DNA of 64,000 nt from a virus. Within the stretch, counting starts at the first letter, position 1. Each line of letters begins with the position of its first letter. The stretch spans positions 1 to 64,000 of the IMG/VR virus record IMGVR_UViG_3300032163_000012; one strand, 5' to 3'. A model generated the notes under the pieces. It worked only from the letters and a program-made list of their open reading frames with translations. It was not told the origin of the DNA and did not search any database. Positions 1 through 64,000 of the stretch are shown here, one piece after another. The position numbers were made by a program, and so were the translations under genes.

Positions 1-126
1 CGGCACCACGGCGTAGGCGCGGCCGTGCGGTTCCGGGTTTTTCTTCGGATCCGCGATTGCGGCTCCGGCGTGCAGCGCGGTGTAGACGATGTTGCTGCCT
101 ACCTCGCCATAATCGATGTCTGCCAT
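1..126 (-). CDS. DUF2303 (YfdQ-like) protein, N-terminal 42 residues
   Basis: This is an ATG start on the minus strand that reads off the left edge with no stop, so the gene is partial. The visible part ends with a run of the type GRAYAVVP, which fits the start of phage DUF2303/YfdQ proteins as I remember them. The matching C-terminal part of the same family enters the window from the right edge (63583-64000), so the two fragments are probably one gene cut by linearisation. It lies two bases after the upstream gene in the leftward early operon. The molecular function of the family is unknown. Assignment rests on recall, not a search. Confidence 0.6.
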   Translation of the reverse strand, partial: MADIDYGEVGSNIVYTALHAGAAIADPKKNPEPHGRAYAVVP

Positions 127-128
127 TG

Positions 129-473
129 CTATTTACTCCCTTCTCCGGTGGCCACAGCGACCGATAGCGCGATCTCCTGTTGCCGGGTTTGATTGCGGGT
201 GGCGTTGCCGTCCTGGTCGACGAAGAACACCGTTGCGGGCGGCTCGGGCTCGTAGAGCTTGGTCTTGACGGCCGCCCGGATGATAATGGGCGGCTCGACG
301 AGTTTGTGCTGACTCTCGCCGAGCGTGCCCACCGTGATGGTGACCGTGACCGTCGCGGGCTTGCCGTGCTCGCGCACGTTGGCGATGCAGTCGTGGAAGG
401 CTTGGGCCAGTTCGCCCATCGCCTCACCCTCGCGGATCTCGTTCAGTATTGCTTGTGCCGGTCTGATTTTCAT
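129..473 (-). CDS. Conserved phage protein paired with DUF2303
   Basis: This is a 114-residue soluble protein without signal or membrane segments. The N-terminal half is helical, followed by a Thr/Val-rich strand (TVTVTITV, about residues 42-49) and a segment ending PPATVFFVDQDGNATRN. Short proteins with this strand pattern commonly precede DUF2303 genes in phages (recall). The start overlaps the stop of the 40-residue gene upstream (ATGA), so translation is coupled. An operon role next to DUF2303 is all that can be inferred; function is unknown. Confidence 0.7.
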   Translation of the reverse strand: MKIRPAQAILNEIREGEAMGELAQAFHDCIANVREHGKPATVTVTITVGTLGESQHKLVEPPIIIRAAVKTKLYEPEPPATVFFVDQDGNATRNQTRQQEIALSVAVATGEGSK

Positions 474-592
474 GTTGCTCCTTTATGGTGGTTGCAAAGC
501 GAAGCGCTATCACGCGCCTTGGTGTTGTCAGCCGCTCTCCGGGGCACCTGTAGCCAGTTCTCCGCGATCGTGGTGTACATTGGCCCAGCCAT
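470..592 (-). CDS. Small hypothetical protein (40 aa)
   Basis: This short frame fills the gap between the DUF1064 gene and the 129-473 gene exactly. Its ATG directly follows the DUF1064 stop and its TGA overlaps the next ATG as ATGA. That tight packing is the main support, because the protein (MAGPMYTTIAENWLQ at the start, basic and His-containing at the end) matches nothing I recognise. It contains two Met codons near the start, so initiation could be at residue 1 or 5. Confidence 0.5.
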   Translation of the reverse strand: MAGPMYTTIAENWLQVPRRAADNTKARDSASLCNHHKGAT

Positions 593-1060
593 TTAGACCT
601 CTACCACGTCGATGCCGTACTCGGACTTCATGAGCTTTGCCTTGATCTTGAATTCAGGGGTGCGCACGCCCTTGGCGTCCTCGACGGTTAAGTGCCGCGC
701 TTCCGGTTTGCCTTTTCTCAACCCCGCCCTCATGTCAGCAGAAGGAGCGATGGTGCCGTAGACGAAATCAGCCACGTACTCGACGCCGCCCGGCAACATG
801 AATCTCACCTGGCGCGCGAGGAAGTCAATCTCGCCGGCCTTGAGTAGGAGCCCAAGCTCGCGGTAGCGCTTCGCCTCGCGCTTGGAATCGTGCTTCACGC
901 CGTCGACAACGGTTTTCACGTTACCGAACTTGGCCCGCCTCTTGGCGCTCCTGTCGAGCGCGGCCTTTGCACCAGGCCCCGCGATGTCGCGCAGCGTCGT
1001 GCGCCCGAACTTGGCCTGGTGCTTCTTGTAGGCCGCCTCGTCCATGATGCGAGTGGCCAT
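593..1060 (-). CDS. DUF1064 family, PD-(D/E)XK-like nuclease
   Basis: This is a 155-residue protein with the features of phage DUF1064: a DSKREAKRYREL helix (about residues 55-66), then GEIDFLARQVRF, YVADFVYG with the expected acidic residue, and EDAKGVRTPEFKIKAKLM carrying the D-x-K type motif. The family is predicted to be a restriction-endonuclease-fold nuclease (related to Holliday-junction resolvases and VRR-like nucleases). Roughly 20 residues are inserted between YVADFVYG and the EDAKG motif compared with what I expect. It lies in the leftward early operon, with its stop next to the 40-residue gene. A role in DNA processing or host DNA degradation is inference. Confidence 0.75.
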   Translation of the reverse strand: MATRIMDEAAYKKHQAKFGRTTLRDIAGPGAKAALDRSAKRRAKFGNVKTVVDGVKHDSKREAKRYRELGLLLKAGEIDFLARQVRFMLPGGVEYVADFVYGTIAPSADMRAGLRKGKPEARHLTVEDAKGVRTPEFKIKAKLMKSEYGIDVVEV

Positions 1061-1425
1061 TAGGCTTTCGCTGCGCGAAGTTTCTCGCGCTCCTTGTTGT
1101 GGTATTCAAGGAACTCGTGCAAGCCTCCCAAAGTCATGTTCTCTGACTGCGTTATTTCGCCACCGGGAGACATGACCCAGTGTTCACCTTCTGGGTCGTT
1201 TAGGTCGAGCGTAATGGGGGCAGCCCAACAACCTTGATGCGAGTGAGGGCGCCCTTTCTCGTCGTTGTCTGTCCATGTGGTATGCGTTATTCTGAACGCG
1301 CAGATTGGGCTTTTGATGACGTCGTCACCAGAATATGGTCCTTCAGGATCCTCTGGGTCAACCAGCTCCACTATGTACCATCCGGCCGGCGCCGGCACCA
1401 TCGTATGCGATATCGTTTCTCTCAC
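1060..1425 (-). CDS. Hypothetical protein (121 aa)
   Basis: I chose the GTG at 1425, which overlaps the TGA of the upstream HTH gene as GTGA; an internal ATG would give 113 residues. The protein is acidic with a beta-rich start (GWYIVELVDPEDPEGPY), two His/Trp-rich stretches and a Lys/Arg-rich helical tail. No signal or membrane segment is present. Its stop overlaps the DUF1064 start. No family recognised. Confidence 0.6.
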   Translation of the reverse strand: MRETISHTMVPAPAGWYIVELVDPEDPEGPYSGDDVIKSPICAFRITHTTWTDNDEKGRPHSHQGCWAAPITLDLNDPEGEHWVMSPGGEITQSENMTLGGLHEFLEYHNKEREKLRAAKA

Positions 1426-1595
1426 GCCTTCGCTCCGTTGCGCAGCTTCGCCGGGCGCTTGGCCTTGTCTGGGATCATCCAGACCTTCCCAAACTTTTTG
1501 GCGCCTTTGATGCGCGGCGGCGTGGTCGATGCCCATTGGCGAACACGCTGTTCGGACACGCGCCAGTTGGTTGCTGCCTGTTGAACTGTTATCAT
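1422..1595 (-). CDS. Excisionase/MerR-like helix-turn-helix protein
   Basis: This 57-residue protein has the small DNA-binding fold used by excisionases and MerR-type N-termini: MITVQQAATNWRVSEQRVRQWA forms helix-turn-helix, then PPRIKGAKKFGKVWMIPDKA forms the wing. The frame is open further upstream, but ATG 1595 starts exactly where the family normally begins. It is the first gene of the leftward early operon, directly downstream of the overlapping promoter pair (1615-1669). It is therefore a good candidate for a regulator of its own promoter. The spacing to a ribosome binding site is poor (only a weak GGG). Confidence 0.65.
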   Translation of the reverse strand: MITVQQAATNWRVSEQRVRQWASTTPPRIKGAKKFGKVWMIPDKAKRPAKLRNGAKA

Positions 1596-1614
1596 CGTTA
1601 GCCCAAAATAATTG

Positions 1615-1643
1615 TTGACATTGGTCTTGCGCTTCCGCATTAT
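1615..1643 (+). promoter_or_regulatory. Rightward early promoter
   Basis: TTGACA (1615-1620), a 17-bp spacer and CATTAT (1638-1643, 4 of 6 matches) form a sigma70-type promoter pointing at the gene starting at 1693. Its -10 box shares bases with the leftward promoter, so the two cannot be occupied at the same time. Confidence 0.5.
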
Positions 1644-1669
1644 AGCGACATAGCAATACACGCTGTCAA
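1639..1669 (-). promoter_or_regulatory. Leftward early promoter
   Basis: Read on the minus strand, TTGACA (1664-1669) and TATAAT (1639-1644) are both perfect sigma70 boxes, separated by 19 bp, which is longer than the optimal 17. Transcription would start near 1632 and run into the HTH gene at 1595. The -10 box overlaps that of the rightward promoter. Confidence 0.6.
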
Positions 1670-1692
1670 GCGTTTTTTGAGGGTTCCCGCAC

Positions 1693-2052
1693 ATGGCACA
1701 GAACAATGATGGCGATCTCGTCGGTGGCACCTTTGACCCAAAAACGCTGCCCGGCCTGGGCGCAGAGCGCACCACAGAGGAAGTCGTGGCGGACATCATC
1801 GCCAAGGATCCGGCTGCTCACGGCGTCGCGCTCGAGGAGCGCAATCGGAGAGCCAGGGCGCAGGCGCTTGATCTGTCCAACCTAACCGCCGACGATGCGC
1901 TGATTGTGTCCCTTGGCGGCGACCCTGAAGAAACGATGGGCGGCAATCGCCCGCGGTGGACGGTCGACGGCGACATCATCAAGGACCACGAAACAGGACA
2001 AGAGTGGGGCGTGATTGACGTGAGGGCGCGCGGCCAGGGCACGCAGCCATGA
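1693..2052 (+). CDS. Hypothetical protein, first gene of rightward early operon (119 aa)
   Basis: This is a soluble, acidic 119-residue protein. Its central part is helical (about residues 28-60, ending in a basic RNRRARAQAL stretch) and the C-terminus is strand-rich. No recognised family. It is the first gene after the rightward early promoter, with 50 nt of leader, and its stop overlaps the next start as ATGA. Confidence 0.65.
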   Translation: MAQNNDGDLVGGTFDPKTLPGLGAERTTEEVVADIIAKDPAAHGVALEERNRRARAQALDLSNLTADDALIVSLGGDPEETMGGNRPRWTVDGDIIKDHETGQEWGVIDVRARGQGTQP

Positions 2053-2255
2053 GCCTGCGCGAGCGCATTGCCAGGCGCCTGTTCGTCCTGGCGTCAAAAA
2101 TTGGCGGCCAGGCCGAAGTCGAGCGCAGCGTGGAGCACGTGCGCACGATCCCGGGCGCCTCCCAGGTTGAGCAAGCGGCCGTGCGCCAGCGGGAACTGCT
2201 GGACATCGTAGAGAAAGCCAAAGACGAAGGGATGTTTGGACATGAGCCTTTCTAG
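2049..2255 (+). CDS. Small helical hypothetical protein (68 aa)
   Basis: This 68-residue protein is nearly all helical, starting MSLRERIARRLFVLASKIGG and continuing with charged residues. No membrane segment or known motif. It overlaps the upstream stop by four bases, and its 3' end overlaps the start of the Tat-signal gene by 14 bases, which indicates coupled translation. Confidence 0.6.
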   Translation: MSLRERIARRLFVLASKIGGQAEVERSVEHVRTIPGASQVEQAAVRQRELLDIVEKAKDEGMFGHEPF

Positions 2256-2568
2256 GCGCGGGTTCCTGCGTGGCATGGCCGGTATCCTCGCGGCCGGTTT
2301 CGCGCCCGCCGTGATCGGCAGCGGCGTGCTCATGCCGGTGCGGAAGATCATCACGTCGACCAACCCACTGTTCGGCGGAGATCGTGGATTCTACGATGGG
2401 TTGCAGTGGGATGCTGATCAACTCGATGCGTTGCGCCCGTACCCACAAACGATCACGCTAAACCAGATCAGAGATTGCAAGCGCATCCTGGAAAAGAAGC
2501 GCCTGCGGCCAGTCAGAATTAACGGCGAGGAATTTTACGTTGTGATTGATGGGCGGTTTAGCTCATAA
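2242..2568 (+). CDS. Small protein with twin-arginine (Tat) signal
   Basis: From ATG 2242 the N-terminus reads MSLSRRGFLRG, a textbook Tat motif (S-R-R-x-F-L), followed by a hydrophobic stretch of about 20 residues (AGILAAGFAPAVIGSGVLMP). The rest, about 75 residues, is soluble and ends with a strand-rich segment (GEEFYVVIDG). A TTG six bases upstream is an alternative start. By family knowledge the motif would send a folded protein across the inner membrane. What the mature protein does is not visible. Its place among early DNA-metabolism genes is unexpected for an exported protein. Confidence 0.7.
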   Translation: MSLSRRGFLRGMAGILAAGFAPAVIGSGVLMPVRKIITSTNPLFGGDRGFYDGLQWDADQLDALRPYPQTITLNQIRDCKRILEKKRLRPVRINGEEFYVVIDGRFSS

Positions 2569-2569
2569 A

Positions 2570-3370
2570 ATGGCGATCGTAATTCGCCCGTCGTCGCTGC
2601 CTGGCTGGTCCGATTGCCAGTTAAGGACCGCCGCGCGCACGGCGCCGCAAATGTTCCTCGATCTCGGCTACGAGCTTCGCCAGTTGCCGCAGCGAGCAGG
2701 GCCGGCTATTGGCACAGCTACGCATGCGGCTGTTGCTTTTACCATGCAATGCAAAATAGACACTGGCGAAAGCGCGAACCAGACCGAAACGGAACAGGCA
2801 GGGCTTGAGGCGCTCAGCAAGTCGATAGAGCATGGAGTTGAATGGGATGGCGTATCGCCAAATTTCAACACGGCGCAGAAGCAGGTACTGCGCCACTACC
2901 GCGTGTTCCGGCTACACCTTGAGGATGATCTTCGCCCACGAACGGTCGAGCGGAGGATCGAGAAACTGACGAAGCGCGGGAACACGCTCTCCGGCCAGCC
3001 AGACGTTACTGACGATGGTGTAATGGACCTGAAAACTGGCGTCGCCAAGCGCGTGAACGGCCAACAATATGGGGCGTATGCCCTATTGCTGCGCGCCGAT
3101 GGCGATCCTGTCAGCCACATCACCGAGGACTACATCAAGCGCGTGGCGATCGACAAAGAACAGCCGCTGCCTGAGCAGATTCGTTACGACGTGGCGCTGT
3201 CAGAGCGCATTGCTGGGGCGACGATCCTGGACATGGAGCGCAAGTTCGAGGAGTTTGAGCGTGATGGCGACACCATGATTTTCAGCGCAAACACGGGCTC
3301 GATGCTTTGCAGCGACCGCTGGTGCCTCGCGTTCAAGACTTCCGCTTGCCCAATGAGCGTGAACAAGTGA
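2570..3370 (+). CDS. PD-(D/E)XK exonuclease, Cas4/RecB-like with possible Fe-S cluster
   Basis: ATG 2570 gives 266 residues. The order is an N-terminal SSLPGWSDCQLR with an early Cys, a helical part with IGTATHAAV, then SGQPDVTDDGVMDLKTG, which carries the nuclease D...D-x-K signature, then QQYGAYALL (QxxxY motif). The C-terminus has three Cys in LCSDRWCLAFKTSACP. One early Cys plus three late Cys is the arrangement of AddB/Cas4-type 4Fe-4S nucleases. It probably degrades or resects DNA ends in phage recombination, perhaps with the Rad50-like ATPase downstream. An alternative start at 2546 would add eight residues. Confidence 0.8.
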   Translation: MAIVIRPSSLPGWSDCQLRTAARTAPQMFLDLGYELRQLPQRAGPAIGTATHAAVAFTMQCKIDTGESANQTETEQAGLEALSKSIEHGVEWDGVSPNFNTAQKQVLRHYRVFRLHLEDDLRPRTVERRIEKLTKRGNTLSGQPDVTDDGVMDLKTGVAKRVNGQQYGAYALLLRADGDPVSHITEDYIKRVAIDKEQPLPEQIRYDVALSERIAGATILDMERKFEEFERDGDTMIFSANTGSMLCSDRWCLAFKTSACPMSVNK

Positions 3371-3882
3371 TTATCCAGCTTACCCAAGGTTTCGTCGCGC
3401 ACGTCGATGCAGATGATTACGACGCGCTGATGCACTTTTCCTGGTTCGCTACCCCGCGCAGAAAAAAATGGTACGCGCAAGCATGGGTGTTCGGTCAGCA
3501 CGTTTATATGCACCGCTTCCTTATGGGTGAACCAACAGGAATTGAGATCGATCACAGAGACAACGACGGCCTCAACAATAGGCGCGGAAACATACGTCAT
3601 TCGACTCGAACGCATCAAAACGCTAACCGAATGAAGTTCCGGGGTAGATCGCGCTTCAAGGGCGTGTACCCTATGCGGTCAGGTAAATGGGCCACGCAGT
3701 CGGCGAAAGCTGGTAAGTATATCTACATTGCATGCCATGAATCGGAGCAGGACGCGGCCCGTTGTTATAACGCGCTCGCGCGGTATCTGTTCGGTGAGCA
3801 TGCGCTTTTCAACGACGTGACTCCGCGCTTCCCGGTTCGCTCGTTGGCCTTGCGCTATATAAATCGATGGGAAAAAAGATAA
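3367..3882 (+). CDS. HNH homing-type endonuclease with AP2 domain
   Basis: I chose GTG 3367, which overlaps the upstream TGA as GTGA and gives the usual family start (VIIQLTQGFVAHVDADDYD). An HNH core follows (MHRFLMG, then EIDHRDNDGLNNRRGNIR, with the catalytic DH and the N of HNH). A C-terminal AP2-type DNA-binding segment begins around SRFKGVYPMRSGKWATQ. It makes a strand break at a specific site and is usually a selfish free-standing gene. Total length of 171 residues is typical. It sits between nuclease and helical genes without disrupting them. Confidence 0.85.
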   Translation: MIIQLTQGFVAHVDADDYDALMHFSWFATPRRKKWYAQAWVFGQHVYMHRFLMGEPTGIEIDHRDNDGLNNRRGNIRHSTRTHQNANRMKFRGRSRFKGVYPMRSGKWATQSAKAGKYIYIACHESEQDAARCYNALARYLFGEHALFNDVTPRFPVRSLALRYINRWEKR

Positions 3883-4064
3883 TGGAATACATCCACCTTG
3901 TTGGCGCCGAGCAGGTTCAATCTGCCGGCGTGAGCATGCGCGGCGCTGCCGCCGACATGCAGCAGGCCGCTACGACCATCGATTCAGCGTTACAGCGGCA
4001 CCAGCAATTCCTGGACGACTGGCTGCAGAGGCTGGCGCAGACCCTATCGGAGTATCGGCCATGA
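3882..4064 (+). CDS. Small helical hypothetical protein (60 aa)
   Basis: The ATG overlaps the HNH gene stop (TAATG). The protein is one long amphipathic helix region (VSMRGAAADMQQAATTID) with a C-terminal FLDDWLQRLAQTL. Similar short coiled proteins occur in many phage early regions (recall); function unknown. It overlaps the next start by four bases. Confidence 0.6.
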   Translation: MEYIHLVGAEQVQSAGVSMRGAAADMQQAATTIDSALQRHQQFLDDWLQRLAQTLSEYRP

Positions 4065-4408
4065 GCGAGGCCGAACTACTCAAGACGCTGGGCGAAACGA
4101 AGAAGGAAATGCAGTCGTCGCTGGCGAGCCTGATGGCGCTCCACGGAGCCCAGAAGGTGATGTTTGCGATGTCGCTGGTGAACGCGCCGAAGTTTATCTC
4201 GATGGCGAAAGAGGGCGGCATGTCCGATGAGTTGTCGTACATGCTCACTCAGCAGTTGCAGTTGATGCTGACCCAGTGGGGCCTGGCGGCCAAGTTTGAC
4301 CATGAGGAAATGTACAAGCTGGCGAATGGCATCCAGTCTCAAATGGCGTTGGTGGAGAACGATTTACAAGAGGCCGTGAACAGCGGCAATAACCCGAAGG
4401 AGAATTAG
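4061..4408 (+). CDS. Helical hypothetical protein (115 aa)
   Basis: This 115-residue protein is all helical, with Met-rich stretches and no membrane or catalytic motif. It begins in an ATGA overlap and ends directly before the ATG of the 367-residue gene, so it belongs to the early operon. No family recognised. Confidence 0.6.
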   Translation: MSEAELLKTLGETKKEMQSSLASLMALHGAQKVMFAMSLVNAPKFISMAKEGGMSDELSYMLTQQLQLMLTQWGLAAKFDHEEMYKLANGIQSQMALVENDLQEAVNSGNNPKEN

Positions 4409-5512
4409 ATGGCGAACGAACAGAGAGAAACACGCTTGAAGGATCCTATGCAGGAAGTGCTGGACCCGCTCCAGTTCCACCAGGGCGGCGCAGATCTGGG
4501 TGCTGTCGTTCCGGCCGGGCAGTCCGGCATGGCGCGCGCCGGGAGCTTTATGACCGGCATGCAGGGCGACATCATCACGGCGCAGCGCGTCGGCGTGCCG
4601 CGCAACATGAGCCGGATCCTGGCCAACATGAAGGCGCTGGCCACGGCCGCGGGCAAGGAGTACGTCTACGGCTGGGAAGTCAACGACCGGAAGAATAACC
4701 GGAAGGTGTGGATCGAGGGGCCGACGATCACCCTCGCCAACGACCTCGCGCGCGAGTACATGAACTGCCAGGTGGATTGCCGCGTCATGGACGAGGGCAA
4801 GCATTGGGTGTTCTACGCGCGCTTCGTGGACCTGGAAACCGGATTCACGATGGTCCGGGCCTACCAGCAGCGCAAAGGCCAGGACACCGGCATGAAGGAC
4901 GACCAGCGCAGCCTGGACATGGTGTTCCAGATCGGCCAGTCGAAGGCGATCCGCAATGTGGTTGTCAATGCGCTGCGCTCGCTTGTCAATTACGCCGTCG
5001 ACGCGGCCAAGGGCTCGCTGCTGGACAAGGTAGGCAAGAACCCGGAGGGCGCGCGCACGTGGATCAGGCAACAACTCAAGGACCTGGGCGTGGACATCAA
5101 GCGCGTCGAAGCGCTGTACGGCCGCACGTCGGAACACTGGACGACGCCGGACATGGCGCGGATCTACACCGAATTGCAATCGATTACCGACGGCATGATG
5201 AATGCCGAGGACGTGTATCCGGTACCGCAGAAGGAAGAAGCGGCCCGGAAGCGCGAGGACTCCAACCCGCTCGCCGGCAATCAAGGCCAAGGTGTGGGAA
5301 CCGCTGGAAATGGTGCGTCGGCGGGCGGTGCGGAGGCTCCACCGATTGGCCAGCCGACCGGAACCGAGGGCTCCGAGCCAGCAGGCAAGCCGCCAGGTGA
5401 CATGATGGATGACGCCGACGCTGCCCTGGGCGGAGGGACTAAAGCCGAGGCGCCTCCGGCGAAGAAAGTCGCGGGCAAGAAAAAAGCGAACCTGTTCGGC
5501 GGTGACGCATAG
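4409..5512 (+). CDS. Conserved phage protein, possible recombination/annealing protein
   Basis: This 367-residue protein has a conserved core (about residues 85-260) with EYVYGWEVNDRKNNRK, GPTITLANDLAREY, HWVFYARFVDLETGFT and IGQSKAIRNVVVNALRSL. The last 90 residues are Gly/Pro/Ala/Lys-rich and probably disordered, a tail typical of single-strand DNA-binding or annealing proteins. The core is common in phages (recall), but I cannot name its fold. Position between nuclease and Rad50-like genes suggests a role in recombination; that is inference only. Confidence 0.6.
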   Translation: MANEQRETRLKDPMQEVLDPLQFHQGGADLGAVVPAGQSGMARAGSFMTGMQGDIITAQRVGVPRNMSRILANMKALATAAGKEYVYGWEVNDRKNNRKVWIEGPTITLANDLAREYMNCQVDCRVMDEGKHWVFYARFVDLETGFTMVRAYQQRKGQDTGMKDDQRSLDMVFQIGQSKAIRNVVVNALRSLVNYAVDAAKGSLLDKVGKNPEGARTWIRQQLKDLGVDIKRVEALYGRTSEHWTTPDMARIYTELQSITDGMMNAEDVYPVPQKEEAARKREDSNPLAGNQGQGVGTAGNGASAGGAEAPPIGQPTGTEGSEPAGKPPGDMMDDADAALGGGTKAEAPPAKKVAGKKKANLFGGDA

Positions 5513-5514
5513 CC

Positions 5515-5994
5515 ATGGCAAGGCCGGCCCGCCCTTTGCGGGAACGCTTTTTTGAGAAGTTCCAGATTGGCGCTCCAGACGAGTGCTGGGAATGGACTCG
5601 CGCCAACAACAAAGGGTACGGCTCTATTTGGGACAACGACAAGAACCGGATGGAGGAGGCGCATCGGGTGTCCTGGGAGATTCATCGCGGCCCGGTACCG
5701 GAAGGGGTGTGCGTGCTGCATAACTGCGACAACCCTCCATGCGTGAACCCGAACCACCTGTTTCTTGGAACGAAGTCCGACAACTCGAAGGATATGTATT
5801 CCAAGGGAAGGCACAACGTCGCGTACCTCAAGGGCGAGCAACACCCAATGAGCAAATTGACCACCGCAGATGTGCTTGCACTCAGGGCTAGGCGCGAGGC
5901 TGGGGCGTCAAAACACGAATTAGCAGCCGAGTTTTTAATCACGCCCGATACGGCGTGGGAGATTTATACCCGCAGAACATGGAGACACGTATGA
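5515..5994 (+). CDS. HNH endonuclease (HNH_3 type)
   Basis: This 159-residue protein shows DECWEWTRANNKGYG, then the HNH core with EAHRVSWEIHRG, VCVLHNCDNPPCVNPNHLFLGT and NSKDMYSKGRH. These include the paired Cys residues and catalytic His of the HNH_3 family. The last 45 residues form a helix-turn-helix (LTTADVLALRARREAG...ELAAEF) likely used for DNA binding. It starts two bases after the upstream stop and overlaps the ATPase start by ATGA. Likely a selfish homing nuclease. Confidence 0.85.
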   Translation: MARPARPLRERFFEKFQIGAPDECWEWTRANNKGYGSIWDNDKNRMEEAHRVSWEIHRGPVPEGVCVLHNCDNPPCVNPNHLFLGTKSDNSKDMYSKGRHNVAYLKGEQHPMSKLTTADVLALRARREAGASKHELAAEFLITPDTAWEIYTRRTWRHV

Positions 5995-7685
5995 AAATTG
6001 TTGGGAAGGTAAGAGGATTCAGGGGGTGCGAGAAGGCCGATATTGAAATCGACAGGATCAGCCTCGTTTCTGGGCTCAATGGCGCCGGTAAATCGAGCCT
6101 GCTGCAGGCACTTGCTGCCGCCGCATGCTCACAGCCGATACCGTTCTTTGTGTCGAATCGTCCGGATAAACCAGCCCTCACCAAGACGGACGGAAAGCTG
6201 TTGCTCAGGGGCGGCATGGAGAAAGGTTATGCCACCATCGCGGTTGATGGGCAGGTGGTGTCCGAGGCCGCATGGCCTGGGCTTACTTCCTCAGGCAACG
6301 GGAAACTGCAATGCAGCTTGGTGGCGGCCGGTCTGATAAATCCGCTCGAAATGATCGAAGCCGACCGGCAACGCTTCTTTGCCGGGCTGCTGAACGCCGA
6401 CCCGACCATGGACGACCTCCGGGAAGCGCTCAAGGAGGCGATCCCGGCGCTCGCCGACCCGGATTACGTCGACGCCCTGGAGAAGGTCATTACCATGGCC
6501 CAGACGAACGGCTGGGACGTGGCGCACAAGCACTTCAAGGAACACGGCGCCCGCCGCAAGGGCGAGTGGGAAGGGAAGGCCGGAGAGTCGTTCGGCTCGA
6601 AGAAGGCGGCAGACTGGAAGCCGCAGGGGTGGCGCGCCGACCTGGAGGAGAAAACCCTCGAGGAGTTGGGCACGGCGTGCACCGAGGCGCAGGCGGCCTT
6701 GGAGAAGGCGCTCGCCGACGTCGCAACCGATGCCGCGGACCTGAAACACCTGTCCGAACTGTCCAGCGGCGAGGCCGTAGCCTGGAATGCGCTGAAACAG
6801 GCGGAAACGGCCCTGGAGGAGGCGCGCGCCGATTTGAAGGCCAAGGAGAACCAGAGGCAGGCGATCGTGATCCCCACCGCCATACCGTGCCCCCACTGCG
6901 GCGGTTTGGTCGATGTTGTCGGCGGCGGGCGCTCTTTCGTGCTCAAACAGTCGATGGCGAACGGGAAGGAGATCGAAACGGCCAAGAAAGCCTTCGAGGC
7001 GTCCACGGTGATGGTGCAGACGGCGCAAGCGGCCGCGGCGACGGCCCTGGATGTCTACAACGGCGCCAAGGGCGTGTACGAAGCGCACAAGGGCGCAGAC
7101 GGCCGCCTGACCGAGGCCAGGAAGCGCAAAGGGACCACAGAATCGGTGGACACCGCCCGTGACTACCTCGCCGGGCTCACGCGCGACAAGGACCTGATCG
7201 AGCGGCGCCAAGCATGCGAAACGCTTGCCGCCCAGATTGGGGCAAACCAGAAGCTGGTCGATATCCTGTCGCCCGAGGGCCTGCGCCGGCAGAAGTTGCA
7301 AAAGGCGCTCAAGGTGTCGAACGGGCAGCTCGCCGCGCTCTCAAGCGATGCAGGCTACGGCACCGTGACGATCGACGACGACCTGGAAATCCTATACGGC
7401 GGGCGGCGCTACTTCCTCCTGTCCCAGTCCGAGCAGTACCGGGTGCGCGCGGTGATCCAGATCTACGTGGCGATGCACGACAAGTCGCCGCTGGTGATCT
7501 TCGATAGCGCCGACGTGCTCGACCAGGACGGAAGGAATGGCCTGTTCGCGCTCATGCAGGAAGTCGATGGCATCAGCTTCCTGGTGGGCATGACGGTGCT
7601 CTCCAAGAAGAACGTGCCGGATCTGGCCAAGGCTGGGCTCGGCGCGAGCTATTGGGTGGCCGACGGCACGGCGGCGCCGCTGTGA
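5991..7685 (+). CDS. Rad50/SMC-like AAA ATPase with CxxC hook
   Basis: ATG 5991 gives 564 residues. Walker A is GLNGAGKSS (residues 28-36), the middle is long coiled coil rich in Ala/Glu/Lys, a zinc-hook-like CPHC sits at residues 300-303 near the centre of the coil, and the C-terminus carries a Walker B-type LVIFDSADVLD. This is the layout of Rad50/SbcC-type ATPases, shortened for a phage. Such proteins bridge DNA ends with a nuclease partner. The RecB/Cas4-like nuclease at 2570-3370 is a candidate partner, though no Mre11/SbcD-like gene is visible. It overlaps both neighbours by four bases. Confidence 0.85.
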   Translation: MKIVGKVRGFRGCEKADIEIDRISLVSGLNGAGKSSLLQALAAAACSQPIPFFVSNRPDKPALTKTDGKLLLRGGMEKGYATIAVDGQVVSEAAWPGLTSSGNGKLQCSLVAAGLINPLEMIEADRQRFFAGLLNADPTMDDLREALKEAIPALADPDYVDALEKVITMAQTNGWDVAHKHFKEHGARRKGEWEGKAGESFGSKKAADWKPQGWRADLEEKTLEELGTACTEAQAALEKALADVATDAADLKHLSELSSGEAVAWNALKQAETALEEARADLKAKENQRQAIVIPTAIPCPHCGGLVDVVGGGRSFVLKQSMANGKEIETAKKAFEASTVMVQTAQAAAATALDVYNGAKGVYEAHKGADGRLTEARKRKGTTESVDTARDYLAGLTRDKDLIERRQACETLAAQIGANQKLVDILSPEGLRRQKLQKALKVSNGQLAALSSDAGYGTVTIDDDLEILYGGRRYFLLSQSEQYRVRAVIQIYVAMHDKSPLVIFDSADVLDQDGRNGLFALMQEVDGISFLVGMTVLSKKNVPDLAKAGLGASYWVADGTAAPL

Positions 7686-7948
7686 GCTACGCATACCTGG
7701 ATGTTCGGCCGCGAATCTTCACCGAATCAGGCCAAGTGATGTTTATTCACATCAGGGACACAGCGAAGAAACTGCTTGCTTCCGCTGGGGCATTCCGCTT
7801 GCAGGAAGTAATGCAAGGCTGTTCCGGTGACACTTGGACGATGCTGGCGTGCGTCGATCGAATGGTGGAGTTGAAAGAGATAGTCGAAGTGACTTTACCA
7901 GGAACCGTAGCCGGTCAGCATCGCGTTTTCATAGCATCGTGGTTATGA
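7682..7948 (+). CDS. Hypothetical protein (88 aa, GTG start)
   Basis: The GTG at 7682 overlaps the ATPase stop (GTGA). The protein has a helical core (RLQEVMQGCSGDTWTMLACVDRMVEL) followed by a strand pair, which looks like a small winged-helix fold. No family is named with confidence. It overlaps the next gene by four bases. Confidence 0.6.
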   Translation: MSYAYLDVRPRIFTESGQVMFIHIRDTAKKLLASAGAFRLQEVMQGCSGDTWTMLACVDRMVELKEIVEVTLPGTVAGQHRVFIASWL

Positions 7949-8061
7949 AATCCACCATGCAACGCCAGGCAGACGAACTGCGCAAGCTGCGGATCGGCTG
8001 CTGGGTGTTGCTTTTCATCCTGGCCGCGATGTCGGCCAAGTATTGGGGGCTGGTTCCGTGA
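7945..8061 (+). CDS. Small single-span membrane protein (38 aa)
   Basis: This 38-residue protein has a basic N-terminus (QRQADELRKLRIG) and one membrane span (CWVLLFILAAMSAKYWGLV). It starts in an ATGA overlap and ends in a GTGA overlap, so it is an operon member despite its size. Function unknown. Confidence 0.55.
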   Translation: MKSTMQRQADELRKLRIGCWVLLFILAAMSAKYWGLVP

Positions 8062-8270
8062 ACTACCACGCCCTGGTGCGCCGCATCCGTGCGTGCGAAG
8101 GTGAGGCCGCGGCGCAGCTTCTGCTGGAGCATGCTATTCACGACCTCGTAGACGCGCTACATCCGTTCGCCATTGAATTCGAGATAGCGGACGCCGCCGG
8201 CGAGTTGCAGCACTGGCCGCCGAACGAAGTGAAGAACTGCGAGGCCGCCTGGAGGGCATTGAGGAAATGA
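8058..8270 (+). CDS. Hypothetical protein (70 aa, GTG start)
   Basis: The GTG at 8058 overlaps the upstream TGA. The protein is helical and acidic (EGEAAAQLLLEHAIHDLVDAL) with a C-terminal CEAAWRALRK. No family recognised. It overlaps the next start by ATGA. Confidence 0.55.
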   Translation: MNYHALVRRIRACEGEAAAQLLLEHAIHDLVDALHPFAIEFEIADAAGELQHWPPNEVKNCEAAWRALRK

Positions 8271-8353
8271 TTCGGCGCGAACCGTTGAACTGGATATGGC
8301 TGGCCGGGTGCGCGTGCGTGGCGTTCACGTTCGCCTACCTGGCGCTGGCCTGA
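8267..8353 (+). CDS. Very small membrane protein (28 aa)
   Basis: The start is an ATGA overlap with the previous gene. The product has a charged start (MIRREPLNW) and one hydrophobic stretch of about 19 residues to the C-terminus. The overlap start and membrane character support it; length alone would not. Confidence 0.45.
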   Translation: MIRREPLNWIWLAGCACVAFTFAYLALA

Positions 8354-8364
8354 CTGGAGGAAGA

Positions 8365-8646
8365 ATGGCAAACAGAGAACAGCGGCGCAGCCCGCTAGTC
8401 ACGAACATGCTGCGCAAGATCGGCATCGAGGAGGATGCGATCGAGGCAGCCTGGCCGCAGGTGCTGACGGCCTGCACCACGGTCCTGCAGAAGGCGCGCA
8501 TGCAGGGCGTCGTCAACAACGGGCACCTGATGGCGTTCGGTGGGTCGCTGATCGTGGATACGCTGTCACATGCGCCCGAGGCGGATCGCGCGCGCATGTT
8601 CGACGACTACGTGGCCGACCTGCGCAAGGAGATTGTTCCGGAATGA
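8365..8646 (+). CDS. Hypothetical protein (93 aa)
   Basis: ATG 8365 has a strong ribosome binding site (GGAGGAA, six bases upstream). The product is helical, with a short basic start (MANREQRRS) and an IGIEEDAIEAAWPQVL segment. No membrane segment. It overlaps the sigma-like gene by ATGA. No family recognised. Confidence 0.6.
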   Translation: MANREQRRSPLVTNMLRKIGIEEDAIEAAWPQVLTACTTVLQKARMQGVVNNGHLMAFGGSLIVDTLSHAPEADRARMFDDYVADLRKEIVPE

Positions 8647-9290
8647 AAGAGTATCGGGTCAAGGTCTCCGTTCGGAACAACCTGCTGCTGTCAGCGATCG
8701 AGGCCGCCGGCTATGCGGAATACGGTGGGCTGGCTCGCTTTTGCAGAGAGAACGACATGGAGCCTAACGATTTGAGCGGGCTGATTTCAATGCGGCATCG
8801 CCCAATCAATCAGCACGGTGAATTTATCCCTGCAGCGAAAACGATTATGGAGGCACTCGGCGCGTGCCCATCCGACCTGTGGGCCGACGAACAACTGATG
8901 ATGAAATTGAAGCGCAACACCGGAGAAACGACGATGGACTTCGGCGCTGTGCAGGCGATGCTCGAACAGCACACTGAGGCTATGTCGCTTCCAAGCCCGG
9001 AGGATGTGTATGAGGCAAACGAGGAAACGAGATTGGTGAAGCAAGTGCTTCTTGGGAAGCACATCCCCACAGACGCTAGATCCGCATATAAGTTATCCAC
9101 AAAAGAAATTGCCGTTTTAAGCATGCACCATGGGATCTCTGGAAATGATCCAAAAACTCTAGCGGAAATCGGGGCCGAGTTTGGCGTTACTCAAGAGCGG
9201 GTTAGACAAATAGAAGGGAGAGCCCTAAGAAAACTCCGCCATCCTTCAAACGCCGACGTGCTTAAAAAAGCCATGGTTGTTCCAGAATGA
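8643..9290 (+). CDS. Sigma-region-4-like transcription regulator
   Basis: This 215-residue protein ends in a clear sigma70 region 4 helix-turn-helix: TLAEIGAEFGVTQERVRQIEGRALRKLRHP (about residues 171-200), the part of sigma that contacts the -35 box. The first 85 residues form a different helical domain (NNLLLSAIEAAGYAEYGGLARFCRE...LWADEQLMMKL) seen in phage regulators that resemble small HTH proteins. Region 2 is absent, so it cannot act as a full sigma factor and may instead steer host RNA polymerase to phage promoters, for example for late genes. A perfect DnaA-box-like nonamer at 9093-9101 lies inside the coding sequence. Confidence 0.8.
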   Translation: MKEYRVKVSVRNNLLLSAIEAAGYAEYGGLARFCRENDMEPNDLSGLISMRHRPINQHGEFIPAAKTIMEALGACPSDLWADEQLMMKLKRNTGETTMDFGAVQAMLEQHTEAMSLPSPEDVYEANEETRLVKQVLLGKHIPTDARSAYKLSTKEIAVLSMHHGISGNDPKTLAEIGAEFGVTQERVRQIEGRALRKLRHPSNADVLKKAMVVPE

Positions 9291-9685
9291 CGGCCGTCAT
9301 GCGCGCCTCGCCGCTGTTCGGTGAGCCCAAGCCATTCCTGACAGACATCTACCGCAAGCGCATGGTGCTGATGATGATCTGCACGCACTCAGACTGGTTC
9401 AGGAGCGACGACCTGGATTGGGTGACGCGCAACTACCACGTGTGGGAGGCGTTCGAGCACGAGGCCAACAAGGTATGGGATCGAGGCCGGCGCCACTACA
9501 GCGCCCGCACGATCGGAGAGTACCTGCGCCACGAAAGCACGCTGCGCGAGGACGAGAACGAACACGGCTGGAAGATCAACGATCACGCCTGGCCGTCGCT
9601 AGCGCGCCTGTACGTGCTGATGTACCCGGAGCGGTTCTGCTTCTTCGAGCGGAGGCCGGGAACGTCCGGGGTGCGCGCGCTGTGA
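9287..9685 (+). CDS. Conserved phage hypothetical protein (132 aa)
   Basis: This 132-residue protein has a core with WEAFEHEANKVWDRGRRHYSARTIGEYLRHE followed by KINDHAWPSLARLYVLMYPE. That order (helix with GRxHYSARTI, then NxxxxxLARLY) is shared by a phage family of unknown function, in my recollection. It overlaps the sigma-like gene by ATGA. Confidence 0.65.
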   Translation: MTAVMRASPLFGEPKPFLTDIYRKRMVLMMICTHSDWFRSDDLDWVTRNYHVWEAFEHEANKVWDRGRRHYSARTIGEYLRHESTLREDENEHGWKINDHAWPSLARLYVLMYPERFCFFERRPGTSGVRAL

Positions 9686-9761
9686 CTATTGACGAAATTC
9701 CGACATCGGCGTACCGTTGACCTGTCCGGGTGGTGCCTGGGCGCTCACGCAAGGAATCAAA

Positions 9762-9884
9762 TTGAACCGTAGCAACAAGCAGTCCATCGGAGCGACAGCC
9801 GCACAGGCGAGTCGTGTTTTCTTGCGCGCGCCAGACCTGGGCAGGGTTCACCGCCTGCCAGCGGCTGTCCCTCGGATGGATTGA
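9762..9884 (+). CDS. Possible small protein (40 aa, TTG start)
   Basis: The 202-nt gap before the DUF1376 gene contains a TTG-started frame preceded by AAGGA at a suitable distance. The product is basic and ends PAAVPRMD. Its TGA lies three bases before the next ATG, which fits operon packing. Support is weak. The same gap also has two TTGAC-type boxes (9704 and 9718) without good -10 partners, so it may instead hold regulatory sequence. Confidence 0.3.
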   Translation: MNRSNKQSIGATAAQASRVFLRAPDLGRVHRLPAAVPRMD

Positions 9885-9887
9885 ACT

Positions 9888-10799
9888 ATGAACTATTACC
9901 GTCGATATATGGCCGATTATTTGTCGAAAACAGGCTCACTTTCTATTCTGGAACACGGCGCGTACAACCTCATGTTGGATGCGTACTATTCGAGCGAAAA
10001 ACCGCTCCCAGCAGACTACAAATTGCTCTATCGCTTATGCCGGGCAATGTCAGCTTCTGAAAGGGCCGCCGTCAAGAGTGTAGCGGACGCTTACTTTCCT
10101 GTAGGCCAAGATGGGATGCGGCATAACGAGCGGGCAGACAAGGAACTGGCTGTAGCAAAATCAACCATAGAAAAGCAGAGAATATCAGGGGTTGAGGCAG
10201 CCAATAAGCGATGGGGTAATGAAAGAAAACTCAATGAGTCAACCCATAGGTCAACCCATAGGTCAATAGATGGGTCTGAGATACAACCGTCAACCACCAA
10301 CCATCAGCCGTTAACCGTCAACCACCAACCTCCAGCCTCTAACCACCAACCAAGTCAACCCCTTGTCGCTGCCGCTTCCGCGGCATCGACCGCGCGGCAG
10401 GGCGGGGGGAATGGGTCAATAAAACCAGAAGCGCCAACAAGCAAGACCTGGGCTGCCTACACGGAAGCCTATCAACACCGGCACGGCGTTGAGCCGGTGC
10501 GCAACCGGCAGATGAACAGCATGATGAAGCAGTTCGTCGAGCGCATAGGTGTCGAGGAATCACCTGGGGTAGCCGCGTTCTACGTTGTGAGCAACAGGGG
10601 GCTCTACGTGTCGGCCAAGCACCCGGTCAACCTTTTGCTGCGCGATGCCGAGAGCCTTAGAACCGAATGGGCCACCGGAAACCAAGGAACTGAAACCCAG
10701 GCACGAAGCACCGACAAAACTGCGGCTATCGGCAACGTGTTCGGAAAACTAATCGCAGAAACTGAAGCGAAGGGTAAAAAACATGGCGACCCATTCTAA
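9888..10799 (+). CDS. DUF1376 replication initiator-like protein
   Basis: The N-terminal 90 residues show the DUF1376 pattern: MNYYRRYMADYLSKTGSLSILEHGAYNLMLDAYY, then KPLPADYKLLYRLCRA and AYFPVGQDGMRHNERADKEL. This winged-helix-like domain occurs in phage replication initiators of the lambda O type. A low-complexity linker of Asn/His/Gln/Pro/Thr repeats (residues about 115-160) separates it from a C-terminal helical domain (WAAYTEAYQHRHGVEPVRNRQMNSMMKQF). The total of 303 residues is normal. The linker DNA could contain origin repeats, as in lambda O, because short motifs such as CAACCACCAACC recur at 10290-10350. Confidence 0.8.
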   Translation: MNYYRRYMADYLSKTGSLSILEHGAYNLMLDAYYSSEKPLPADYKLLYRLCRAMSASERAAVKSVADAYFPVGQDGMRHNERADKELAVAKSTIEKQRISGVEAANKRWGNERKLNESTHRSTHRSIDGSEIQPSTTNHQPLTVNHQPPASNHQPSQPLVAAASAASTARQGGGNGSIKPEAPTSKTWAAYTEAYQHRHGVEPVRNRQMNSMMKQFVERIGVEESPGVAAFYVVSNRGLYVSAKHPVNLLLRDAESLRTEWATGNQGTETQARSTDKTAAIGNVFGKLIAETEAKGKKHGDPF

Positions 10800-11379
10800 A
10801 CGAGTGCTACAGGCGATCGCGGTAACATGCGAGCTGACTGGAACGCAACTATCAGAAGCGGCGGCGCGCGTATTCGCCGATGACCTGGCGAAGTATCCAG
10901 AGGAGCAGGTGCTTGGATCGCTCTCGCGCTGCCGGCGGGAAGTTAGGTCGAAGCTAACCCTTGCAGACGTCATCGGGCGCCTGGATGATGGGAGGCCAAC
11001 ACCGGAACAGGCATGGGCGATGATTCCGCGTGACGAGGGCGTGACCGTGGTGATGACGGAGGATATGGCACAGGCGTGGGGTATTGCTCGACCTTTGCTC
11101 GATGAGGGAGATCAAGTGGCCGCGCGCATGGCCTTCCTTGAGTCGTATCGTTCGATTGTGATGCAGGCGCGCGATGCTGGCGTGAAACCGAAGTGGTTCC
11201 CTAGCATTGGGCATGACAAGAACGGCAGGGAAGCGCCGCTCTTGGATGCTGTGCGCAAAGGGCTACTCAAGTCTGATCAGGTGGTTGGCCTGTTGCCCCA
11301 CAGGGAAGATCCGACCAACGAAGTGTTGCAGCTAGTCGAGCATCTTGCGAAGCAGATTACTGTCACAGCGCAGGACTGA
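10783..11379 (+). CDS. Replication accessory protein (helicase-loader-like position)
   Basis: This 198-residue protein overlaps the DUF1376 gene by 17 bases. The first 70 residues (RVLQAIAVTCELTGTQLSEAAARVFADDL...RCRREVRSKLTLADVI) resemble the start of phage proteins found right after initiators. The remainder is helical. Position fits a lambda P-like partner that brings the host helicase, but no ATPase motif is present, so the role is inferred from context only. It ends in convergent overlap with a leftward gene. Confidence 0.6.
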   Translation: MATHSKRVLQAIAVTCELTGTQLSEAAARVFADDLAKYPEEQVLGSLSRCRREVRSKLTLADVIGRLDDGRPTPEQAWAMIPRDEGVTVVMTEDMAQAWGIARPLLDEGDQVAARMAFLESYRSIVMQARDAGVKPKWFPSIGHDKNGREAPLLDAVRKGLLKSDQVVGLLPHREDPTNEVLQLVEHLAKQITVTAQD

Positions 11380-11581
11380 CCGCGCGCACTATCGCCTGCG
11401 CGCAGGCAACCAACAGCAGCAGAGCGACGACGATCGCCACCCACTTGTCGGTACGTTGCCACCACCGAAAGCGGTCCGGCTTGATCGACCCCTCCAGCAC
11501 CCATCCGATTGGGAGCCTGCGCAAGCAGGGTTTGTCGAAGCACGGTCCGTCGTACTTCGATCCTATCTCTACCTTGCTCAC
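11363..11581 (-). CDS. Small membrane protein (72 aa), last gene of leftward accessory operon
   Basis: A soluble basic first half with three Cys (PCFDKPCLRRLP) is followed by one membrane span near the C-terminus (WVAIVVALLLLVACAQAIV). Its 3' end overlaps the rightward gene 10783-11379 by 17 bases on the opposite strand, so the two operons converge without a visible terminator hairpin between them. Function unknown. Confidence 0.6.
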   Translation of the reverse strand: MSKVEIGSKYDGPCFDKPCLRRLPIGWVLEGSIKPDRFRWWQRTDKWVAIVVALLLLVACAQAIVRAVSPAL

Positions 11582-11793
11582 CGCTCGCTCCGGTACTGGT
11601 CCTCGTTGATCTGTTCTGCCTTCGCCTTGCCATCAGGCTTCTTCCTACGCTCGTTGGCGGCATCGTCGGCGCGCGCGGACAGGAAGCGGTCCTTGTCCCA
11701 AACTTGATGCTCCTGGACGTGTACCTTGCCGTCGTTGTCGGTGTAGCGCATCCAGATCGTGCGCGGCGGGTCCATGTGTTCGAGTTTGCTCAT
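11578..11793 (-). CDS. Small hypothetical protein (71 aa)
   Basis: This is a hydrophilic, highly charged protein (MSKLEHMDPPRTIWMRYTDN at the start, Lys/Arg/Glu-rich tail). It is soluble and probably partly disordered. Starts and stops overlap those of its neighbours by four bases. No family recognised. Confidence 0.6.
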   Translation of the reverse strand: MSKLEHMDPPRTIWMRYTDNDGKVHVQEHQVWDKDRFLSARADDAANERRKKPDGKAKAEQINEDQYRSER

Positions 11794-12098
11794 ATTGGCT
11801 CCTTGGTTTTCGCAATCTCAGCGCGCGCCTTTTCGAGGAACGCGCGCGCCATGCGGGTGTTGTGAGAATAAAACAGCGACCATGCGACGGTGCGCTCGAC
11901 CAGATTGCCGGCCTTCGTGCCGCCGTTCGCCATCAGGCGCACGGATGCGTCCGACAGGCCATCGCAGGCGTTGAAGGAATCGACGATGCGTTGCACCAGC
12001 GCCACGTCCGTTTGCGCGTCCACCGGCTCGATGCGGCCAAGCTCGCGCTCGATGCCGATCGCCGGGCCTTCCTCCCTGGTTAGTTTGATGAGCTTCAC
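11790..12098 (-). CDS. Hypothetical protein (102 aa, GTG start)
   Basis: GTG 12098 overlaps the TGA of the lipoprotein gene. The protein is helical, with ELGRIEPVDAQTDVALVQRIVDSFNACDGLSD and a C-terminal ARAFLEKARAEIAKTKEP. No membrane segment. No family recognised. Confidence 0.6.
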   Translation of the reverse strand: MKLIKLTREEGPAIGIERELGRIEPVDAQTDVALVQRIVDSFNACDGLSDASVRLMANGGTKAGNLVERTVAWSLFYSHNTRMARAFLEKARAEIAKTKEPI

Positions 12099-12466
12099 TG
12101 GAGAACCGAATAACCGCGATTGTGCAGGCAGCGGCGGATTACGCTGCGCTGATCGCGCTCGCCGGCCGCAGCACCGGAAGCGGCGCCGGCCACAGCACCG
12201 ACGGCCGCGTTCGAATTGCGGCTGTAGCCAGATCCAGCAGCAGCAGCCAGCGCAGCACCGAACAGCGCGCCGATGACGGCGCCGGCAGCCGCGCGATCGG
12301 CCGCACCCGACACCTGGGCAGCGTAAGCCTGGCACTCGCGCAGATCGCCCTCATACCGGTTGTAATCAACGCCCTTCGAGTCGATCAGCGGGCGATACCC
12401 TGCGCCGGTGTTGGCACAAGCGGACAACATTGACACGACACACAGAACAGCTACAGCTTTTTTCAT
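12095..12466 (-). CDS. Lipoprotein with glycine-zipper domain
   Basis: The signal peptide MKKAVAVLCVVSMLSAC ends in a good lipobox (LSAC, lipidated Cys at residue 17). A conserved YNRYEGDLRECQAYAAQ segment follows, then an Ala/Gly-rich zipper (AAAGAVIGALFGAALAAAAG, repeated in AVGAVAGAASGAAAG) and a closing DQRSVIRRCLHNRGYSVL. Glycine-zipper lipoproteins of this type occur in bacteria and phages. A membrane or superinfection-exclusion role is possible but not shown. It lies in the accessory, not the lysis, region. Confidence 0.75.
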   Translation of the reverse strand: MKKAVAVLCVVSMLSACANTGAGYRPLIDSKGVDYNRYEGDLRECQAYAAQVSGAADRAAAGAVIGALFGAALAAAAGSGYSRNSNAAVGAVAGAASGAAAGERDQRSVIRRCLHNRGYSVLQ

Positions 12467-12663
12467 GGTGTTTCTCCTTGGTTAATTACCTTCTTCATCG
12501 TCATGCCGATACCGCGCCAGTATTCCTCCTCGTGGGTCATGTACTCGTCAGGAAGAACCAGGGAGGCGCAGAAGTAAAGGGATCCGTCGTTGCGAAACAC
12601 GGCGTGCGTCGCATCCGGCGCGCCATCGAGCGCTGCCAGTTCTGCCCTCGTGATCTTGTCCAT
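12463..12663 (-). CDS. Small hypothetical protein (66 aa)
   Basis: ATG 12663 gives a soluble acidic protein (MDKITRAELAALDGAPDATHAV...). Its start shares a base with the stop of the 45-residue membrane gene, and its stop overlaps the lipoprotein start. The C-terminus YWRGIGMTMKKVIN is helical. No family recognised. Confidence 0.55.
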   Translation of the reverse strand: MDKITRAELAALDGAPDATHAVFRNDGSLYFCASLVLPDEYMTHEEEYWRGIGMTMKKVINQGETP

Positions 12664-12800
12664 CAGTAGCCTCCCAGGATCAGCTTGATCGCCGCCAGAA
12701 CGGACAGGGTGACCACGGCGACGAAGCACCATGCCGCCATGGCCACACTCTCCTGCTTGCTGCGCGAGTTGTAGTAGTCGTCCTCGTCCTGGGTGCTCAT
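12663..12800 (-). CDS. Small single-span membrane protein (45 aa)
   Basis: An acidic N-terminus (MSTQDEDDYYNSRSKQES) precedes one membrane span (AAWCFVAVVTLSVLAAIKLIL). It overlaps its upstream and downstream neighbours by one to four bases. Function unknown. Confidence 0.5.
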   Translation of the reverse strand: MSTQDEDDYYNSRSKQESVAMAAWCFVAVVTLSVLAAIKLILGGY

Positions 12801-12961
12801 GATTTTCCCTTGGCTTTGCGCTTCGCTTCCACCTGCGCGTTCCAGTTGCGTTGCTCTGGCGATAATGCAGGAAGCGTGTCACGCTGCACGGCGCCCTTAG
12901 CGTGCACCATCTGGCGCGCGCGCTTCGAGCCTGCCGGTATTCTGTGCACGCCCTTGGTCAT
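12797..12961 (-). CDS. Small basic protein (54 aa)
   Basis: ATG 12961 follows a GGAAAG-type ribosome binding site and overlaps the previous stop as ATGA. The product is strongly basic (AGSKRARQMVHAKGAVQR and the C-terminal KRKAKGKS), so nucleic-acid binding is possible. The same frame is open far upstream only because of the reading-frame problem described at 13126-13132. Confidence 0.5.
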   Translation of the reverse strand: MTKGVHRIPAGSKRARQMVHAKGAVQRDTLPALSPEQRNWNAQVEAKRKAKGKS

Positions 12962-13119
12962 GATACTTTCCTCTCGCGTAGCACGGTGATTGCAGCAAAG
13001 CGTAGGGTCCTCGGGTATGCTGGCATCAGGTAGTGCTTGACCTCGGCGAGCGCGTGCCTGCGCAGCATCTGGCACAGGCTCTCGAACTTGCGGCGCCGGC
13101 CGCTCTTGAACTTGTTCAC
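12958..13119 (-). CDS. Small basic protein (53 aa, GTG start)
   Basis: GTG 13119 starts a frame ending in an ATGA overlap at 12958. The product has a basic start (VNKFKSGRRRKFESLCQMLRRHALAEVKHYL) and a helical end. The GTG would lie three bases after the stop of the upstream gene if one G were removed from the C7/G7 tract, which supports both calls. Confidence 0.5.
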   Translation of the reverse strand: MNKFKSGRRRKFESLCQMLRRHALAEVKHYLMPAYPRTLRFAAITVLRERKVS

Positions 13120-13122
13120 GGC

Positions 13123-13360
13123 TTACCCCCCCATGGGTTGTTGTCAAGCGTTTTTCAACCACAATAGATTGTGGGTGGACGTACCGGACACCACGACAGG
13201 TAGTGAATTGGCGCAAAGCGCCATCCTCGACAAAATACCCGTGGTAGTCTCGGTCTATATAGCCTTTCTTCGCCTTCGGCTTCGATGCGGCATTGGCAAG
13301 GGGGTTAGCTCTCACCCCCTTGACCCTCTCTCTCAATCTGTTGCTGCTGGAACCTTTCAT
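13123..13360 (-). CDS. Hypothetical protein (78 aa), reading frame disturbed at a C7/G7 tract
   Basis: The frame from ATG 13360 is coherent for 78 residues (ASKPKAKKGYIDRDYHGYFVEDG, then VRYVHPQSIVVEKRL). As written it does not stop. It runs on through the next two small genes in a frame that is out of register with one of them. The sense strand has a run of seven G (13126-13132) just before TAA. Losing one G, or a +1 slip of the ribosome, would end the protein there and leave GCC GTG for the next start. The coordinates given assume this. Confidence 0.5.
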
Positions 13361-13647
13361 GGTTGCACCACCAGAACCGACACCTGGCCTACCTCGTCAC
13401 GGTTCAACGCTTCCGCGCCATCGATATCGTTGTCCATCGCGTATTCGATCGCGCGATAAATCGCCATCGATAGCTGTTCCCTCTGCAGCGTTCCCATGCC
13501 AACGCAATGAGGATCTACCTGCACCACGAACTCAAGCGTAGTCTGCTCGTTTAACCTCCGAACAGCGGCGCGCTTGGCGCGCTCGCGCTTCTGGAAGGCT
13601 TTGACCTCGGCGAGTGGGTGCGGCGCCCCCTGTCTGATATCGCTCAT
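13357..13647 (-). CDS. Hypothetical protein (96 aa)
   Basis: A basic helical N-terminus (AEVKAFQKRERAKRAAVRRLNEQ) precedes a mixed C-terminal domain (TTLEFVVQVDPHCVGMG, then AIYRAIEYAMDNDIDGAEAL). It overlaps both neighbours by four bases. No family recognised. Confidence 0.6.
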   Translation of the reverse strand: MSDIRQGAPHPLAEVKAFQKRERAKRAAVRRLNEQTTLEFVVQVDPHCVGMGTLQREQLSMAIYRAIEYAMDNDIDGAEALNRDEVGQVSVLVVQP

Positions 13648-14342
13648 GATTTCACCTGTGCAGGTTTCACCACCATCAACGCGAGCGCGATGGCCGCACG
13701 GTACTGCATCGCGTGCTCGTTGTCGCCGTGCGTTTTCTGGATGGCTTCATTAAGCTGATATTCCGTTCCGGAGAAACAGCCGGTCGTGAAGCGAATGCCA
13801 AGTTTCACGTCGGCGTGCACGGTGAGTTGCGCGTTGCGCGATCCGATTGGGCCAATAAAGAAAAAATCCGCATCGCCGAACACCAGCGCATTGCCGTACA
13901 CCCACGCATCGCCGGACACCCGCGCATTGCCGTACACCCACGCATCGCCGGACACCCACGCATCGCCGGACACCCGCGCATTGCCGAACACCAGCGCATC
14001 GCCGAACACCAGCGCATCGCCGAACACCCGCGCATTGCCGGACACCTGCGCATCGCCGGACACCCGCGCATTGCCGGACACCCACGCATCGCCGGACACC
14101 CACGCATCGCCGAACACCTGCGCATCGCCGAACACCAGCGCATCGCCGGACACCTGCGCATCGCCGAACACCCACGCATCGCCGGACACCAGCGCATCTG
14201 GAGAGAAATTTTCTTCCCCCTTGATCCACCCACCAATTTCTCCTTTGGTGACGACGCCGAATGACAGCGTGGCGCGGATTTGCTTGAGGGTTGTCCCTAA
14301 ATGAACTTTTACCTCTCCGGTGAACTCGTATTTTCGTTTCAT
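13644..14342 (-). CDS. Hexapeptide-repeat beta-solenoid protein
   Basis: This 232-residue protein starts behind a good ribosome binding site (AAGGAGC). An N-terminal segment (MKRKYEFTGEVKVHLGTTLKQIRAT and IGGWIKGEENF) leads into about 17 tandem six-residue units of the form G-D/N-A-x-V-S/F/Y, about residues 50-155. This is the left-handed or polymer-like beta-helix pattern seen in bacterial acyltransferases and in several phage proteins of unknown role. A globular C-terminus follows (GSRNAQLTVHADVKLGIRF...). The units are nearly identical at DNA level, so the copy number probably changes by recombination. Function unknown. Confidence 0.75.
   Translation of the reverse strand: MKRKYEFTGEVKVHLGTTLKQIRATLSFGVVTKGEIGGWIKGEENFSPDALVSGDAWVFGDAQVSGDALVFGDAQVFGDAWVSGDAWVSGNARVSGDAQVSGNARVFGDALVFGDALVFGNARVSGDAWVSGDAWVYGNARVSGDAWVYGNALVFGDADFFFIGPIGSRNAQLTVHADVKLGIRFTTGCFSGTEYQLNEAIQKTHGDNEHAMQYRAAIALALMVVKPAQVKS
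13870..14200. repeat. 18-bp tandem repeats encoding hexapeptide units
   Basis: About 17 units of 18 bp, of the type CATCGCCGGACACCCACG on the plus strand, follow one another and differ at a few positions (Ser/Phe/Tyr and Trp/Gln/Leu/Arg codons). The repeat contains no stop in most frames of either strand, so several long spurious frames appear over it. It is coding sequence of the gene at 13644-14342, not a CRISPR array, because there are no unique spacers. Confidence 0.85.
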
Positions 14343-14411
14343 GCTACGCTCCTTGTCGGGTTGTTGGCATCGTTGCCCATCTGGGCGCGCGTGAGCACGC
14401 CCAGGTAGCCA

Positions 14412-14867
14412 TTACGCCGGGATGGGGCGAACCGTGCCGTAATCCATCGCCCTGCTGTATGCGGCTTTCTCGTCCGCCTCTTTCAGTTCAGCGTCGCGCT
14501 TAGCGTTCAGCGCCTTGGCCGCGTCCTTTGCCTCGTAGAATGCGCGCGCCTCGGCGAGGATGGCGCTCGATTGCTGGTCGATGACTGCGGTATGCAGTTC
14601 GCGCACGGATTTCTCCGTGCAGCGCGCGCCGTTGAGCTGCGCAGCCCGCTTGTGGAAGTCGCCTCCGATGAAGAAGGAAATCATGCCGCCCGCCTCGATG
14701 TGGCAGGAGGCGAACGTGCCCAGGCCGCCCGAGAACTTGTAGGTGGTGATATCTAGGACGCGCGTACCGGGCCTGCCCATCGTATCGAGCGCATCGCCCA
14801 GGGGGAAGGCGGTGCAGGCGCGATGCCCGCCCTTGCCTTTGGTGTAGGTGGTGTTGCCTGTGTCCAT
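14412..14867 (-). CDS. Hypothetical protein (151 aa)
   Basis: ATG 14867 has a clear ribosome binding site (AAGGAGC), so I chose it over an upstream ATG. The N-terminal 90 residues look strand-rich (TRVLDITTYKFSGGLGTFASCHIEAGGMISFFIGGDF). The C-terminal part is a long charged helix rich in Ala/Lys/Glu (EARAFYEAKDAAKALNAKRDAELKEADEKAAY). No family recognised. The spacer before the gene contains a 9-bp stem-loop. Confidence 0.65.
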   Translation of the reverse strand: MDTGNTTYTKGKGGHRACTAFPLGDALDTMGRPGTRVLDITTYKFSGGLGTFASCHIEAGGMISFFIGGDFHKRAAQLNGARCTEKSVRELHTAVIDQQSSAILAEARAFYEAKDAAKALNAKRDAELKEADEKAAYSRAMDYGTVRPIPA

Positions 14868-14945
14868 GGTGTTGCTCCTTTCGGTGTGGGTTGTGGCGGG
14901 ATGCCCGTATGCCCTCGTCGCCAAGGGCATACAGTCTGCTCGCTA

Positions 14946-15278
14946 CTAGGTCAGTTTGGAGAAATCGGCCGCGCAGTCTCTTGCGAGCACAGCCTGCGCG
15001 TGGCACGCGATGGCCCATGACGGCGCCTTTGTTGATGCCAAACCGGATTCAGTGCTGCGCAGAAGGGCGAAAAGCGCAGCCTCCAAATCGGCGATGCGCG
15101 CGTTGTTGATGGGAATGCCTGCCTCCTCGGCGCGCAAGCGGCAGAAGGCGACAAGCGCCTCGGCGTCGATCAGGGCGTCCACCACATCGCGCTCGGCAGC
15201 CGTGGCGATCATGCGTTGCAGGGTGAAGGATGCCGCGCCATCCTGGGCGATCTTCGCGGCGAATTCGTGACTGGTCAT
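14946..15278 (-). CDS. Hypothetical helical protein (110 aa)
   Basis: ATG 15278 overlaps the stop of the zinc-ribbon gene. The protein is helical throughout (EFAAKIAQDGAASFTLQRMIATAAERDVVDALIDAEALVAFCRLR), and in the middle reads ARIADLEAALFALL. No membrane segment and no known family. Confidence 0.6.
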   Translation of the reverse strand: MTSHEFAAKIAQDGAASFTLQRMIATAAERDVVDALIDAEALVAFCRLRAEEAGIPINNARIADLEAALFALLRSTESGLASTKAPSWAIACHAQAVLARDCAADFSKLT

Positions 15279-15634
15279 TGTCTGCACTCCGGGGAACAGT
15301 AGCGGGTTGAGGGATTGTTCGGGTTGACGCGCAGGAAATCGAGCGGCGATCCGCAGCCCTTGCACTCGTAGCGGATAGCGCCACGGCGCGCAGCGTTGCG
15401 CACCTTGGTGTAGAGGCGCCGCTCGCCGCAGTCGCGCATGGTGCGATCGTGCCTGTTGATGCGCTCCTGGCAGCCTCGGCCGATGTCGCGCAGCACGGCT
15501 TGGGCGGATTCTGCCCACCAGGTCCATCCGCGTACCGGCTCGGCCGGAGGCAGGGTCTTGAGTAGCTTCCATGCGCGCACGTAGGCATCTGCGCCTACGC
15601 GCTTCCCGTTCGGGAGGGTGATTGCGAGTTTCAT
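15275..15634 (-). CDS. Hypothetical protein with C-terminal zinc ribbon (119 aa)
   Basis: A strong ribosome binding site (AGGAGCG) precedes ATG 15634. The N-terminal 80 residues are mixed (KRVGADAYVRAWKLLKTLPPAEPVRGW). The C-terminus has CKGCGSPLDFLRVNPNNPSTRYCSPEC, i.e. CxxC...CxxxC, a treble-clef or zinc-ribbon fold. DNA or RNA binding is plausible. Overlaps the next gene by four bases. Confidence 0.65.
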   Translation of the reverse strand: MKLAITLPNGKRVGADAYVRAWKLLKTLPPAEPVRGWTWWAESAQAVLRDIGRGCQERINRHDRTMRDCGERRLYTKVRNAARRGAIRYECKGCGSPLDFLRVNPNNPSTRYCSPECRQ

Positions 15635-15706
15635 GGTGAAACGCTCCTATTGGTGGTTGCGGGGTGAATCAGCGGGCGCGCTGCGACGCGCCTGAGTTTC
15701 GTCCTG

Positions 15707-15883
15707 CTAGGCTTCTTCGATGATGATGGTGTCGCCGGGCGCAAGGTCGATGCGGTCCAGCATTTCGTCCAGCTTTTCCTTGACCGGGTACACGCCGCGC
15801 TCGTCGTCCTTTACCGGATCGGTTTCTGCGTACTGCGTGTCCAGCGGTCCACCTGCGTTTCTCAGGATGATTCTGACTCTCAT
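15707..15883 (-). CDS. Small acidic hypothetical protein (58 aa)
   Basis: ATG 15883 follows AAGGAGC. The product is acidic and mixed, starting MRVRIILRNAGGPLDTQYAE and ending DLAPGDTIIIEEA. It looks like a small beta-alpha fold. It is set apart from both neighbours by spacers that each contain a stem-loop. Function unknown. Confidence 0.6.
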   Translation of the reverse strand: MRVRIILRNAGGPLDTQYAETDPVKDDERGVYPVKEKLDEMLDRIDLAPGDTIIIEEA

Positions 15884-15958
15884 GGTGCGCTCCTTGGTAT
15901 CGGGAACAGTCCCGCCCTTGCGCCCCTCCGTCTGCGAGGCGCAAGCGTGGGTATGCTC

Positions 15959-16102
15959 TTAGTCGATCCAGCCGATGCGCACGCACAAGGCGCGGAAGTG
16001 ATCGTAACGCCGCGCCCAATACTTGCGCGCCGTCGGTGTGGTCACGCTGTTCTCCAGTCGGATGCAGCGATACAGAAGGTCGGTTGCGATTGTCTTGGTC
16101 AT
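15959..16102 (-). CDS. Small basic protein (47 aa), first gene of leftward accessory operon
   Basis: ATG 16102 follows CAGGAGC and is the first start downstream of the leftward promoter at 16210-16238. The product is basic and aromatic (MTKTIATDLLYRCIRLENSV, then ARKYWARRYDHFRALC). Helical. Possibly nucleic-acid binding; no family recognised. Confidence 0.55.
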   Translation of the reverse strand: MTKTIATDLLYRCIRLENSVTTPTARKYWARRYDHFRALCVRIGWID

Positions 16103-16130
16103 GGTTGGCTCCTGTGTGGTTATCGGGTGT

Positions 16131-16201
16131 GGGATACCGCTCGTCGGATGCCGTCGTGCTTGCAGTGTGCCTAGCGTCGTGGCTCGTTCGATTGGTATCC
16201 C
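16131..16201. repeat. Inverted repeat in leader of leftward operon
   Basis: GGGATACC at 16131-16138 and GGTATCCC at 16194-16201 are exact inverted copies. The second lies right at the expected transcription start of the leftward promoter, so the 5' leader RNA can fold end to end over about 70 nt. It could equally be a pair of operator half sites. Confidence 0.45.
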
Positions 16202-16209
16202 GTACTGTT

Positions 16210-16238
16210 ACTCTAGCGCAAGCGCAATACATTGTCAA
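16210..16238 (-). promoter_or_regulatory. Leftward promoter for accessory operon
   Basis: On the minus strand TTGACA (16233-16238), a 17-bp spacer and TAGAGT (16210-16215) form a strong sigma70 promoter for the genes 16102 to 11363. The spacer shares the string GTATTGC with the leftward early promoter at 1639-1669. Confidence 0.7.
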
Positions 16239-16274
16239 GTCCATCCGACAAGCGTATGCTGCTGGCCATCAACA

Positions 16275-16291
16275 GGCGGGGTTGGGGGCGG
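16275..16291 (+). repeat. G-rich 17-bp direct repeat, copy 1
   Basis: GGCGGGGTTGGGGGCGG occurs here and exactly again at 17002-17018. This copy ends one base before the ATG at 16293, where it would also occupy the ribosome binding position. Its four G runs could fold as a two-layer quadruplex. Confidence 0.6.
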
Positions 16292-16292
16292 T

Positions 16293-16550
16293 ATGGTTTT
16301 GGAACTCAACGCGAAGCGACAAGGCAAGAGCGCGGCAGCGGCAGATCTGCTCGAACACGCGCTAGACCGTGGCCGCCGCGTACTGGTCTGCAAGCGCAGC
16401 GGCAACCTGCTCTACCGGCGCCATGGCCACCTGACCAGCATCACGCCGATGCGCGAGGAACCTCTCGACCTGTGGCAGGACGAGTGCGCCACCTTCGAGC
16501 GTTACTTCGAACCCACGGACGACGATCCCCCGCCGCTGCGCGCCGCTTGA
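16293..16550 (+). CDS. Hypothetical protein (85 aa)
   Basis: The ATG is directly preceded by the G-rich repeat. The N-terminus (MVLELNAKRQGKSAAAADLLEHALDRGRRVLVCKRSGNLLYR) looks like a small alpha/beta domain, and the C-terminus is acidic and Pro-rich. An RQGKS string resembles part of a P-loop but lacks the full motif. No family recognised. It opens the rightward late direction and overlaps the next gene by four bases. Confidence 0.5.
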   Translation: MVLELNAKRQGKSAAAADLLEHALDRGRRVLVCKRSGNLLYRRHGHLTSITPMREEPLDLWQDECATFERYFEPTDDDPPPLRAA

Positions 16551-16972
16551 ATCCCTGGCTTGCTCACGTGGTCGAACTGGCGCGCGGGCTCACCGTCAGC
16601 CGCGCCACGTCCCCGAAAGCGTACAAGGCCATCATCGCCCGCCAGCTTGAGGCAGACGGCTGGTACGTGCGCGCCCGCTTCCTCGTCCCCTCCCGTGGTT
16701 GCGACGACCACTACAGAGGCGCCCTCGACCTCGTCTGCTGGCCGCCCCCCTTCCCCGATCCCCGCGGCCCCGAGCATGCCCCGAATCCCCATATTTCCAA
16801 TCGTCCTCCACCTATCCTCATCGACCTGGACAAGTGCAGCGTCGGCCGAAAGACCAGGGCAAAACTCGCATCCTTCGCCTACCCATGCTCCGGACGTGTC
16901 GTAATACTGACACAAGCGGACGATTCGCCCCCCTGTCAGGGTATTGACACCATCGTCTGCTTGGGTGCCTAA
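16547..16972 (+). CDS. Possible PD-(D/E)XK-type nuclease (141 aa, TTG start)
   Basis: TTG 16547 overlaps the upstream TGA; a GTG at 16568 is another option. The C-terminal half has GALDLVCW, then ILIDLDKCSVGRKTRAKLASF and RVVILTQ. The order (strand with D, strand with D-x-D-x, basic helix, strand) resembles small phage endonuclease-like proteins where I would expect E-x-D/K. The key residues are not canonical, so activity is uncertain. The middle is Pro-rich. Confidence 0.45.
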   Translation: MNPWLAHVVELARGLTVSRATSPKAYKAIIARQLEADGWYVRARFLVPSRGCDDHYRGALDLVCWPPPFPDPRGPEHAPNPHISNRPPPILIDLDKCSVGRKTRAKLASFAYPCSGRVVILTQADDSPPCQGIDTIVCLGA

Positions 16973-17001
16973 TCCGCATTACCAAGCCCAGGTCAATATC
17001 G

Positions 17002-17018
17002 GGCGGGGTTGGGGGCGG
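17002..17018 (+). repeat. G-rich 17-bp direct repeat, copy 2
   Basis: This is an exact copy of the sequence at 16275-16291. It lies 22 bases before the terminase small subunit ATG and shares a base with a small hairpin (17018-17034, GGCATT paired with AATGCC). Confidence 0.6.
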
Positions 17019-17040
17019 GCATTTTGAGAATGCCTCAACT

Positions 17041-17949
17041 ATGACCAGCACGCAGCTTACCGATCAGGCCACCATGCAAGCAGACTCCGCACCTGCACTG
17101 CAAGACGACATCGACGACGAATCGTTCAGCAACCAGCAAGTCGCCTATCGATCGTCCTTGCCATTCATCACGCCCGCCATGCACGCCTTTGCCGCGCATT
17201 GGGCGCTAAATCGTAATCAGATCAAGGCTTACCAGCACGCCTACCCAGGGTCAAGCGCAAACGCTGCAAAGACAGAGGCGCGCCGCCTTTTCGCCGATCC
17301 TCGCGTCCAAGCCGAAATTCGCCGTGTTGTCGAATCGTGGTCGGAGAAATCAGGCATCACGATTGCCCAACTGGAACATGAACTTACGCGCCTCGGCCGC
17401 TCCGACGTGCGCAATCTGTTTGACGAGCAGGGAAACGTGCGCCCGCCCCACGAATGGGACGCGGATACGGCCGCCGCCGTGGCCAGTTACGTGGAGGAGG
17501 AGCACTGGGAAGGGCGCGGCGAGGATCGCATGCTGGTCAAGACGCGCAAGGTGCGCATGGCCGAGAAACATGGCCCGCTGCGCACGCTCCTGGAGGCCAA
17601 GGGCGCGTTCGAAAAGCAGAAAGCCCCTCCGGGTGCTGCCGCGATCTTCAACATCAACCTGGGTGGCGTGCCGTTGCAGCTTGGCGCGCCGGTGATCGAT
17701 GGCAGGACCATCACGATGGATGCCACGTCGCGCCGGTTGCTGCCGGCCAAGGCCAAAAAGTCGCCCGTTCGCCGGGGCCAAGGTAGCCACGAGGCGGAAA
17801 ACGCCCCAAATCGCGTCCTGGCGCATCCTAGCGTGGTGTCGAAATCTCGACAGAAGCCACGTAAAGCGCCGCCAAAGCCTGTTGCGCGCGCTATATCGAC
17901 GCCCGAAGCGCCGCCGCCATCGCCGGTTTCCAAGCCTGACCTGTTCTGA
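17041..17949 (+). CDS. terS: Terminase small subunit
   Basis: This 302-residue protein has the Terminase_2/XtmA layout. Residues about 45-100 read FITPAMHAFAAHWALNRNQIKAYQHAYPGSSANAAKTEARRLFADPRVQAEI, a helix-turn-helix DNA-binding domain that recognises the packaging site. A helical oligomerisation domain with RSDVRNLFDEQGNVRPPHEW follows, and the C-terminus is a basic Pro/Ala/Lys-rich tail. The ribosome binding site is poor. The large subunit lies 1.6 kb downstream, separated by small genes, a parS-like site and a tRNA. Confidence 0.85.
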   Translation: MTSTQLTDQATMQADSAPALQDDIDDESFSNQQVAYRSSLPFITPAMHAFAAHWALNRNQIKAYQHAYPGSSANAAKTEARRLFADPRVQAEIRRVVESWSEKSGITIAQLEHELTRLGRSDVRNLFDEQGNVRPPHEWDADTAAAVASYVEEEHWEGRGEDRMLVKTRKVRMAEKHGPLRTLLEAKGAFEKQKAPPGAAAIFNINLGGVPLQLGAPVIDGRTITMDATSRRLLPAKAKKSPVRRGQGSHEAENAPNRVLAHPSVVSKSRQKPRKAPPKPVARAISTPEAPPPSPVSKPDLF

Positions 17950-18311
17950 ACCGTCCAATGGGCGTCCATATCCCTACCAGCACGGCGCCGTCGCTCCTTC
18001 GGTGTCGGGTTCGGCCGGGATGCAGCGTGTCGATGCGGGTCGATGGCGTTGCCGCCCACCTTCCATGCCGAGCGGGGTGCGGCCATCAGGATCTGCGCGC
18101 CGCGTGCGCGTGCCATGCGCACGGCACGGGGGCTGCGCGCGGACCGGCATCGCGTCGCGGCGGGTCCCATGGAGGACAGCGTGTAGAGAGCGGGTTCTCT
18201 CTCTCCCCTTTCACTGGGTTCCACGTGGAACATTTGACGAAACCCCAACAGGTGGAGCAGAGTTCGGCTGGCAGTGTCTAAAATTTTTTAAAATTAACTG
18301 GAGAAAAAATC
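17950..18311. other. Non-coding region carrying parS-like site and AT-rich stretch
   Basis: This 362-nt gap between terS and the next gene has no convincing gene. It holds the perfect parS-like palindrome at 18217-18232 and a pyrimidine tract (18197-18211). A strongly AT-rich stretch (about 18278-18296, a run of A/T including TTTTTT) is unusual in this GC-rich genome and lies next to the ribosome binding site (CTGGAG) for the gene at 18312. An unwinding element or a phage-type promoter is possible. Confidence 0.5.
18217..18232. promoter_or_regulatory. parS-like ParB binding site
   Basis: GGTTCCACGTGGAACA reads TGTTCCACGTGGAACC on the other strand. The central 14 bases are a perfect palindrome and the 16-mer agrees with chromosomal parS sites bound by ParB in Pseudomonas and other proteobacteria (recall). 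No ParA or stand-alone ParB gene is present in the window, so host ParB is the likely ligand. Confidence 0.7.
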
Positions 18312-18599
18312 ATGAGTTACAGCTTCAACGCACGTGGCGCGAACAAGTCGGCGCTGATGGATGCCGTGAAAGAGGAAATGAGAATGGTGGTGTCGCAGCA
18401 GCCGTCGCACAAGCAGGATCGTGACGTCGTGCTCGGTGCTGCGGAATCGCTGGCCGATTTGCTTATGCCGGATGCGAGCAAGGACATGTTCACGCAGATG
18501 AACGGGTCGCTCTCGACCAATGGCGAGGGCCACGTGACGTATGCGAGCGTCAGCATCACCGTGGACCTGGTCGAAAAGCTGCCGCCAAAAGCTGCGTAG
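18312..18599 (+). CDS. Hypothetical protein (95 aa)
   Basis: ATG 18312 follows CTGGAG. The protein has a helical first half (NKSALMDAVKEEMRMVVSQQPSHKQDRDVVLGAAESLADLL) and a strand-rich second half (VTYASVSITVDLVEKL). No family recognised. Next to the parS-like site, but no ParB-like motif is present. Confidence 0.65.
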   Translation: MSYSFNARGANKSALMDAVKEEMRMVVSQQPSHKQDRDVVLGAAESLADLLMPDASKDMFTQMNGSLSTNGEGHVTYASVSITVDLVEKLPPKAA

Positions 18600-18791
18600 G
18601 TGCGCAACGCGAAGGAAAAGCCGGAGCCGAGGCCGATCACGGCGCAGGTGCCGGATTATTGCGCGCCGTTCGGTGTTGACCAGCGCGGGAAAGAGCACCA
18701 GCAGCAGTTCGGAGCGCGTGAAATGGTGTCGGATGGCGAGCGGACGCAGGCGCCAGGGTGCTATCGCAGGCTTCCGACGTGCGCGGACTGA
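18600..18791 (+). CDS. Small hypothetical protein (63 aa, GTG start)
   Basis: GTG 18600 follows the upstream TAG directly. The product is Pro-rich at the start (KEKPEPRPITAQVPDYCAPFGVDQRGKEHQQQFGAREMV), with two widely spaced Cys and a CYRRLPTCAD ending. No family recognised. Confidence 0.5.
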   Translation: MRNAKEKPEPRPITAQVPDYCAPFGVDQRGKEHQQQFGAREMVSDGERTQAPGCYRRLPTCAD

Positions 18792-18795
18792 CACC

Positions 18796-18804
18796 TGTGG
18801 ATAA
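18796..18804 (-). other. Perfect DnaA-box nonamer
   Basis: TGTGGATAA is the complement of TTATCCACA, the E. coli-type DnaA box, and lies in a 48-nt intergenic gap. Copies also occur at 9093-9101 and 38584-38592 inside genes. One such site alone does not define an origin. Confidence 0.35.
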
Positions 18805-18839
18805 GTCAAAAATTGGCGCGGAACCCCACGGAGGTACGC

Positions 18840-18983
18840 ATGGTGAGGAATTGGCGGGGGCACTGCCGCCAGTGGTGGCGGGCGAGGCGGCCGCGGGCGC
18901 ATTACCGGCTGCAGATGCGCCGGCTGCGCTCGAAGCGGACGTGCCCGGGGGTGCTGGCGGGCTTGACGCGGGGCGGGAAGTAG
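18840..18983 (+). CDS. Arg/Trp-rich small protein (47 aa)
   Basis: ATG 18840 has a strong ribosome binding site (GGAGG, six bases upstream). The product is extremely basic and contains about 18 Arg or Lys (for example HCRQWWRARRPRAHYRL and MRRLRSKRTCPG). Another frame across this stretch runs on through the tRNA gene and is rejected. A nucleic-acid or membrane-binding peptide is possible. Confidence 0.5.
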   Translation: MVRNWRGHCRQWWRARRPRAHYRLQMRRLRSKRTCPGVLAGLTRGGK

Positions 18984-19075
18984 GTCTATCCTTGAATCGA
19001 GGGGCGCCACAAGCTGAGGGAGTTGGCACCGAGCCCAATGGCCGGGTTTCCGAGGCGGCGCCCATCACGAACAGT

Positions 19076-19151
19076 CGCGGGGTAGAGCAGTTGGCAGCTC
19101 GCCTGGCTCATAACCAGGAGGTCGCTGGTTCAAGTCCAGCCCTCGCAACCA
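19076..19151 (+). tRNA. tRNA-Met (CAT), initiator-like
   Basis: A complete 76-nt cloverleaf is visible. The acceptor stem is 19076-19082 with 19141-19147, the anticodon CAT is at 19109-19111 in the loop CTCATAA, the anticodon stem is CCTGG/CCAGG, the T stem is GCTGG/CCAGC with TTCAAGT, and CCA is encoded. Base 1 is C facing A72 (mismatch) and the D stem has A11:T24, both hallmarks of bacterial initiator tRNA. The anticodon stem keeps two of the three initiator G:C pairs (positions 30:40 and 31:39), with T29:A41 at the third. Confidence 0.9.
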
Positions 19152-19320
19152 CGGATACACCAAGCGCGCGGCAACTGCAGCACCCAGGGGCGGCGGAAGC
19201 GGGGCCAGACACCGCGCGATCCGCCGACCCCTCCCTCGATCTTCCTCCCTGGCCATGGCCGTGCTCACCGCGAGCAGCGCCGGCGCCTTCCGGCCTATTT
19301 CCGCACCAGAGATTCGGCTG

Positions 19321-19584
19321 ATGACTGCCTCGATTTCCTCGCTACCAATCTGGAAGAAGGACAGCACCCCGGCTGAGTGGCTGCAGGAGATCGCCACCAT
19401 TGCGATGGAGCACCCGGAGCGCTTCGCACGCATCGTTGTCGTGTGCGAGGAAGAAAACAAGGAAGGGTTCCCGTACAAGACGCGCTTCTGGTCGCGTAAT
19501 CACAAGACGAACACCGATATCATCGGCTCGCTGCAAGTGTGCGCGCTCGAGGTATTCGAATACATGAAGGGGCGCCGCGAATGA
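19321..19584 (+). CDS. Conserved small protein upstream of terL (87 aa)
   Basis: I chose ATG 19321 (MTASISSLPIWKK), where homologous phage proteins usually begin in my recollection; ATG 19255 would add 22 residues, and neither has a clear ribosome binding site. The product is a small alpha/beta protein (TPAEWLQEIATIAMEHPERFARIVVVCEE, then SLQVCALEVFEYMKG). It overlaps terL by four bases. Function unknown. Confidence 0.65.
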   Translation: MTASISSLPIWKKDSTPAEWLQEIATIAMEHPERFARIVVVCEEENKEGFPYKTRFWSRNHKTNTDIIGSLQVCALEVFEYMKGRRE

Positions 19585-21179
19585 GCGCCGTCCTCGATCG
19601 CTTCGGCACTGCTACCGGCCCGTACATCGGGGATTACAACGCCGAGCCCACCTGCGCCAAGTTTCACCTGTCCGATGCCTTCATTCGCGGGATTCGCGGG
19701 CCGATGGGCTCCGGGAAGTCCGTCGCCTGCGTCATGGAAATGGTGATCCGCGCGCACCAGCAGGCCCCTGATCGCCACGGCAAGCGCCGCACCCGCTGGG
19801 GGGCGATTCGCAACACCTACGGCGAGCTCAAAACCACGACGATGAAAACCTTCTCGGCGTGGGTACCGGAGTCGATCGCGCCGATCAACCGCGGCGAGCC
19901 GATGACCGCGCGCATGGTCCTGCGCCTACCAGATCGCACCACCGTCGACATGGAAGTGGTGTTCATTTCCTGCGACAAGCCGGCCGACGTCGGCAAATTG
20001 AAGTCACTCGACCTGACCGGCCTGTGGCTGAACGAAGCATCCGAGCTGGATAACGCCATTCTGGACATGGGAACTGGCCGCGTCGGGCGTTATCCGGAGA
20101 AGAAGGACGCGCCGTTCACCTGGGCGGGCGTCATCATGGACACGAACTCCATGGACGACGACCACTGGTGGTATGGCCTCGCCGAGGGCGCGGACGATCC
20201 TGACGAACAGATGCGCATCGACGAGTTGAAGAAGAACCTGCGCGAACAGCTTGCCCGCCTGGGCATGGACCGCAACCTGATGGCCTTTTTCGAGCAGCCG
20301 CCTGCGCTCCTCGAGGCGCAGGGATCCTACGTCCCGAACCCTGCCGCCGAGAACGTGAACGGCCAGCCCATGGGGCACGCCTACTGGCTGCTGCTGGTCG
20401 CCGGCAAGGCGAAGGAATGGGTCGATATCTATGTCATGAACAAGTACGGCAAGGTCATCGACGGCCTCGCCTGCTACAACGCCGAGTACGACGACCTGAT
20501 TCACGGCGCAAAGCGGCAACTGAAACCCATAGACGGAAAAGTGATCCGCATTGGATTGGACTTTGGCCTCTCGCCGGCCGCCATCCCGGGCCAGTGTTCC
20601 GCCACCGGGCGCCTGCTTGTGCTCGGCGAGTGCGTCCCGCCGGAGCGCTCGATCGGCATGACGCGCTTTGCCAACGACATGCTCAAGCAGTACCTGCTCG
20701 AGCGTTTCGGGCGGGCAGACGGGAACGGGGATCCGTGGAAGTACATCGTTGTCGGCGACCCGGCAGGCGATAAGCGTAGCGAGAACGACGAGGTAAAGGG
20801 ATTTCAGATCGTGCGCGATGCTGGATTCGATATCGAGGAGGCGCCTACCAACAATTTCAGCGCGCGCCGCGACGCCGTTGCCTGGTTTCTAAACAAGACG
20901 AACGGTTTTGCGATGGACCAATCGTGCATCATGCTCCGCAAGGGATTCCGTGGCGGATACCACTACCGCCGCGTCCAAATGAGCGGCCCCGCAAGGTACT
21001 CGCAAGAAGCCCACTCAAATAAATACACACATCCCCATGACGGACTGCAGTATTTAGCGTTACCATACGTGGCAATCGAGGTTCCGGCCTACGGAATGAA
21101 GGCGATACCGAAGTGGGCACAGAAAATGAACTCTGGTGCGAAAGCGAACAAGCCCTGGGCAAAACGGGCAGGGCGATAG
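19581..21179 (+). CDS. terL: Terminase large subunit
   Basis: This 532-residue protein is the packaging motor ATPase and nuclease. Walker A is GPMGSGKS (residues 40-47), followed by a Walker B-like LTGLWLNEASEL, where the acidic E follows N. The C-terminal RNase H-fold nuclease begins at RIGLDFGLSPAA, whose Asp is the first metal ligand, and continues with VVGDPAGDKRSENDE and the late HPHDGLQYLALP, which offers the last Asp. ATG 19581 overlaps the upstream gene as ATGA. Length and motif order are normal. Confidence 0.93.
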   Translation: MSAVLDRFGTATGPYIGDYNAEPTCAKFHLSDAFIRGIRGPMGSGKSVACVMEMVIRAHQQAPDRHGKRRTRWGAIRNTYGELKTTTMKTFSAWVPESIAPINRGEPMTARMVLRLPDRTTVDMEVVFISCDKPADVGKLKSLDLTGLWLNEASELDNAILDMGTGRVGRYPEKKDAPFTWAGVIMDTNSMDDDHWWYGLAEGADDPDEQMRIDELKKNLREQLARLGMDRNLMAFFEQPPALLEAQGSYVPNPAAENVNGQPMGHAYWLLLVAGKAKEWVDIYVMNKYGKVIDGLACYNAEYDDLIHGAKRQLKPIDGKVIRIGLDFGLSPAAIPGQCSATGRLLVLGECVPPERSIGMTRFANDMLKQYLLERFGRADGNGDPWKYIVVGDPAGDKRSENDEVKGFQIVRDAGFDIEEAPTNNFSARRDAVAWFLNKTNGFAMDQSCIMLRKGFRGGYHYRRVQMSGPARYSQEAHSNKYTHPHDGLQYLALPYVAIEVPAYGMKAIPKWAQKMNSGAKANKPWAKRAGR

Positions 21180-21183
21180 CATC

Positions 21184-21429
21184 GTGAAAATCTTCGAACT
21201 CTCGATTGGCCAGGAAGATTACGCCAACATTCACGTGGCCAGGCTTACCATTCTCGACGTGTCGATCGCTATAGGCCACGGTCGCCGCTTCTGGTTCGTG
21301 TTCGAGTTCGACATCAACTGGGGCCACGGTTTCTGTTTCTGTCGCGCTACATGGCCGAAGCGCATCCAGGGTGAAGCATTTCTCACCATGCTGGTGCGGC
21401 GCTTTGCGCCAGGCTGGATCCAATCGTGA
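21184..21429 (+). CDS. Hypothetical protein between terL and portal (81 aa, GTG start)
   Basis: GTG 21184 starts four bases after the terL stop. The product is strand-rich and aromatic (VKIFELSIGQEDYANIHVARLTILDVSIAIGHGRRFWFVFEFDINWGHGFCF). It overlaps the portal GTG by four bases. No family recognised. Confidence 0.6.
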   Translation: MKIFELSIGQEDYANIHVARLTILDVSIAIGHGRRFWFVFEFDINWGHGFCFCRATWPKRIQGEAFLTMLVRRFAPGWIQS

Positions 21430-23564
21430 ACGCGCCGGCCAACTTCTTCCTCCCGAACCGCTACTCGTCGATCGAGCCCGGGCAGCAGATCGCTGGCGCC
21501 GACCCCTACGCCGATATCCGCAACCCCACCATGATGATGCCTGGCTGCCACAACCAGGATCTGATGCTCCTGATGATGGAGCGCTACCTCCGGGCCGACG
21601 CCGCCATGTCCTCGTGGGCCGAAGTCGCCAAGCGCTGCATCGATTTCTCCGAAGGTAAAATGTGGACCGCCGAGGAGCTGCAGAAGGCGGACGACGACGA
21701 CCGTCCGCACCTGAACCTCAACAAACTCGCCCCACTGATCCGCCTTGTCGTCGGCTACCACCGGCAGAACCGCATCGACAACCGTTTCCTGCCAACCGAT
21801 GACTCGGCGAGCACGGAGGCGACGGCCGCGATCCTCACTAAGATCGTGAAACAGATCTCGATCAACAACAAGGAGCCCTATGTCGACACGGAAGTATTCC
21901 TCGACGGCATCCTTGGCGGCCGCGGCTACTACGACTGGCGCCTCGACTTCGAGAAAAACGACTTCGGCGAAACCAAAGGCGTCGCCAAGGACCCGTTCAC
22001 GATCCGCCCGGACCCGGATGCGGACACCTACGATCCCAAGCTGTGGGGCTACGTGTTCGAGGGCCGCTGGTGGAACTTGGACGAGATCGAATTCACGTTC
22101 GGCAAGCGCGTGTCGCAACTGGTGTCGCCGCTGGTGGTTTCCGGCGGCTATCGCGGTGGTGTTCCTTCTGATATTCTGGATTTCGGTGAAGAACACACCC
22201 CGTGGCGCACTTTCGGGGGCCAGCAGTTCGGATCGTTTGCCTCTGGTTTCGGCTCCATCGAATCCTATATCTCATCTTCGGTGGATCCTTACCGGAAAAA
22301 CATCCGGGTAGTCGATTGCCAGCACTACCTGCGCGTGATGCAGCGCTGCATCGTGAACCTGGAGACAGGCGACCGCGAACCGATCCCGGAAATGTTCACC
22401 CGGCCGCAGATCGAGAAGATGATGCAGTGGGCGCTGATCGAGCACGTGTCGAAGGGCAATCCGTCCGGCACCTTCCCGATGCGCGTGGAGTGGCGCCCGA
22501 TGAAGCGCGTGCGCTGGACCACCATGATCGGCGATATCGTCGTCTACGACCAGTGGAGCCCATACGAGAGCTTCACCATCATTCCGTACTTCCCGTATTT
22601 CCGCCGCGGCAAGACGCGCGGCATGGTGGAGGACCTGATCGATCCGGCGCGCGAAGTGAACCTGCGGCGCTCGAGCCAGATCGACATCCTGACGCGCATC
22701 GCGCACTCCGGCTGGACCTGGGAGAAGAATTCCCTCGACGAGGAGGAGAAGATCAAGATCGAGGAGCACGGCGGCGCGGCCGGCCTCAACATCGAGTACA
22801 AGGGCCAGAGTCCGCCCGAGCGGATCCAGCCCGGACAGATGCCCACCGGCATCGAGCGGCTTGAACAAGCCGCCACCCTCGACCTGAAAGAGATCGCCGG
22901 CATCAACGATTCGGCGCTTGGCCAGGTGGACCGCGTGCAGTCCGGACGCGCGATCGAGGCGCGCCAGAAGCAGTCCGTGCTCGGCCTCGAAATGTACATG
23001 GACAACATGAAGCGCACGAAGGACCTGTGCGGCGAGAAAAAGCTCGAAATCATCCAGAACCACTACACCGAACCGCGGATATTCAAGATCCAGGGCGATG
23101 GTGGCCTCTGGAACACGATCGGCATCAACTCGCGCCAGGCCACCGGCGACATCCTGAACAACGTCACCGCCGGGCGCTACTCCCTGGCGATCGACGAAAC
23201 CCCGCTTTCGGCCACCTTCATGGCAAGCCAGTTCGAGGAACTGACCAACATGATTCAGCTTGGCGTGGTGCAGTTGCCGATGGTGCAGGACATCGCCATC
23301 GACCTCTCCACCCTGCCGCAGAAGGAACTCATCAAGCAGCGCATGAACGCCTACCTGCGTGCGCAGGGGTTCATCACCGCGGACGAGCTGGTTGCCGCGC
23401 AGGCGGCCGGCGCCATGGTCAACCCGGCGCAGATCCAGCCACCCGGGCCTCCGCCAGGTGCGGGCAGCGCGCAAGGAAAACCCAACGCACCGCCGGAAGG
23501 TGGTAGCGTAGCACCAACAGCAGCACCAGCTTTACCCGCACCAGCAGCAGCCATGGGAGCTTAG
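21426..23564 (+). CDS. Portal protein (P22-like)
   Basis: This 712-residue protein starts with GTG 21426. It shows the conserved P22-type portal features: WAEVAKRCIDFSEGKMWTAEEL, RPHLNLNKLAPLIRLVVGYHRQNR, DPDADTYDPKLW and MVEDLIDPAREVNLRRSSQIDIL. The dodecameric portal is the DNA channel at the capsid vertex and binds terminase and the gp4-like connector at 35358-36137. The C-terminal 90 residues are Pro/Ala/Gln/Gly-rich, probably the flexible barrel end. Length is close to P22 gp1 (about 725). Confidence 0.9.
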   Translation: MNAPANFFLPNRYSSIEPGQQIAGADPYADIRNPTMMMPGCHNQDLMLLMMERYLRADAAMSSWAEVAKRCIDFSEGKMWTAEELQKADDDDRPHLNLNKLAPLIRLVVGYHRQNRIDNRFLPTDDSASTEATAAILTKIVKQISINNKEPYVDTEVFLDGILGGRGYYDWRLDFEKNDFGETKGVAKDPFTIRPDPDADTYDPKLWGYVFEGRWWNLDEIEFTFGKRVSQLVSPLVVSGGYRGGVPSDILDFGEEHTPWRTFGGQQFGSFASGFGSIESYISSSVDPYRKNIRVVDCQHYLRVMQRCIVNLETGDREPIPEMFTRPQIEKMMQWALIEHVSKGNPSGTFPMRVEWRPMKRVRWTTMIGDIVVYDQWSPYESFTIIPYFPYFRRGKTRGMVEDLIDPAREVNLRRSSQIDILTRIAHSGWTWEKNSLDEEEKIKIEEHGGAAGLNIEYKGQSPPERIQPGQMPTGIERLEQAATLDLKEIAGINDSALGQVDRVQSGRAIEARQKQSVLGLEMYMDNMKRTKDLCGEKKLEIIQNHYTEPRIFKIQGDGGLWNTIGINSRQATGDILNNVTAGRYSLAIDETPLSATFMASQFEELTNMIQLGVVQLPMVQDIAIDLSTLPQKELIKQRMNAYLRAQGFITADELVAAQAAGAMVNPAQIQPPGPPPGAGSAQGKPNAPPEGGSVAPTAAPALPAPAAAMGA

Positions 23565-23599
23565 GAAGTTCACGATTCATCACGTAAAAGGAAATTATC

Positions 23600-25924
23600 A
23601 TGGGACTCAGACTAAACGGATTGCAAAAAGCAAGCGCAGCCGTACTGAAAACGCTGATGGCGCCGCAGGTAGGACGAGAGGATATCTGCGACGCAATCGG
23701 TTATCTCGAAGGCAGCGGCACGCCGGTTGCCGCAGTTGTTCCGGATTTCGTCGGCCAGTGGTACGCCGACATCGCCAATCCGCTCTCCGTCATTTGGTAT
23801 CGGTCGCACGGGCGCGCCGCGAATACCGACTGGACCGGGATGGGTGACTTCGGAACCGGCACCGTGTTCGATGGTGTAGCGGCCGGAACCGTTACCGCCA
23901 GCAAGGCGCTCGTCGTCGACGCCAACAAGGACCTCACGAACCTGCGCCAGTTGAACGTGCTCGGCACGGGTGAAGTGGCGACGAACCAGGCACTGGGCTC
24001 CACGGCGCTCGACGCGAACACCACCGGCGCGCGCAACGTCGCCATCGGCATCGGCGCCCTGTCGGCGAACACCGTCGGCGTGGACAATACCGGCGTGGGC
24101 AAGGATGCCTTGCTCCTGAATACAACCGGAACCGGAAATACGGCCGTTGGCTCGCTCGCCGCCGATGCCGTGTCCACTGGAACCAACAACACCGCGGGTG
24201 GCTTCAACGCGCTCGGTGCCGAAACCACTGGCGTCAACAACGTCGCCATCGGAAAGGGCGCGCTGCTGGTGCAAGTCGGGGCTACCGGCAATACTGCTGT
24301 CGGTACCACGGCCGGCGACGCGATCACTACCGGTTCAAATAACGTGGCGGTCGGTCTGGATGCGCTGGGCGGAACGACCACCGGAGCCAACAACGTCGCA
24401 GTCGGGAAGGATGCTCTCAAAGCGAACACGGTAGCGACCGGCAACACGGCGGTCGGAACAACCTCTGCCGATGCCGTGACGACCGGCGTGAACAACACGG
24501 CCGTTGGCCTCGATTCCCTCGGGGCGGAAACGACCGGAACCAACAACGTCGCCGTTGGCAAAGACGCCCTCCTCGTGCAAAACGGAGCCATCGGCAACGT
24601 CGCGGTGGGTACGAGCGCCATGGATGCCAATACGACCGGCGCAAACAACGTGGCCGTCGGTCTGGATGCGCTCGGAGGGAACACGACTGGCGCAAGCAAC
24701 ACCGGCGTCGGCGCCAATGCACTCAAGGCCAACACCACCGGCACTAACAACACCGCGGTCGGCAAGGACGCCGGCCTTTCCGTGACGGTGGCGACCGGCG
24801 TTACCGTTGTCGGTACGGCGGCTGGCGATGCGATCACCACCGGCATCGACAATACCGCTGTCGGTCTGGACGCGCTCGGAGCGGAAACGACCGGAACCAA
24901 CAACGTCGCCATTGGCAAGGGTGCCCTCTTGGTGCAAAACGGCGCCATCGGGAATACCGCCGTCGGTAAAACTGCTGGCGACGCGATCACCACCGGCGCC
25001 AACAATACGCTGATGGGTCTGGATGCCGGGGGTGCGCTTACTACCGGAGCAAGCAACACTGCTGTTGGTAAAGATGCGCTCCTGATCGCTACAACCGCTA
25101 CTGGTGACACGATCATCGGTGCCGCCGCAGGCGATGCCCTGACAACCGGGTCGAATAACACCGCGGTAGGACTCAGCGCCTTGAGTGCGGACACGACTGG
25201 GGCAAGCAACGTCGCCGTCGGTAAGGATGCGATGCTCATTGCCACCGGCAGCACCAACTGCGTGGCCGTGGGAGCAACCGCCCTGGATGCCATGACGACC
25301 ACCGGGGCGAACAACACCGCTGTCGGTTTCGATTCTCTTGGTCTCAATACCACCGGAGTTTCCAACACAGCGGTAGGCTCTGGCGCTGGCAACACGCTGA
25401 CGACCGGAACCGGAAACGTCTGCATCGGCAAGGCTGCAGTGACCAGCGCGGCGGGATCGGTTAACCAAATCGCAATCGGCAATACCGCAACCGGGCTCGC
25501 GGATTCGGCAGTCGTCATCGGCGTATCTGCGACGCAGATTCGGTGCGACTTCGGCACGGATGCCGTGTGGGACCAAGCCTCCGACATTCGCAAGAAGAAC
25601 GTCATCGGTCCGTCCACTCTGGGGCTGAGCTTCATCGATCAACTCGAGCCGTTCGAGTTCACCTGGAAGCCGGTCAACGAGTGGCCGGTGGAGTGGGGCG
25701 TCGACCCGAATACGGAACATATCGACAGCACCACGAAATGCCAGGGGATGTCCGCGCAGGCCGTCAAAGCCGCGCTCGATGCCTGCGGCGTGACCGTGTT
25801 CGATGGTTGGTCGCAGGATCCGAACGGCATGCAGCGCCTGGGGCCGTCGGCGTTCGTCTACCCGCTTATCAACGCGGTGAAGGAACTCTCCGCCAGGTGC
25901 AAGAAACTGGAGGGGGCCGCCTAG
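23600..25924 (+). CDS. Tail fibre with YadA-head-like repeats and peptidase S74 chaperone domain
   Basis: This 774-residue protein has an N-terminal attachment part (residues 1-130). About 35 short repeats of the type NTTGANNVAVGKDAL follow (about residues 130-640), the left-handed parallel beta-roll seen in trimeric autotransporter heads. The C-terminus (SDIRKKNVIGPSTLGLSFIDQLEPFEF onward) is an intramolecular chaperone of the S74 family, which trimerises the fibre and then cuts itself off before the SD motif. It is likely a receptor-binding fibre. It is oddly placed between portal and capsid genes, next to a methyltransferase and a glycosyltransferase. Confidence 0.85.
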   Translation: MGLRLNGLQKASAAVLKTLMAPQVGREDICDAIGYLEGSGTPVAAVVPDFVGQWYADIANPLSVIWYRSHGRAANTDWTGMGDFGTGTVFDGVAAGTVTASKALVVDANKDLTNLRQLNVLGTGEVATNQALGSTALDANTTGARNVAIGIGALSANTVGVDNTGVGKDALLLNTTGTGNTAVGSLAADAVSTGTNNTAGGFNALGAETTGVNNVAIGKGALLVQVGATGNTAVGTTAGDAITTGSNNVAVGLDALGGTTTGANNVAVGKDALKANTVATGNTAVGTTSADAVTTGVNNTAVGLDSLGAETTGTNNVAVGKDALLVQNGAIGNVAVGTSAMDANTTGANNVAVGLDALGGNTTGASNTGVGANALKANTTGTNNTAVGKDAGLSVTVATGVTVVGTAAGDAITTGIDNTAVGLDALGAETTGTNNVAIGKGALLVQNGAIGNTAVGKTAGDAITTGANNTLMGLDAGGALTTGASNTAVGKDALLIATTATGDTIIGAAAGDALTTGSNNTAVGLSALSADTTGASNVAVGKDAMLIATGSTNCVAVGATALDAMTTTGANNTAVGFDSLGLNTTGVSNTAVGSGAGNTLTTGTGNVCIGKAAVTSAAGSVNQIAIGNTATGLADSAVVIGVSATQIRCDFGTDAVWDQASDIRKKNVIGPSTLGLSFIDQLEPFEFTWKPVNEWPVEWGVDPNTEHIDSTTKCQGMSAQAVKAALDACGVTVFDGWSQDPNGMQRLGPSAFVYPLINAVKELSARCKKLEGAA
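23990..25440. repeat. Degenerate tandem repeats coding for YadA-head-type units
   Basis: About 35 units of 42-45 bp encode Asn-Thr/Val-Gly-rich steps such as GANNVAVG and GNTAVG. Codon variation is high between units, which suggests old duplications rather than recent expansion. Confidence 0.6.
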
Positions 25925-25926
25925 CC

Positions 25927-26556
25927 ATGGAATCTGCAATCCGCAAGTTTCATCCCGGGCCCGCAACCCGGATTGCATCCGACCTGCTGCGCCTGAATCT
26001 TGGCTGCGGAAGGAGTGCTATGCCTGGCTGGATCAACGTCGATCAGGTCGCTCTGCCCGGCGTTGATCTAACGGCGGACCTCTCGGCCTTACGCGAGAAT
26101 CGCCTGCCATTCGACGAGAACAGCGTCGACCAATTCATGATGTCGCACGTCATCGAGCACATCACGGACACGCTCTCGCTCATGCAGGAGCTTCACCGCA
26201 TCGCCAAGCCGGACGCGACGATTACGATTCGCTGCCCTTACGGCTCGAGCGACGATGCCTGGGAGGACCCCACGCACGTCCGCGCCTATTTCATCCAAAG
26301 CTTTGGCTATTTCTCCCAGCCCTACTACTGGCGCGCTGACTACGGATACCGTGGCGACTGGCAGCCTGAAACACTGGAACTTATCGTAAGCAAGGAATAC
26401 GAAGGCGCCGATGCTCACGCCGTCCTGCAGCGCGTGTACCGCGAGCGGAACGTCGTCACGGAAATGATAGCGACGCTGCGCGCAGTGAAGCCTATCCGCG
26501 AGTGCAGACGCGATCTGCAGGTGCTGCCGAAAATCACGTTCATGGCAATATCATGA
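25927..26556 (+). CDS. SAM-dependent methyltransferase
   Basis: This 209-residue class I methyltransferase has motif I LRLNLGCGRSAMPGWINVD (residues 21-39), motif II-like acidic VDLTADLSAL, the NSVDQFMMSHVIEHI segment and RIAKPDATITIRCP. No DNA-methylase NPPY motif is present, so a small molecule, sugar or protein substrate is more likely. It begins two bases after the fibre gene stop and overlaps the glycosyltransferase by ATGA, so the pair may modify fibre, capsid or host surface glycans. The substrate is not visible. Confidence 0.8.
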   Translation: MESAIRKFHPGPATRIASDLLRLNLGCGRSAMPGWINVDQVALPGVDLTADLSALRENRLPFDENSVDQFMMSHVIEHITDTLSLMQELHRIAKPDATITIRCPYGSSDDAWEDPTHVRAYFIQSFGYFSQPYYWRADYGYRGDWQPETLELIVSKEYEGADAHAVLQRVYRERNVVTEMIATLRAVKPIRECRRDLQVLPKITFMAIS

Positions 26557-27215
26557 GAAAAGTGCTGATCGGAACACCCTGCCACGACGGCCGCACCGAA
26601 GTCTGGTACAACAATTCGCTGCGCCTGACCGAGCGCGCCGCGGCGGCAAATAACATCGAAACCACGCCGGTCTACATGGCCTACGACTCCCTGGTGCAGC
26701 GCGCGCGCAACGATCTGGTTGCGCTGGCTCTGGAAGGTGGATTCGATGATCTGTTTTTCATCGATGCCGACATGCGCTGGGAACCGGAGTGGGCGCTTTC
26801 GATCATGTCGCACGACGTCGACGTGGTCGGCGCGGCCTACCGCAAGAAAACGGACGACAAGGAAATTTACACCGTCAAGGCGTCGCAGCCGATTCCGGTG
26901 GACATGAAATCCGGGCTCTGGATCGTGCAAGGCATCGGCACCGGGTTCCTGCGCCTATCGAGGCGCGCACTATACGCGCTGTGGGACTCCTCCGAGGAAT
27001 ACCGCAACGAGGGCAAGACGTGCCGCTGGATCTTCGATGTATGCCCAGTCAATGGCGATCTGATGGGCGAGGACATGATCGCGTGCGAAAAGTTGAGCCG
27101 GCTAGGCTTTCCAATCATGCTCGATTCGTCCTTTACCCCTACTCACATCGGCGTGAAACAGTACGTCGGCGACTTCGCGCGCTACGTTGAAACTCTAAAC
27201 AAGGCGGCAGCATGA
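26553..27215 (+). CDS. Glycosyltransferase-like protein (GT-A fold)
   Basis: This 220-residue protein has a GT-A start (RKVLIGTPCHDGRTEVWYNNSL) and a conserved RARNDLVALALEGGFDDLFFIDADMRWEP, where IDAD is the DxD metal and sugar-nucleotide motif. A later GTGFLRLSRRAL and GEDMIACEKLSRLGF fit the acceptor half. This is a short phage glycosyltransferase family. It is coupled to the methyltransferase upstream. No membrane segment is seen, so it acts in the cytoplasm, probably on a virion protein. Confidence 0.8.
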   Translation: MRKVLIGTPCHDGRTEVWYNNSLRLTERAAAANNIETTPVYMAYDSLVQRARNDLVALALEGGFDDLFFIDADMRWEPEWALSIMSHDVDVVGAAYRKKTDDKEIYTVKASQPIPVDMKSGLWIVQGIGTGFLRLSRRALYALWDSSEEYRNEGKTCRWIFDVCPVNGDLMGEDMIACEKLSRLGFPIMLDSSFTPTHIGVKQYVGDFARYVETLNKAAA

Positions 27216-27349
27216 GCAAGCGCAGCGACATGGAGAAGAAGCGCTTCGAGGCCGCGGTGCAGGAGCAACTGCGCCTGCGCTCGATATTCAGGATCAAGCC
27301 GTCGGTGCTGGCGGTACGCCAGGCGCTGCGGCAACTGGGAAGGAGTTAG
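27212..27349 (+). CDS. Small basic protein (45 aa)
   Basis: ATG 27212 overlaps the glycosyltransferase stop (ATGA). The product is a basic helical peptide (MSKRSDMEKKRFEAAVQEQLRLRS). No family recognised. It is followed within three bases by the next gene, with AAGGAG for that gene lying at its 3' end. Confidence 0.5.
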   Translation: MSKRSDMEKKRFEAAVQEQLRLRSIFRIKPSVLAVRQALRQLGRS

Positions 27350-27352
27350 ACC

Positions 27353-27661
27353 ATGGCAAAACTTTATGTCGCCGAATACTCAGGGATGGCCAAAGCTTGG
27401 GCCGAGCCGGCCCCAATCGCGGCGCCCCAGGAGCCGTGCATCACCGACCAGACCCCGGTGGTGATCGGCGCCGGATCGCTACAGTCTGCCGCGTTCAGCG
27501 GCGCGACGCGCGTTATCCGCGTGCACACTGACGCCATCTGCTCTATTGCAATCGGCGCCAATCCAACGGCTACCGCCGACAACAAGCGCATGCCGGCCGG
27601 GGCGACCGAGTATTTTGGGGTAACTCCCGGGCACAAGATCGCGGTCATCACCAACACTTGA
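27353..27661 (+). CDS. Small virion-type protein (102 aa)
   Basis: This 102-residue, strand-rich protein (MAKLYVAEYSGMA, then ITDQTPVVIGAGSLQSAAFSGATRVIRVHTDAICSIAIG and ATEYFGVTPGHKIAVI) belongs to a type common beside phage head genes (recall), where it may be a minor capsid or decoration protein. Good ribosome binding site (AAGGAG). Role is inferred from context. Confidence 0.6.
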   Translation: MAKLYVAEYSGMAKAWAEPAPIAAPQEPCITDQTPVVIGAGSLQSAAFSGATRVIRVHTDAICSIAIGANPTATADNKRMPAGATEYFGVTPGHKIAVITNT

Positions 27662-27671
27662 GGAGAACGAC

Positions 27672-28253
27672 ATGCTCGGACCAGTTAGCATCGGAACCCA
27701 ACAGGATATCGACACTGCGTTACGGCTGGCTAAACTGGTTTCCGATCCAGACACAGCCGCCGCGCGCTTGGCTGAATTGAAGGCTGCTGCAGAGCAGGCA
27801 AACGCACTGATCGAAACGGCTAACGCCAGGGACAAGGAATCATCCCAGCGTGAGGCGAAGATCGGACAACTGATCGATTCTGCCAATGCGCTGGATGTAG
27901 AGTCAAAGAAGAAGTCGGAACAGGCGGAGCGCGAAGGCCGGCGCCTAATGCAGCGCATTGAACAGGATCGCAATGCTCTTAAGGCGGAGCGCGAGCGATT
28001 CGAATATGCGAGTGCCGCGACGCAACGCAGGCTCTCCGACCTGGAAGCCTCGATTCAACCATCGCTCGACAGCTTGAAAAAACAGCAGGCCGATGCCAAG
28101 AGGGCCTTTGAGGAGCGCGACGCAGCGCTCGTGAAGGCTGAATCAGGTCTGGCCGCCCGCGAGAAAGAGCTTGCAGACGCCATTGCGAAGGCCACCGCCA
28201 CTCGAAACGAGTACGAGAGCAAGATCGATGCTCTCAGAAAAACCATAGCCTAG
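27672..28253 (+). CDS. Coiled-coil protein (193 aa)
   Basis: Starting after GAGGAGAA, this 193-residue protein is almost entirely coiled coil, rich in Ala/Glu/Lys (for example KAAAEQANALIETANARDKESS and SAATQRRLSDLEASIQPSLDSLKKQ). No catalytic motif. It could be a structural or assembly factor of the virion. It is not the main scaffold candidate, because that lies directly before the capsid gene. Confidence 0.6.
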   Translation: MLGPVSIGTQQDIDTALRLAKLVSDPDTAAARLAELKAAAEQANALIETANARDKESSQREAKIGQLIDSANALDVESKKKSEQAEREGRRLMQRIEQDRNALKAERERFEYASAATQRRLSDLEASIQPSLDSLKKQQADAKRAFEERDAALVKAESGLAAREKELADAIAKATATRNEYESKIDALRKTIA

Positions 28254-28276
28254 CGCCACAGGCATAAGGAGCAATC

Positions 28277-28753
28277 ATGGCTGTATTCGTAAGGTTCAAC
28301 CAGTTCGTCGCTGACCTGTGCAACGGTGGGAACCTCAACCTGTCGTCGGATGCCCTGAAATTGGGTCTTACCGGCACCACACCGGTCAATACCGATACCG
28401 ACGTCAATACCTCATTGTCCCCGGATCAGTTAGTCGGGTCTGCCGCTGTGGAGATTGCGGCCGGCAACGGGTACACCGAGGGTGGCGCTGCAGTCACAGT
28501 AACTACGGCGTCACAGGCGGCTGGTACGTACACCCTTGCCGCTAATCAGGTGGTGTTTACGGGAGGGCCGGCGGCCATGACGGCGTTCCGCTACCTCTAC
28601 CTGTACGACAACACGGCCGGGGCGGCAGCTACCAGACCTGTAATTGGGTGGTGGGACTACGCTTCGTCGCTGACATTGAACAACGGCGACACGCTTACCG
28701 TCAAGTTTAACAACGCGAACCCCGGAACCATCCTCACAATCACGTCGCCATAA
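28277..28753 (+). CDS. Virion protein, phage tail/head structural type (158 aa)
   Basis: The protein starts MAVFVRFNQFVADLCNGGNLNLSSDALKLGLTGTTP, a start shared by many phage structural proteins of unknown exact place. A strand-rich body with YLYLYDNTAG, PVIGWWDYAS and a final GDTLTVKFNNANPGTILTI follows. Ribosome binding site AAGGAG. Likely assembled in the virion. Confidence 0.65.
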   Translation: MAVFVRFNQFVADLCNGGNLNLSSDALKLGLTGTTPVNTDTDVNTSLSPDQLVGSAAVEIAAGNGYTEGGAAVTVTTASQAAGTYTLAANQVVFTGGPAAMTAFRYLYLYDNTAGAAATRPVIGWWDYASSLTLNNGDTLTVKFNNANPGTILTITSP

Positions 28754-28761
28754 GGACAAAC

Positions 28762-28941
28762 ATGAACGATATGACCTATGGGCAGAAAAAGCAGTGTTGC
28801 CAGGATCAACGCAACCTCGAGATTGTCACCAAAGCTGGCGATATCACGATCGAGCGTTGCAAGGTGTGTGGGTGCAGGCACCACACCATGATTGCAGATC
28901 CGATCGAGATCGGGGTCAAGGGCGCGGCGTTGGGGGCCTGA
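28762..28941 (+). CDS. Small zinc-ribbon-like protein (59 aa)
   Basis: This 59-residue product contains CCQDQRNL and, about 20 residues later, CKVCGCRHH, i.e. Cys and His sets suited to bind one zinc ion. It starts eight bases after the previous stop and overlaps the next ATG (TGATG). Function unknown. Confidence 0.55.
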   Translation: MNDMTYGQKKQCCQDQRNLEIVTKAGDITIERCKVCGCRHHTMIADPIEIGVKGAALGA

Positions 28942-29132
28942 TGTCTCGCGGCGCACATCCAATCCAGGATGCTCCGCCAGGGTTCACCGACGCCGAGCGT
29001 ATCCACCTTCTCGAAGTTCACCTAGCCATGCTTTGGGATGAAGTGTGGTGGCATCAACTCCCGCTTTGGCGGCGCTGGTTCTATTGGTTGCAGGGTTTCC
29101 GCAGTCCCATCACTAAGTTCTACAACGACTGA
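28941..29132 (+). CDS. Small Trp-rich protein (63 aa)
   Basis: ATG 28941 overlaps the upstream TGA. The protein has a helical middle (DAERIHLLEVHLAMLWDEVWWHQLPLWRRWFYWLQGF) containing six or seven Trp. It may bind a membrane surface. It overlaps the next ATG by one base. No family recognised. Confidence 0.5.
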   Translation: MSRGAHPIQDAPPGFTDAERIHLLEVHLAMLWDEVWWHQLPLWRRWFYWLQGFRSPITKFYND

Positions 29133-30385
29133 TGGCCGCCAAGACCTGGTATCTCACCAACGCCAGCGTCTCGAACGGCTCGGACCTGTCCGACACAGAT
29201 CCTGGCGCCGAGGCGTTCCGCTCGCCCGTCACCGGCTGGATCGTCAGCACCGGCTCGACGAATAGGAGCGAATGGTTCAACGACGTAGAGCGGGCTGCAT
29301 CTACCTTCACGGGCACGACGGTTCCGGACGGAACACTCGACACGACCAACGGCGACTTCTGGACCTCTCCCACCGTACTGACCGGGAACTTCGCCAGTGC
29401 GAACTGGACCATATCCCTTTGCGTAAGGGCCAATACGGGCGGGGATACGCACGCAGGCAAGGCGTATGCGCGTATTTTTAGAGGAGCGAATCAAAGCGGC
29501 GCAAGCGCAGTAGAGGTCACAGGTGCCGCCACGGCCGGTACCGGAGTAACAAACCTTCTTACTTCAGCTACCCAGGACTCGACGATTACGGTCAATCCTG
29601 GCGCATTCAGCGTGTCCGCCGAATATATCTTCATCCAACTCGCGTGGGAACGCACTGCCGCGGCTGGCATGACGACCTACGATGTCAACGCTCGTATCGG
29701 AAACACAAGCGGCCACGGAAGTAGGGTAGTCACTTCGGATTTCGCGGCGACAGTAGCTAACACGCTCGACGCAGCGGCCGGCGCGTTTGCCATAGCCGGA
29801 AACGCGACTACCAGCAACAAGGCGATGAATTTAAACGCAGCGGCCGGCGCGTTTGCAATTGCTGGAAACGACGCGGCACTAAGCGCAGGTAAGACACTTA
29901 ATGCCGAAGCTGGAAGTTTCGCAATAGTTGGAACCGCCACCACCAACACCAAAGACGTTGTCTTAAACGCAGCAGCCGGCGCGTTTTCAATCGATGGGAT
30001 CGCAGCCGATTTGACAGCCGGAACTAGCGGCACCCCTTACGCTCTCAATGCCGAGCCAGGGGCCTTCGCTATCAGCGGAACCGCTGCGGCGACCATTTCA
30101 GACAGGATTATGGTTGCCTCACCTGGCGCGTTCTCCATAGCTGGCGCTAACACGACCAATGTGAAAGCGTTGAATCTTGACGCCGGTCCCGGTGCGTTCG
30201 CAATCAATGGCTTTGCCACCGATCTCACCTACGCGCCGTTTGGAAGTGCGGCCTATACGCTGAATGCTGAGCCAGGAGCATTTGCTATTATTGGGGATGA
30301 CGTTGGCATGGGCGTAGTCATCAACCAGTTGCTTTCTGCGCAAAGACTACTCTTGACGAACTGCGGCAAATTTATGGGGCAATGA
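29132..30385 (+). CDS. Virion protein with repeated NAxxGAFAI modules (417 aa)
   Basis: The N-terminal 200 residues form a globular beta domain (KTWYLTNASVSNGSDLSDTDPG start, then a carbohydrate-module-like stretch with WTISLCVRANTGG and YIFIQLAWERTAA). From about residue 210 to 400 there are eight or nine repeats of about 20 residues with the core LNAxxGAFAIxG. Repeats of this kind occur in phage tail or fibre proteins and probably form stacked strands. Exact virion place is unknown. Confidence 0.65.
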   Translation: MAAKTWYLTNASVSNGSDLSDTDPGAEAFRSPVTGWIVSTGSTNRSEWFNDVERAASTFTGTTVPDGTLDTTNGDFWTSPTVLTGNFASANWTISLCVRANTGGDTHAGKAYARIFRGANQSGASAVEVTGAATAGTGVTNLLTSATQDSTITVNPGAFSVSAEYIFIQLAWERTAAAGMTTYDVNARIGNTSGHGSRVVTSDFAATVANTLDAAAGAFAIAGNATTSNKAMNLNAAAGAFAIAGNDAALSAGKTLNAEAGSFAIVGTATTNTKDVVLNAAAGAFSIDGIAADLTAGTSGTPYALNAEPGAFAISGTAAATISDRIMVASPGAFSIAGANTTNVKALNLDAGPGAFAINGFATDLTYAPFGSAAYTLNAEPGAFAIIGDDVGMGVVINQLLSAQRLLLTNCGKFMGQ

Positions 30386-30975
30386 TGAGCGACCAAACAA
30401 TGCGCGACGACGATGCCTTGGCCGGCGAGGGCGGACAGCCGTCGACAATCATCCTGTCGGATGCCGTCGACCACGTGCATCAGATGCCGGAGCAGTGGCT
30501 TCGCGCTCGAGTGCGCGGCTGGCTCGAGCGCATCGAATCGCCGGATCTGGCTTTTTGGGTTGGAACATACACCGCCGACGGCCGCTGGATCTTCTGCAGC
30601 TCGAACGCTGACACCTGGGCGCCAAAGCCGTACCGGCAAGAATACGCCATGAACGTGTGCCGATACATCAACAAGCAGTGCTCGATGGGCGGCGCCTGGC
30701 TGGTTGGCTGGATCCGCGGCGGGCGCGAGTTTTACCTGCTCTACAAGGATGCCGACGGCGACCTGCAGATCCCGATCGAGTGCGACAAACCGTTCATCGT
30801 TTTGCAGAAATATACCGTGTTCGACTGGGAAAACCATTGCCAAGCCGCATTAGGTGTATATTCCGAGCATAAGAGGGCGCTCGAAATGTCGAATTCTCAA
30901 CAGGTGAAGGTGGCGCAGGGCGAGCGGACGAGTCCGCAGCATCTGGATTCCGTGCCGCGGGTGAATATACTGTGA
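30382..30975 (+). CDS. Hypothetical protein (197 aa)
   Basis: This starts in an ATGA overlap; a second ATG follows directly. The central part is strand-rich and aromatic (LAFWVGTYTADGRWIFCSSNADTW, then GGAWLVGWIRGGREFYLLYKDADGD). The C-terminus is polar. No family recognised. It is the last gene before the scaffold-capsid block. Confidence 0.55.
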   Translation: MMSDQTMRDDDALAGEGGQPSTIILSDAVDHVHQMPEQWLRARVRGWLERIESPDLAFWVGTYTADGRWIFCSSNADTWAPKPYRQEYAMNVCRYINKQCSMGGAWLVGWIRGGREFYLLYKDADGDLQIPIECDKPFIVLQKYTVFDWENHCQAALGVYSEHKRALEMSNSQQVKVAQGERTSPQHLDSVPRVNIL

Positions 30976-31084
30976 CGACATTTCGACATAACGATTTCGT
31001 GTTACCCCGTGGCCGGGGGCAATCGGGCCAATTGCGCGCCGGGGCGTCATCCCCAGCAAGGCGTCGCCGGCCATCGGGCGTGTC

Positions 31085-31098
31085 GGGTGGATCCACCC
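31085..31098. repeat. Perfect 14-bp palindrome upstream of scaffold gene
   Basis: GGGTGGATCCACCC lies 19 bases before the scaffold ATG in a 142-nt gap (30976-31117). The gap also holds further GC-rich self-complementary runs. It may be an operator or a structure controlling the capsid operon; no sigma70 promoter is visible in the gap. Confidence 0.4.
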
Positions 31099-31117
31099 TG
31101 TAAATAAAGGACAAGTC

Positions 31118-32266
31118 ATGGACCAGAACGCAGATACCACCAACACCGATACACCTGCCAAGGCTGCAATCGCGCAAGCCGCGGCCGAAGGTACTCCTCC
31201 TGGGGCAGCCGCTCCGGCAGAGTCGAGCGCAGCGGGGGCGGCCAAGACGGCGCCCGACAATCCGTTTGCGGCCGAGGACGCCGAACTGGCAGCGCTCGAG
31301 GCTCAGGCCAAGGCCGAACCGAAGCAAGGGGGCAAGGAACCGGAGAAGGGTGCTGTTGCTGCAGATGAACCGGGTGCGGGGAAAGAGTCAGGCACCGAGG
31401 CGGCCACTACGGCTACAGCGGCAGCAGGACATAACGCCTCCACAGCGGCCATCGTGGCACTGCGAAAAGCGAATTCGGAGTTGAAGGGCGCCTTGCTTGT
31501 CAAGGAAGGCGAAAATCGTGTGCTCAAGACGCTGGTTGACCCCGGGAAGTTCGCCGATGAGGCGGGCGGTACCCAGGCAGCGGCGGCGGAGATCGCGCCC
31601 GAGGAACAGGAATTGCAGGCTCTGGCAGCCGAGCGCGTCAGGATCGCCGAGGAAGTCGACGGCGGCCGGATGACGATGCGCGAGTATGCCGAAAAGACGA
31701 ACGAGATCCAGGCGCGCGAGCGCACGCTGGCTGCACTGCAGACGGAGCAGATCATCGCTGCGAACGCCCAGCCGGCCAACGATCTTGGTTTGCAGGAGCA
31801 TGTGACCACCCTGGTCCAGAGATATCCGATTCTCAATTCGTTGACAGCGGCCCAACTCAAGCCGTTCGAACAGATCGCTTACGAGCAAGCCACCATGGAG
31901 GGGAAACCCATTCAGGCCGGCCCGCTCGGAACCAAGGATTTGCGAGAGCGTATGGGTGCCTTGGCCACCAGAGTCTACGGTCAACCGGCGGCAGAAGGTG
32001 CGGCAACAGGCGGGACAGGTGTGGCGACTGGTTCAACGGTATCGGGGCAGCCAACGGCTGCGGAGCGCGAGGCGAAACTCACGCTTGCGGGGAATCACCC
32101 TCCGAATATCGGCGCTACAGGCTCCGGGGCTACCGGCGGCGAGCCATCAGAGGCTCAGGCAACAGCGGCCCTTGCTCAAGGCGAGGACGCGGCCATCCGT
32201 TGGTTAGAGTCAAACCCTGGTTTTGTCCAGAAGCAGATGGGGAAATCCGTCCGCTTGACACGCTGA
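31118..32266 (+). CDS. Capsid scaffold protein
   Basis: This 382-residue protein lies directly before the major capsid gene. Its first 110 residues are Ala/Pro/Glu/Lys-rich and disordered. The middle is coiled coil (ALRKANSELKGALLVKEGENRVLKTL, then EEQELQALAAERVRIAEEV and TEQIIAANAQ). The C-terminus is Gly/Ala-rich, then basic (FVQKQMGKSVRLTR), as in scaffolds that bind capsid through a basic end. Position and composition support the call; sequence similarity cannot be tested here. Confidence 0.7.
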   Translation: MDQNADTTNTDTPAKAAIAQAAAEGTPPGAAAPAESSAAGAAKTAPDNPFAAEDAELAALEAQAKAEPKQGGKEPEKGAVAADEPGAGKESGTEAATTATAAAGHNASTAAIVALRKANSELKGALLVKEGENRVLKTLVDPGKFADEAGGTQAAAAEIAPEEQELQALAAERVRIAEEVDGGRMTMREYAEKTNEIQARERTLAALQTEQIIAANAQPANDLGLQEHVTTLVQRYPILNSLTAAQLKPFEQIAYEQATMEGKPIQAGPLGTKDLRERMGALATRVYGQPAAEGAATGGTGVATGSTVSGQPTAAEREAKLTLAGNHPPNIGATGSGATGGEPSEAQATAALAQGEDAAIRWLESNPGFVQKQMGKSVRLTR

Positions 32267-32283
32267 AAAAAAGGAACCAAGTC

Positions 32284-33402
32284 ATGGCACTTACCGACTT
32301 CGGCTCACTGACGGACATTCAGAAGAAGATCTACTCGCTCCACGTTTCCAAGCAGGGGCGCGACGACAACTTTTGGATGTCGAACGGGTTCATGGGTAAT
32401 TCCACCGATGACACGTCAAAGCCGATTCAGAAAATAACCGAACTCACCAAGACGGAAAAGGGAACCCAGGCGGTCATGCCGCTGATCGGGGACATTTCCG
32501 GCGGTGTGGTCGGCGACAACCTGCTCGAAGGAAACGAGCAACCCATCCTGGCGGACGCCCAGACCATCCAGATCGACCAGCTACGCAATGGCTGCCGGTC
32601 CAAGGGTCGGATGTCCGAACAGGCAACAGTGATTCGCTTCCGGGTGCAGGCGCGCGATGTGCTCGCATTCTGGCTGGCGGACCTGATCGACGAACTGCTG
32701 TTCCTGGTGGCCGCTGGCCGCGCCTTCACGTTGAATACCGACGGGTCGACGCGCTCAACCAGCCAGATCCCATCGCTCGCCTTCGCTGGCGACGTGGCGG
32801 CAGCCTCGACGAACCGGATCATGTACGCCGGTTCGGCAACATCGGAAAATACGATTACCACGGCTGACACCTGCACCTGGGATCTGGTGACCCAGGCGAA
32901 GGCGTTTGCCAAGCGTAAGCGCATCCGTCCGATCCGCGCAGGCGGCAAGTCCTACTACATCCTGGTGCTCTCGACCGAGCAGTGCCGCGATCTGGAAAAG
33001 ACTTCCGACTACAAGGCGATTCAGGCGCAAGCCATGCCGCGCGGGATGGACAATCCGCTGTTCAACAACGCGAAGAAGGTCATCAACGAAGTCGTGATCT
33101 ACGACCACCAGAAGGTGTTCAACACCCTCGGTCTTGGTTCCGGCTCGCGTTGGGGCGCTGCTTCAACCGTCCACGGCGCTCAGGCTTTCCTGATGGGCGC
33201 GCAGGCAATGGGCTACGCAGCCCTGGACGACGGTACCCCGGGCATGGACGAGTCGGACAACACCGACTACGGCAACCGCCCCGCCCTGGGGATTCATCGC
33301 ATCATCGGCATGCTCAAGCCACAGTACAAGTCGAAATACGACGCCAACGCCCGCGAGGACTATGGCATCGTTTCGATCAAAACTGCAGCCGCGGCAAACT
33401 AG
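32284..33402 (+). CDS. Major capsid protein (N4-gp56 family)
   Basis: ATG 32284 gives 372 residues. The sequence has the N4-gp56 family pattern: SLHVSKQGRDDNFWMSNGFMG, MPLIGDISGGVVGDNLLEGNE, DQLRNGCRSKGRMSEQATVIRFR, FWLADLIDELLFLVAAGRAF, and SYYILVLSTEQCRDLEKTSDY, then a late NRPALGIHRIIGMLK. Length is typical (about 370-400). It forms the icosahedral shell with an HK97-type fold by family knowledge. Ribosome binding site AAAGGAACC. Confidence 0.88.
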   Translation: MALTDFGSLTDIQKKIYSLHVSKQGRDDNFWMSNGFMGNSTDDTSKPIQKITELTKTEKGTQAVMPLIGDISGGVVGDNLLEGNEQPILADAQTIQIDQLRNGCRSKGRMSEQATVIRFRVQARDVLAFWLADLIDELLFLVAAGRAFTLNTDGSTRSTSQIPSLAFAGDVAAASTNRIMYAGSATSENTITTADTCTWDLVTQAKAFAKRKRIRPIRAGGKSYYILVLSTEQCRDLEKTSDYKAIQAQAMPRGMDNPLFNNAKKVINEVVIYDHQKVFNTLGLGSGSRWGAASTVHGAQAFLMGAQAMGYAALDDGTPGMDESDNTDYGNRPALGIHRIIGMLKPQYKSKYDANAREDYGIVSIKTAAAAN

Positions 33403-33417
33403 GAGAAGGAGAAGATC

Positions 33418-34122
33418 ATGCAAAAATTCAAAATCCAACTCCAGGATCGTCCGATCGGAGCGTTTGCCGGACCAGCCATCATCGGTGCCGGCGGCAAGTG
33501 CCTCGTTACCGCTGCAGGCTCCCAGGCGAAAGCCACCCTGTACGACAAAGCTGGTGCTGTATTGGCCAATCCCGTTTCCTTCACCAGGGGCGGCGCGGAA
33601 TTCTACACGGCCAACACGGTAGCTGCGGTGGACCTTTTCATCATCACCGGCGAAGGCTATGCCACGCAACTGTGGAGCGTCGGTCCTGACGAAATCAATG
33701 AAGTCCCGATAAACAGGGACAGCCGGAGCGGTGTGATTGTGTTTCCGTTCAGCATTGCGGATCAGATCGCGGACGCTACCGAGGTTGACACCGGGCTCGA
33801 TCTTGTCGTCGGGATGGTCTTGCAGCCATTCCCCTACTTCAAGGTCGTTACGGTCGACGCAACCGAAACGATCGACGTCGGTACGGGAGAGGTTCACCCG
33901 GTCGATGGTGGCGACGCGAACGGGTTTATCACCTTGGGCGTGCTCGATACCGCAGGGCTTGTCGGTGATACCGGCAGCGCTCTTTTGAACGCGGTCGAGT
34001 ACATTGCCCCGGCGTACAGTTTGACCTGGACGTTGACGACAGGCGCCGACACGGCAACGGGATATGTGTTCCTGCCGTACCGGCTGCTGAACACCGGCTC
34101 GCCGATCATCACCCAGTCGTAA
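33418..34122 (+). CDS. Capsid-adjacent virion protein, possible head decoration (234 aa)
   Basis: This 234-residue strand-rich protein follows the major capsid gene. The first 100 residues look like a beta-sandwich (IGAFAGPAIIGAGGKCLVTAAGSQAKATLYDKAGAVL), with a second beta domain from about residue 120 (VVTVDATETIDVGTG, then TLTTGADTATGYVFLPYRLL). Position between capsid and a terminator suggests a head decoration or fibre role at high copy. No family is named with confidence. Confidence 0.6.
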   Translation: MQKFKIQLQDRPIGAFAGPAIIGAGGKCLVTAAGSQAKATLYDKAGAVLANPVSFTRGGAEFYTANTVAAVDLFIITGEGYATQLWSVGPDEINEVPINRDSRSGVIVFPFSIADQIADATEVDTGLDLVVGMVLQPFPYFKVVTVDATETIDVGTGEVHPVDGGDANGFITLGVLDTAGLVGDTGSALLNAVEYIAPAYSLTWTLTTGADTATGYVFLPYRLLNTGSPIITQS

Positions 34123-34144
34123 GGGCGAAAAGCGGGCACTTGAC

Positions 34145-34177
34145 ACGGGAACCCGGGCAACCTGGTTCCCGTTTTTT
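34145..34177 (+). terminator. Rho-independent terminator after capsid genes
   Basis: A 9-bp stem (ACGGGAACC paired with GGTTCCCGT) with a 10-nt loop is followed by a T run. It lies in the middle of the late operon, just after the capsid and decoration genes, so it probably reduces transcription of downstream genes. The sequence reads partly as a weak terminator on the minus strand too. Confidence 0.8.
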
Positions 34178-34200
34178 CAACCGTGAAGTGAAGGAGCACC

Positions 34201-34776
34201 ATGAACACCGAAACCCAAGCTGCAGAAAGCGCAACCAAGGCCAAGGCCGGCACCTACACGGTGTTCGACCTGAATCAACGCGGGGATCTGCCGCGCCGGC
34301 ACGACGTCATCGTGCGCATGTACAAGGACGGATCTGAACCGGAAACCATTCCCTATCTTCTTTTCAGCAACAAAGGCTGTACCATGCCGATGGAGCACGC
34401 ATACGTGTTTCTGTCGGATCCCGCATTCAAGGTAGTCGGTCCAACTGGAATCCGTATACCGTGGATCCAAAAAATGGACCTGTCCAAGCCGCTCAAGGCG
34501 CTGGCCGTCGACGAGGTAGTGGTCAAGTACCAGTACCTGGCGCGCGACTACCTGTTCAAGCTGGTCAAGATGCTGCCCGGCTCCGAGGACGTGAAGCAGA
34601 ATGCCACGTCAGACGAACTGGCCGCGCACATGGTCAAGTGGCGCCAGAGCCTGGTCGGCATGACCGACGGCGAGCGGCACCTGGCTGAAATGATGGGCCA
34701 AGGCGAACTGGGCGGCGGCATGGATGCCAAGATGCTCGATTCCATGTTCCCTGGCAGCGATCGCAAAGTCGCGTAG
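34201..34776 (+). CDS. Conserved late protein (191 aa)
   Basis: ATG 34201 follows AAGGAG. The protein has a first domain with HDVIVRMYKDGSEPETIPYLLFSNKGCTMPMEHAYVFLSDPAFKV. A helical C-terminal part with DELAAHMVKWRQSLVGMTDGERHLAEMMGQG follows. No family recognised. It is the first gene after the terminator and before the connector, so a head-completion or structural role is inferred only from place. Confidence 0.6.
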   Translation: MNTETQAAESATKAKAGTYTVFDLNQRGDLPRRHDVIVRMYKDGSEPETIPYLLFSNKGCTMPMEHAYVFLSDPAFKVVGPTGIRIPWIQKMDLSKPLKALAVDEVVVKYQYLARDYLFKLVKMLPGSEDVKQNATSDELAAHMVKWRQSLVGMTDGERHLAEMMGQGELGGGMDAKMLDSMFPGSDRKVA

Positions 34777-34785
34777 GAGTACATC

Positions 34786-35358
34786 GTGGAGAAGCGTTTT
34801 GAGAGCGTCATAGACCTGAAAGGGAACGCCGTAGAAGGCGCAACCGTGCGGGTGCAGGCTTACCCTGCCGGAACGCTTTCCACGATCTATTCAGACAGCC
34901 TGGGCGTGACGGCAATACCGAACCCGCTCACGACGGACGAGAACGGCGCCTTCGAGTATTACGCCGCGGACGGCCACTACTCCTGGGTCATCACCACGAA
35001 CATCGACACCAAGACGATCAACGATATCGTGCACGGATCCGGCGGCGGGGATGCTGAGTCGTTCTTCGTGGCGACCGGCACAGGCGATGCCATGATTATT
35101 GCCGCGTTTCCGACTGGGTTTGCCCTGGCCGACGGCGACGAGATCCGCGTGCGCGCGGTGGGCGAGAACACCATCACGGCGCCAACGATCAGCCTGCCGG
35201 TCATCGGCGTGCTCACGATCTACAAGAACGGCGGCGGTGCACTGAACGAGCAGCAGGGCGGGCAGGCCGGAACTGGCGACATCCACGGCGCCGGGCACGA
35301 AATCACGCTGCGCTATCGCGCGAGCCCTGAGCGCATGGAACTTATCGGGGTGATCTGA
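34786..35358 (+). CDS. Virion protein, fibre/adhesin-like (190 aa, GTG start)
   Basis: GTG 34786 follows AGGAG. The first 75 residues have the carboxypeptidase-regulatory or prealbumin-like beta pattern (FESVIDLKGNAVEGATVRVQAY, then LTTDENGAFEYYAADGHYSWVI), common at tail fibre N-termini. The second half is also strand-rich (FFVATGTGDAMIIAAFPTGFALADGDEIRVRA). It may be a short fibre or spike-attachment protein. It ends in an ATGA-type overlap with the gp4-like gene. Confidence 0.6.
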   Translation: MEKRFESVIDLKGNAVEGATVRVQAYPAGTLSTIYSDSLGVTAIPNPLTTDENGAFEYYAADGHYSWVITTNIDTKTINDIVHGSGGGDAESFFVATGTGDAMIIAAFPTGFALADGDEIRVRAVGENTITAPTISLPVIGVLTIYKNGGGALNEQQGGQAGTGDIHGAGHEITLRYRASPERMELIGVI

Positions 35359-36137
35359 TGGCTATCCCAGTCGATTCCAGCCAGAACGCCGCTACACCGC
35401 TCCCTGTATGGATGCTGTCAGCGGTCGAGGTTGGCGAGCGCGCGCTGCGCAAGGTGGGCGCTTTCTCTATCAACGACGAAGCGGCAGATCCGGACGAGCT
35501 TGACGAAACGCTGCGTTGGCTGGACATGATCGTGGCCGAGGTCACCGGCACGCGGCGCTGCTACTGGCTCTCGCCGGCAACAGTTACGTTCGACTGGCCG
35601 GCGGCCGAGGCGAGCGTGGTCCTGGCCGACCAGATGGGGGCGGACTATCCGCCTACCGGCATCCTGTTTCCGGTGCGCGCGTGGCGCGTCGATGTCACTA
35701 CCGGGCTGCGCCAGGCTGAGATCGAGCTTTGTAGGCGCAAGAAGTACGAGGCGAAGTCGAACCTAGCAACGGCAGGCTCCCCGGAGATCCTGTTCATCGA
35801 TCGTCTGGTGCAGGAGCAACGCGCCTACGTGTGGCCGGTTCCGAGTACCGCTGACGTGTGGCAGATCGCGCTCGAGTTCCAGACCTACTCGCGCTCCGTT
35901 CTTGGCGAGCAAGGCGGAGAGCAGTCGGGTGATGTTCCGCACGGATTCGACCAAACCTGGCAGCTTTGGATGGTGACGCGCCTTGCCGCCGAGATTGGCG
36001 ATGGCCCGGTGAAGCGCCTGGATGCGTCCACTATCAGGGATTGGCGCACCCTGGCCGACGGGTATCTCTCCGCGCTTCTTTACCATAATCGTGAAAAGAA
36101 CAATCGGCCGTTTCAAACGCGCCGGTACGGGGGTTGA
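35358..36137 (+). CDS. Head-tail connector, P22 gp4-like
   Basis: This 259-residue helical protein has EVGERALRKVGAFSINDEAADPDELDETLRWLDMIVAEVTGTRRCYWL, the conserved start of P22-gp4-like tail accessory factors (alpha-helical ring below the portal). Later PVRAWRVDVTTG, SPEILFIDRLVQEQ and WMVTRLAAEIGDGP fit the family. It binds the portal and serves as the base for the needle (40107-41519) and spikes. Normal gp4 is about 166 residues, so this is a longer version, as in Bcep22-like phages (recall). Confidence 0.7.
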   Translation: MAIPVDSSQNAATPLPVWMLSAVEVGERALRKVGAFSINDEAADPDELDETLRWLDMIVAEVTGTRRCYWLSPATVTFDWPAAEASVVLADQMGADYPPTGILFPVRAWRVDVTTGLRQAEIELCRRKKYEAKSNLATAGSPEILFIDRLVQEQRAYVWPVPSTADVWQIALEFQTYSRSVLGEQGGEQSGDVPHGFDQTWQLWMVTRLAAEIGDGPVKRLDASTIRDWRTLADGYLSALLYHNREKNNRPFQTRRYGG

Positions 36138-36139
36138 CC

Positions 36140-38200
36140 ATGCCTGTGCGCACGCCGATCAGGGATTTTGAACTAGCAAATCCACTCTACAAAAACGCTG
36201 TTGTCGCCTTTTTCACGGTAGCAAGCGGAGTCAAAACATCAACTCTTGCCAACCTGTATTCAGGACCATCTGCCGTAGCGCAACTACCAAACCCCCAAAA
36301 GCTGAATAGCCAGGGCCAATTCAAGCAGGCCGTCTACATCCAGGACCAGGTGATAGGGTCGGTTACCGGGATCTCGGTGCCGGGGCATGACACCGCAATT
36401 CACTCTCCATCGCCAATTTTCCGGGTAGAGCAAAGCACAGGGGAATTCCAGTATTCCTACGACGGCGGGCTAACCTATAGCGACTCCGGCGATTCCATCT
36501 TTTTCAACCGCGGGAACTGGGCCACTGGTAGCGCGTATCGCCGCAACGACATGGTAGCTGTGTCCGGCACCACTTACATCTGCCTCGTAGCGCACATGTC
36601 CGGGGTGTTTGCAACAGACTTGGCCGCAGATAAATGGCAGCCATTTGGCATCCAAGAGGATAACCTGCTTATCCCCGCCTTTCGCTTTGGCATTGTTGCC
36701 GACGGAACCGACCAGACTACCGAGCTGATTGCTGCGCTCGCTAGTGGGGAGAATATCGTACTGCCACGCGGCATCATCGGGATCGACGGCGATGCAGCGA
36801 TCACGTTCCCCTATGCGCAGCAAGGGCAAAAGCTAATCGGCGCAGGCACGACGGACGTAGCAAACTATCCGGCGCGTGGAACCGTGTTAAAGCGGCTGAC
36901 CGGCACCGGGCCGATGCTCACGGTTGCTACCTATACCGAGGGCATCGAGATCGCTGGGTTTTGTTTCGATCAGAACGGACTCGGTGGCGAAGCCATCAAG
37001 ACCGGGATGCACAGTAGCTACCTTCACGATCTCGTAGTCCACAATCAGGCGGTGACCTATGGCGTCTTAGGTACGGGCATGAACCTGTCCACGGCGGAAC
37101 GCATCCGGTTCACCGGGACGTGCTACGGCGGGTGGAAGTTTGACGACACAGCGGGCGTAGGCTACGGGGCACTCAACAGCGAGTTCAATAAGATTGTCAT
37201 GGGGCAAGCCACCGCTGCGCTCTCCGCCTACGGGCTGAGTATAGAGAAATCTACCACGCTGACGTTCAACGATTACCTCATCCAGGGAGGAAAGGGTGTC
37301 TCACTCTCTAACGGAATTGAGTGCATCACGTTCAACCAAATGCGCGCGGAACTGGACGGACAATTCGAACTGCTTGTTGCTGACGGTACGGTAGGCGGCA
37401 TCGTCAGACTTTCTCTCAACGATGCCCGGGTAACGCAGACTGGGACGAGCGCGGGCGCGAAAGCCTTCCTTGACCTGAAAACGGTCAGAGGATTCAAGAT
37501 GAACGGGTTCCGCGCCGCCGATGAAGTATCTGCCGCCGGGCGACCCTATGTGAAGATGGACGGCCTAACCGGCGCGAGTTTCCGCGACATCACCCTAACC
37601 AACAGTTCCGGCAACGCGCACAAGTTCCTCTCCTGCTCAGGCACGCGCTCCGATCAGACCGTTATGGAAAACGCTGACGTTACCAGCGGCACCGTGACAT
37701 GCGACATGAAAACGAGCGGCCTGGACTATCGCAACACGAACATTCCGATTACGTTCAACGCGGCGAGCCAGTTGACGATGGTGCGCCAAAGCTCCGGGAC
37801 GGTTGACACGACCAACAACTCCAATGGGATCATCCTTGAGGGCCAGATCGGGCCCGTTACGGATGCAAGTTTCTCTGCCTCACGTGTTGGATTCGCTGGT
37901 GTCGTGTCGGCAATGCCGACAAAGATCGCGTCTACTGCCGCGCTCCCGCTTACGCACCTGTCTACAGACCCAACCGGAAACGAATACACCATTACCGGGG
38001 TTGCGGCCATCACTTCGATCACTGCTGCCACTAGCATCCCGGGGCGCTTTGTGACGCTGCACTTTGAGGACATCCTGACCTTCACCGATGGGAACAACCT
38101 GATTCTCGCCGGGAACTTCGTCACATCTGCCGGCGATACGATCACGCTGTCGTGCAACGAGGCCGGAAAGTGGGAAGAAAAAAGCCGCAGCGCGAACTAG
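36140..38200 (+). CDS. Tail spike with pectate-lyase-type beta-helix
   Basis: ATG 36140 gives 686 residues; a TTG six bases upstream is possible. The N-terminus (MPVRTPIRDFELANPLYKNAVVAFFTV) is an adaptor domain. A middle RFGIVADGTDQTTELIAALASGENIVLPRGIIGI is the classic start of a pectate-lyase-type right-handed beta-helix, and NTNI/TFNA-like turns follow. The C-terminus contains ITSITAATSIPGRFVTLHFEDILTF, a motif of spike ends. It probably binds or depolymerises host surface polysaccharide; the enzymatic residues are not identified. Placed between gp4-like and needle genes. Confidence 0.8.
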   Translation: MPVRTPIRDFELANPLYKNAVVAFFTVASGVKTSTLANLYSGPSAVAQLPNPQKLNSQGQFKQAVYIQDQVIGSVTGISVPGHDTAIHSPSPIFRVEQSTGEFQYSYDGGLTYSDSGDSIFFNRGNWATGSAYRRNDMVAVSGTTYICLVAHMSGVFATDLAADKWQPFGIQEDNLLIPAFRFGIVADGTDQTTELIAALASGENIVLPRGIIGIDGDAAITFPYAQQGQKLIGAGTTDVANYPARGTVLKRLTGTGPMLTVATYTEGIEIAGFCFDQNGLGGEAIKTGMHSSYLHDLVVHNQAVTYGVLGTGMNLSTAERIRFTGTCYGGWKFDDTAGVGYGALNSEFNKIVMGQATAALSAYGLSIEKSTTLTFNDYLIQGGKGVSLSNGIECITFNQMRAELDGQFELLVADGTVGGIVRLSLNDARVTQTGTSAGAKAFLDLKTVRGFKMNGFRAADEVSAAGRPYVKMDGLTGASFRDITLTNSSGNAHKFLSCSGTRSDQTVMENADVTSGTVTCDMKTSGLDYRNTNIPITFNAASQLTMVRQSSGTVDTTNNSNGIILEGQIGPVTDASFSASRVGFAGVVSAMPTKIASTAALPLTHLSTDPTGNEYTITGVAAITSITAATSIPGRFVTLHFEDILTFTDGNNLILAGNFVTSAGDTITLSCNEAGKWEEKSRSAN

Positions 38201-38215
38201 AAAGAGGCTAAGACC

Positions 38216-40102
38216 ATGGGTATCAGGATCGAATATTTCGACATTTGGCAGGCTGGATATGGGGGGGCGTCCGTAGCGATTTACTTGGCTGGGACCAGCA
38301 CTCTGGCAAGCGTGTATTCTGACGAAGCCTTGACCGTTGGCGCTGCAAATCCGCAGGTGCTGCAAAGCATGTCGCAGAGCGGGCGGAACTTCGGTAAATT
38401 CGCTAACCCAGTATATGTTGGCGTCGCCTACGAACTTTCCATCGACGGATCAGATCACACTGGCGTTATAGCCGTTCCATTGACGACCTTGGCCGGCGCT
38501 GACGCCAGCGGCGCTCAAGTAACGGCGGCCGGTGGGGCGGTCCCTCATTACCTATACGACATTGTGGCGCGCAACGTCGATGTTGTGGATAAAGGAGTAT
38601 TCCTGTCCACTTCTACTCCAGGAGCGAGCGCGTCGACCAACAATACGACCCTCGCCGCGGCGATCGGCGCTGCTGCCGCCATGGGTGGCGGCATAGTGCG
38701 CGTGCCTCCAGGCGTGTTCGCCTTCACTTCCATGTCGATCCCGGCGCGAACCCTTGTGAAGGGCGGTGGGCGCGACGTGACTACACTGCAGAGCCAACTG
38801 GCGGATAAGGTCGTCACCTACTCAGGTGATGCAGCCGGGCTCTCCGATATCACGATCGATGGCGTAATTCTTGGAGCCAACTCGATCGGCGTTTTTTCAA
38901 AGGCCAAGAACGAAACCAGGTTTAACGATGTCTGCCTCAAGCGATTTGAGACAAACCTATCCGTGCAAGGCGCGCACCGTTCAGACTGGAAAGACCTTTA
39001 CCTTGATAACGCTATAATCGGCGCCCTTCTAAAGGGTGACATCGCTTCATCGTCCGGGAACGATGGGGATGAGTTCAAGTTCAACGAATGGTCTGGTGGC
39101 CGAGTCACCAACTGCACTTCTATCGGAGTGTGGCTTGGATACGTAGATCAAAAGTGCTGGCATAACAGCATCAACGATGTAGGGTTCGAGCGTAATACTG
39201 GCGTCGCAATGAAGATCACCGGCGCCAGGTGGACCGACATGGACGGGTCATGGTGGAATCAAAACATCAACGATATCTCCATCAGTGATGGGGCTGACAC
39301 AACCCTTATTGCTGACAACACCGTAATTGGTTTCCACGTTTCAGACTTCACGACGTCAGGCGCATTAAACTTCGACGGCACATGCCAAGACGTGGTATTT
39401 GAGCGTGGTGAGTTCGCTTCTGGCGCGCTTACCCTGACTTCGATCAAAAACACGATCATCGCAAAGGATTGTACCGAGTCGGGTACGTTCTCGATCGCTG
39501 GAAACTCAGCAAGCCACTGGATGCGTGTGCGCACCAGCCTTGGAGATTGGCCGAATTCAACTGGTGTCACCACCGACGCCACTGCCACCGAAGCATGGGC
39601 CTATTCTCTCGCTCCAGGGGAGCGCGTTTTCCTGGAGGCCAAGGTTGTGGCCAACGGTAGGAATGTGGTCGACTACGCGGTGTATCACATTGCGCAAGGC
39701 GCCCATCGTCCTGGATCGACGCTTGCCTTCGACAATCAGACCGTAAATTTCACAGCAGGATCTATTGTCACAGGTTCATTATCAGGGGCAACGGCGAGAA
39801 TTACAGCCATTGCAGATGCCGGGGCTACGGGCACTTTGACTTTGCGCGACATCATTGGAGAGTTTGTCAATGATGAAACTCTCATTGACGAAACTGGAGG
39901 GACAGCGCTTGCAAATGGCGTCATGGCACACCAGAACGCAGCGCTTCTCGGGGCCATAACTTCCGTGTCTGCTGCCGTTGAATCGGATGCAGCGTGGGCG
40001 TGCATTTTCACGGTGACAGCAGATCAGGTATGTGTCACTGTTACTGGCGCCGCTGCAAAAACGATCGAATGGTCGCCCGCTGTACAAATCACATCAGGGT
40101 GA
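38216..40102 (+). CDS. Second tail spike (pectate-lyase-type)
   Basis: This 628-residue protein has an adaptor N-terminus (MGIRIEYFDIWQAGYGGASVAIYLAGTSTLASVYSDEALT, resembling a spike head-binding part), then NTTLAAAIGAAAAMGGGIVRVPPGVFAF and a beta-helix rich in Asn/Ile/Asp turns. The C-terminus reads VNDETLIDETGG, then AWACIFTVTADQVCVTVTG, a final beta domain. The two spikes differ along their length, so the phage may recognise two polysaccharide types. Starts 15 bases after the first spike. Confidence 0.75.
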   Translation: MGIRIEYFDIWQAGYGGASVAIYLAGTSTLASVYSDEALTVGAANPQVLQSMSQSGRNFGKFANPVYVGVAYELSIDGSDHTGVIAVPLTTLAGADASGAQVTAAGGAVPHYLYDIVARNVDVVDKGVFLSTSTPGASASTNNTTLAAAIGAAAAMGGGIVRVPPGVFAFTSMSIPARTLVKGGGRDVTTLQSQLADKVVTYSGDAAGLSDITIDGVILGANSIGVFSKAKNETRFNDVCLKRFETNLSVQGAHRSDWKDLYLDNAIIGALLKGDIASSSGNDGDEFKFNEWSGGRVTNCTSIGVWLGYVDQKCWHNSINDVGFERNTGVAMKITGARWTDMDGSWWNQNINDISISDGADTTLIADNTVIGFHVSDFTTSGALNFDGTCQDVVFERGEFASGALTLTSIKNTIIAKDCTESGTFSIAGNSASHWMRVRTSLGDWPNSTGVTTDATATEAWAYSLAPGERVFLEAKVVANGRNVVDYAVYHIAQGAHRPGSTLAFDNQTVNFTAGSIVTGSLSGATARITAIADAGATGTLTLRDIIGEFVNDETLIDETGGTALANGVMAHQNAALLGAITSVSAAVESDAAWACIFTVTADQVCVTVTGAAAKTIEWSPAVQITSG

Positions 40103-40106
40103 GGCC

Positions 40107-41519
40107 ATGGCCGGGCAATGGACTCCAATTGATCTTTCGGCCAAGCTCTTTCAGAACATCGAGGAAGCCGTTTTACGGAAATCTGCTTCTGCCTTGGAGA
40201 ATTGTTTCATCAATGAGGCTGGAGGGCATTCTCGCTTCCCAGGACTAAAACCATTCGTTACCCTGCCAGGCGCTGCGCCGACCTACCTACATGCGTGGAA
40301 GGCGCCGATCGGCGATCTCGTCGCCGTATCAAACTCCAGGGTCTACCGGGTAAATCAAGAGGGCGCAATTTCAGACGTTACAGGAGTCCCCGTATCTGGT
40401 GGGGCGCGCGTCATCTTCGACGAAACGGATAACGAGCTTGTCATGGCAGCCGGAGCGGAGATCATTCGCCTTGCCAAGGAAAAGACTGAAATCCTTTCAG
40501 CCGACGCGCCACTTTCGACCCACGTAGGCTACATCGACGGATACCTAGTGGCCGTCGAAGTCCACAGCGGCAGATTCCAGCACTCCACCGCTAACGCATT
40601 CAGGACGTGGGATCCTCTTGACACCTTCTCTGCCGACGGGAAGCCGGACGAGATCAATGGGCTTCTGGTGTCGCCATACCGCGAATTGCTTCTTACCGGC
40701 GTCGAGTCCGTTGAGCAATTCGAGCGCCTTCCTTCCGGGACTACCCCATTTTTCCGGCGCTGGTCTGTGGGTGAGGGTGTGCTGGCTCCGTACACGTTGG
40801 TTGCGGTAGATCAGGGCAATTTCGCCATCAACAGCAAATATGAATTCGTTCGATTTACCGGCCAGGTGTCGGAAGCGATCGGCGACGATATCGGGTACAC
40901 CTTCGAGAAGGTGACAGACTGGACAGGGGCCTGGGCGACGCCAATACAGATCAAGGGGCAAAAATTCATTCTTCTGCAAATCCCGGAAGCGACCAATGCC
41001 TACGGCACCAAGGGCATCACCTGCCTTTACGATTACCGGCAAAAGAAATGGTACAACCTGTACGGCTGGTCGGGCGGGGTTCCGGCCAAGTGGCCAGGTT
41101 GTTCCTATGAGGAAATCTGGGGCCGGCGCTTCGTTGGTGGCAACGGAAGGATCTACGAGCTTGACACCGAAGTTTATGCAAACGACGGCCAGGTGCAGCG
41201 TGTGCTTGGGCGGACGGCGCCGATGGATCAGTGGGGGCCTACCTTTGTCGATAACGTGCGCATGCGGGTGAAGCGCGGCGTTGGAATCTCAAGTGACGAC
41301 GGAATTGAACCGCCGAAGATCGGCTTTCGGTGCGTGCGCGATGGCCAACGCAAAACCAAATGGAAGTTCAAAAGCCTTGGGCGCCCAGGCGACGATTACA
41401 ACACCATTCAGTTCGGGGCGATGGGGCATGCCTTGAGCACGTGGCAGTTCGAGTGGATGGTAACTGATGCCGTCAGCGTCGAGATTGTCAAACTTGAGGC
41501 GGAATTGAGGAAGGGATAA
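40107..41519 (+). CDS. Packaged-DNA stabilisation protein, P22 gp10-like
   Basis: ATG 40107 gives 470 residues. The sequence has the gp10-family pattern: an N-terminal LSAKLFQNIEEAVLRKSASALENCFINEAGGHSRFPGLKPF, then multiple beta-propeller-like strands (ISDVTGVPVSGGARVIFDETDNELVMAAG; VSPYRELLLTGVESVEQFERLPSGTTPFFRRW; GCSYEEIWGRRFVGG). The protein closes the tail under the gp4 ring and holds the packaged DNA. Length matches P22 gp10 (472). Overlaps the next gene by one base. Confidence 0.8.
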   Translation: MAGQWTPIDLSAKLFQNIEEAVLRKSASALENCFINEAGGHSRFPGLKPFVTLPGAAPTYLHAWKAPIGDLVAVSNSRVYRVNQEGAISDVTGVPVSGGARVIFDETDNELVMAAGAEIIRLAKEKTEILSADAPLSTHVGYIDGYLVAVEVHSGRFQHSTANAFRTWDPLDTFSADGKPDEINGLLVSPYRELLLTGVESVEQFERLPSGTTPFFRRWSVGEGVLAPYTLVAVDQGNFAINSKYEFVRFTGQVSEAIGDDIGYTFEKVTDWTGAWATPIQIKGQKFILLQIPEATNAYGTKGITCLYDYRQKKWYNLYGWSGGVPAKWPGCSYEEIWGRRFVGGNGRIYELDTEVYANDGQVQRVLGRTAPMDQWGPTFVDNVRMRVKRGVGISSDDGIEPPKIGFRCVRDGQRKTKWKFKSLGRPGDDYNTIQFGAMGHALSTWQFEWMVTDAVSVEIVKLEAELRKG

Positions 41520-43051
41520 TGACAACATCGCTTGTCAACATCATCGAGCCTCCGCCTCGCCTGACCGGCGATGCGCAGCACGACACCGTTGCTGTGATTC
41601 AATGGCTCGCGTCGTTCTATTCCAAGGGCGTGCTTTCGGGCGGGTTGCTGCAAAACCAGAATCTTCTGGCATCACTCCCGCCAGTGCTTCAATCCATCGT
41701 TGCCCTGCAGGCGGCGGCCGACAAACTAATGTACTTCACTGGGGCGGAAACTCTTGACCTTACCAGTTTGACGACTTTTGCTCGTACCTTGCTCGATGAC
41801 GCGGACGCGGCTGCGGCAAGGTCAACTCTTGGCGCCGGCACCGTCACCGCGGTAACTGGCACAGCGCCAATCGTTTCCTCTGGTGGTGATGCCCCGGCTA
41901 TATCGATCTCAGATTTCGTAGGAAGCGGCGTAACTCACGCTCGCGGAGCCGTTCCTGATCCTGGCGCTGCTGCCGGAACAACCAAATTCCTGCGAGAGGA
42001 TGCCACGTTTGCTGTGCCTGTTGGAGCTGGTGATGTAGTTGGTCCGGCTGGCGCTACCTCGGGGAACGTGGTGTTGTTCAATGGGGCGACTGGAAAGATA
42101 ATAAAAGACGGCGGGACCTTGGGCTCTGCGGCATTCACAGCATCAGGCTCATACGATGTCGCTGGCGCGGCTGCTGCCGTAACGCCTACGACGCTTGGCC
42201 TGGTGATTGGGACACACGTCCAAGCCTACGACGCCGACCTTGTTACCTGGTCAGGCATCACGCCTGGGGCAAATGTCGGTACCGCTCTTGCTGTTGCGGT
42301 AGGTACCGACGGCGCATTTGTAGTGAAGGGTGGCGCTCTTGGAACACCGTCAGGCGGGACTCTGACAAACTGTTCAGGTTTGCCGGCCGCAGGAGTTGCA
42401 GGAACAGCGTTGGTTGCAGCGGCTATCGGAGTCACGGTTCAGGCATATGACGCAGATCTAACTACGTGGGCGGGGATTACTCCAGGCGCGAACGTAGGCA
42501 CGTTCCTTGCGACACCGTCGAGCGCGAACCTTCGCGCAGCGTTGACTGATGAAACCGGAACAGGCGGTGCTGTGTTTGCAGATGCGCCGCAGTTCACTAC
42601 TGGTATTGGCATTGGCGCAACCGCTGCCGGCGCTGGAGGAATTGCATTCCCAGCTACTGCCGTGGCGGTGGCTGACGCCAATACGCTGGATGACTACGAG
42701 GAGGGGACGTGGACCCCCGCGGATAATAGCGGGGCGTCACTCGCATTTACATCAGTTTCTGGTTCGTATACTAAGATTGGGAGGCTGGTGATTGCCTCCT
42801 TTCAATTCACGTATCCCTCTACTGCTGATGCAACCGCTTGCTCAATTAACGGATTGCCTTTTGCGATGGCTACCGGGCCGCAGGAGGGTGGATATTTGTC
42901 ATTCAACCCGCTGACGATAGCCGCTACAATTATTGGCGGAGGCGCATCGTCAACGTCATTTAGGTTTTATGGAACTAATTCCGGCAACCGGACGAATGCA
43001 CAATGTTCGTTGCTAACGTTCCAGGGAACAATGATTTACCGTACAAATTAA
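41519..43051 (+). CDS. Tail fibre protein (510 aa)
   Basis: The N-terminal 120 residues are helical with repeated Leu (LASLPPVLQSIVALQAAADKLMYFTG) and the motif TARSTLGAGTVTAVTGTAPIV, as in phage fibres. A long Gly/Ala/Thr/Val-rich shaft with two copies of VQAYDADLxTWxGITPGANVGT (about residues 230 and 310) follows. The C-terminus DDYEEGTWTPADNSGASLAFTSVSGSYTKIG is the receptor-binding-tip domain frequently seen in phage fibres. It may be the needle tip or a side fibre. Good context next to the gp10-like gene. Confidence 0.75.
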   Translation: MTTSLVNIIEPPPRLTGDAQHDTVAVIQWLASFYSKGVLSGGLLQNQNLLASLPPVLQSIVALQAAADKLMYFTGAETLDLTSLTTFARTLLDDADAAAARSTLGAGTVTAVTGTAPIVSSGGDAPAISISDFVGSGVTHARGAVPDPGAAAGTTKFLREDATFAVPVGAGDVVGPAGATSGNVVLFNGATGKIIKDGGTLGSAAFTASGSYDVAGAAAAVTPTTLGLVIGTHVQAYDADLVTWSGITPGANVGTALAVAVGTDGAFVVKGGALGTPSGGTLTNCSGLPAAGVAGTALVAAAIGVTVQAYDADLTTWAGITPGANVGTFLATPSSANLRAALTDETGTGGAVFADAPQFTTGIGIGATAAGAGGIAFPATAVAVADANTLDDYEEGTWTPADNSGASLAFTSVSGSYTKIGRLVIASFQFTYPSTADATACSINGLPFAMATGPQEGGYLSFNPLTIAATIIGGGASSTSFRFYGTNSGNRTNAQCSLLTFQGTMIYRTN

Positions 43052-43068
43052 AGTAGAGCGAGGACACC

Positions 43069-44499
43069 ATGGCCGAGGACAAATTCAACTCCAACACGCG
43101 CAGCCCGCGCTTTTCGACGACAAAGGCGCTTGGATTCAAGGGCGGAGGAATCAATGCGCAGACAGGGAACCTGCAACAGCCGACGTACCTGCAGACTGCT
43201 GGCATCAACACTGCGCCGCAGAAGCCAACGGAGCCAGCGGCAAAGGCAGCGGAACGCGACATCAATCCGGCGATCTCACAATTCAGCGCACAGAAACCTG
43301 CCGGTCTTGCTTCAACGCTGGCTACTGGTGCAGGCACCGCTGTAGCTGGCGAGGCGATGAAACAGGGTGTCAGCAAAGCAGGCACCGCGATCGGCAGCGC
43401 GATCAGCAATTACATGACGCCGAAGGGCTACCTGCCTAGCGGCGGCTACTCGAGCGAAACCATGAGGCAGAGCTTCGCTGGTCCGGACAACATGAGCATG
43501 GACCCGTCGCTTGCCGGTGAGCGAAACGCCGTGATGGAGCTTGGCGGCCGTCCTTCTGTACCTAGCTTCCTGCAGCCGCAGGATACAAGCACTGCCGCCG
43601 ATTCATGGGACTTCGGCGCCAGCGGTGGGCTGGATTATGGCGTTGGTGCCGGGGACGCCGCATCTACGGCCGCCGACTCGTGGGACTTCGCTTCTGGCGC
43701 AGGCGATGTCGGATCATCGGTGGGCGACGCGGCGAGTGGCAGCATCCCTTGGGTAGGGCCTCTCATTCGTGCGTCGCAAGGTGATTATGGCGGAGCGGCA
43801 GGATCTGCTATTGGCGGCGCTATCGGAACAGCGGTATTTCCTGGAGTAGGCACGGCGATCGGGAGCGCAATCGGCGGCGCACTCGGTGGGGGCTGCTTCA
43901 TCACCGAGGCCGTCATGTCCTCCGGTGGCGCTGACAACGGCATGGAACTCGAGGCGCTTCGCGGATTCCGCGACAACATTCTGGCAGCAACGCCACAGGG
44001 CCAGGCGATGATCGCCGAGTACGAGGCCATCGCTCCGGTGGTCGTCGAGGCGGTGAGCGCGCGGCCGGATGGCGTGCAGATATTTCAGCAGATCAAGGGC
44101 CAGTTTATCGATCCGGCCGTGGCTGCTGTCAACGCCGGCAACTTCCAGGAAGCGCTGCAGATCTACGCCAACATGATCGGCTTTGTCACGCCGTTCGCGG
44201 CCGAGGCGGCCGAGGCGGGCATGGGCGGGGAGGACCCCGACGCCATGAACCAGATGGGCGACCACGCTGCGATGGTGGGCAACAGCCCGGAACTGGCAGC
44301 CGAGGCGATGCCGGATGGCCAGGAGTGGCTGCCGCCGGAAGATGACGACATGATGGCTGGCGGCGGTATGATGCCCACAGGCGCGCCGATGGCGCCACAA
44401 CAAGGTGGTGGAATGATCCCCAGACCGGGCATGCAGATGCCCCAGATGGCGGGCCCACCGCAACCGCCCATCGGGCAGACGTTCGCACGGAGGTACTGA
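43069..44499 (+). CDS. Virion protein with Gly/Ala zipper and CFI-type motif (476 aa)
   Basis: The first 200 residues are polar and disordered with two copies of AADSWDF. A Gly/Ala zipper (GDYGGAAGSAIGGAIGTAVFPGVGTAIGSAIGGALGG) follows and ends in GCFITEAVMSSGG, the CFI box known from some virion and secreted proteins. The C-terminal region (RGFRDNILAATPQGQAMIAEYEAIAPVVVEAV) is helical and then Met/Gly/Pro-rich. A membrane-inserting ejection-protein role is plausible from the zipper and the position among ejection genes; not proven. Confidence 0.65.
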   Translation: MAEDKFNSNTRSPRFSTTKALGFKGGGINAQTGNLQQPTYLQTAGINTAPQKPTEPAAKAAERDINPAISQFSAQKPAGLASTLATGAGTAVAGEAMKQGVSKAGTAIGSAISNYMTPKGYLPSGGYSSETMRQSFAGPDNMSMDPSLAGERNAVMELGGRPSVPSFLQPQDTSTAADSWDFGASGGLDYGVGAGDAASTAADSWDFASGAGDVGSSVGDAASGSIPWVGPLIRASQGDYGGAAGSAIGGAIGTAVFPGVGTAIGSAIGGALGGGCFITEAVMSSGGADNGMELEALRGFRDNILAATPQGQAMIAEYEAIAPVVVEAVSARPDGVQIFQQIKGQFIDPAVAAVNAGNFQEALQIYANMIGFVTPFAAEAAEAGMGGEDPDAMNQMGDHAAMVGNSPELAAEAMPDGQEWLPPEDDDMMAGGGMMPTGAPMAPQQGGGMIPRPGMQMPQMAGPPQPPIGQTFARRY

Positions 44500-44500
44500 C

Positions 44501-45181
44501 ATGGCATCCTTCGACGGCTGGGACTGGGGAAAAATAGCGGGCGGGGTAGCGCAGAGTATCGTGCCGGCCGTCGCCACCTACTACGGCGCGAACAAGGTAG
44601 CTGACGCCAATCAGCAGGCGGCAAACCTTGCAGCAGCGAACGCAGCCGCGAACCGCGGCGTGGTCACTGCGGCGAACGACAAGGCGATCAGCTTCCTGCA
44701 ACCGCAGATCGACGCAGCCGCGCCGGCGCAGGACTACCTGCGCACCGTTATGGCGCAAAACCCATACCAGCTTAACCCGCAGCAGGAGATCGACCTTGCC
44801 GACAGGCGCCGGGCCGCTGTGACAGCGACGCCGACCGGACTGCGCGAATCAGGGCGCTACCTGACGGCCTCAATCAACGACGTGCAGAACCGCGGACGAG
44901 CCGGGATGATCGCGCAGAACACGGCGCGCACCGACGCAGCGGCGAACACGCTGGCTGCTCGCGGCGCGGGCGCATCGACCGGCGCAGCCAATCTTGCCTC
45001 GAACACCGGCACGCAGATGGTGGGCGTGAACAACGCCGGCACGGACGCCGCCGGCAACGCGATCACGGCGACGGCCGACTCGAACAACGCCTCCCTACAG
45101 AACATCGGTAGCTTCTTCGCCAATGCGATGAAAGGACGCTACGGGAGCGATCAGACGTACAAACTGGTGCCAAACAATTAA
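44501..45181 (+). CDS. Candidate DNA ejection protein (226 aa)
   Basis: An N-terminal WGKIAGGVAQSIVPAVATYYGANKVADANQQAANLAAANAAAN has a hydrophobic Ala-rich stretch, then an Ala-rich helical body with Gln/Asp/Thr. It is similar in composition to phage internal virion or ejection proteins. It lies two bases after the CFI-type gene and before the two large internal proteins. No motif. Confidence 0.6.
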   Translation: MASFDGWDWGKIAGGVAQSIVPAVATYYGANKVADANQQAANLAAANAAANRGVVTAANDKAISFLQPQIDAAAPAQDYLRTVMAQNPYQLNPQQEIDLADRRRAAVTATPTGLRESGRYLTASINDVQNRGRAGMIAQNTARTDAAANTLAARGAGASTGAANLASNTGTQMVGVNNAGTDAAGNAITATADSNNASLQNIGSFFANAMKGRYGSDQTYKLVPNN

Positions 45182-45193
45182 AGGACGGACAAA

Positions 45194-46579
45194 ATGGCCA
45201 TCAACTTCGCAAGCGCCCGCCCGGGCATTGACCTGTTCAACGCCAATGTGGCGCGCGACGACGCGCAGCGCAGGCAGGAGGAGCACGACTTCATGCTCCG
45301 CAGGCAGTACGAGCAGGCGCAGGGCGCGGACAAGGGCATGCGCAACGCAATCGCGGCCTACTATGCCCAGAAACAACCAGCGGCCGTGGCTCCGGTACCG
45401 ACGACCGCTTTCCATCCGACGCCTGCCATGGTGCCAAATCCCGCCGCCACGACGCCGGTGGTGTCGCCGGACCAGTCGATGAACCCTGCCGACAACCCGG
45501 ACTACGGTGGGCCGACCAGCTCCGCGCCGATGCCGAACGCCGTCCCGCGCGCCGGTGTCGACGTGCCCGCGACCGTTGCCGCGCCTCCCATGCCTGCCGC
45601 CGCAGCGGCGCCAGCGGCAGCGCAGCCAGCGCCAGGAGCGCGCCAGGGCGGCGGCTTCGGCACGATGATGGGTGAACTGGCGAAGCAACCCGGTACCGGC
45701 GCATCGATGATGTCCCTGTTCGGCACAGACCTTGCGAGCCAGCGCTCCGCTGGTGTCGAACGAGCAAAGCTACACCAAGAGGGACTAAAACTATTCATGG
45801 ATGCGTCGAAAAACGACGATGTTGCGTCGATGCGCGCCATTGCTGCGAAATACGACTTCGGTATTCCGCCAGAGGTTCTGAACAATCGTGCCGTGATGGC
45901 TAAAATCGCTTCCATGGCCAAGGTGGCGAAAACGATCGGGATCACGGATGACGAGCGTGCCCTTGGATTCGCCAAGGGATACATGCACGCAGAAGCGGCT
46001 GGCGCAGACCCAAACACTTCGTTTCAGGCCGCAATCGCCGAAGCTCAAAAGACGCAACCAACCTTCAAAGCGGTGCACTGGGATCAGACACCCGAGGGCG
46101 AGGTAACTGGGTTCGACGCGCAGGGAAACGCAAAAGCTACAGGAGTGAAAGGGAAACAGCAGAAATGGCAGGTTTTCGGTCCTGGTGGCGCCGGCGAAAG
46201 ACCAACCGCGACGGTCCAGAACCGCGACGACATGGCGAAGCGCCTGAAAGTCGCATACCCGGGCCTGGACGATGGCGTTGTGCAGCGCCTAGTGGTCAAC
46301 CCGCGCGCCCAGATTACCGCACAGGACATTATGCGCACCGAGGCGAGCATGCGCAAGCTCACCAACATGGGTCGCCCGCTCTACAAGACTGACGCCGAGG
46401 CGCACACCGCAGCCGTGGCGGCCGTTCGCGCCGCGCAGCGCGATGCTGGCGTGCTTGTCGGTGGGGAGGGCGCGCCTGGTGCTACAGCGCCTGGCCCTGC
46501 GGACAGCGGACCAGCCGGGCGCGTGCCGCCGCCGGTGCGCATGCGCTTTGACTCGAGTGGAAATGAGATCTCGCAATGA
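45194..46579 (+). CDS. Internal virion protein candidate (461 aa)
   Basis: This 461-residue protein has a basic helical start (RPGIDLFNANVARDDAQRRQEEHDFMLRRQYEQAQ), then a Pro/Ala-rich linker (about residues 65-160). A helical middle follows (MRAIAAKYDFGIPPEVLNNRAVMAKIASMAKVAKTIGITDDERALGFAKGYMH). The next part contains AVHWDQTPEGEVTGFDAQGNAKATG, and the C-terminus is Pro/Ala-rich. No enzyme motif. It overlaps the giant gene by four bases, so the two are translated together and may enter the cell together. Confidence 0.6.
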   Translation: MAINFASARPGIDLFNANVARDDAQRRQEEHDFMLRRQYEQAQGADKGMRNAIAAYYAQKQPAAVAPVPTTAFHPTPAMVPNPAATTPVVSPDQSMNPADNPDYGGPTSSAPMPNAVPRAGVDVPATVAAPPMPAAAAAPAAAQPAPGARQGGGFGTMMGELAKQPGTGASMMSLFGTDLASQRSAGVERAKLHQEGLKLFMDASKNDDVASMRAIAAKYDFGIPPEVLNNRAVMAKIASMAKVAKTIGITDDERALGFAKGYMHAEAAGADPNTSFQAAIAEAQKTQPTFKAVHWDQTPEGEVTGFDAQGNAKATGVKGKQQKWQVFGPGGAGERPTATVQNRDDMAKRLKVAYPGLDDGVVQRLVVNPRAQITAQDIMRTEASMRKLTNMGRPLYKTDAEAHTAAVAAVRAAQRDAGVLVGGEGAPGATAPGPADSGPAGRVPPPVRMRFDSSGNEISQ

Positions 46580-49500
46580 GCGTAGAGGCCGAGCTTAGCG
46601 ACGGCACAATCCTCGAGTTCCCGGACGGGACTGCGCCTGACGTCGTCCGCCGGACCGTAAAGCGCCAGCTTGGGCTGGCCGGGCCGGTCAAGCCAGCACC
46701 TGCGCCAGCACCGACAGCGGAGGAATTGGCGGCCAGCAAGCCGGCGCGTAGCACTCTCACGCGCGGCGGGCAGCCTGTAATCCAGCCAGCCACCATGCCT
46801 GTCATCACTGAGCCTACCGGGTCAGTCATGGACTCGTTTGTGGCTAGGCCGCAGGAGCAGCTAGCGAACATAGCCCAGTCACTGCCACAAACGGAGATCG
46901 GAAATGAAACGACGCAACGCGAAGCGGTTAAAACCAATGACGGACAAATTGCGCTTGGCACTCAGGCGAGCGGCCCAAGGGTGGAAATTCCACGACGAAG
47001 GCGCGAAGCCACACCAGCCGAGTCTGTTGACGCCGCGGTAAAGCTGGCCGCCGACGTCGAGCGCGTGCGCAGCGCAAAGTATCTGACGCAGCCGACGATC
47101 GAGGAGGCGGCGCAGAGCAGCCTGACGCGGCCGTTGACCGAAGCGGAGAAGCCGCGCGCGAGCTTGCGCTCACTGCCTGGCGACATCGCCACGGCCGCAC
47201 GGCAAACGCCGAACGCTATCGCTGCCGGGGTTTCGTCCTTCCTGCAGGGCGGGGCACCGGAGGATGTATTCGGCTCTCCGGACTGGAAGAACGAGGCGAT
47301 CAAGGAAGCGCGCTACAACGCGGAGCAGTCGTCCAAGAGCAAGGATTCGCAGGATAAGTACGTCGATTTCCTGGGGATCAAACTCAACCGGAACGATGTG
47401 CGCACGGCGCCACAAAATCTGGCATTTTCCGTCGTTTCGATGGGCGCCTCCGTGCTCGCCGGGCTCGGCGGGTCTGTCGTTGGCGCGCTCGCCGGGCCAG
47501 TCGGATCGCGCGTTGTCGGAGCGGCCGCTGCTGGCGGCGCCGGCGGAGCAGCAGCCTACCGCATGGACACCAACAACTTCATGCGCGATTTGCGCCAGTA
47601 CATGGACAAGGCTGCGCAGGGCCAGCTAGGGCGACCGTTGACGGACAAGGAGTTCATCGATGTCGCCACGGCGCCGTCGATGCACGACGCGGCGAAGCAG
47701 ATTGGACTTGCCATACGGTCGAGCAAGAGCGGCCAGGCGCTGGCGCAGGAGCACGGACTGCACGAGGCCGGATGGGAGGCGATCGGCAACATGATTATGC
47801 TGGGCGCTGGCAAGTACATCATCAAAGAGGCGCTGAAAGGCGGGATCCTGAAACCGGCGCTCGGAGCCGTTGTAGGAACGGCCGGCGAAGTCGGAACGGA
47901 AATGCCCACCCAGATGGGCCAGCACAACGTCGAAGTCGCCGCAGGCATGTCGCGCGAGGCGCCGCGGTCCTGGACAAGCGCATCCGACTGGTGGAAATCG
48001 TTCGAGGAAGTGGCCGGGCCAACCATCCTGACCACCTTGGCAATGGGCGGCATGGCTGGCGGCGGCGCGGTGGCTGCGCGCGGCGTGCAGCGCATGGACG
48101 AGCGCCTGCGCCCAGGGGCGGCGATCGGGCGCGCGCTCGAGGCCGATATCGCCGACCGCGGGATGCCGCCCGGAGCGGCAGACGCCGCAGCGCGCGCCTC
48201 CCTGAGCCTCCAGCCTGGCACGCCGGGCGACTTGTCCGCGGCGATGGCGCATCCGGGCACCTTGCAGGAATACATCGCCGAGCGCGACGCAAAGGCAGCA
48301 GAGGCCGCAGCCGTAGCTGCCGCAGCGCAGCCGCCCGTAGCGCCAGCGCCCGCCAGCGCGCCGGTAGCAGAGGCCCAGCCGCCGGCCGGAGCGCCTGTAG
48401 AGGCTCCTGCGGCACCGGCAGGAACCCAGGCCGATGGCGAGCTGGGCACGTTTACGTGGATTGACGGGGAAGTGTCGCGCGGGACGTCTGAAGAAGGCGG
48501 AACCATACTCAAGCTCGGAGATCAGCGGATTCCAGTTACTCCGGAAGATGGGACGTGGGGGCCGGCGCCGGAGGGCGAGAACACGCCAGCGAAGCCGGTG
48601 AAGGTGGAAACGGCGCAGCACGTCGACTTGGCCAGCCAGGGCATAGCCGCCGCGCCCACCGACGCGCAGAAGAAGGCTGGGACCTACCAGAAAGGCCACA
48701 TCGACCTGCAGGGCCTGAAAATCAGCCTGGAGAACGCGAGGGGCAGCGAGCGCACCGGCATTGACGCCGACGGAGAGCGTTGGAGCACCGTCATGCCTGC
48801 CGCGTATGGATACATAAAACGCACAGAGGGCGCCGACGGCGATCAGGTCGACGTCTACGTGGGCGATGTCCCGGAAAGCCAGCAGGTGTGGATCGTTGAC
48901 CAGATCGACCCTGCCACCGGAAAGTTCGATGAGCACAAGGTCATGCTCGGGTTCACGACCAAGGCGCACGCCGTTGCCACGTATCACACCGCCTTCAACG
49001 ACAACAGCGGGCCGTCGCGCGTTGGTTCAGTAACCGGGATGTCGGTGCAGCAGTTCAAGGACGATTTCCTGAAAGGCCACGACCTAACCAAGCCGTTCGG
49101 GTATTTTGAAAAACGGCCAGCAGCACCACAACCGAAGGAGGCACCAAATGCCCAAACAGTACGAAGCGATGCGGGACAAGTTCGCCAAGGGGGCGCCGAA
49201 GGACAGCCCGGCCTACAACCAGGCGCAGAGCAAGGCGGCGGCAATCTACAACAGCCGTCACCAAGCGGCACCAATGTCGGCCGCCCACCCGGAGGGGGCG
49301 CCGAAACAGTCACCGCGCAGCGGCCTGTCAACGAAGCTGGGCCGCCCGGCACCGGCGGGGATGCCAGCAATCAGCCAGTTTCACAGCCGCAAATAGGGAG
49401 AAACAGGTTCCAGCTCGATCGACAACTCACAGCCTTGCGCCTCGACCACAAGAAGCTAGTGCAAGGTTTGCCGGTCGCCGAAGATATGGCGATGAACGAC

Positions 49501-52500
49501 CGCGGTGCGAGCTTGACCCGGCTGCAGGCTAAGATCGACACGAACCAAGCGACGCAGAAAGAAATTCTCAGTGAGATAGCTGCGCTTGAGCCAGCCGAAG
49601 CAACAGCGCCAGAGGCAAAACCTACCAAGGCCGCGCTGATCCCGACGCGCACGCCTAGCGGAGGTATCGAGTACGTCGTCCAGCCGCTGCGCGAGGGTGC
49701 TGCGCCGGAAACAAAGATCGTGCCCGATGAAGCGCCGGCCTTCGGCGAATCGAACAAGGTATTCACCAAGGACGCCGCGGACAAGGCGCGCGAGCTGCTG
49801 CGCAAGAAACTCGGCCAGGTGAGCATGGGGCTCGACCCGGAGATCGCGCAGGCCGGCATCCAGCTTGCTGGGTATTACATCGAGGGCGGCGCGCGATCGT
49901 TCGCCTCCTACTCGGCCAAGATGCTCGCCGACCTTGGCGACATGGCCAAGCCGTACCTGAAATCGTGGTATGCCGCCGTGTTCTATCACCCAGGCATGAA
50001 CACCGAAGGGATGGAGGAGCCTGGCAGCATCAAGGAAGCCGCGGCGCCGGCAGCGAACGTCTACAACGTGGGCGACAAGGTTATCTACCGGCCGATGGTT
50101 GGGCCGTCGCCGATGCACGCCACCATCACGCGCATGACGCGCGACAACGACGGCACTGAGCGCATTGAACTGAGCACCGGCCACCGCGGCATCGAGGCGG
50201 CGAGCGACAGGCTTACCCGCGACGTTGCGGCGCCGGCTGAAACGAAATCGCCAATCGGTGAGACATTCCCGCTGAAATCTGAAACGAACGCGCCAATCGG
50301 TGAGACATTCCCGCTGAAATCTGAAACGAACGCGCCAATCGGTGAGACATTCCCGCTGAAATCTGAAACGAACGCGCCTGCGGCTGAAATGATCGCCCCC
50401 ACCGGTTCTACCAATGTACCAATGCAAAGTACAACGCCAGCGCCAGCCGGTGGCATGACGGTCGAGAAGCGCCAGCACACCAAGACCGGCGCCGACATCT
50501 GGGTGGTGAAGGGTGGCGCGCGCGTAAGCCGCAGCGACTACCTGACCATGAACGCCCGCGCGAAGCGCCTGGGCGGAGGCTGGTCGAACTACACCAAGGG
50601 GTTCAATTTCCACAGCGAGGCCAAGGCCAACGAGTTCGCCGGCATCAAGCCTACGGAGCAATCTGCTGCGCCTGAAATGTCAGAGTACGAAAGCCGTGCT
50701 GCTTGGGGTGATGCAGAAACCGGACAGCCATTCACCGCGATCGCTTACCGAGCGCGCAATGGAATTGAAGAAATTCCAAAAGAGCAACGCGGCTTTTGGG
50801 CTGAGACTGAAGACGGGACTGCTGGATACGGATACGGAAAATCAGGCATCACGTCAGTGTTTAAGGATACCGTCAGCGTATCGAACCCGCTGGTGGTCGA
50901 TGACCAGATGGACGCAATCATTGAATTGTTTGGAAAGGACAGCAAAGAGCGTGAGGGCTATTTTGATGCCAAGGACAAGGGCGATGATGCAGATCGGTAT
51001 GCAGACAAAGTTTTAGCTCCGGCAGCGCGCGCCGCAGGCTACGACGCGATCATCTACCGGCAAGACACAAATCTTTACGGCGCACCGACTAGATCAATTC
51101 ACGTTCTTGGACAGGAGACACAAAATGCCAAACCCGACTCCGCAGCCATGCGCCTTGCCGAGCGCATCAAGACCGAGGTAATCGTCGGCCAAGATAAGAT
51201 CAACAACGTCGATTTGATGCGCATGGCGCGCGAGGAATTCGGCGAGTCATTCAGCCCGAAGGAGGCATACGATGCCGTCGAGGCCGGGATGAACCTGTAT
51301 CTCCGGGAAACGCCGTCACTCAGCGATCCGACCAGAGCAGCAACCGCGCAGCAGGCGCGCATCGTGGTGGCGAAGCTGCGCACGGCGACCGACTTCCTGC
51401 CAACGCAGAACGTGCGCGACAAGGAACAGGAGGAATACCAGCAATTCAGCACTCCGCCGGCCATCGCCTGGCTCGTGAACTGGGTGGCGCAGGTGCGGCG
51501 CGGAGAGACTGCGCTGGAACCGTCCGGCGGACTTGGCGGACTCGCCGTGTTTGCCGAGGGCGCCGGCGCAAAGGTCGTCATCAACGAACTGTCCGCGCGC
51601 CGCGGCGCAGTGCTGAGAGATTTGTTCCCGGATGCGCGCATCTTCACCGAGGACGCCAGCCAACTGAACAACGTGCTTCCGGACGACGTGAAGCCGACCG
51701 TGGTCATCATGAACCCGCCATTCTCGGCTACGGCCGGCAGGATCGAGGGTCGGCGCTCGAACAAGGAAGGGCTCGCGCACGTCGACCAGGCGCTGAAACG
51801 GCTGGAACCGGGCGGGCGTCTCGTCCTCTTGATGGGCGAGGGCATGGCGCTGGACCTACCTGGGCAGCGTGAATGGTGGGATAAGACGCGCGCGGAGTAC
51901 AACGTCCGCGCAAATATCGGCATCGAAGGCAGCGCCTACATGAAATATGGCACGACTTTCGGTGTCCAACTCATTGTCATCGACAAGACCGGGCCAACAA
52001 CGGCCGAGCCTGTGGTGGCAAAAGATGCGGTGCTGGGCGACGTGCCGGCACTGCTGGAGGATCTCCGTGATAGACCTGAAAGCGGTACAACGAGTGAACA
52101 ACCACCCGCTCAACCGGGCAGCGGGGAAGTGGCTGCCGGCGCGGTTACGCAACAAGGATCAAATCAACCTGCTGGCGTTGGCGCAGTGGGGGCTGGAGAA
52201 CGGCCTGGAAATCAAGCCACCAAGCCCGGAGCAGCCGACACTGGACGAAGTGGAACAGAAACTCCAGATGTTGGCGCGCGGCCAGCCGTTGCAGGCGCTG
52301 CAGTTCATCCAGGAAGTGGACGGGGAGAAAGTGCTGGAACCGTCAGATCTGGAAAGCCAACCGGACCGGAAGGAAGCGGCGAGCTTGCTGCTTCAGACTC
52401 TGTACAGCAACATGGTGGCGAGTCGGGCCTGACAGTCACATCAACCACTGCGGCTAAGAACGAAAGCGATCTCAGCGATTCAGTCTACGAGAACTACACG

Positions 52501-55500
52501 CCGAAGCGGTTGAAGATCGAGGGAGCCAAGCCGCACCCTGGCAAGCTCGTCGAGTCAGCCGCCATGTCAGCGGTAGACCCGCCTGCGCCGACCTACACGC
52601 CGAACCTGCCGCGCGAGGTCATCACCAAAGGCATGCTGTCGATCGCGCAACTCGAGGCGGTGGTGTACGCCGGGCAGGCGCACTCCCAGATGCTTCCCGG
52701 CACAGAAGGCAAGCAGCAACGCCGTGGGTTCTTCATCGGGGACGGGACCGGCGTCGGAAAGGGCCGCGAGATCGGCGGCATCATCCTGGACAACATGCGC
52801 CAAGGCAGGAAGAAGGCTGTATGGATCTCGGAGAAGCAGGGCCTGCACCTGGACGCGCAACGTGACTTCGAAGGTGTCGGCGGAAACCCGGCCACAATTT
52901 TCAGGCAGGGGGCCACATCGGCGAAGAATGCCATCACTGCCAAATCAGGCATTTTGTTCAGTACCTACTCGATGCTGCGCAGCGGAGAGAAGAAGCAGGC
53001 GACCGACAAACAGGAAAAGGGAAAGTCGCGCATCGATCAGTTGGTTGATTGGCTTGGGGAGGGCTTCGACGGTGTGCTGGTGTTCGATGAGGCGCACAAC
53101 ATGGCGAATGCCGTGCAGCAGCGTGGCGCGCGCGGCGTTAAGGCTCCGTCAAAAATGGCGATCGCGGCTCTCAACCTGCAAGCGCGTCTGCCACAGGCGC
53201 GCGTGGTGTACGTGTCCGCCACCGGCGCGACCGAAGTGCAGAACCTTGCCTACGCGGCACGCCTTGGCCTGTGGGGCGAGGGCACTCCATTCGCCGGGCG
53301 GGACGAATTCCTGAACCAGATCGACGCAGGCGGCGTGGCGGTGATGGAACTAGTTGCCCAGAACATGAAGGCGCTTGGCGTCTATATGTCGCGTTCTCTG
53401 TCATACGACGGCGTGAGTTACGACAGGCTGGAGCACAAACTTGAGCCAATTCAGCGCGAACTGTACAACAAGCTCGCTGATACGTGGCAACTGGTCCTGA
53501 GAAGGGTAAACCAGGCGCTAGGCGACACCGGGCAGGATAAAAGCGGAAACGCCAAAGGGGCGGCGATGTCGCGCTTTTGGGGCGCACACCAGCGCTTTTT
53601 CAACCAGATCATCACGGCAATCCAGATGCCGACAATCATCGCCAACGCCAAGGCAGCGATCGAGGCTGGCGATGCCGTTGTCATGCAACTGGTCAACACC
53701 AACGAGGCCGAGCAGGAGCGCCAGGCGGCGCGCGCGGAGATCGAGGGTGAGGAACTGGAAGAACTTGAGTTCGGGCCGATGGATAGCCTGATCGAGTTCG
53801 TCACCGCCGGCTTCCCGGTGCAGCAGTACGTGGAAGCGGACGACGGCAATGGCAACGTCATTTCAGTGCCGGCCACAGACGCGGCCGGAAATCCGGTCAT
53901 CAACAGGGATGCTGTGGCGTCGCGCGATGCGCTGATCGCTGAATTGCAATCCATGAAGCGCACGAGCGCGATCCCGGGCAACCCGATCGATCTGGTCATT
54001 GAGGAGTTCGGGCCGGAGGCGGTGGCGGAGATCACAGGGCGCAAGCGCCGTTTCGTCCGTATCAAGGGCGAATCCGGCGAGTACGTCATGACCGAGCAGA
54101 AGCGCGGGGCCGCCGCGGCACAGAACGACGCCAAGGCTTTCATGGAGGACAAGAAGCGCGTCCTGATCTTCTCGGACGCTGGCGGTACTGGCTTTTCGTT
54201 CCAGTCTGACCTTGGCACCAAGAACCAGCGTTTGCGCCACCACTACCTCGTTCAGCCCGGCTGGCGCGCTGACAAGGCCGTTCAGGGGCTCGGGCGCACT
54301 CATCGAACCAACGAGGCGAACCAGCCGAAATACCTGCTTCCAACCACCGATTTGAAGGCGCAGAAGCGGTTTATCTCGTCCGTCGCTCGCCGACTTGACC
54401 AGCTCGGGGCGCTCACGAAGGGGCAACGCCAAACCGGCTCTCAGGGCCTGTTTTCGGCGAAGGACAATCTGGAGTCGCAGTATTCTACGGCCGCCGTTAC
54501 GACGCTATTCGAGGACATGCACGGTGGGCGCACACCGCTGGACTTTACTGATGTCACCGCCCAAATGGGGCTCGACATGATCGACCCGCGCACCGGGGCG
54601 CTTTCCAGGGACAAAATCCCTACCGTGCCGCGTTTCCTGAACCGCCTACTATCGATGCGCATGGAAACCCAGGATCAGGTGTTCGAGGAGTTCATCCGGC
54701 GCATGGAGGAAGCGGTAGAAAACGCCATTGCCGCCGGGCACTACAACGACGGCATGGAAACCGTGCGCGCGCAGAAGGTGGCGATCACGCGCGTCGAGGT
54801 TGTGCACACCGACGAGCGCAGCGGGGCGGAAACAAAATACTACGACCTCGAGCTGACGCACCCAAATATCATCAACAAGTTCGACGCGGTACAGGACAAG
54901 ATCGCAGCCGAGGAGGAATCCGCGCCTCCGGGCGTGACGCGGGACCACTTCTTCTACCGCAACGAGAAATCGGGCAAGGTATTCGCCATCATCGAGCGCG
55001 GGCAGCGCGTAAATGCGCAGGGGCATCCGTTCACCAGAGGCAGCCGATGGGGTGTCACCGGACTGCCGCGCTACGTCGACAACGTAGAAGGCGTAAAGAG
55101 CGGCTCAACCGGGTACGGCGAGCGCGAGATCACCTACACGAAACTGACCGAGGCTCAGGCACAGGAAGCGTGGAAAAAGGAACTGGCGAAGGCGCCGCCG
55201 ACCTACACCGACCACTTACACATGATCGCAGGGGCCATCCTGCCAGTGTGGAACCGGATCACCGGGGACAATGCGCGCGTGGTGCGCACGCAGACCGAGG
55301 ACGGAACCAGATTGATTGGGCGCGTCGTTCCGATTGGTCAGTTGAAGGACACGCTGCGCAATCTTGGTGTCGGCTCGACCGTTGCAAAACTGCCAGCCGC
55401 AGATATTTTCAAGCGCGTAATGGCTGGCGAGCGCGGCCTGCTTGCCGATGGCAGTACGCTCGTGACCGTGAACCTTCTTGGATCAAAGAGGGTGGAATTG

Positions 55501-58500
55501 AAGGCTCCGCACGGCATGACGTCCGCCAAGTCGCGCCAGTTGACAGAGCAGGGAGCGCAGATCGAGCGGCACCAGTGGACTGAGCGCGCGTTTATTCCGA
55601 ACGGCGACGTTCTGGAGCGCATCCTGGAAACGACGCCGATCGTGGAGCTTGGCGCGGAAGGCGGAGAGAAGTACAGCCTCGGCACCGGCGAGCGCCCGGC
55701 CGCCAACGTGGCCTCCGAGGTCCGCCGCATCGCCGAGGAAATGTTCCCGAAGGCGAATCTGGCGATGGTCGATCGCTTGTTCGGCGAAGGCCCGGCCGTG
55801 GTGCGCTCCGGGGCGCCCAGCGAGGCGCGCATCGAGGCAGCCGGCAAGTACAACACCGGGCGCCAGTTGATGACCGTGGCGATGAACTACGAGGACCCGA
55901 CCAAGACGATCCGGCACGAGGGCGTGCACGCGCTCTACGACATGGGCATGTTCAAGGAAGCCGAGTGGACCATCCTGCAGCGCGAGTCGACCAATCGCTG
56001 GATGAAGGAGCACAACGTACCAGACAACGAGGAAGGGATAGCCAAGGCATTCCAGTTCTACCGCGCCGGCGGCAAGTTCGCTGGGCCGGTGGGGCGCGCG
56101 TTTGACCGCATCAGGGATTTCCTACAGCGGATTGGAAACGCCCTACGCGGCCTGGGCTACCAGAACGTGGACGACATTTTCAAGCGCATCGAATCAGGCG
56201 AGGTCGGCGCCGCGGTGCGCCCCGGCAGCATGGCCGACTTGGCCAGCATGACGCTTGAGAGCTACGCCAAGATGCCGCTGTCGTACCGCATGGCCGTGCG
56301 CGACGACCTGAATGCGGTGCTGGAGAAGTTCTCTGCTGCTGGCGGGGTGGCCCAAAAAAGCGCTGCAGCGATGTTCAATCAAGAACAGATCGACGCCGCG
56401 AGCCAAACAAAATGGAAAAGCAGGGAGAAGCTAGTTGACATGCCAATAGCCGATTTTCTTCGGCTGGCAGCGCAAGGGGAAAGCGAGTTCAAGCGCAAGC
56501 GTGTCCAAGAGGTTCTAGACCGCGGGGATAAGTTCAGTGATTTGCCGTACCTGTTGGTGAAAACAGAAGGTGGCAACGTGGTTGTAATGGGGCAGGGGGA
56601 GTCGCATGAAGGGCGGCACCGGGCTAGAGCGCTACAGAAACTCGGGTACACCACTATACCTGTAGTGATAAAAGGCGACATTCGGTGGTCTGAGCAAACC
56701 GATTCGAAGCTGTTCGATTATAAAGCTCAGTGGCCCAATAAACTTGTTGGCCAGAGTGGTGAAAGTGTGCCGTTTCCAGTAATGCGTGAGGATGCGGCTG
56801 CAAATTATTCTAAACATCCAGACGTTCGCTATAGCCTGGGCAGCGATCTGCCTGACAACATCGCCGTGATCCAGAAGCAGACGGGTAATGACGTGTTGCC
56901 AACCACCCGTTTCGCGGCGAACCCGCGCAATGCGTTTTTCGGCGAGCCTGTCCTGCGTGAATTGCAGAAGTTCGCCACTCACATTGAAACCCAGATAGCG
57001 CGCACCGCCAAGAGCTTTTCTGACGAATATCACGGCATCAGAAAAAAACTGAACAAGAGCGAGCGAGACACGCTGGATGATGTCCTTTGGGTAGGCGAGG
57101 CGGACGAGGTTGAATTCACCGAGCAACAACTGCGCGAGGACATCGGCTGGACTGATCCAAAGCTCATCAAGGCGTACAAGGATTTCCGCTCTCTGGTGGA
57201 GAAGATGGGGCGCTTCGTCGATATGCACCGCCGGTCGATGAAGTTCGAGTACACGGAGAGAAAGAAAAAGGTGCTTGTCCGTATGGCCAATCTGAGGGTG
57301 ATGGATGTGGCCGAGTTCCGCAGCCTCTATGGCCGGCGCCTGCGCCTGCGCGGCAAGGTGCGCGACGGAGACGTAGACCCAGCCACCCTTGCGGCACTGG
57401 ACGCCATCGAGGAACAGATGCAAATCATCCGTGAGGAAACGGACGAGTACCAGGATCTGGTGAAAGAAATCGACCGCATTGATGGCATCCTGGCCGAAAC
57501 GTCGATCCGCACCAAGGTTGGCTACATGCCGCACAAGTTTTTCGGCACCTGGGCCACCTATCGCTTGGTCGAGGAGCCGGTTCTGGACAAAGAGGGCAAG
57601 CCGACGATGGACCCGGGCACCGGCGAGCCGGTCACTGAGACGGTGCACAAGCTCGTTGCTGGCGAGCACGGGTTCTACCCGAACCAGAAAGCGGCAGTCA
57701 CGGCGGCCGAGCGCGCCTCGGCGCTGGCTCCAGACGACCAGTTTGAAGTGCGCGCGGTGCAATTCAAATTCCCGAATGCGGCAGCCACCACCCTGACAGA
57801 TGCCTCGTTCTGGACATTCCTCGGGAAGTTTAGCGCGGCAACCAGCCTGCACGGGCAGGATCTGCGCGACGCGACAGAGGGCATCGCCCGCCGCCGCTTC
57901 CGCCGCCGCATTGCCGGGTTCACCCAAAAGCGCACCGGCGTCGAGGGGTTCAGCAAGGCCATGGACAGGGTGATGCTCTCCCACATCGGCGAGGTCACCC
58001 GGTACGTGTTCCTGGACAAGTTCAAGTACCGCGCCATCAGCGACATGGAAAAGCTCAAGATGTCGCCGTTCCAGTCGCAAGACACGAAGCACCCAACGCT
58101 ATCGAAGATGGTTGAGGCATACATTCGTGACATGAACGGCCAGAAGCAGCCGATGGAGAAGTCGGTAGACGAGTCGCTTGACTGGATCGCATCCAGGCCG
58201 TGGGCGAAGGCTGCCTTTGTCGGGCTGCCGGCGTCCGCCGCGGGCGCCTCGCTCATGTTCGGCATCTCCACCAATCCGCTGGTCGCCGCGGCCGTGTCCG
58301 GCTACGTCGGATGGCGCCTGTACTCGTCGATCTCGCGCGATACTGAGTTCAAATCAAGGGCGCTTACCCAGGATCTACTTGGCGACATGGCGCACGCGAA
58401 GCTGGGAGCGTTCTTCAACCTCGCGTCCGGCATCGTCAATTTGACCCAGACGCCAATCAATACCCTGCCGGTGCTGGGTCCGAAGTACACCATGATTGGG

Positions 58501-59886
58501 ATGCAGAAATTGGCCGGCGCGCTCTGGTCTAGAATCAATAGTCGCGGCGGCGTGATTCGCGTGAACAGCGATTACCGTCTGCTGGAGCGCTCTGACACGC
58601 TCTCGAACGACACATACAGCGAAGCCAGCCTACTCTACTTGGCGCAGCATCGGCTTGCGCGCTGGTCCCTTGCCTTCTTCCGTACCACGGAGGCGTTTAA
58701 CCGGGCGGTGACGTTCCTCGGTGCATACCACCGGGCTAAGGACAAAGGCAAACTGCACGGCCCGGCGTTCGCCGAAGCCGAAGCCACGATGAAGTTCACG
58801 CAACACCCATACGGCAATGCGGACAACGCCGAGATCCTGCGCAACGTCTACCTGCGGGTGCCGTTCCAGTTCAAGAAGTACATGGCGCAGCAGATCGCCT
58901 ACGAGTTCGAGCTTGGCCGAAAATTCACCACAGGGAAATCAATCCATGATTCTCAAGTCGAAATACCGCGCGAAGCCCTATTGTGGAATCTCATGTCGGT
59001 ATTCCTCGTCGCTGGCACGCTTGGGCTTCCGTTCATTGCGCTACTCGCCTCTATCATCAAGGGCGTCAGCGATTGGGATCCTCTCGATTGGATCAAGAGA
59101 AAAGCGCTTGAGGCACAGGCTTTGGGCAAGCTGGCAGCCGGCGCGGCCACTGTTGTCGCTCGCGGGCTCCCTGCTTGGGCTATTGGCGAGGACATGTCCG
59201 CCCGCGCCGGCATGGGCGAGCAGTTCACGCCGCAGCAGGCTACCGACCTACTCGGGCCGTGGTGGAGCACTATGGACAAAGCCCGCCAGCTCGGGGAGCT
59301 ACAAGCCGGATTCGTTGACCAACTAGCGAACGTGAGTCCTGGCGCCGGCAAGCCGCTGAAGGCGATAGAGGCGATGGCGAACGGCATGCCGATCGCCATG
59401 TCCGTTACCGATACCAAGAGGTTCTACGAGGCATTCGCCGACAACAAGATCGACTGGGTGAGCCCGTGGAAGAACCGGACGGACTTTGATGAGAACCAAC
59501 TCTCAAAGGCCGATGTGGCGCGCATGGCGTTCGGTTCCACTCCGACCAATGTTGCTATGGCACGCAGCGAGGTACAGGGGCTGGCCAAGGAAACCGCCTT
59601 GGAAAAGAAGAAAACACAGCTTTACCTGAACAAGATTATCTCGGCGAACCGCGACTACGGGAGCGACGAGAAGAAGGACAAAGACGGGAAAACTAAACTG
59701 GATTATGCTCTCGACAAGATTGCGAACGACGCTGAAAAGGCTGGCGTTTCTCTGTCTGAGCCAACGATCAAGAAAGCGCTCGCTGACGCACAGACGCCGC
59801 GGCTGCAGCGTGCTATCAAGGGGGCGCCAAACAAAATGCGCGGAGAGGCATCGTCGCGTTCTGAGTCGTTGCTGCAACAACAATAA
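46576..59886 (+). CDS. Giant DarB-like polyvalent virion protein (4,436 aa)
   Basis: One uninterrupted frame. In order: a start with ELSDGTILEFPDG; a Gly/Ala zipper (about residues 282-330); an InPase-like domain (about 700-846); a helical stretch and the KARELLRKKLGQ domain (about 1062-1150); a possible ART-type domain (1369-1515); an N6-adenine methyltransferase with NPPF (1713-1716); a Strawberry-notch/DarB-like SF2 helicase with Walker A GDGTGVGKG (from 2055), DEAH (2171-2174) and GRTHR (2573-2577); a zincin with HEGVH (3114-3118); a ParB/sulfiredoxin-like segment (near 3338); and a long C-terminus with hydrophobic stretches (about 3880-3915, 4134-4160). Domain names follow the polyvalent-protein concept and my memory. 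It is probably ejected with the DNA and protects it from host defence. Two other genes are nested in its linkers. Confidence 0.9.
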   Translation: MSVEAELSDGTILEFPDGTAPDVVRRTVKRQLGLAGPVKPAPAPAPTAEELAASKPARSTLTRGGQPVIQPATMPVITEPTGSVMDSFVARPQEQLANIAQSLPQTEIGNETTQREAVKTNDGQIALGTQASGPRVEIPRRRREATPAESVDAAVKLAADVERVRSAKYLTQPTIEEAAQSSLTRPLTEAEKPRASLRSLPGDIATAARQTPNAIAAGVSSFLQGGAPEDVFGSPDWKNEAIKEARYNAEQSSKSKDSQDKYVDFLGIKLNRNDVRTAPQNLAFSVVSMGASVLAGLGGSVVGALAGPVGSRVVGAAAAGGAGGAAAYRMDTNNFMRDLRQYMDKAAQGQLGRPLTDKEFIDVATAPSMHDAAKQIGLAIRSSKSGQALAQEHGLHEAGWEAIGNMIMLGAGKYIIKEALKGGILKPALGAVVGTAGEVGTEMPTQMGQHNVEVAAGMSREAPRSWTSASDWWKSFEEVAGPTILTTLAMGGMAGGGAVAARGVQRMDERLRPGAAIGRALEADIADRGMPPGAADAAARASLSLQPGTPGDLSAAMAHPGTLQEYIAERDAKAAEAAAVAAAAQPPVAPAPASAPVAEAQPPAGAPVEAPAAPAGTQADGELGTFTWIDGEVSRGTSEEGGTILKLGDQRIPVTPEDGTWGPAPEGENTPAKPVKVETAQHVDLASQGIAAAPTDAQKKAGTYQKGHIDLQGLKISLENARGSERTGIDADGERWSTVMPAAYGYIKRTEGADGDQVDVYVGDVPESQQVWIVDQIDPATGKFDEHKVMLGFTTKAHAVATYHTAFNDNSGPSRVGSVTGMSVQQFKDDFLKGHDLTKPFGYFEKRPAAPQPKEAPNAQTVRSDAGQVRQGGAEGQPGLQPGAEQGGGNLQQPSPSGTNVGRPPGGGAETVTAQRPVNEAGPPGTGGDASNQPVSQPQIGRNRFQLDRQLTALRLDHKKLVQGLPVAEDMAMNDRGASLTRLQAKIDTNQATQKEILSEIAALEPAEATAPEAKPTKAALIPTRTPSGGIEYVVQPLREGAAPETKIVPDEAPAFGESNKVFTKDAADKARELLRKKLGQVSMGLDPEIAQAGIQLAGYYIEGGARSFASYSAKMLADLGDMAKPYLKSWYAAVFYHPGMNTEGMEEPGSIKEAAAPAANVYNVGDKVIYRPMVGPSPMHATITRMTRDNDGTERIELSTGHRGIEAASDRLTRDVAAPAETKSPIGETFPLKSETNAPIGETFPLKSETNAPIGETFPLKSETNAPAAEMIAPTGSTNVPMQSTTPAPAGGMTVEKRQHTKTGADIWVVKGGARVSRSDYLTMNARAKRLGGGWSNYTKGFNFHSEAKANEFAGIKPTEQSAAPEMSEYESRAAWGDAETGQPFTAIAYRARNGIEEIPKEQRGFWAETEDGTAGYGYGKSGITSVFKDTVSVSNPLVVDDQMDAIIELFGKDSKEREGYFDAKDKGDDADRYADKVLAPAARAAGYDAIIYRQDTNLYGAPTRSIHVLGQETQNAKPDSAAMRLAERIKTEVIVGQDKINNVDLMRMAREEFGESFSPKEAYDAVEAGMNLYLRETPSLSDPTRAATAQQARIVVAKLRTATDFLPTQNVRDKEQEEYQQFSTPPAIAWLVNWVAQVRRGETALEPSGGLGGLAVFAEGAGAKVVINELSARRGAVLRDLFPDARIFTEDASQLNNVLPDDVKPTVVIMNPPFSATAGRIEGRRSNKEGLAHVDQALKRLEPGGRLVLLMGEGMALDLPGQREWWDKTRAEYNVRANIGIEGSAYMKYGTTFGVQLIVIDKTGPTTAEPVVAKDAVLGDVPALLEDLRDRPESGTTSEQPPAQPGSGEVAAGAVTQQGSNQPAGVGAVGAGERPGNQATKPGAADTGRSGTETPDVGARPAVAGAAVHPGSGRGESAGTVRSGKPTGPEGSGELAASDSVQQHGGESGLTVTSTTAAKNESDLSDSVYENYTPKRLKIEGAKPHPGKLVESAAMSAVDPPAPTYTPNLPREVITKGMLSIAQLEAVVYAGQAHSQMLPGTEGKQQRRGFFIGDGTGVGKGREIGGIILDNMRQGRKKAVWISEKQGLHLDAQRDFEGVGGNPATIFRQGATSAKNAITAKSGILFSTYSMLRSGEKKQATDKQEKGKSRIDQLVDWLGEGFDGVLVFDEAHNMANAVQQRGARGVKAPSKMAIAALNLQARLPQARVVYVSATGATEVQNLAYAARLGLWGEGTPFAGRDEFLNQIDAGGVAVMELVAQNMKALGVYMSRSLSYDGVSYDRLEHKLEPIQRELYNKLADTWQLVLRRVNQALGDTGQDKSGNAKGAAMSRFWGAHQRFFNQIITAIQMPTIIANAKAAIEAGDAVVMQLVNTNEAEQERQAARAEIEGEELEELEFGPMDSLIEFVTAGFPVQQYVEADDGNGNVISVPATDAAGNPVINRDAVASRDALIAELQSMKRTSAIPGNPIDLVIEEFGPEAVAEITGRKRRFVRIKGESGEYVMTEQKRGAAAAQNDAKAFMEDKKRVLIFSDAGGTGFSFQSDLGTKNQRLRHHYLVQPGWRADKAVQGLGRTHRTNEANQPKYLLPTTDLKAQKRFISSVARRLDQLGALTKGQRQTGSQGLFSAKDNLESQYSTAAVTTLFEDMHGGRTPLDFTDVTAQMGLDMIDPRTGALSRDKIPTVPRFLNRLLSMRMETQDQVFEEFIRRMEEAVENAIAAGHYNDGMETVRAQKVAITRVEVVHTDERSGAETKYYDLELTHPNIINKFDAVQDKIAAEEESAPPGVTRDHFFYRNEKSGKVFAIIERGQRVNAQGHPFTRGSRWGVTGLPRYVDNVEGVKSGSTGYGEREITYTKLTEAQAQEAWKKELAKAPPTYTDHLHMIAGAILPVWNRITGDNARVVRTQTEDGTRLIGRVVPIGQLKDTLRNLGVGSTVAKLPAADIFKRVMAGERGLLADGSTLVTVNLLGSKRVELKAPHGMTSAKSRQLTEQGAQIERHQWTERAFIPNGDVLERILETTPIVELGAEGGEKYSLGTGERPAANVASEVRRIAEEMFPKANLAMVDRLFGEGPAVVRSGAPSEARIEAAGKYNTGRQLMTVAMNYEDPTKTIRHEGVHALYDMGMFKEAEWTILQRESTNRWMKEHNVPDNEEGIAKAFQFYRAGGKFAGPVGRAFDRIRDFLQRIGNALRGLGYQNVDDIFKRIESGEVGAAVRPGSMADLASMTLESYAKMPLSYRMAVRDDLNAVLEKFSAAGGVAQKSAAAMFNQEQIDAASQTKWKSREKLVDMPIADFLRLAAQGESEFKRKRVQEVLDRGDKFSDLPYLLVKTEGGNVVVMGQGESHEGRHRARALQKLGYTTIPVVIKGDIRWSEQTDSKLFDYKAQWPNKLVGQSGESVPFPVMREDAAANYSKHPDVRYSLGSDLPDNIAVIQKQTGNDVLPTTRFAANPRNAFFGEPVLRELQKFATHIETQIARTAKSFSDEYHGIRKKLNKSERDTLDDVLWVGEADEVEFTEQQLREDIGWTDPKLIKAYKDFRSLVEKMGRFVDMHRRSMKFEYTERKKKVLVRMANLRVMDVAEFRSLYGRRLRLRGKVRDGDVDPATLAALDAIEEQMQIIREETDEYQDLVKEIDRIDGILAETSIRTKVGYMPHKFFGTWATYRLVEEPVLDKEGKPTMDPGTGEPVTETVHKLVAGEHGFYPNQKAAVTAAERASALAPDDQFEVRAVQFKFPNAAATTLTDASFWTFLGKFSAATSLHGQDLRDATEGIARRRFRRRIAGFTQKRTGVEGFSKAMDRVMLSHIGEVTRYVFLDKFKYRAISDMEKLKMSPFQSQDTKHPTLSKMVEAYIRDMNGQKQPMEKSVDESLDWIASRPWAKAAFVGLPASAAGASLMFGISTNPLVAAAVSGYVGWRLYSSISRDTEFKSRALTQDLLGDMAHAKLGAFFNLASGIVNLTQTPINTLPVLGPKYTMIGMQKLAGALWSRINSRGGVIRVNSDYRLLERSDTLSNDTYSEASLLYLAQHRLARWSLAFFRTTEAFNRAVTFLGAYHRAKDKGKLHGPAFAEAEATMKFTQHPYGNADNAEILRNVYLRVPFQFKKYMAQQIAYEFELGRKFTTGKSIHDSQVEIPREALLWNLMSVFLVAGTLGLPFIALLASIIKGVSDWDPLDWIKRKALEAQALGKLAAGAATVVARGLPAWAIGEDMSARAGMGEQFTPQQATDLLGPWWSTMDKARQLGELQAGFVDQLANVSPGAGKPLKAIEAMANGMPIAMSVTDTKRFYEAFADNKIDWVSPWKNRTDFDENQLSKADVARMAFGSTPTNVAMARSEVQGLAKETALEKKKTQLYLNKIISANRDYGSDEKKDKDGKTKLDYALDKIANDAEKAGVSLSEPTIKKALADAQTPRLQRAIKGAPNKMRGEASSRSESLLQQQ
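49148..49396 (+). CDS. Nested gene 1 in +1 frame of the giant gene (82 aa)
   Basis: ATG 49148 has a strong ribosome binding site (AAGGAGG, six bases upstream). The product is a normal-looking protein: MPKQYEAMRDKFAKGAPKD, then YNQAQSKAAAIYNSRH, a pattern shared by small phage proteins of unknown function (recall: KxAAxIYN). The giant frame here is a Gln/Gly/Pro-rich linker (about residues 858-941) without structure, so the +1 frame looks like the constrained one. A second ATG is at residue 8. The C-terminal half is Pro/Ala/Ser-rich. Confidence 0.65.
   Translation: MPKQYEAMRDKFAKGAPKDSPAYNQAQSKAAAIYNSRHQAAPMSAAHPEGAPKQSPRSGLSTKLGRPAPAGMPAISQFHSRK
50251..50376. repeat. Three 42-bp tandem repeats in the giant gene
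   Basis: Three near-perfect 42-bp copies encode IGETFPLKSETNAP-type units (about residues 1226-1267) in a disordered linker before the ART-like domain. Near identity shows recent duplication and likely length variation. Confidence 0.85.
52067..52432 (+). CDS. Nested gene 2 in +1 frame of the giant gene (121 aa)
   Basis: GTG 52067 follows GGAGG seven bases upstream. The product is a coherent helical protein: VIDLKAVQRVNNHPLNRAAG at the start, then NKDQINLLALAQWGLENGLEI, QPTLDEVEQKLQMLARGQPLQALQFIQEVDG, and EAASLLLQTLYSNM at the end. The giant frame across the same DNA is Gly/Ala/Gln/Thr-rich linker (about residues 1831-1952). Both nested genes use the same frame. Function unknown; they may be made in larger amounts than the giant. 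Confidence 0.65.
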   Translation: MIDLKAVQRVNNHPLNRAAGKWLPARLRNKDQINLLALAQWGLENGLEIKPPSPEQPTLDEVEQKLQMLARGQPLQALQFIQEVDGEKVLEPSDLESQPDRKEAASLLLQTLYSNMVASRA

Positions 59887-59904
59887 ACAAAATGGGGATA
59901 CGTC

Positions 59905-60177
59905 ATGTCTAACATCATTAGTTGCGAGCCGAACCAAGAAAACTGCCCTTACCTGGAGAAATCAGCCGAGATTGCGGTGAAAAGGGTATTCGCAATTCTC
60001 GGCGTTAACATTGATGTCCCGAAGGATGTCGAGGAATTCCGGGAAAATCTGCGATTCGGAGCAACACTACGCCGCGCAGCAGACAGGGGTTTGTTCGCAT
60101 TCATTACCGTGCTCGTTGGTGCGATCGCGGTAGCGCTTTGGGCCGGGATTGTGTCAAAGATTACCGGGCACTCGTAG
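59905..60177 (+). CDS. Small C-terminally anchored membrane protein (90 aa)
   Basis: A soluble first part with CEPNQENCPYLEKSAEIAVKRVFAILGVNIDVPKDVEEFRENLRF is followed by one membrane span near the C-terminus (FAFITVLVGAIAVALWAGIV). It precedes the holin candidate, within the lysis block. A holin partner or antiholin is possible. No named family. Confidence 0.65.
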   Translation: MSNIISCEPNQENCPYLEKSAEIAVKRVFAILGVNIDVPKDVEEFRENLRFGATLRRAADRGLFAFITVLVGAIAVALWAGIVSKITGHS

Positions 60178-60186
60178 GAGATAGCC

Positions 60187-60522
60187 ATGAACGATCGTCG
60201 CCAGCCGTTTCAAGTTGACGAGGCGAAGTTTTCAACCCAGAAGGGGGTGACGTACATCCTCCTGTTTATCTTCGCGTCTGTCACGGCAAACGTACTCTCC
60301 GGGCAGGACCAGGCCGAGCGGTCCACAATTCTGCAGACGGTAATCAACCTGACGTTGCTCGCCGTCGGCTACTGGCTGGGATCGAGCAAGGCGGCCACCG
60401 ACACCAATGCGGCGATGGGCAGGATCGCGCAAGGCTCCGCGCCGGCCGCCGCAGCAGCCGTGGCAGCGGCCACCGGGATGCCAACCCCTCCGGCGCCACC
60501 GGACGAGGAACCAAAACCGTGA
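60187..60522 (+). CDS. Putative holin (111 aa)
   Basis: There are two membrane spans (YILLFIFASVTANVLSG and ILQTVINLTLLAVGYWLGSS), a charged N-terminus and a Pro/Ala-rich C-terminal tail. It lies directly before the endolysin, with its TGA overlapping the endolysin GTG. These are the usual marks of a class II holin, which makes the membrane lesion for lysis. Identity is inferred from topology and place. Confidence 0.7.
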   Translation: MNDRRQPFQVDEAKFSTQKGVTYILLFIFASVTANVLSGQDQAERSTILQTVINLTLLAVGYWLGSSKAATDTNAAMGRIAQGSAPAAAAAVAAATGMPTPPAPPDEEPKP

Positions 60523-60974
60523 GGATCTCAGACCACTTCACGCTGGAGGAGCTTTCCGTCACCGAGCACCGTGACCTGATCGACGACAACCTGGCTTGGG
60601 CGCAGAAGCATATCGACAACCTGGATCGCCTGGTCGTGATCGCGCTGGAGCCCGTGCGCGCGCTATTGGGTGTTCCAATGCACGTAAATTCCGGCGTGCG
60701 CTGCCCGGAACTGAACAAGATCGTGGGCGGATCGCCAACGTCGGCGCACCCGGAGGGGCGCGCGTGCGACTTCACTGCTGCCGGATACGGGCCGCCCTTG
60801 GAGATCTGCCGGGTGATCTACTCGTCCGGTATCCGGTTCGACCAACTCATCTGGGAGGGGCGGTGGGTGCACATCGGGATCGCCAGGGCCGCCGAGGCGC
60901 CGCGGTTCCAGGTGCTCACGGCGCATTTCAGGAAAGGCCAGCCGACCACCTACACGCCAGGCTTGCCGCCTTGA
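60519..60974 (+). CDS. Endolysin, peptidase M15 (D-Ala-D-Ala carboxypeptidase type)
   Basis: This 151-residue protein starts with GTG 60519. The M15_3 pattern is clear: SDHFTLEELSVTEHRD, LLGVPMHVNSGVRCPELNKIVGG, then SAHPEGRACDFTAAGYG (zinc ligands His and Asp of SxHxxGxAxD), and RWVHIGIA with the last His. Family members cut peptide cross-links in peptidoglycan. It overlaps the holin by four bases. No signal sequence, so it depends on the holin for release. Confidence 0.88.
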   Translation: MRISDHFTLEELSVTEHRDLIDDNLAWAQKHIDNLDRLVVIALEPVRALLGVPMHVNSGVRCPELNKIVGGSPTSAHPEGRACDFTAAGYGPPLEICRVIYSSGIRFDQLIWEGRWVHIGIARAAEAPRFQVLTAHFRKGQPTTYTPGLPP

Positions 60975-61039
60975 GGGTAAAGGCGTAAGCTAATTTCAGC
61001 CGGAGACGGCCTTAACCCCAACCACCAAGGAGAACGCAT

Positions 61040-61411
61040 GTGAACAGATTTCGATTATGGATCGCGCTACTCGCTCTGACCGTTCTGACCGGATTCGGCT
61101 GCGCTACAACGCCGCAGTCCGCGCAGCAGTCAGTCTACTCGGCGAAGTCGAACTACGCCGTTGCCCTGGCCGTCGCCGTGGCCTACAAGAAACTGCCGGT
61201 GTGCGCGCCGGCCGCTCCGCCTTTATGCTCCAAACCCGACATCGTAGCTACTTTGCAGAAGGTGGACACGGCATCGAGCGCGTTGCTCAATGCGGCCGAG
61301 AACACTGTGCGAACGCAGGGGGCCGGGGCTAACGCGCAGACGGCGATCAAGGCGGCAGAGCAAGCGGTGTCTGCCTTCGCAACCATTACCGCTGCTTTAG
61401 CGGTCAAGTGA
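61040..61411 (+). CDS. Lipoprotein-like protein in lysis block (123 aa)
   Basis: GTG 61040 follows AAGGAGAAC. The start MNRFRLWIALLALTVLTGFGCATT is a signal peptide with a Cys at residue 21; the lipobox is atypical (GFGC). The rest is Ala-rich and helical (SAKSNYAVALAVAVAYKKLPVCAPAAPPLC) with two further Cys. An outer-membrane spanin subunit is possible given the place, but no inner spanin (Rz-like) was found. An ATG two bases before is followed at once by TGA (ATGTGA). Confidence 0.55.
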   Translation: MNRFRLWIALLALTVLTGFGCATTPQSAQQSVYSAKSNYAVALAVAVAYKKLPVCAPAAPPLCSKPDIVATLQKVDTASSALLNAAENTVRTQGAGANAQTAIKAAEQAVSAFATITAALAVK

Positions 61412-61626
61412 CGGAGGCTGACATGCAAGCGCTTCTCTACGCAACGCAACTCCTGGGCATGCTGCCCTCGCTCCTGGCCGCGGGCAAGAACGTGGCCGAC
61501 CTGGTTCAGTCCGGCAATGCAGCCCTCAAGGCCATGGCCGACGAGAACCGGGATCCGACGCCGGCCGAGTGGGACGCCCTCAACGCCAAGATCAAGGCGC
61601 TGCAGGACGAGCTTCACGCTCCCTGA
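61408..61626 (+). CDS. Small protein, last gene of late operon (72 aa)
   Basis: GTG 61408 overlaps the lipoprotein stop as GTGA. The product is helical (MQALLYATQLLGMLPSLLAAGKNVADLVQSGNAALKAMADENRDPTPAEWDALNAKIKALQDEL). The N-terminal half is moderately hydrophobic. No family is named. It may be a lysis accessory protein. It ends 18 bases before the terminator. Confidence 0.6.
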   Translation: MTEADMQALLYATQLLGMLPSLLAAGKNVADLVQSGNAALKAMADENRDPTPAEWDALNAKIKALQDELHAP

Positions 61627-61643
61627 TCGATCGGCACCAAAGG

Positions 61644-61669
61644 AAAGGGCGCTTGATGCGCCCTTTTTT
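61644..61669 (+). terminator. Rho-independent terminator at end of late operon
   Basis: AAAGGGCGC pairs with GCGCCCTTT around a 5-nt loop (TTGAT), followed by a T run on the plus strand and preceded by A on that strand, so it can also stop leftward transcription from the early operon. It separates two convergent operons. Confidence 0.9.
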
Positions 61670-61985
61670 ATTTGCCGTTGATAACCAGCTTCAATGGCGG
61701 ACCGTGAATTACCGTGTCGCGCTCCCGCTTGATCCTGGTCAGGTGGCCGCGGACGGCGCGGTAAGATCGCTCCAGCCGATCGTAGGCTGCAGACTTCTCC
61801 TCGTGCCAGCGTTTGTACCGTTCCTTTTCCTCAATCAGCGCGGTGTGGCTCTTGGCCATCGCCTCAGTTGCGTCGGCGATGCGCAGCGTGGCTCCGAGCG
61901 TAATCTGCTCGATCGACAAAGCATCGGAACTGGACGTGCCCCAGTTCGACCGGCTTTCCTTCGCGTAGCTGCGGTGCTCGCCCAT
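61668..61985 (-). CDS. Helical hypothetical protein (105 aa), end of leftward early operon
   Basis: The product is a charged coiled coil (KSHTALIEEKERYKRWHEEKSAAYDRLERSYRAVRGHLTRIKRERDTV). No membrane span. Its stop overlaps the T run of the terminator. It follows the 136-residue gene within one base. Function unknown. Confidence 0.6.
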   Translation of the reverse strand: MGEHRSYAKESRSNWGTSSSDALSIEQITLGATLRIADATEAMAKSHTALIEEKERYKRWHEEKSAAYDRLERSYRAVRGHLTRIKRERDTVIHGPPLKLVINGK

Positions 61986-61986
61986 G

Positions 61987-62397
61987 TCAGAACGGGATAT
62001 CGTCTTTCGGCATCTTCTCGATCAGGCCGCGCAGCGATACGGCTGTAATCACGCCCTCGCCGTCGGTGCGCACGAACCTGAATGCGTGGTCAGCGTATTC
62101 AATGCGCCAGCCAGCGAATAGCTTGAGTGATCCTTCGAGCGCGAACAGCTTCTCCTGGTCGGCGATCGCCTCGTCCTGCGATTGCTTCATCGCGCGCCAC
62201 GTGTCCATGTCGTCGGCGCATATCGACGCTTCCATGATATTCTCGGCTTCGTGCCCAGCGGCATGCGCATGCTCTACCCAGTAGCGCACCACATGCACGC
62301 CGATCGGATCCTTGGCGCGCAGCACGAAGAAAGGCTCGTCCGGCGCGATCTTCTCCATGCAATCGAATTGCCCAGCGTTTTGCTTCGTTCCCATCAT
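61987..62397 (-). CDS. Hypothetical protein (136 aa)
   Basis: Two adjacent ATG codons (62397 and 62394) lie behind AAGGAGAG; I took the first. The sequence has an ERxA-free, mixed fold with FFVLRAKDPIGVHVVRYWVEHAHAAGHEAE and a C-terminal WRIEYADHAFRFVRTDGEGVITAVSL. Its ATG overlaps the previous stop. No family recognised. Confidence 0.6.
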   Translation of the reverse strand: MMGTKQNAGQFDCMEKIAPDEPFFVLRAKDPIGVHVVRYWVEHAHAAGHEAENIMEASICADDMDTWRAMKQSQDEAIADQEKLFALEGSLKLFAGWRIEYADHAFRFVRTDGEGVITAVSLRGLIEKMPKDDIPF

Positions 62398-62711
62398 GCT
62401 CTCCTTGTTGCCCAGTATTTGTACGAGCGCCGCTTGCCCTCGCGCTGCACGTGTTTGTATTCCAGCAGATCCAGAAGGGAGTGCGCGGCGCGCATCCGTT
62501 CCGCTGGTGTGATGTGGCACAGCTTCACGATGCCGCGCCAGTCGATCTTGTCGCCATGCTTAACCAGCGCGTTGTAGATTCGCTCCGGCATGGCGCCGGC
62601 CTTGCGCGGGTGGTAGCGCGGCAGCTTCGTGTCAAGCTCGTTTTCAAGCTGCATCCTCAGCCCGCCGATGACCTGGGCGAGATTGGTTCCAACCTCCACC
62701 CACATGGTCAC
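62394..62711 (-). CDS. Small winged-helix-like protein (105 aa)
   Basis: The sequence MPERIYNALVKHGDKIDWRGIVKLCHITPAERMRAAHSLLDLLEYKHVQREGKRRSYKYWA has the spacing of a winged-helix domain (two helices, recognition helix, beta wing). The start could be at 62711 or two codons later. A DNA-binding regulator is likely. Overlaps both neighbours by four bases. Confidence 0.6.
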   Translation of the reverse strand: MTMWVEVGTNLAQVIGGLRMQLENELDTKLPRYHPRKAGAMPERIYNALVKHGDKIDWRGIVKLCHITPAERMRAAHSLLDLLEYKHVQREGKRRSYKYWATRRA

Positions 62712-62965
62712 TCGGCCTCGTTGATGTATTTCCCGTCGTACAACTTGACGATGCGCTGCTGGAAGAACTTGCCGGCGCTGACTGCTTCCCTCATTGCTTG
62801 GTACAGGTCGGCGGGGAAATTCGCATACGAGTACAATTTTTTGCCGTGCACAAATCTGATGTACAGCGCTTTTGTTTCCTCGCTGTAGCCGTAGCTCTGG
62901 ATTACCTTAGAGTCTGGGCACAGCGTCATTGCGGGGTATTGTGATGCTGCCTTTCCGTTTTCCAT
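62708..62965 (-). CDS. KTSC domain protein (85 aa)
   Basis: ATG 62965 has GGAGAG upstream and overlaps the HNH stop (TAATG); an upstream in-frame ATG would add four residues. The sequence VIQSYGYSEETKALYIRFVHGKKLYSYANFPADLYQAMREAVSAGKFFQQRI matches the KTSC domain, found at the end of a lysyl-tRNA synthetase and in phages. By family knowledge it is a small nucleic-acid-associated domain of uncertain role. Confidence 0.75.
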   Translation of the reverse strand: MENGKAASQYPAMTLCPDSKVIQSYGYSEETKALYIRFVHGKKLYSYANFPADLYQAMREAVSAGKFFQQRIVKLYDGKYINEAE

Positions 62966-63582
62966 TATTCTCTCCAAGTTCGTTCAGTGGCGGCGCACTG
63001 AGCAGCGCTTTGCGACACGCCGCGCATGCGCGCCCAAGCAGTTATATTGCCGCCTAAAGCGCGCACCGCTCGCGCCTCGCGCGCCAATTCAATACTCATA
63101 ACTACGCGGCGCGTATTGCGACCCTGCTCCGTATCCGTTCCCCAAATGCAATTGCCTTTCGAGTAGCCGAGGTCGTTGTTCTTGCGCTCGATGGTCAGTC
63201 CGGGCGGACATGAACCCATGTCGCGGTAGAATGCCTGGAACGAATCGCGCCACTCGTCACAGACGGTGATTCCGCGTCCACCATAATGCTTGAAACGTGG
63301 GTTGTTCTTGTTATAGCAGCGAGCTTTCATTCCGCACCAGACTGCATATTCATCGCTGTCACGCATGCCGTGAGTTTGCAATCGAGTGAGATTGCTCTCC
63401 ACTCGCAGACACCCGCATGATCTTGTAACACCCCTCCGTACAGAGGAGCCAAGAGCCTCCAATTTATTTCCGCAGTCGCACCCAAATATCCATCTGGCTT
63501 GTTTGCGCGAGTCTATGCCAGAGATCCGAACGCCTATCAGGCGCCCGAATCTTTTCCCCTCCATGTCGACGCGCTGAGACAT
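62965..63582 (-). CDS. HNH-type endonuclease-like protein (205 aa)
   Basis: An N-terminal zinc-ribbon-like part (IFGCDCGNKLEALGSSVRRGVTRSCGCLRVES) with five Cys leads to YAVWCGMKARCYNKNNPRFKHYGGRGITVCDEWRDSFQAFYRDMG, then LTIERKNNDLGYSKGNCIW and TEQGRNTR. This is the pattern of phage HNH/AP2-associated homing proteins. A C-terminal basic helix-turn-helix (AWARMRGVSQSAAQC) may bind DNA. Located between DUF2303 and KTSC genes. Confidence 0.7.
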   Translation of the reverse strand: MSQRVDMEGKRFGRLIGVRISGIDSRKQARWIFGCDCGNKLEALGSSVRRGVTRSCGCLRVESNLTRLQTHGMRDSDEYAVWCGMKARCYNKNNPRFKHYGGRGITVCDEWRDSFQAFYRDMGSCPPGLTIERKNNDLGYSKGNCIWGTDTEQGRNTRRVVMSIELAREARAVRALGGNITAWARMRGVSQSAAQCAATERTWRE

Positions 63583-64000
63583 TTATTCAGGCGTGCCCCA
63601 CAAGATTTTGGTGTTCGCCGTGGTTTCTATTTCGTCCAACAGCGCCGCGAATGCTGTCTCTATGGTCTTGTTTGGCCGAACTAGATCATAGTGAATCTTG
63701 AGCGATCCATTGTTCAGGCGATAACGGAAACGCGCTTCGACGATGTATTTCGGCGCATCACGTCCTTTGAACACCGGCACACTAATCTCGAAGCGCTCTG
63801 GTATGGTCAGCGTTTCACCAGTAGCCATTGTGGACGTTCCCTCCACACTGTTCGAGTATTCGAGCACGATGTCACCATCGTTCAGGCGTACTTTCTTGCC
63901 AAATACCTGCCCTTGGCGGATTCTCATATTCAGGGCCACGTCCATGAATTTCGCCGGCTCTGGCGCTACGATGTCGAATAGGTTTTCTTCTAGCCAGGCG
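63583..64000 (-). CDS. DUF2303 (YfdQ-like) protein, C-terminal 139 residues
   Basis: The frame is open into the right edge (first visible residues AWLEENLFDIVAPEPAKF) and ends at 63583. The part after it (DVALNMRIRQGQVFGKKVRLNDGDIVLEYSN, then IPERFEISVPVFKG, YIVEARFRYRLNNGSLKIHYDLVRPNKTIE and ILWGTP) agrees with the end of DUF2303 proteins as I remember them. An internal ATG (63945) is probably not the start. The N-terminal fragment at 1-126 should be joined to this one with about 80-100 residues missing between. Confidence 0.75.
   Translation of the reverse strand, partial: AWLEENLFDIVAPEPAKFMDVALNMRIRQGQVFGKKVRLNDGDIVLEYSNSVEGTSTMATGETLTIPERFEISVPVFKGRDAPKYIVEARFRYRLNNGSLKIHYDLVRPNKTIETAFAALLDEIETTANTKILWGTPE

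Follow-up and report, generated by a model that had tools for sequence, protein, structure and literature searches.

A host-type parS site among the packaging genes of a phage and its probable recruitment of host ParB

The terminase locus and its parS site

The stretch of DNA analyzed here, referred to below as the window, comprises 64,000 nucleotides of a 64,725-base virus record, and contains a parS-like site in the interval that follows the gene for the small terminase subunit (Table 1). The stop codon of this gene lies 267 bases before the site, the next plausible open reading frame (ORF) is found 79 bases after it, and the gene for the large terminase subunit (TerL) begins approximately 1.35 kb downstream. 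The codon-position GC pattern typical of the phage genes is missing from the ORFs that overlap the site mechanically, which bears out the statement of the first-pass annotation that the site is non-coding. Repeats and iterons were sought around the site, and a promoter-like site at the palindrome, and none was found. The parS site, the 95-aa ORF, and the tRNA-Met gene belong to a 1.6-kb insert (17950–19580) that splits the terminase genes; in the nearest TerL relative (L002), which is 48% identical, terS and terL are adjacent to each other, without a gap. The best match of the tRNA-Met in the bacterial class searched is 88%, which is not diagnostic of the host.

The site, GGTTCCACGTGGAACA, contains a perfect 14-bp palindrome (18218–18231) that corresponds to the parS core, and it agrees with the 16-bp consensus of chromosomal parS, TGTTYCACGTGRAACA, at every position but the first (15 of 16), at which the consensus T is replaced by G. 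The first-pass annotation had described a perfect parS; this description holds for the 14-bp palindrome, and requires correction for the 16-bp consensus. The presence of the palindrome, its occurrence as a single copy, and a match beyond chance expectation in 64 kb had also been claimed, and are all confirmed. GGTTCCACGTGGAACA is the sole match to the parS core in the whole virus record, as well as the sole match to TGTTCCACGTGGAACA at up to three mismatches within the window, and the first-order Markov model of the window predicts 0.00025 occurrences of GTTCCACGTGGAAC and 0.0009 occurrences of the core GTTYCACGTGRAAC. Palindromes of at least 14 bp are seen five times in the window, with approximately five expected; it is therefore the agreement with parS that stands out, and the symmetry as such is unremarkable.

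Table 1. Coordinates of the features at the terminase locus (positions in the window).
Feature	Position	Strand	Remarks
Terminase small subunit, 302 aa	17041..17949	+	Terminase_2, PF03592
Intergenic region with parS site	17950..18311	.	Without significant RNA structure
Orphan chromosomal-type parS site GGTTCCACGTGGAACA	18217..18232	.	15/16 of consensus; identical to PAO1 parS1/parS4, opposite strand
95-aa ORF, function unknown, GGAG in front	18312..18599	+	Phage-like codon-position GC; no relatives found
tRNA-Met (CAT)	19076..19151	+	
Terminase large subunit (TerL)	19581..21179	+	

Host parS sites and the search for partition genes

The parS1 and parS4 sites of Pseudomonas aeruginosa PAO1, TGTTCCACGTGGAACC, are the exact reverse complement of GGTTCCACGTGGAACA, and these chromosomal sites thus present the same 16 bases, letter for letter, on the opposite strand. 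P. aeruginosa ParB binds parS1 and parS4 slightly more weakly than it binds perfect palindromes, and parS5, which has a changed centre and a further change beside it, is poorly bound (PMC4368675). The host parS sites read in proteobacterial genomes number 52; both outer consensus bases are present at 30 of them and one at 21, and the exact 16 bases of GGTTCCACGTGGAACA are found at four. A match at 15 of 16 positions lies inside this range of host sites and, together with the identity to PAO1 parS1 and parS4, supports the earlier claim that the site is a host-type parS by sequence. As GGTTCCACGTGGAACA deviates no more than host sites normally do, the ParB of a host of this kind should bind it, and binding by the ParB of a parS-using host is highly probable.

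The host genomes surveyed were those of one GTDB class, which includes a betaproteobacterial MAG harboring a prophage-like relative (42% in TerL). The parS core is present in 47 of the 56 genomes of this class, and a reversed control pattern is present in none. In this MAG, the source of the closest genome-borne relative, a parS of its own lies approximately 3.5 kb from its parB. The phage site differs from chromosomal sites in its setting. Chromosomal parS is located near oriC and parAB, and in the sampled proteobacterial genomes it is often paired, with approximately 620 bases between the two sites, whereas the phage site is single and stands alone among packaging genes.

Pfam profile searches of the virus record gave no match to ParB_N (PF02195), to the ParA-type AAA_31 (PF13614), or to a tyrosine integrase; the first two results uphold the earlier observation that no parA or free parB is visible. 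The record also encodes a 4436-aa polyvalent protein (46576–59886, + strand) with inorganic pyrophosphatase, AAA_34, and Strawberry-notch-type helicase C-terminal domains. The idea that a phage ParB is hidden inside this protein was rejected, as a ParB domain was not found there. Because the virus record is without detectable parAB, the site is best described as a host-type parS in a phage and not as a chromosomal centromere, and the phage, having no detectable ParB gene, probably borrows the ParB of its host. A phage or plasmid ParABS system of the P1 type would likewise give DNA partition, but such a system brings its own parA and parB, neither of which is detectable in this record. The combination of a parS site in the phage genome with no phage ParB is the one found in phi29; several sites are distributed on the phi29 genome, whereas one is present here.

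Orphan parS sites in other viral genomes

Searches by TerL, by TerS, by the 95-aa ORF, and by the site with its flank found no close relatives that carry the site. Among the loci of the TerL relatives, an intact parS-like core occurs only in L079, where it lies elsewhere in the contig, and parS was not seen at the corresponding place in these relatives. As no close relative of the phage was found, viral contigs in general were surveyed, with a palindrome of equal composition to the parS core serving as the control. Both outer consensus bases are present at 60 of 121 core sites and at 11 of 121 control-palindrome sites among the matches listed, and, on the same footing, 52 of 127 perfect 16-mers are intergenic, compared with 1 of 121 control sites. 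Each of these two contrasts among the matches listed has a nominal P < 1e-11, a value to be read with the related contigs not being independent. Of 44 long viral contigs that contain a perfect site, none has a ParB domain, against 3 of the 43 control contigs, again among the matches listed, and this difference alone is not significant. The viral-contig parS set, among the matches listed, is strongly non-random in both outer bases and placement; orphan sites of this type are far commoner in viral contigs than the matched control, and viral contigs in general give the site strong indirect support. Individual contigs show further arrangements: one (L246) carries five perfect parS 16-mers within approximately 6 kb (4324–10457), and a group of related contigs (L184 at 310–349, and also L212, L240, L249, and L250) carries a C/G-form and a T/A-form perfect parS whose starts are approximately 24 bases apart.

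In a phage collection, 171 records were matched by the parS query, compared with 34 by the control palindrome, counted per record with repeated strains included. Part of the 171-record count is background, because some of the matched phages are Klebsiella phages, whose hosts are not known to have chromosomal ParABS. Among named phages, phi29 has four perfect parS sites in 19 kb, spread over the genome, XD2 has four sites, three of which are perfect, and Lana and KPP25 have one site each; no ParB is present in any of these phages. Pseudomonas phage phiPsa374, which also has no ParB, carries parS in its direct terminal repeat (L385, 388–406), and the site is consequently found at both genome ends (389–404 and 98150–98165).

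The occurrence of parS in a phage without ParB is already known from phi29, and the site described here adds a further case. We know of no documented case besides phi29, and the literature searched contained none. Orphan host-type parS may be a widespread and repeatedly evolved phage device that recruits host ParB in many unrelated families and hosts, with this window as one instance; this generalization is put forward tentatively, with doubt and belief close to balance. If it is true, phi29 would stand as the earliest known example of a general strategy, and if phages commonly carry the host centromere site, the chromosome-sorting machinery of the host would be a routine part of phage biology, with a bearing on the location of phage DNA, its inheritance by both daughter cells, and the timing of late-gene expression. 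This question could be addressed with the named phages XD2, Lana, KPP25, and phiPsa374 in laboratory hosts from which parB has been deleted.

Conservation of such a site could be followed in an unrelated phage family, for which 79 relatives were fetched by the capsid protein alone. A parS-like site with at most one mismatch is located just after the capsid gene in 11 of the 79 relatives, all of which belong to the closest subclade, and control patterns are found in none. In 9 of these 11 conserved sites the centre is changed (to CATG or ATGT), and not every parS-like phage palindrome can therefore be regarded as a clean ParB site. Syntenic changed-centre palindromes of this kind (TGTTCCACATGGAACA, TGTTCCATGTGGAACA, and TGTTTCACATGAAACA) are seen in L425–L446, approximately 50 bases past the capsid gene and inside a longer palindrome. 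Because the flanks extend the palindrome in the capsid family, it may act there as an RNA hairpin or be bound by something other than ParB. The window site is unlike the sites of this family in that its flanks do not extend the palindrome.

Function of the site and competing explanations

The copy in the window is probably under selection, with a moderate confidence that is set by its intergenic place and by a mixture fit of host-like and random outer bases. This fit, made on GC-rich viral contigs among the matches listed, assigns sites with exactly one outer mismatch to the real class with a probability of approximately 0.6. The same fit leaves approximately 0.4 for the background class at one outer mismatch, as would suit a palindrome that arose by drift, that host ParB would still bind, and that is unselected and of no useful effect. 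Such a chance origin also agrees with the single copy and its one outer mismatch, with the absence of parS from the corresponding place in TerL relatives, and with the scanning of thousands of windows, which is bound to give some chance matches. However, the expectation of 0.0009 per window, the intergenic position, and the strongly non-random outer bases and placement of the viral-contig set among the matches listed all argue against it, and chance is considered rather unlikely.

The explanation favored here is an orphan parS by which host ParB is brought to the phage DNA, most likely so that this DNA is positioned or co-segregated, and this explanation is reasonably probable. Positioning or co-segregation is taken as the most likely purpose because of the analogy with phi29 and Spo0J: in the account of Meijer et al. 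(2005) given in PMC9437464, Spo0J, which is the ParB of the host, entraps the phi29 genome in the spore. The two phages have in common a host-type parS and no phage ParB, and in phi29, as far as that account goes, host ParB acts on phage DNA. They differ in that phi29 has four sites, all perfect and of the T/C-mixed form, and a sporulating Bacillus host with Spo0A control, whereas the present phage has one near-perfect site of the C/G form. The presence of a single site here, compared with four in phi29 and in XD2, counts against the explanation, as does the outer mismatch.

We infer ParB binding, spreading, and benefit at this site as follows. After entry, the palindrome would be recognized by the chromosomal ParB of the host, which would load at the site as a CTP-dependent clamp and then spread across the flanking late genes. 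Host ParB, with ParA, could in this way hold the phage genome and distribute it alongside the host origin region. The benefit would most likely be that phage DNA is positioned and inherited by both daughters while lysis is deferred.

The main functional rival to positioning is silencing, because ParB silences genes that adjoin parS, as has been reported for its spreading from these sites (PMC4368675). Spreading ParB may damp the transcription of terminase and head genes, either in the early phase of infection or while the phage persists in a carrier state; the site does lie among late genes, and several other phage sites adjoin head genes. In contrast, terminase as the nearest gene is only mildly commoner than in the control, and the phi29 sites are spread over the genome. 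Silencing would be a less expected use, of fairly low probability on an estimate that overlaps with the one for recruitment as a whole, and silencing of late genes is less likely than positioning or co-segregation.

It is very unlikely that the palindrome is an operator bound by a phage regulator, or an RNA hairpin, with an accidental likeness to parS. Its position upstream of an ORF would suit such an element, as would the one other phage family in which similar palindromes are part of longer hairpins and have variable centres. Yet the window offers no second copy for a regulator and no promoter-like site at the palindrome, and the RNA element was rejected, as the region folds no better than shuffled sequences and Rfam yields no hit other than the tRNA.

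A direct role in packaging, in which ParB beside the terminase genes would mark or condense DNA for packaging, is the least supported function and highly improbable: the site is 267 bases from terS, parS lies inside the phiPsa374 terminal repeat, and a perfect site lies within 1.5 kb of TerL in 4 of 15 independent viral contigs among the matches listed (1.04 expected, P 0.015, with a post hoc threshold), but most perfect sites among the matches listed are far from TerL, a pac or cos site is not known in this phage, and in the nearest relative the terminase genes are not set apart by a 1.6-kb gap. The comparison of the genes nearest to perfect and control sites, in which terminase is mildly higher for the former, is not decisive in this respect, and the link with packaging that the first-pass annotation had suggested is not sustained by such weak post hoc evidence.

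Several other genes of the phage genome were noted in the course of the analysis. A possible phage sigma factor, with a sigma-70 region 4 domain, is encoded at 8643–9290 on the + strand, and a YdcK-type beta-solenoid repeat protein with weak similarity to bactofilin is encoded at 13644–14342 on the − strand. Three HNH endonuclease genes are also present, two on the + strand (3307–3882 and 5515–5994) and one on the − strand (62965–63582).
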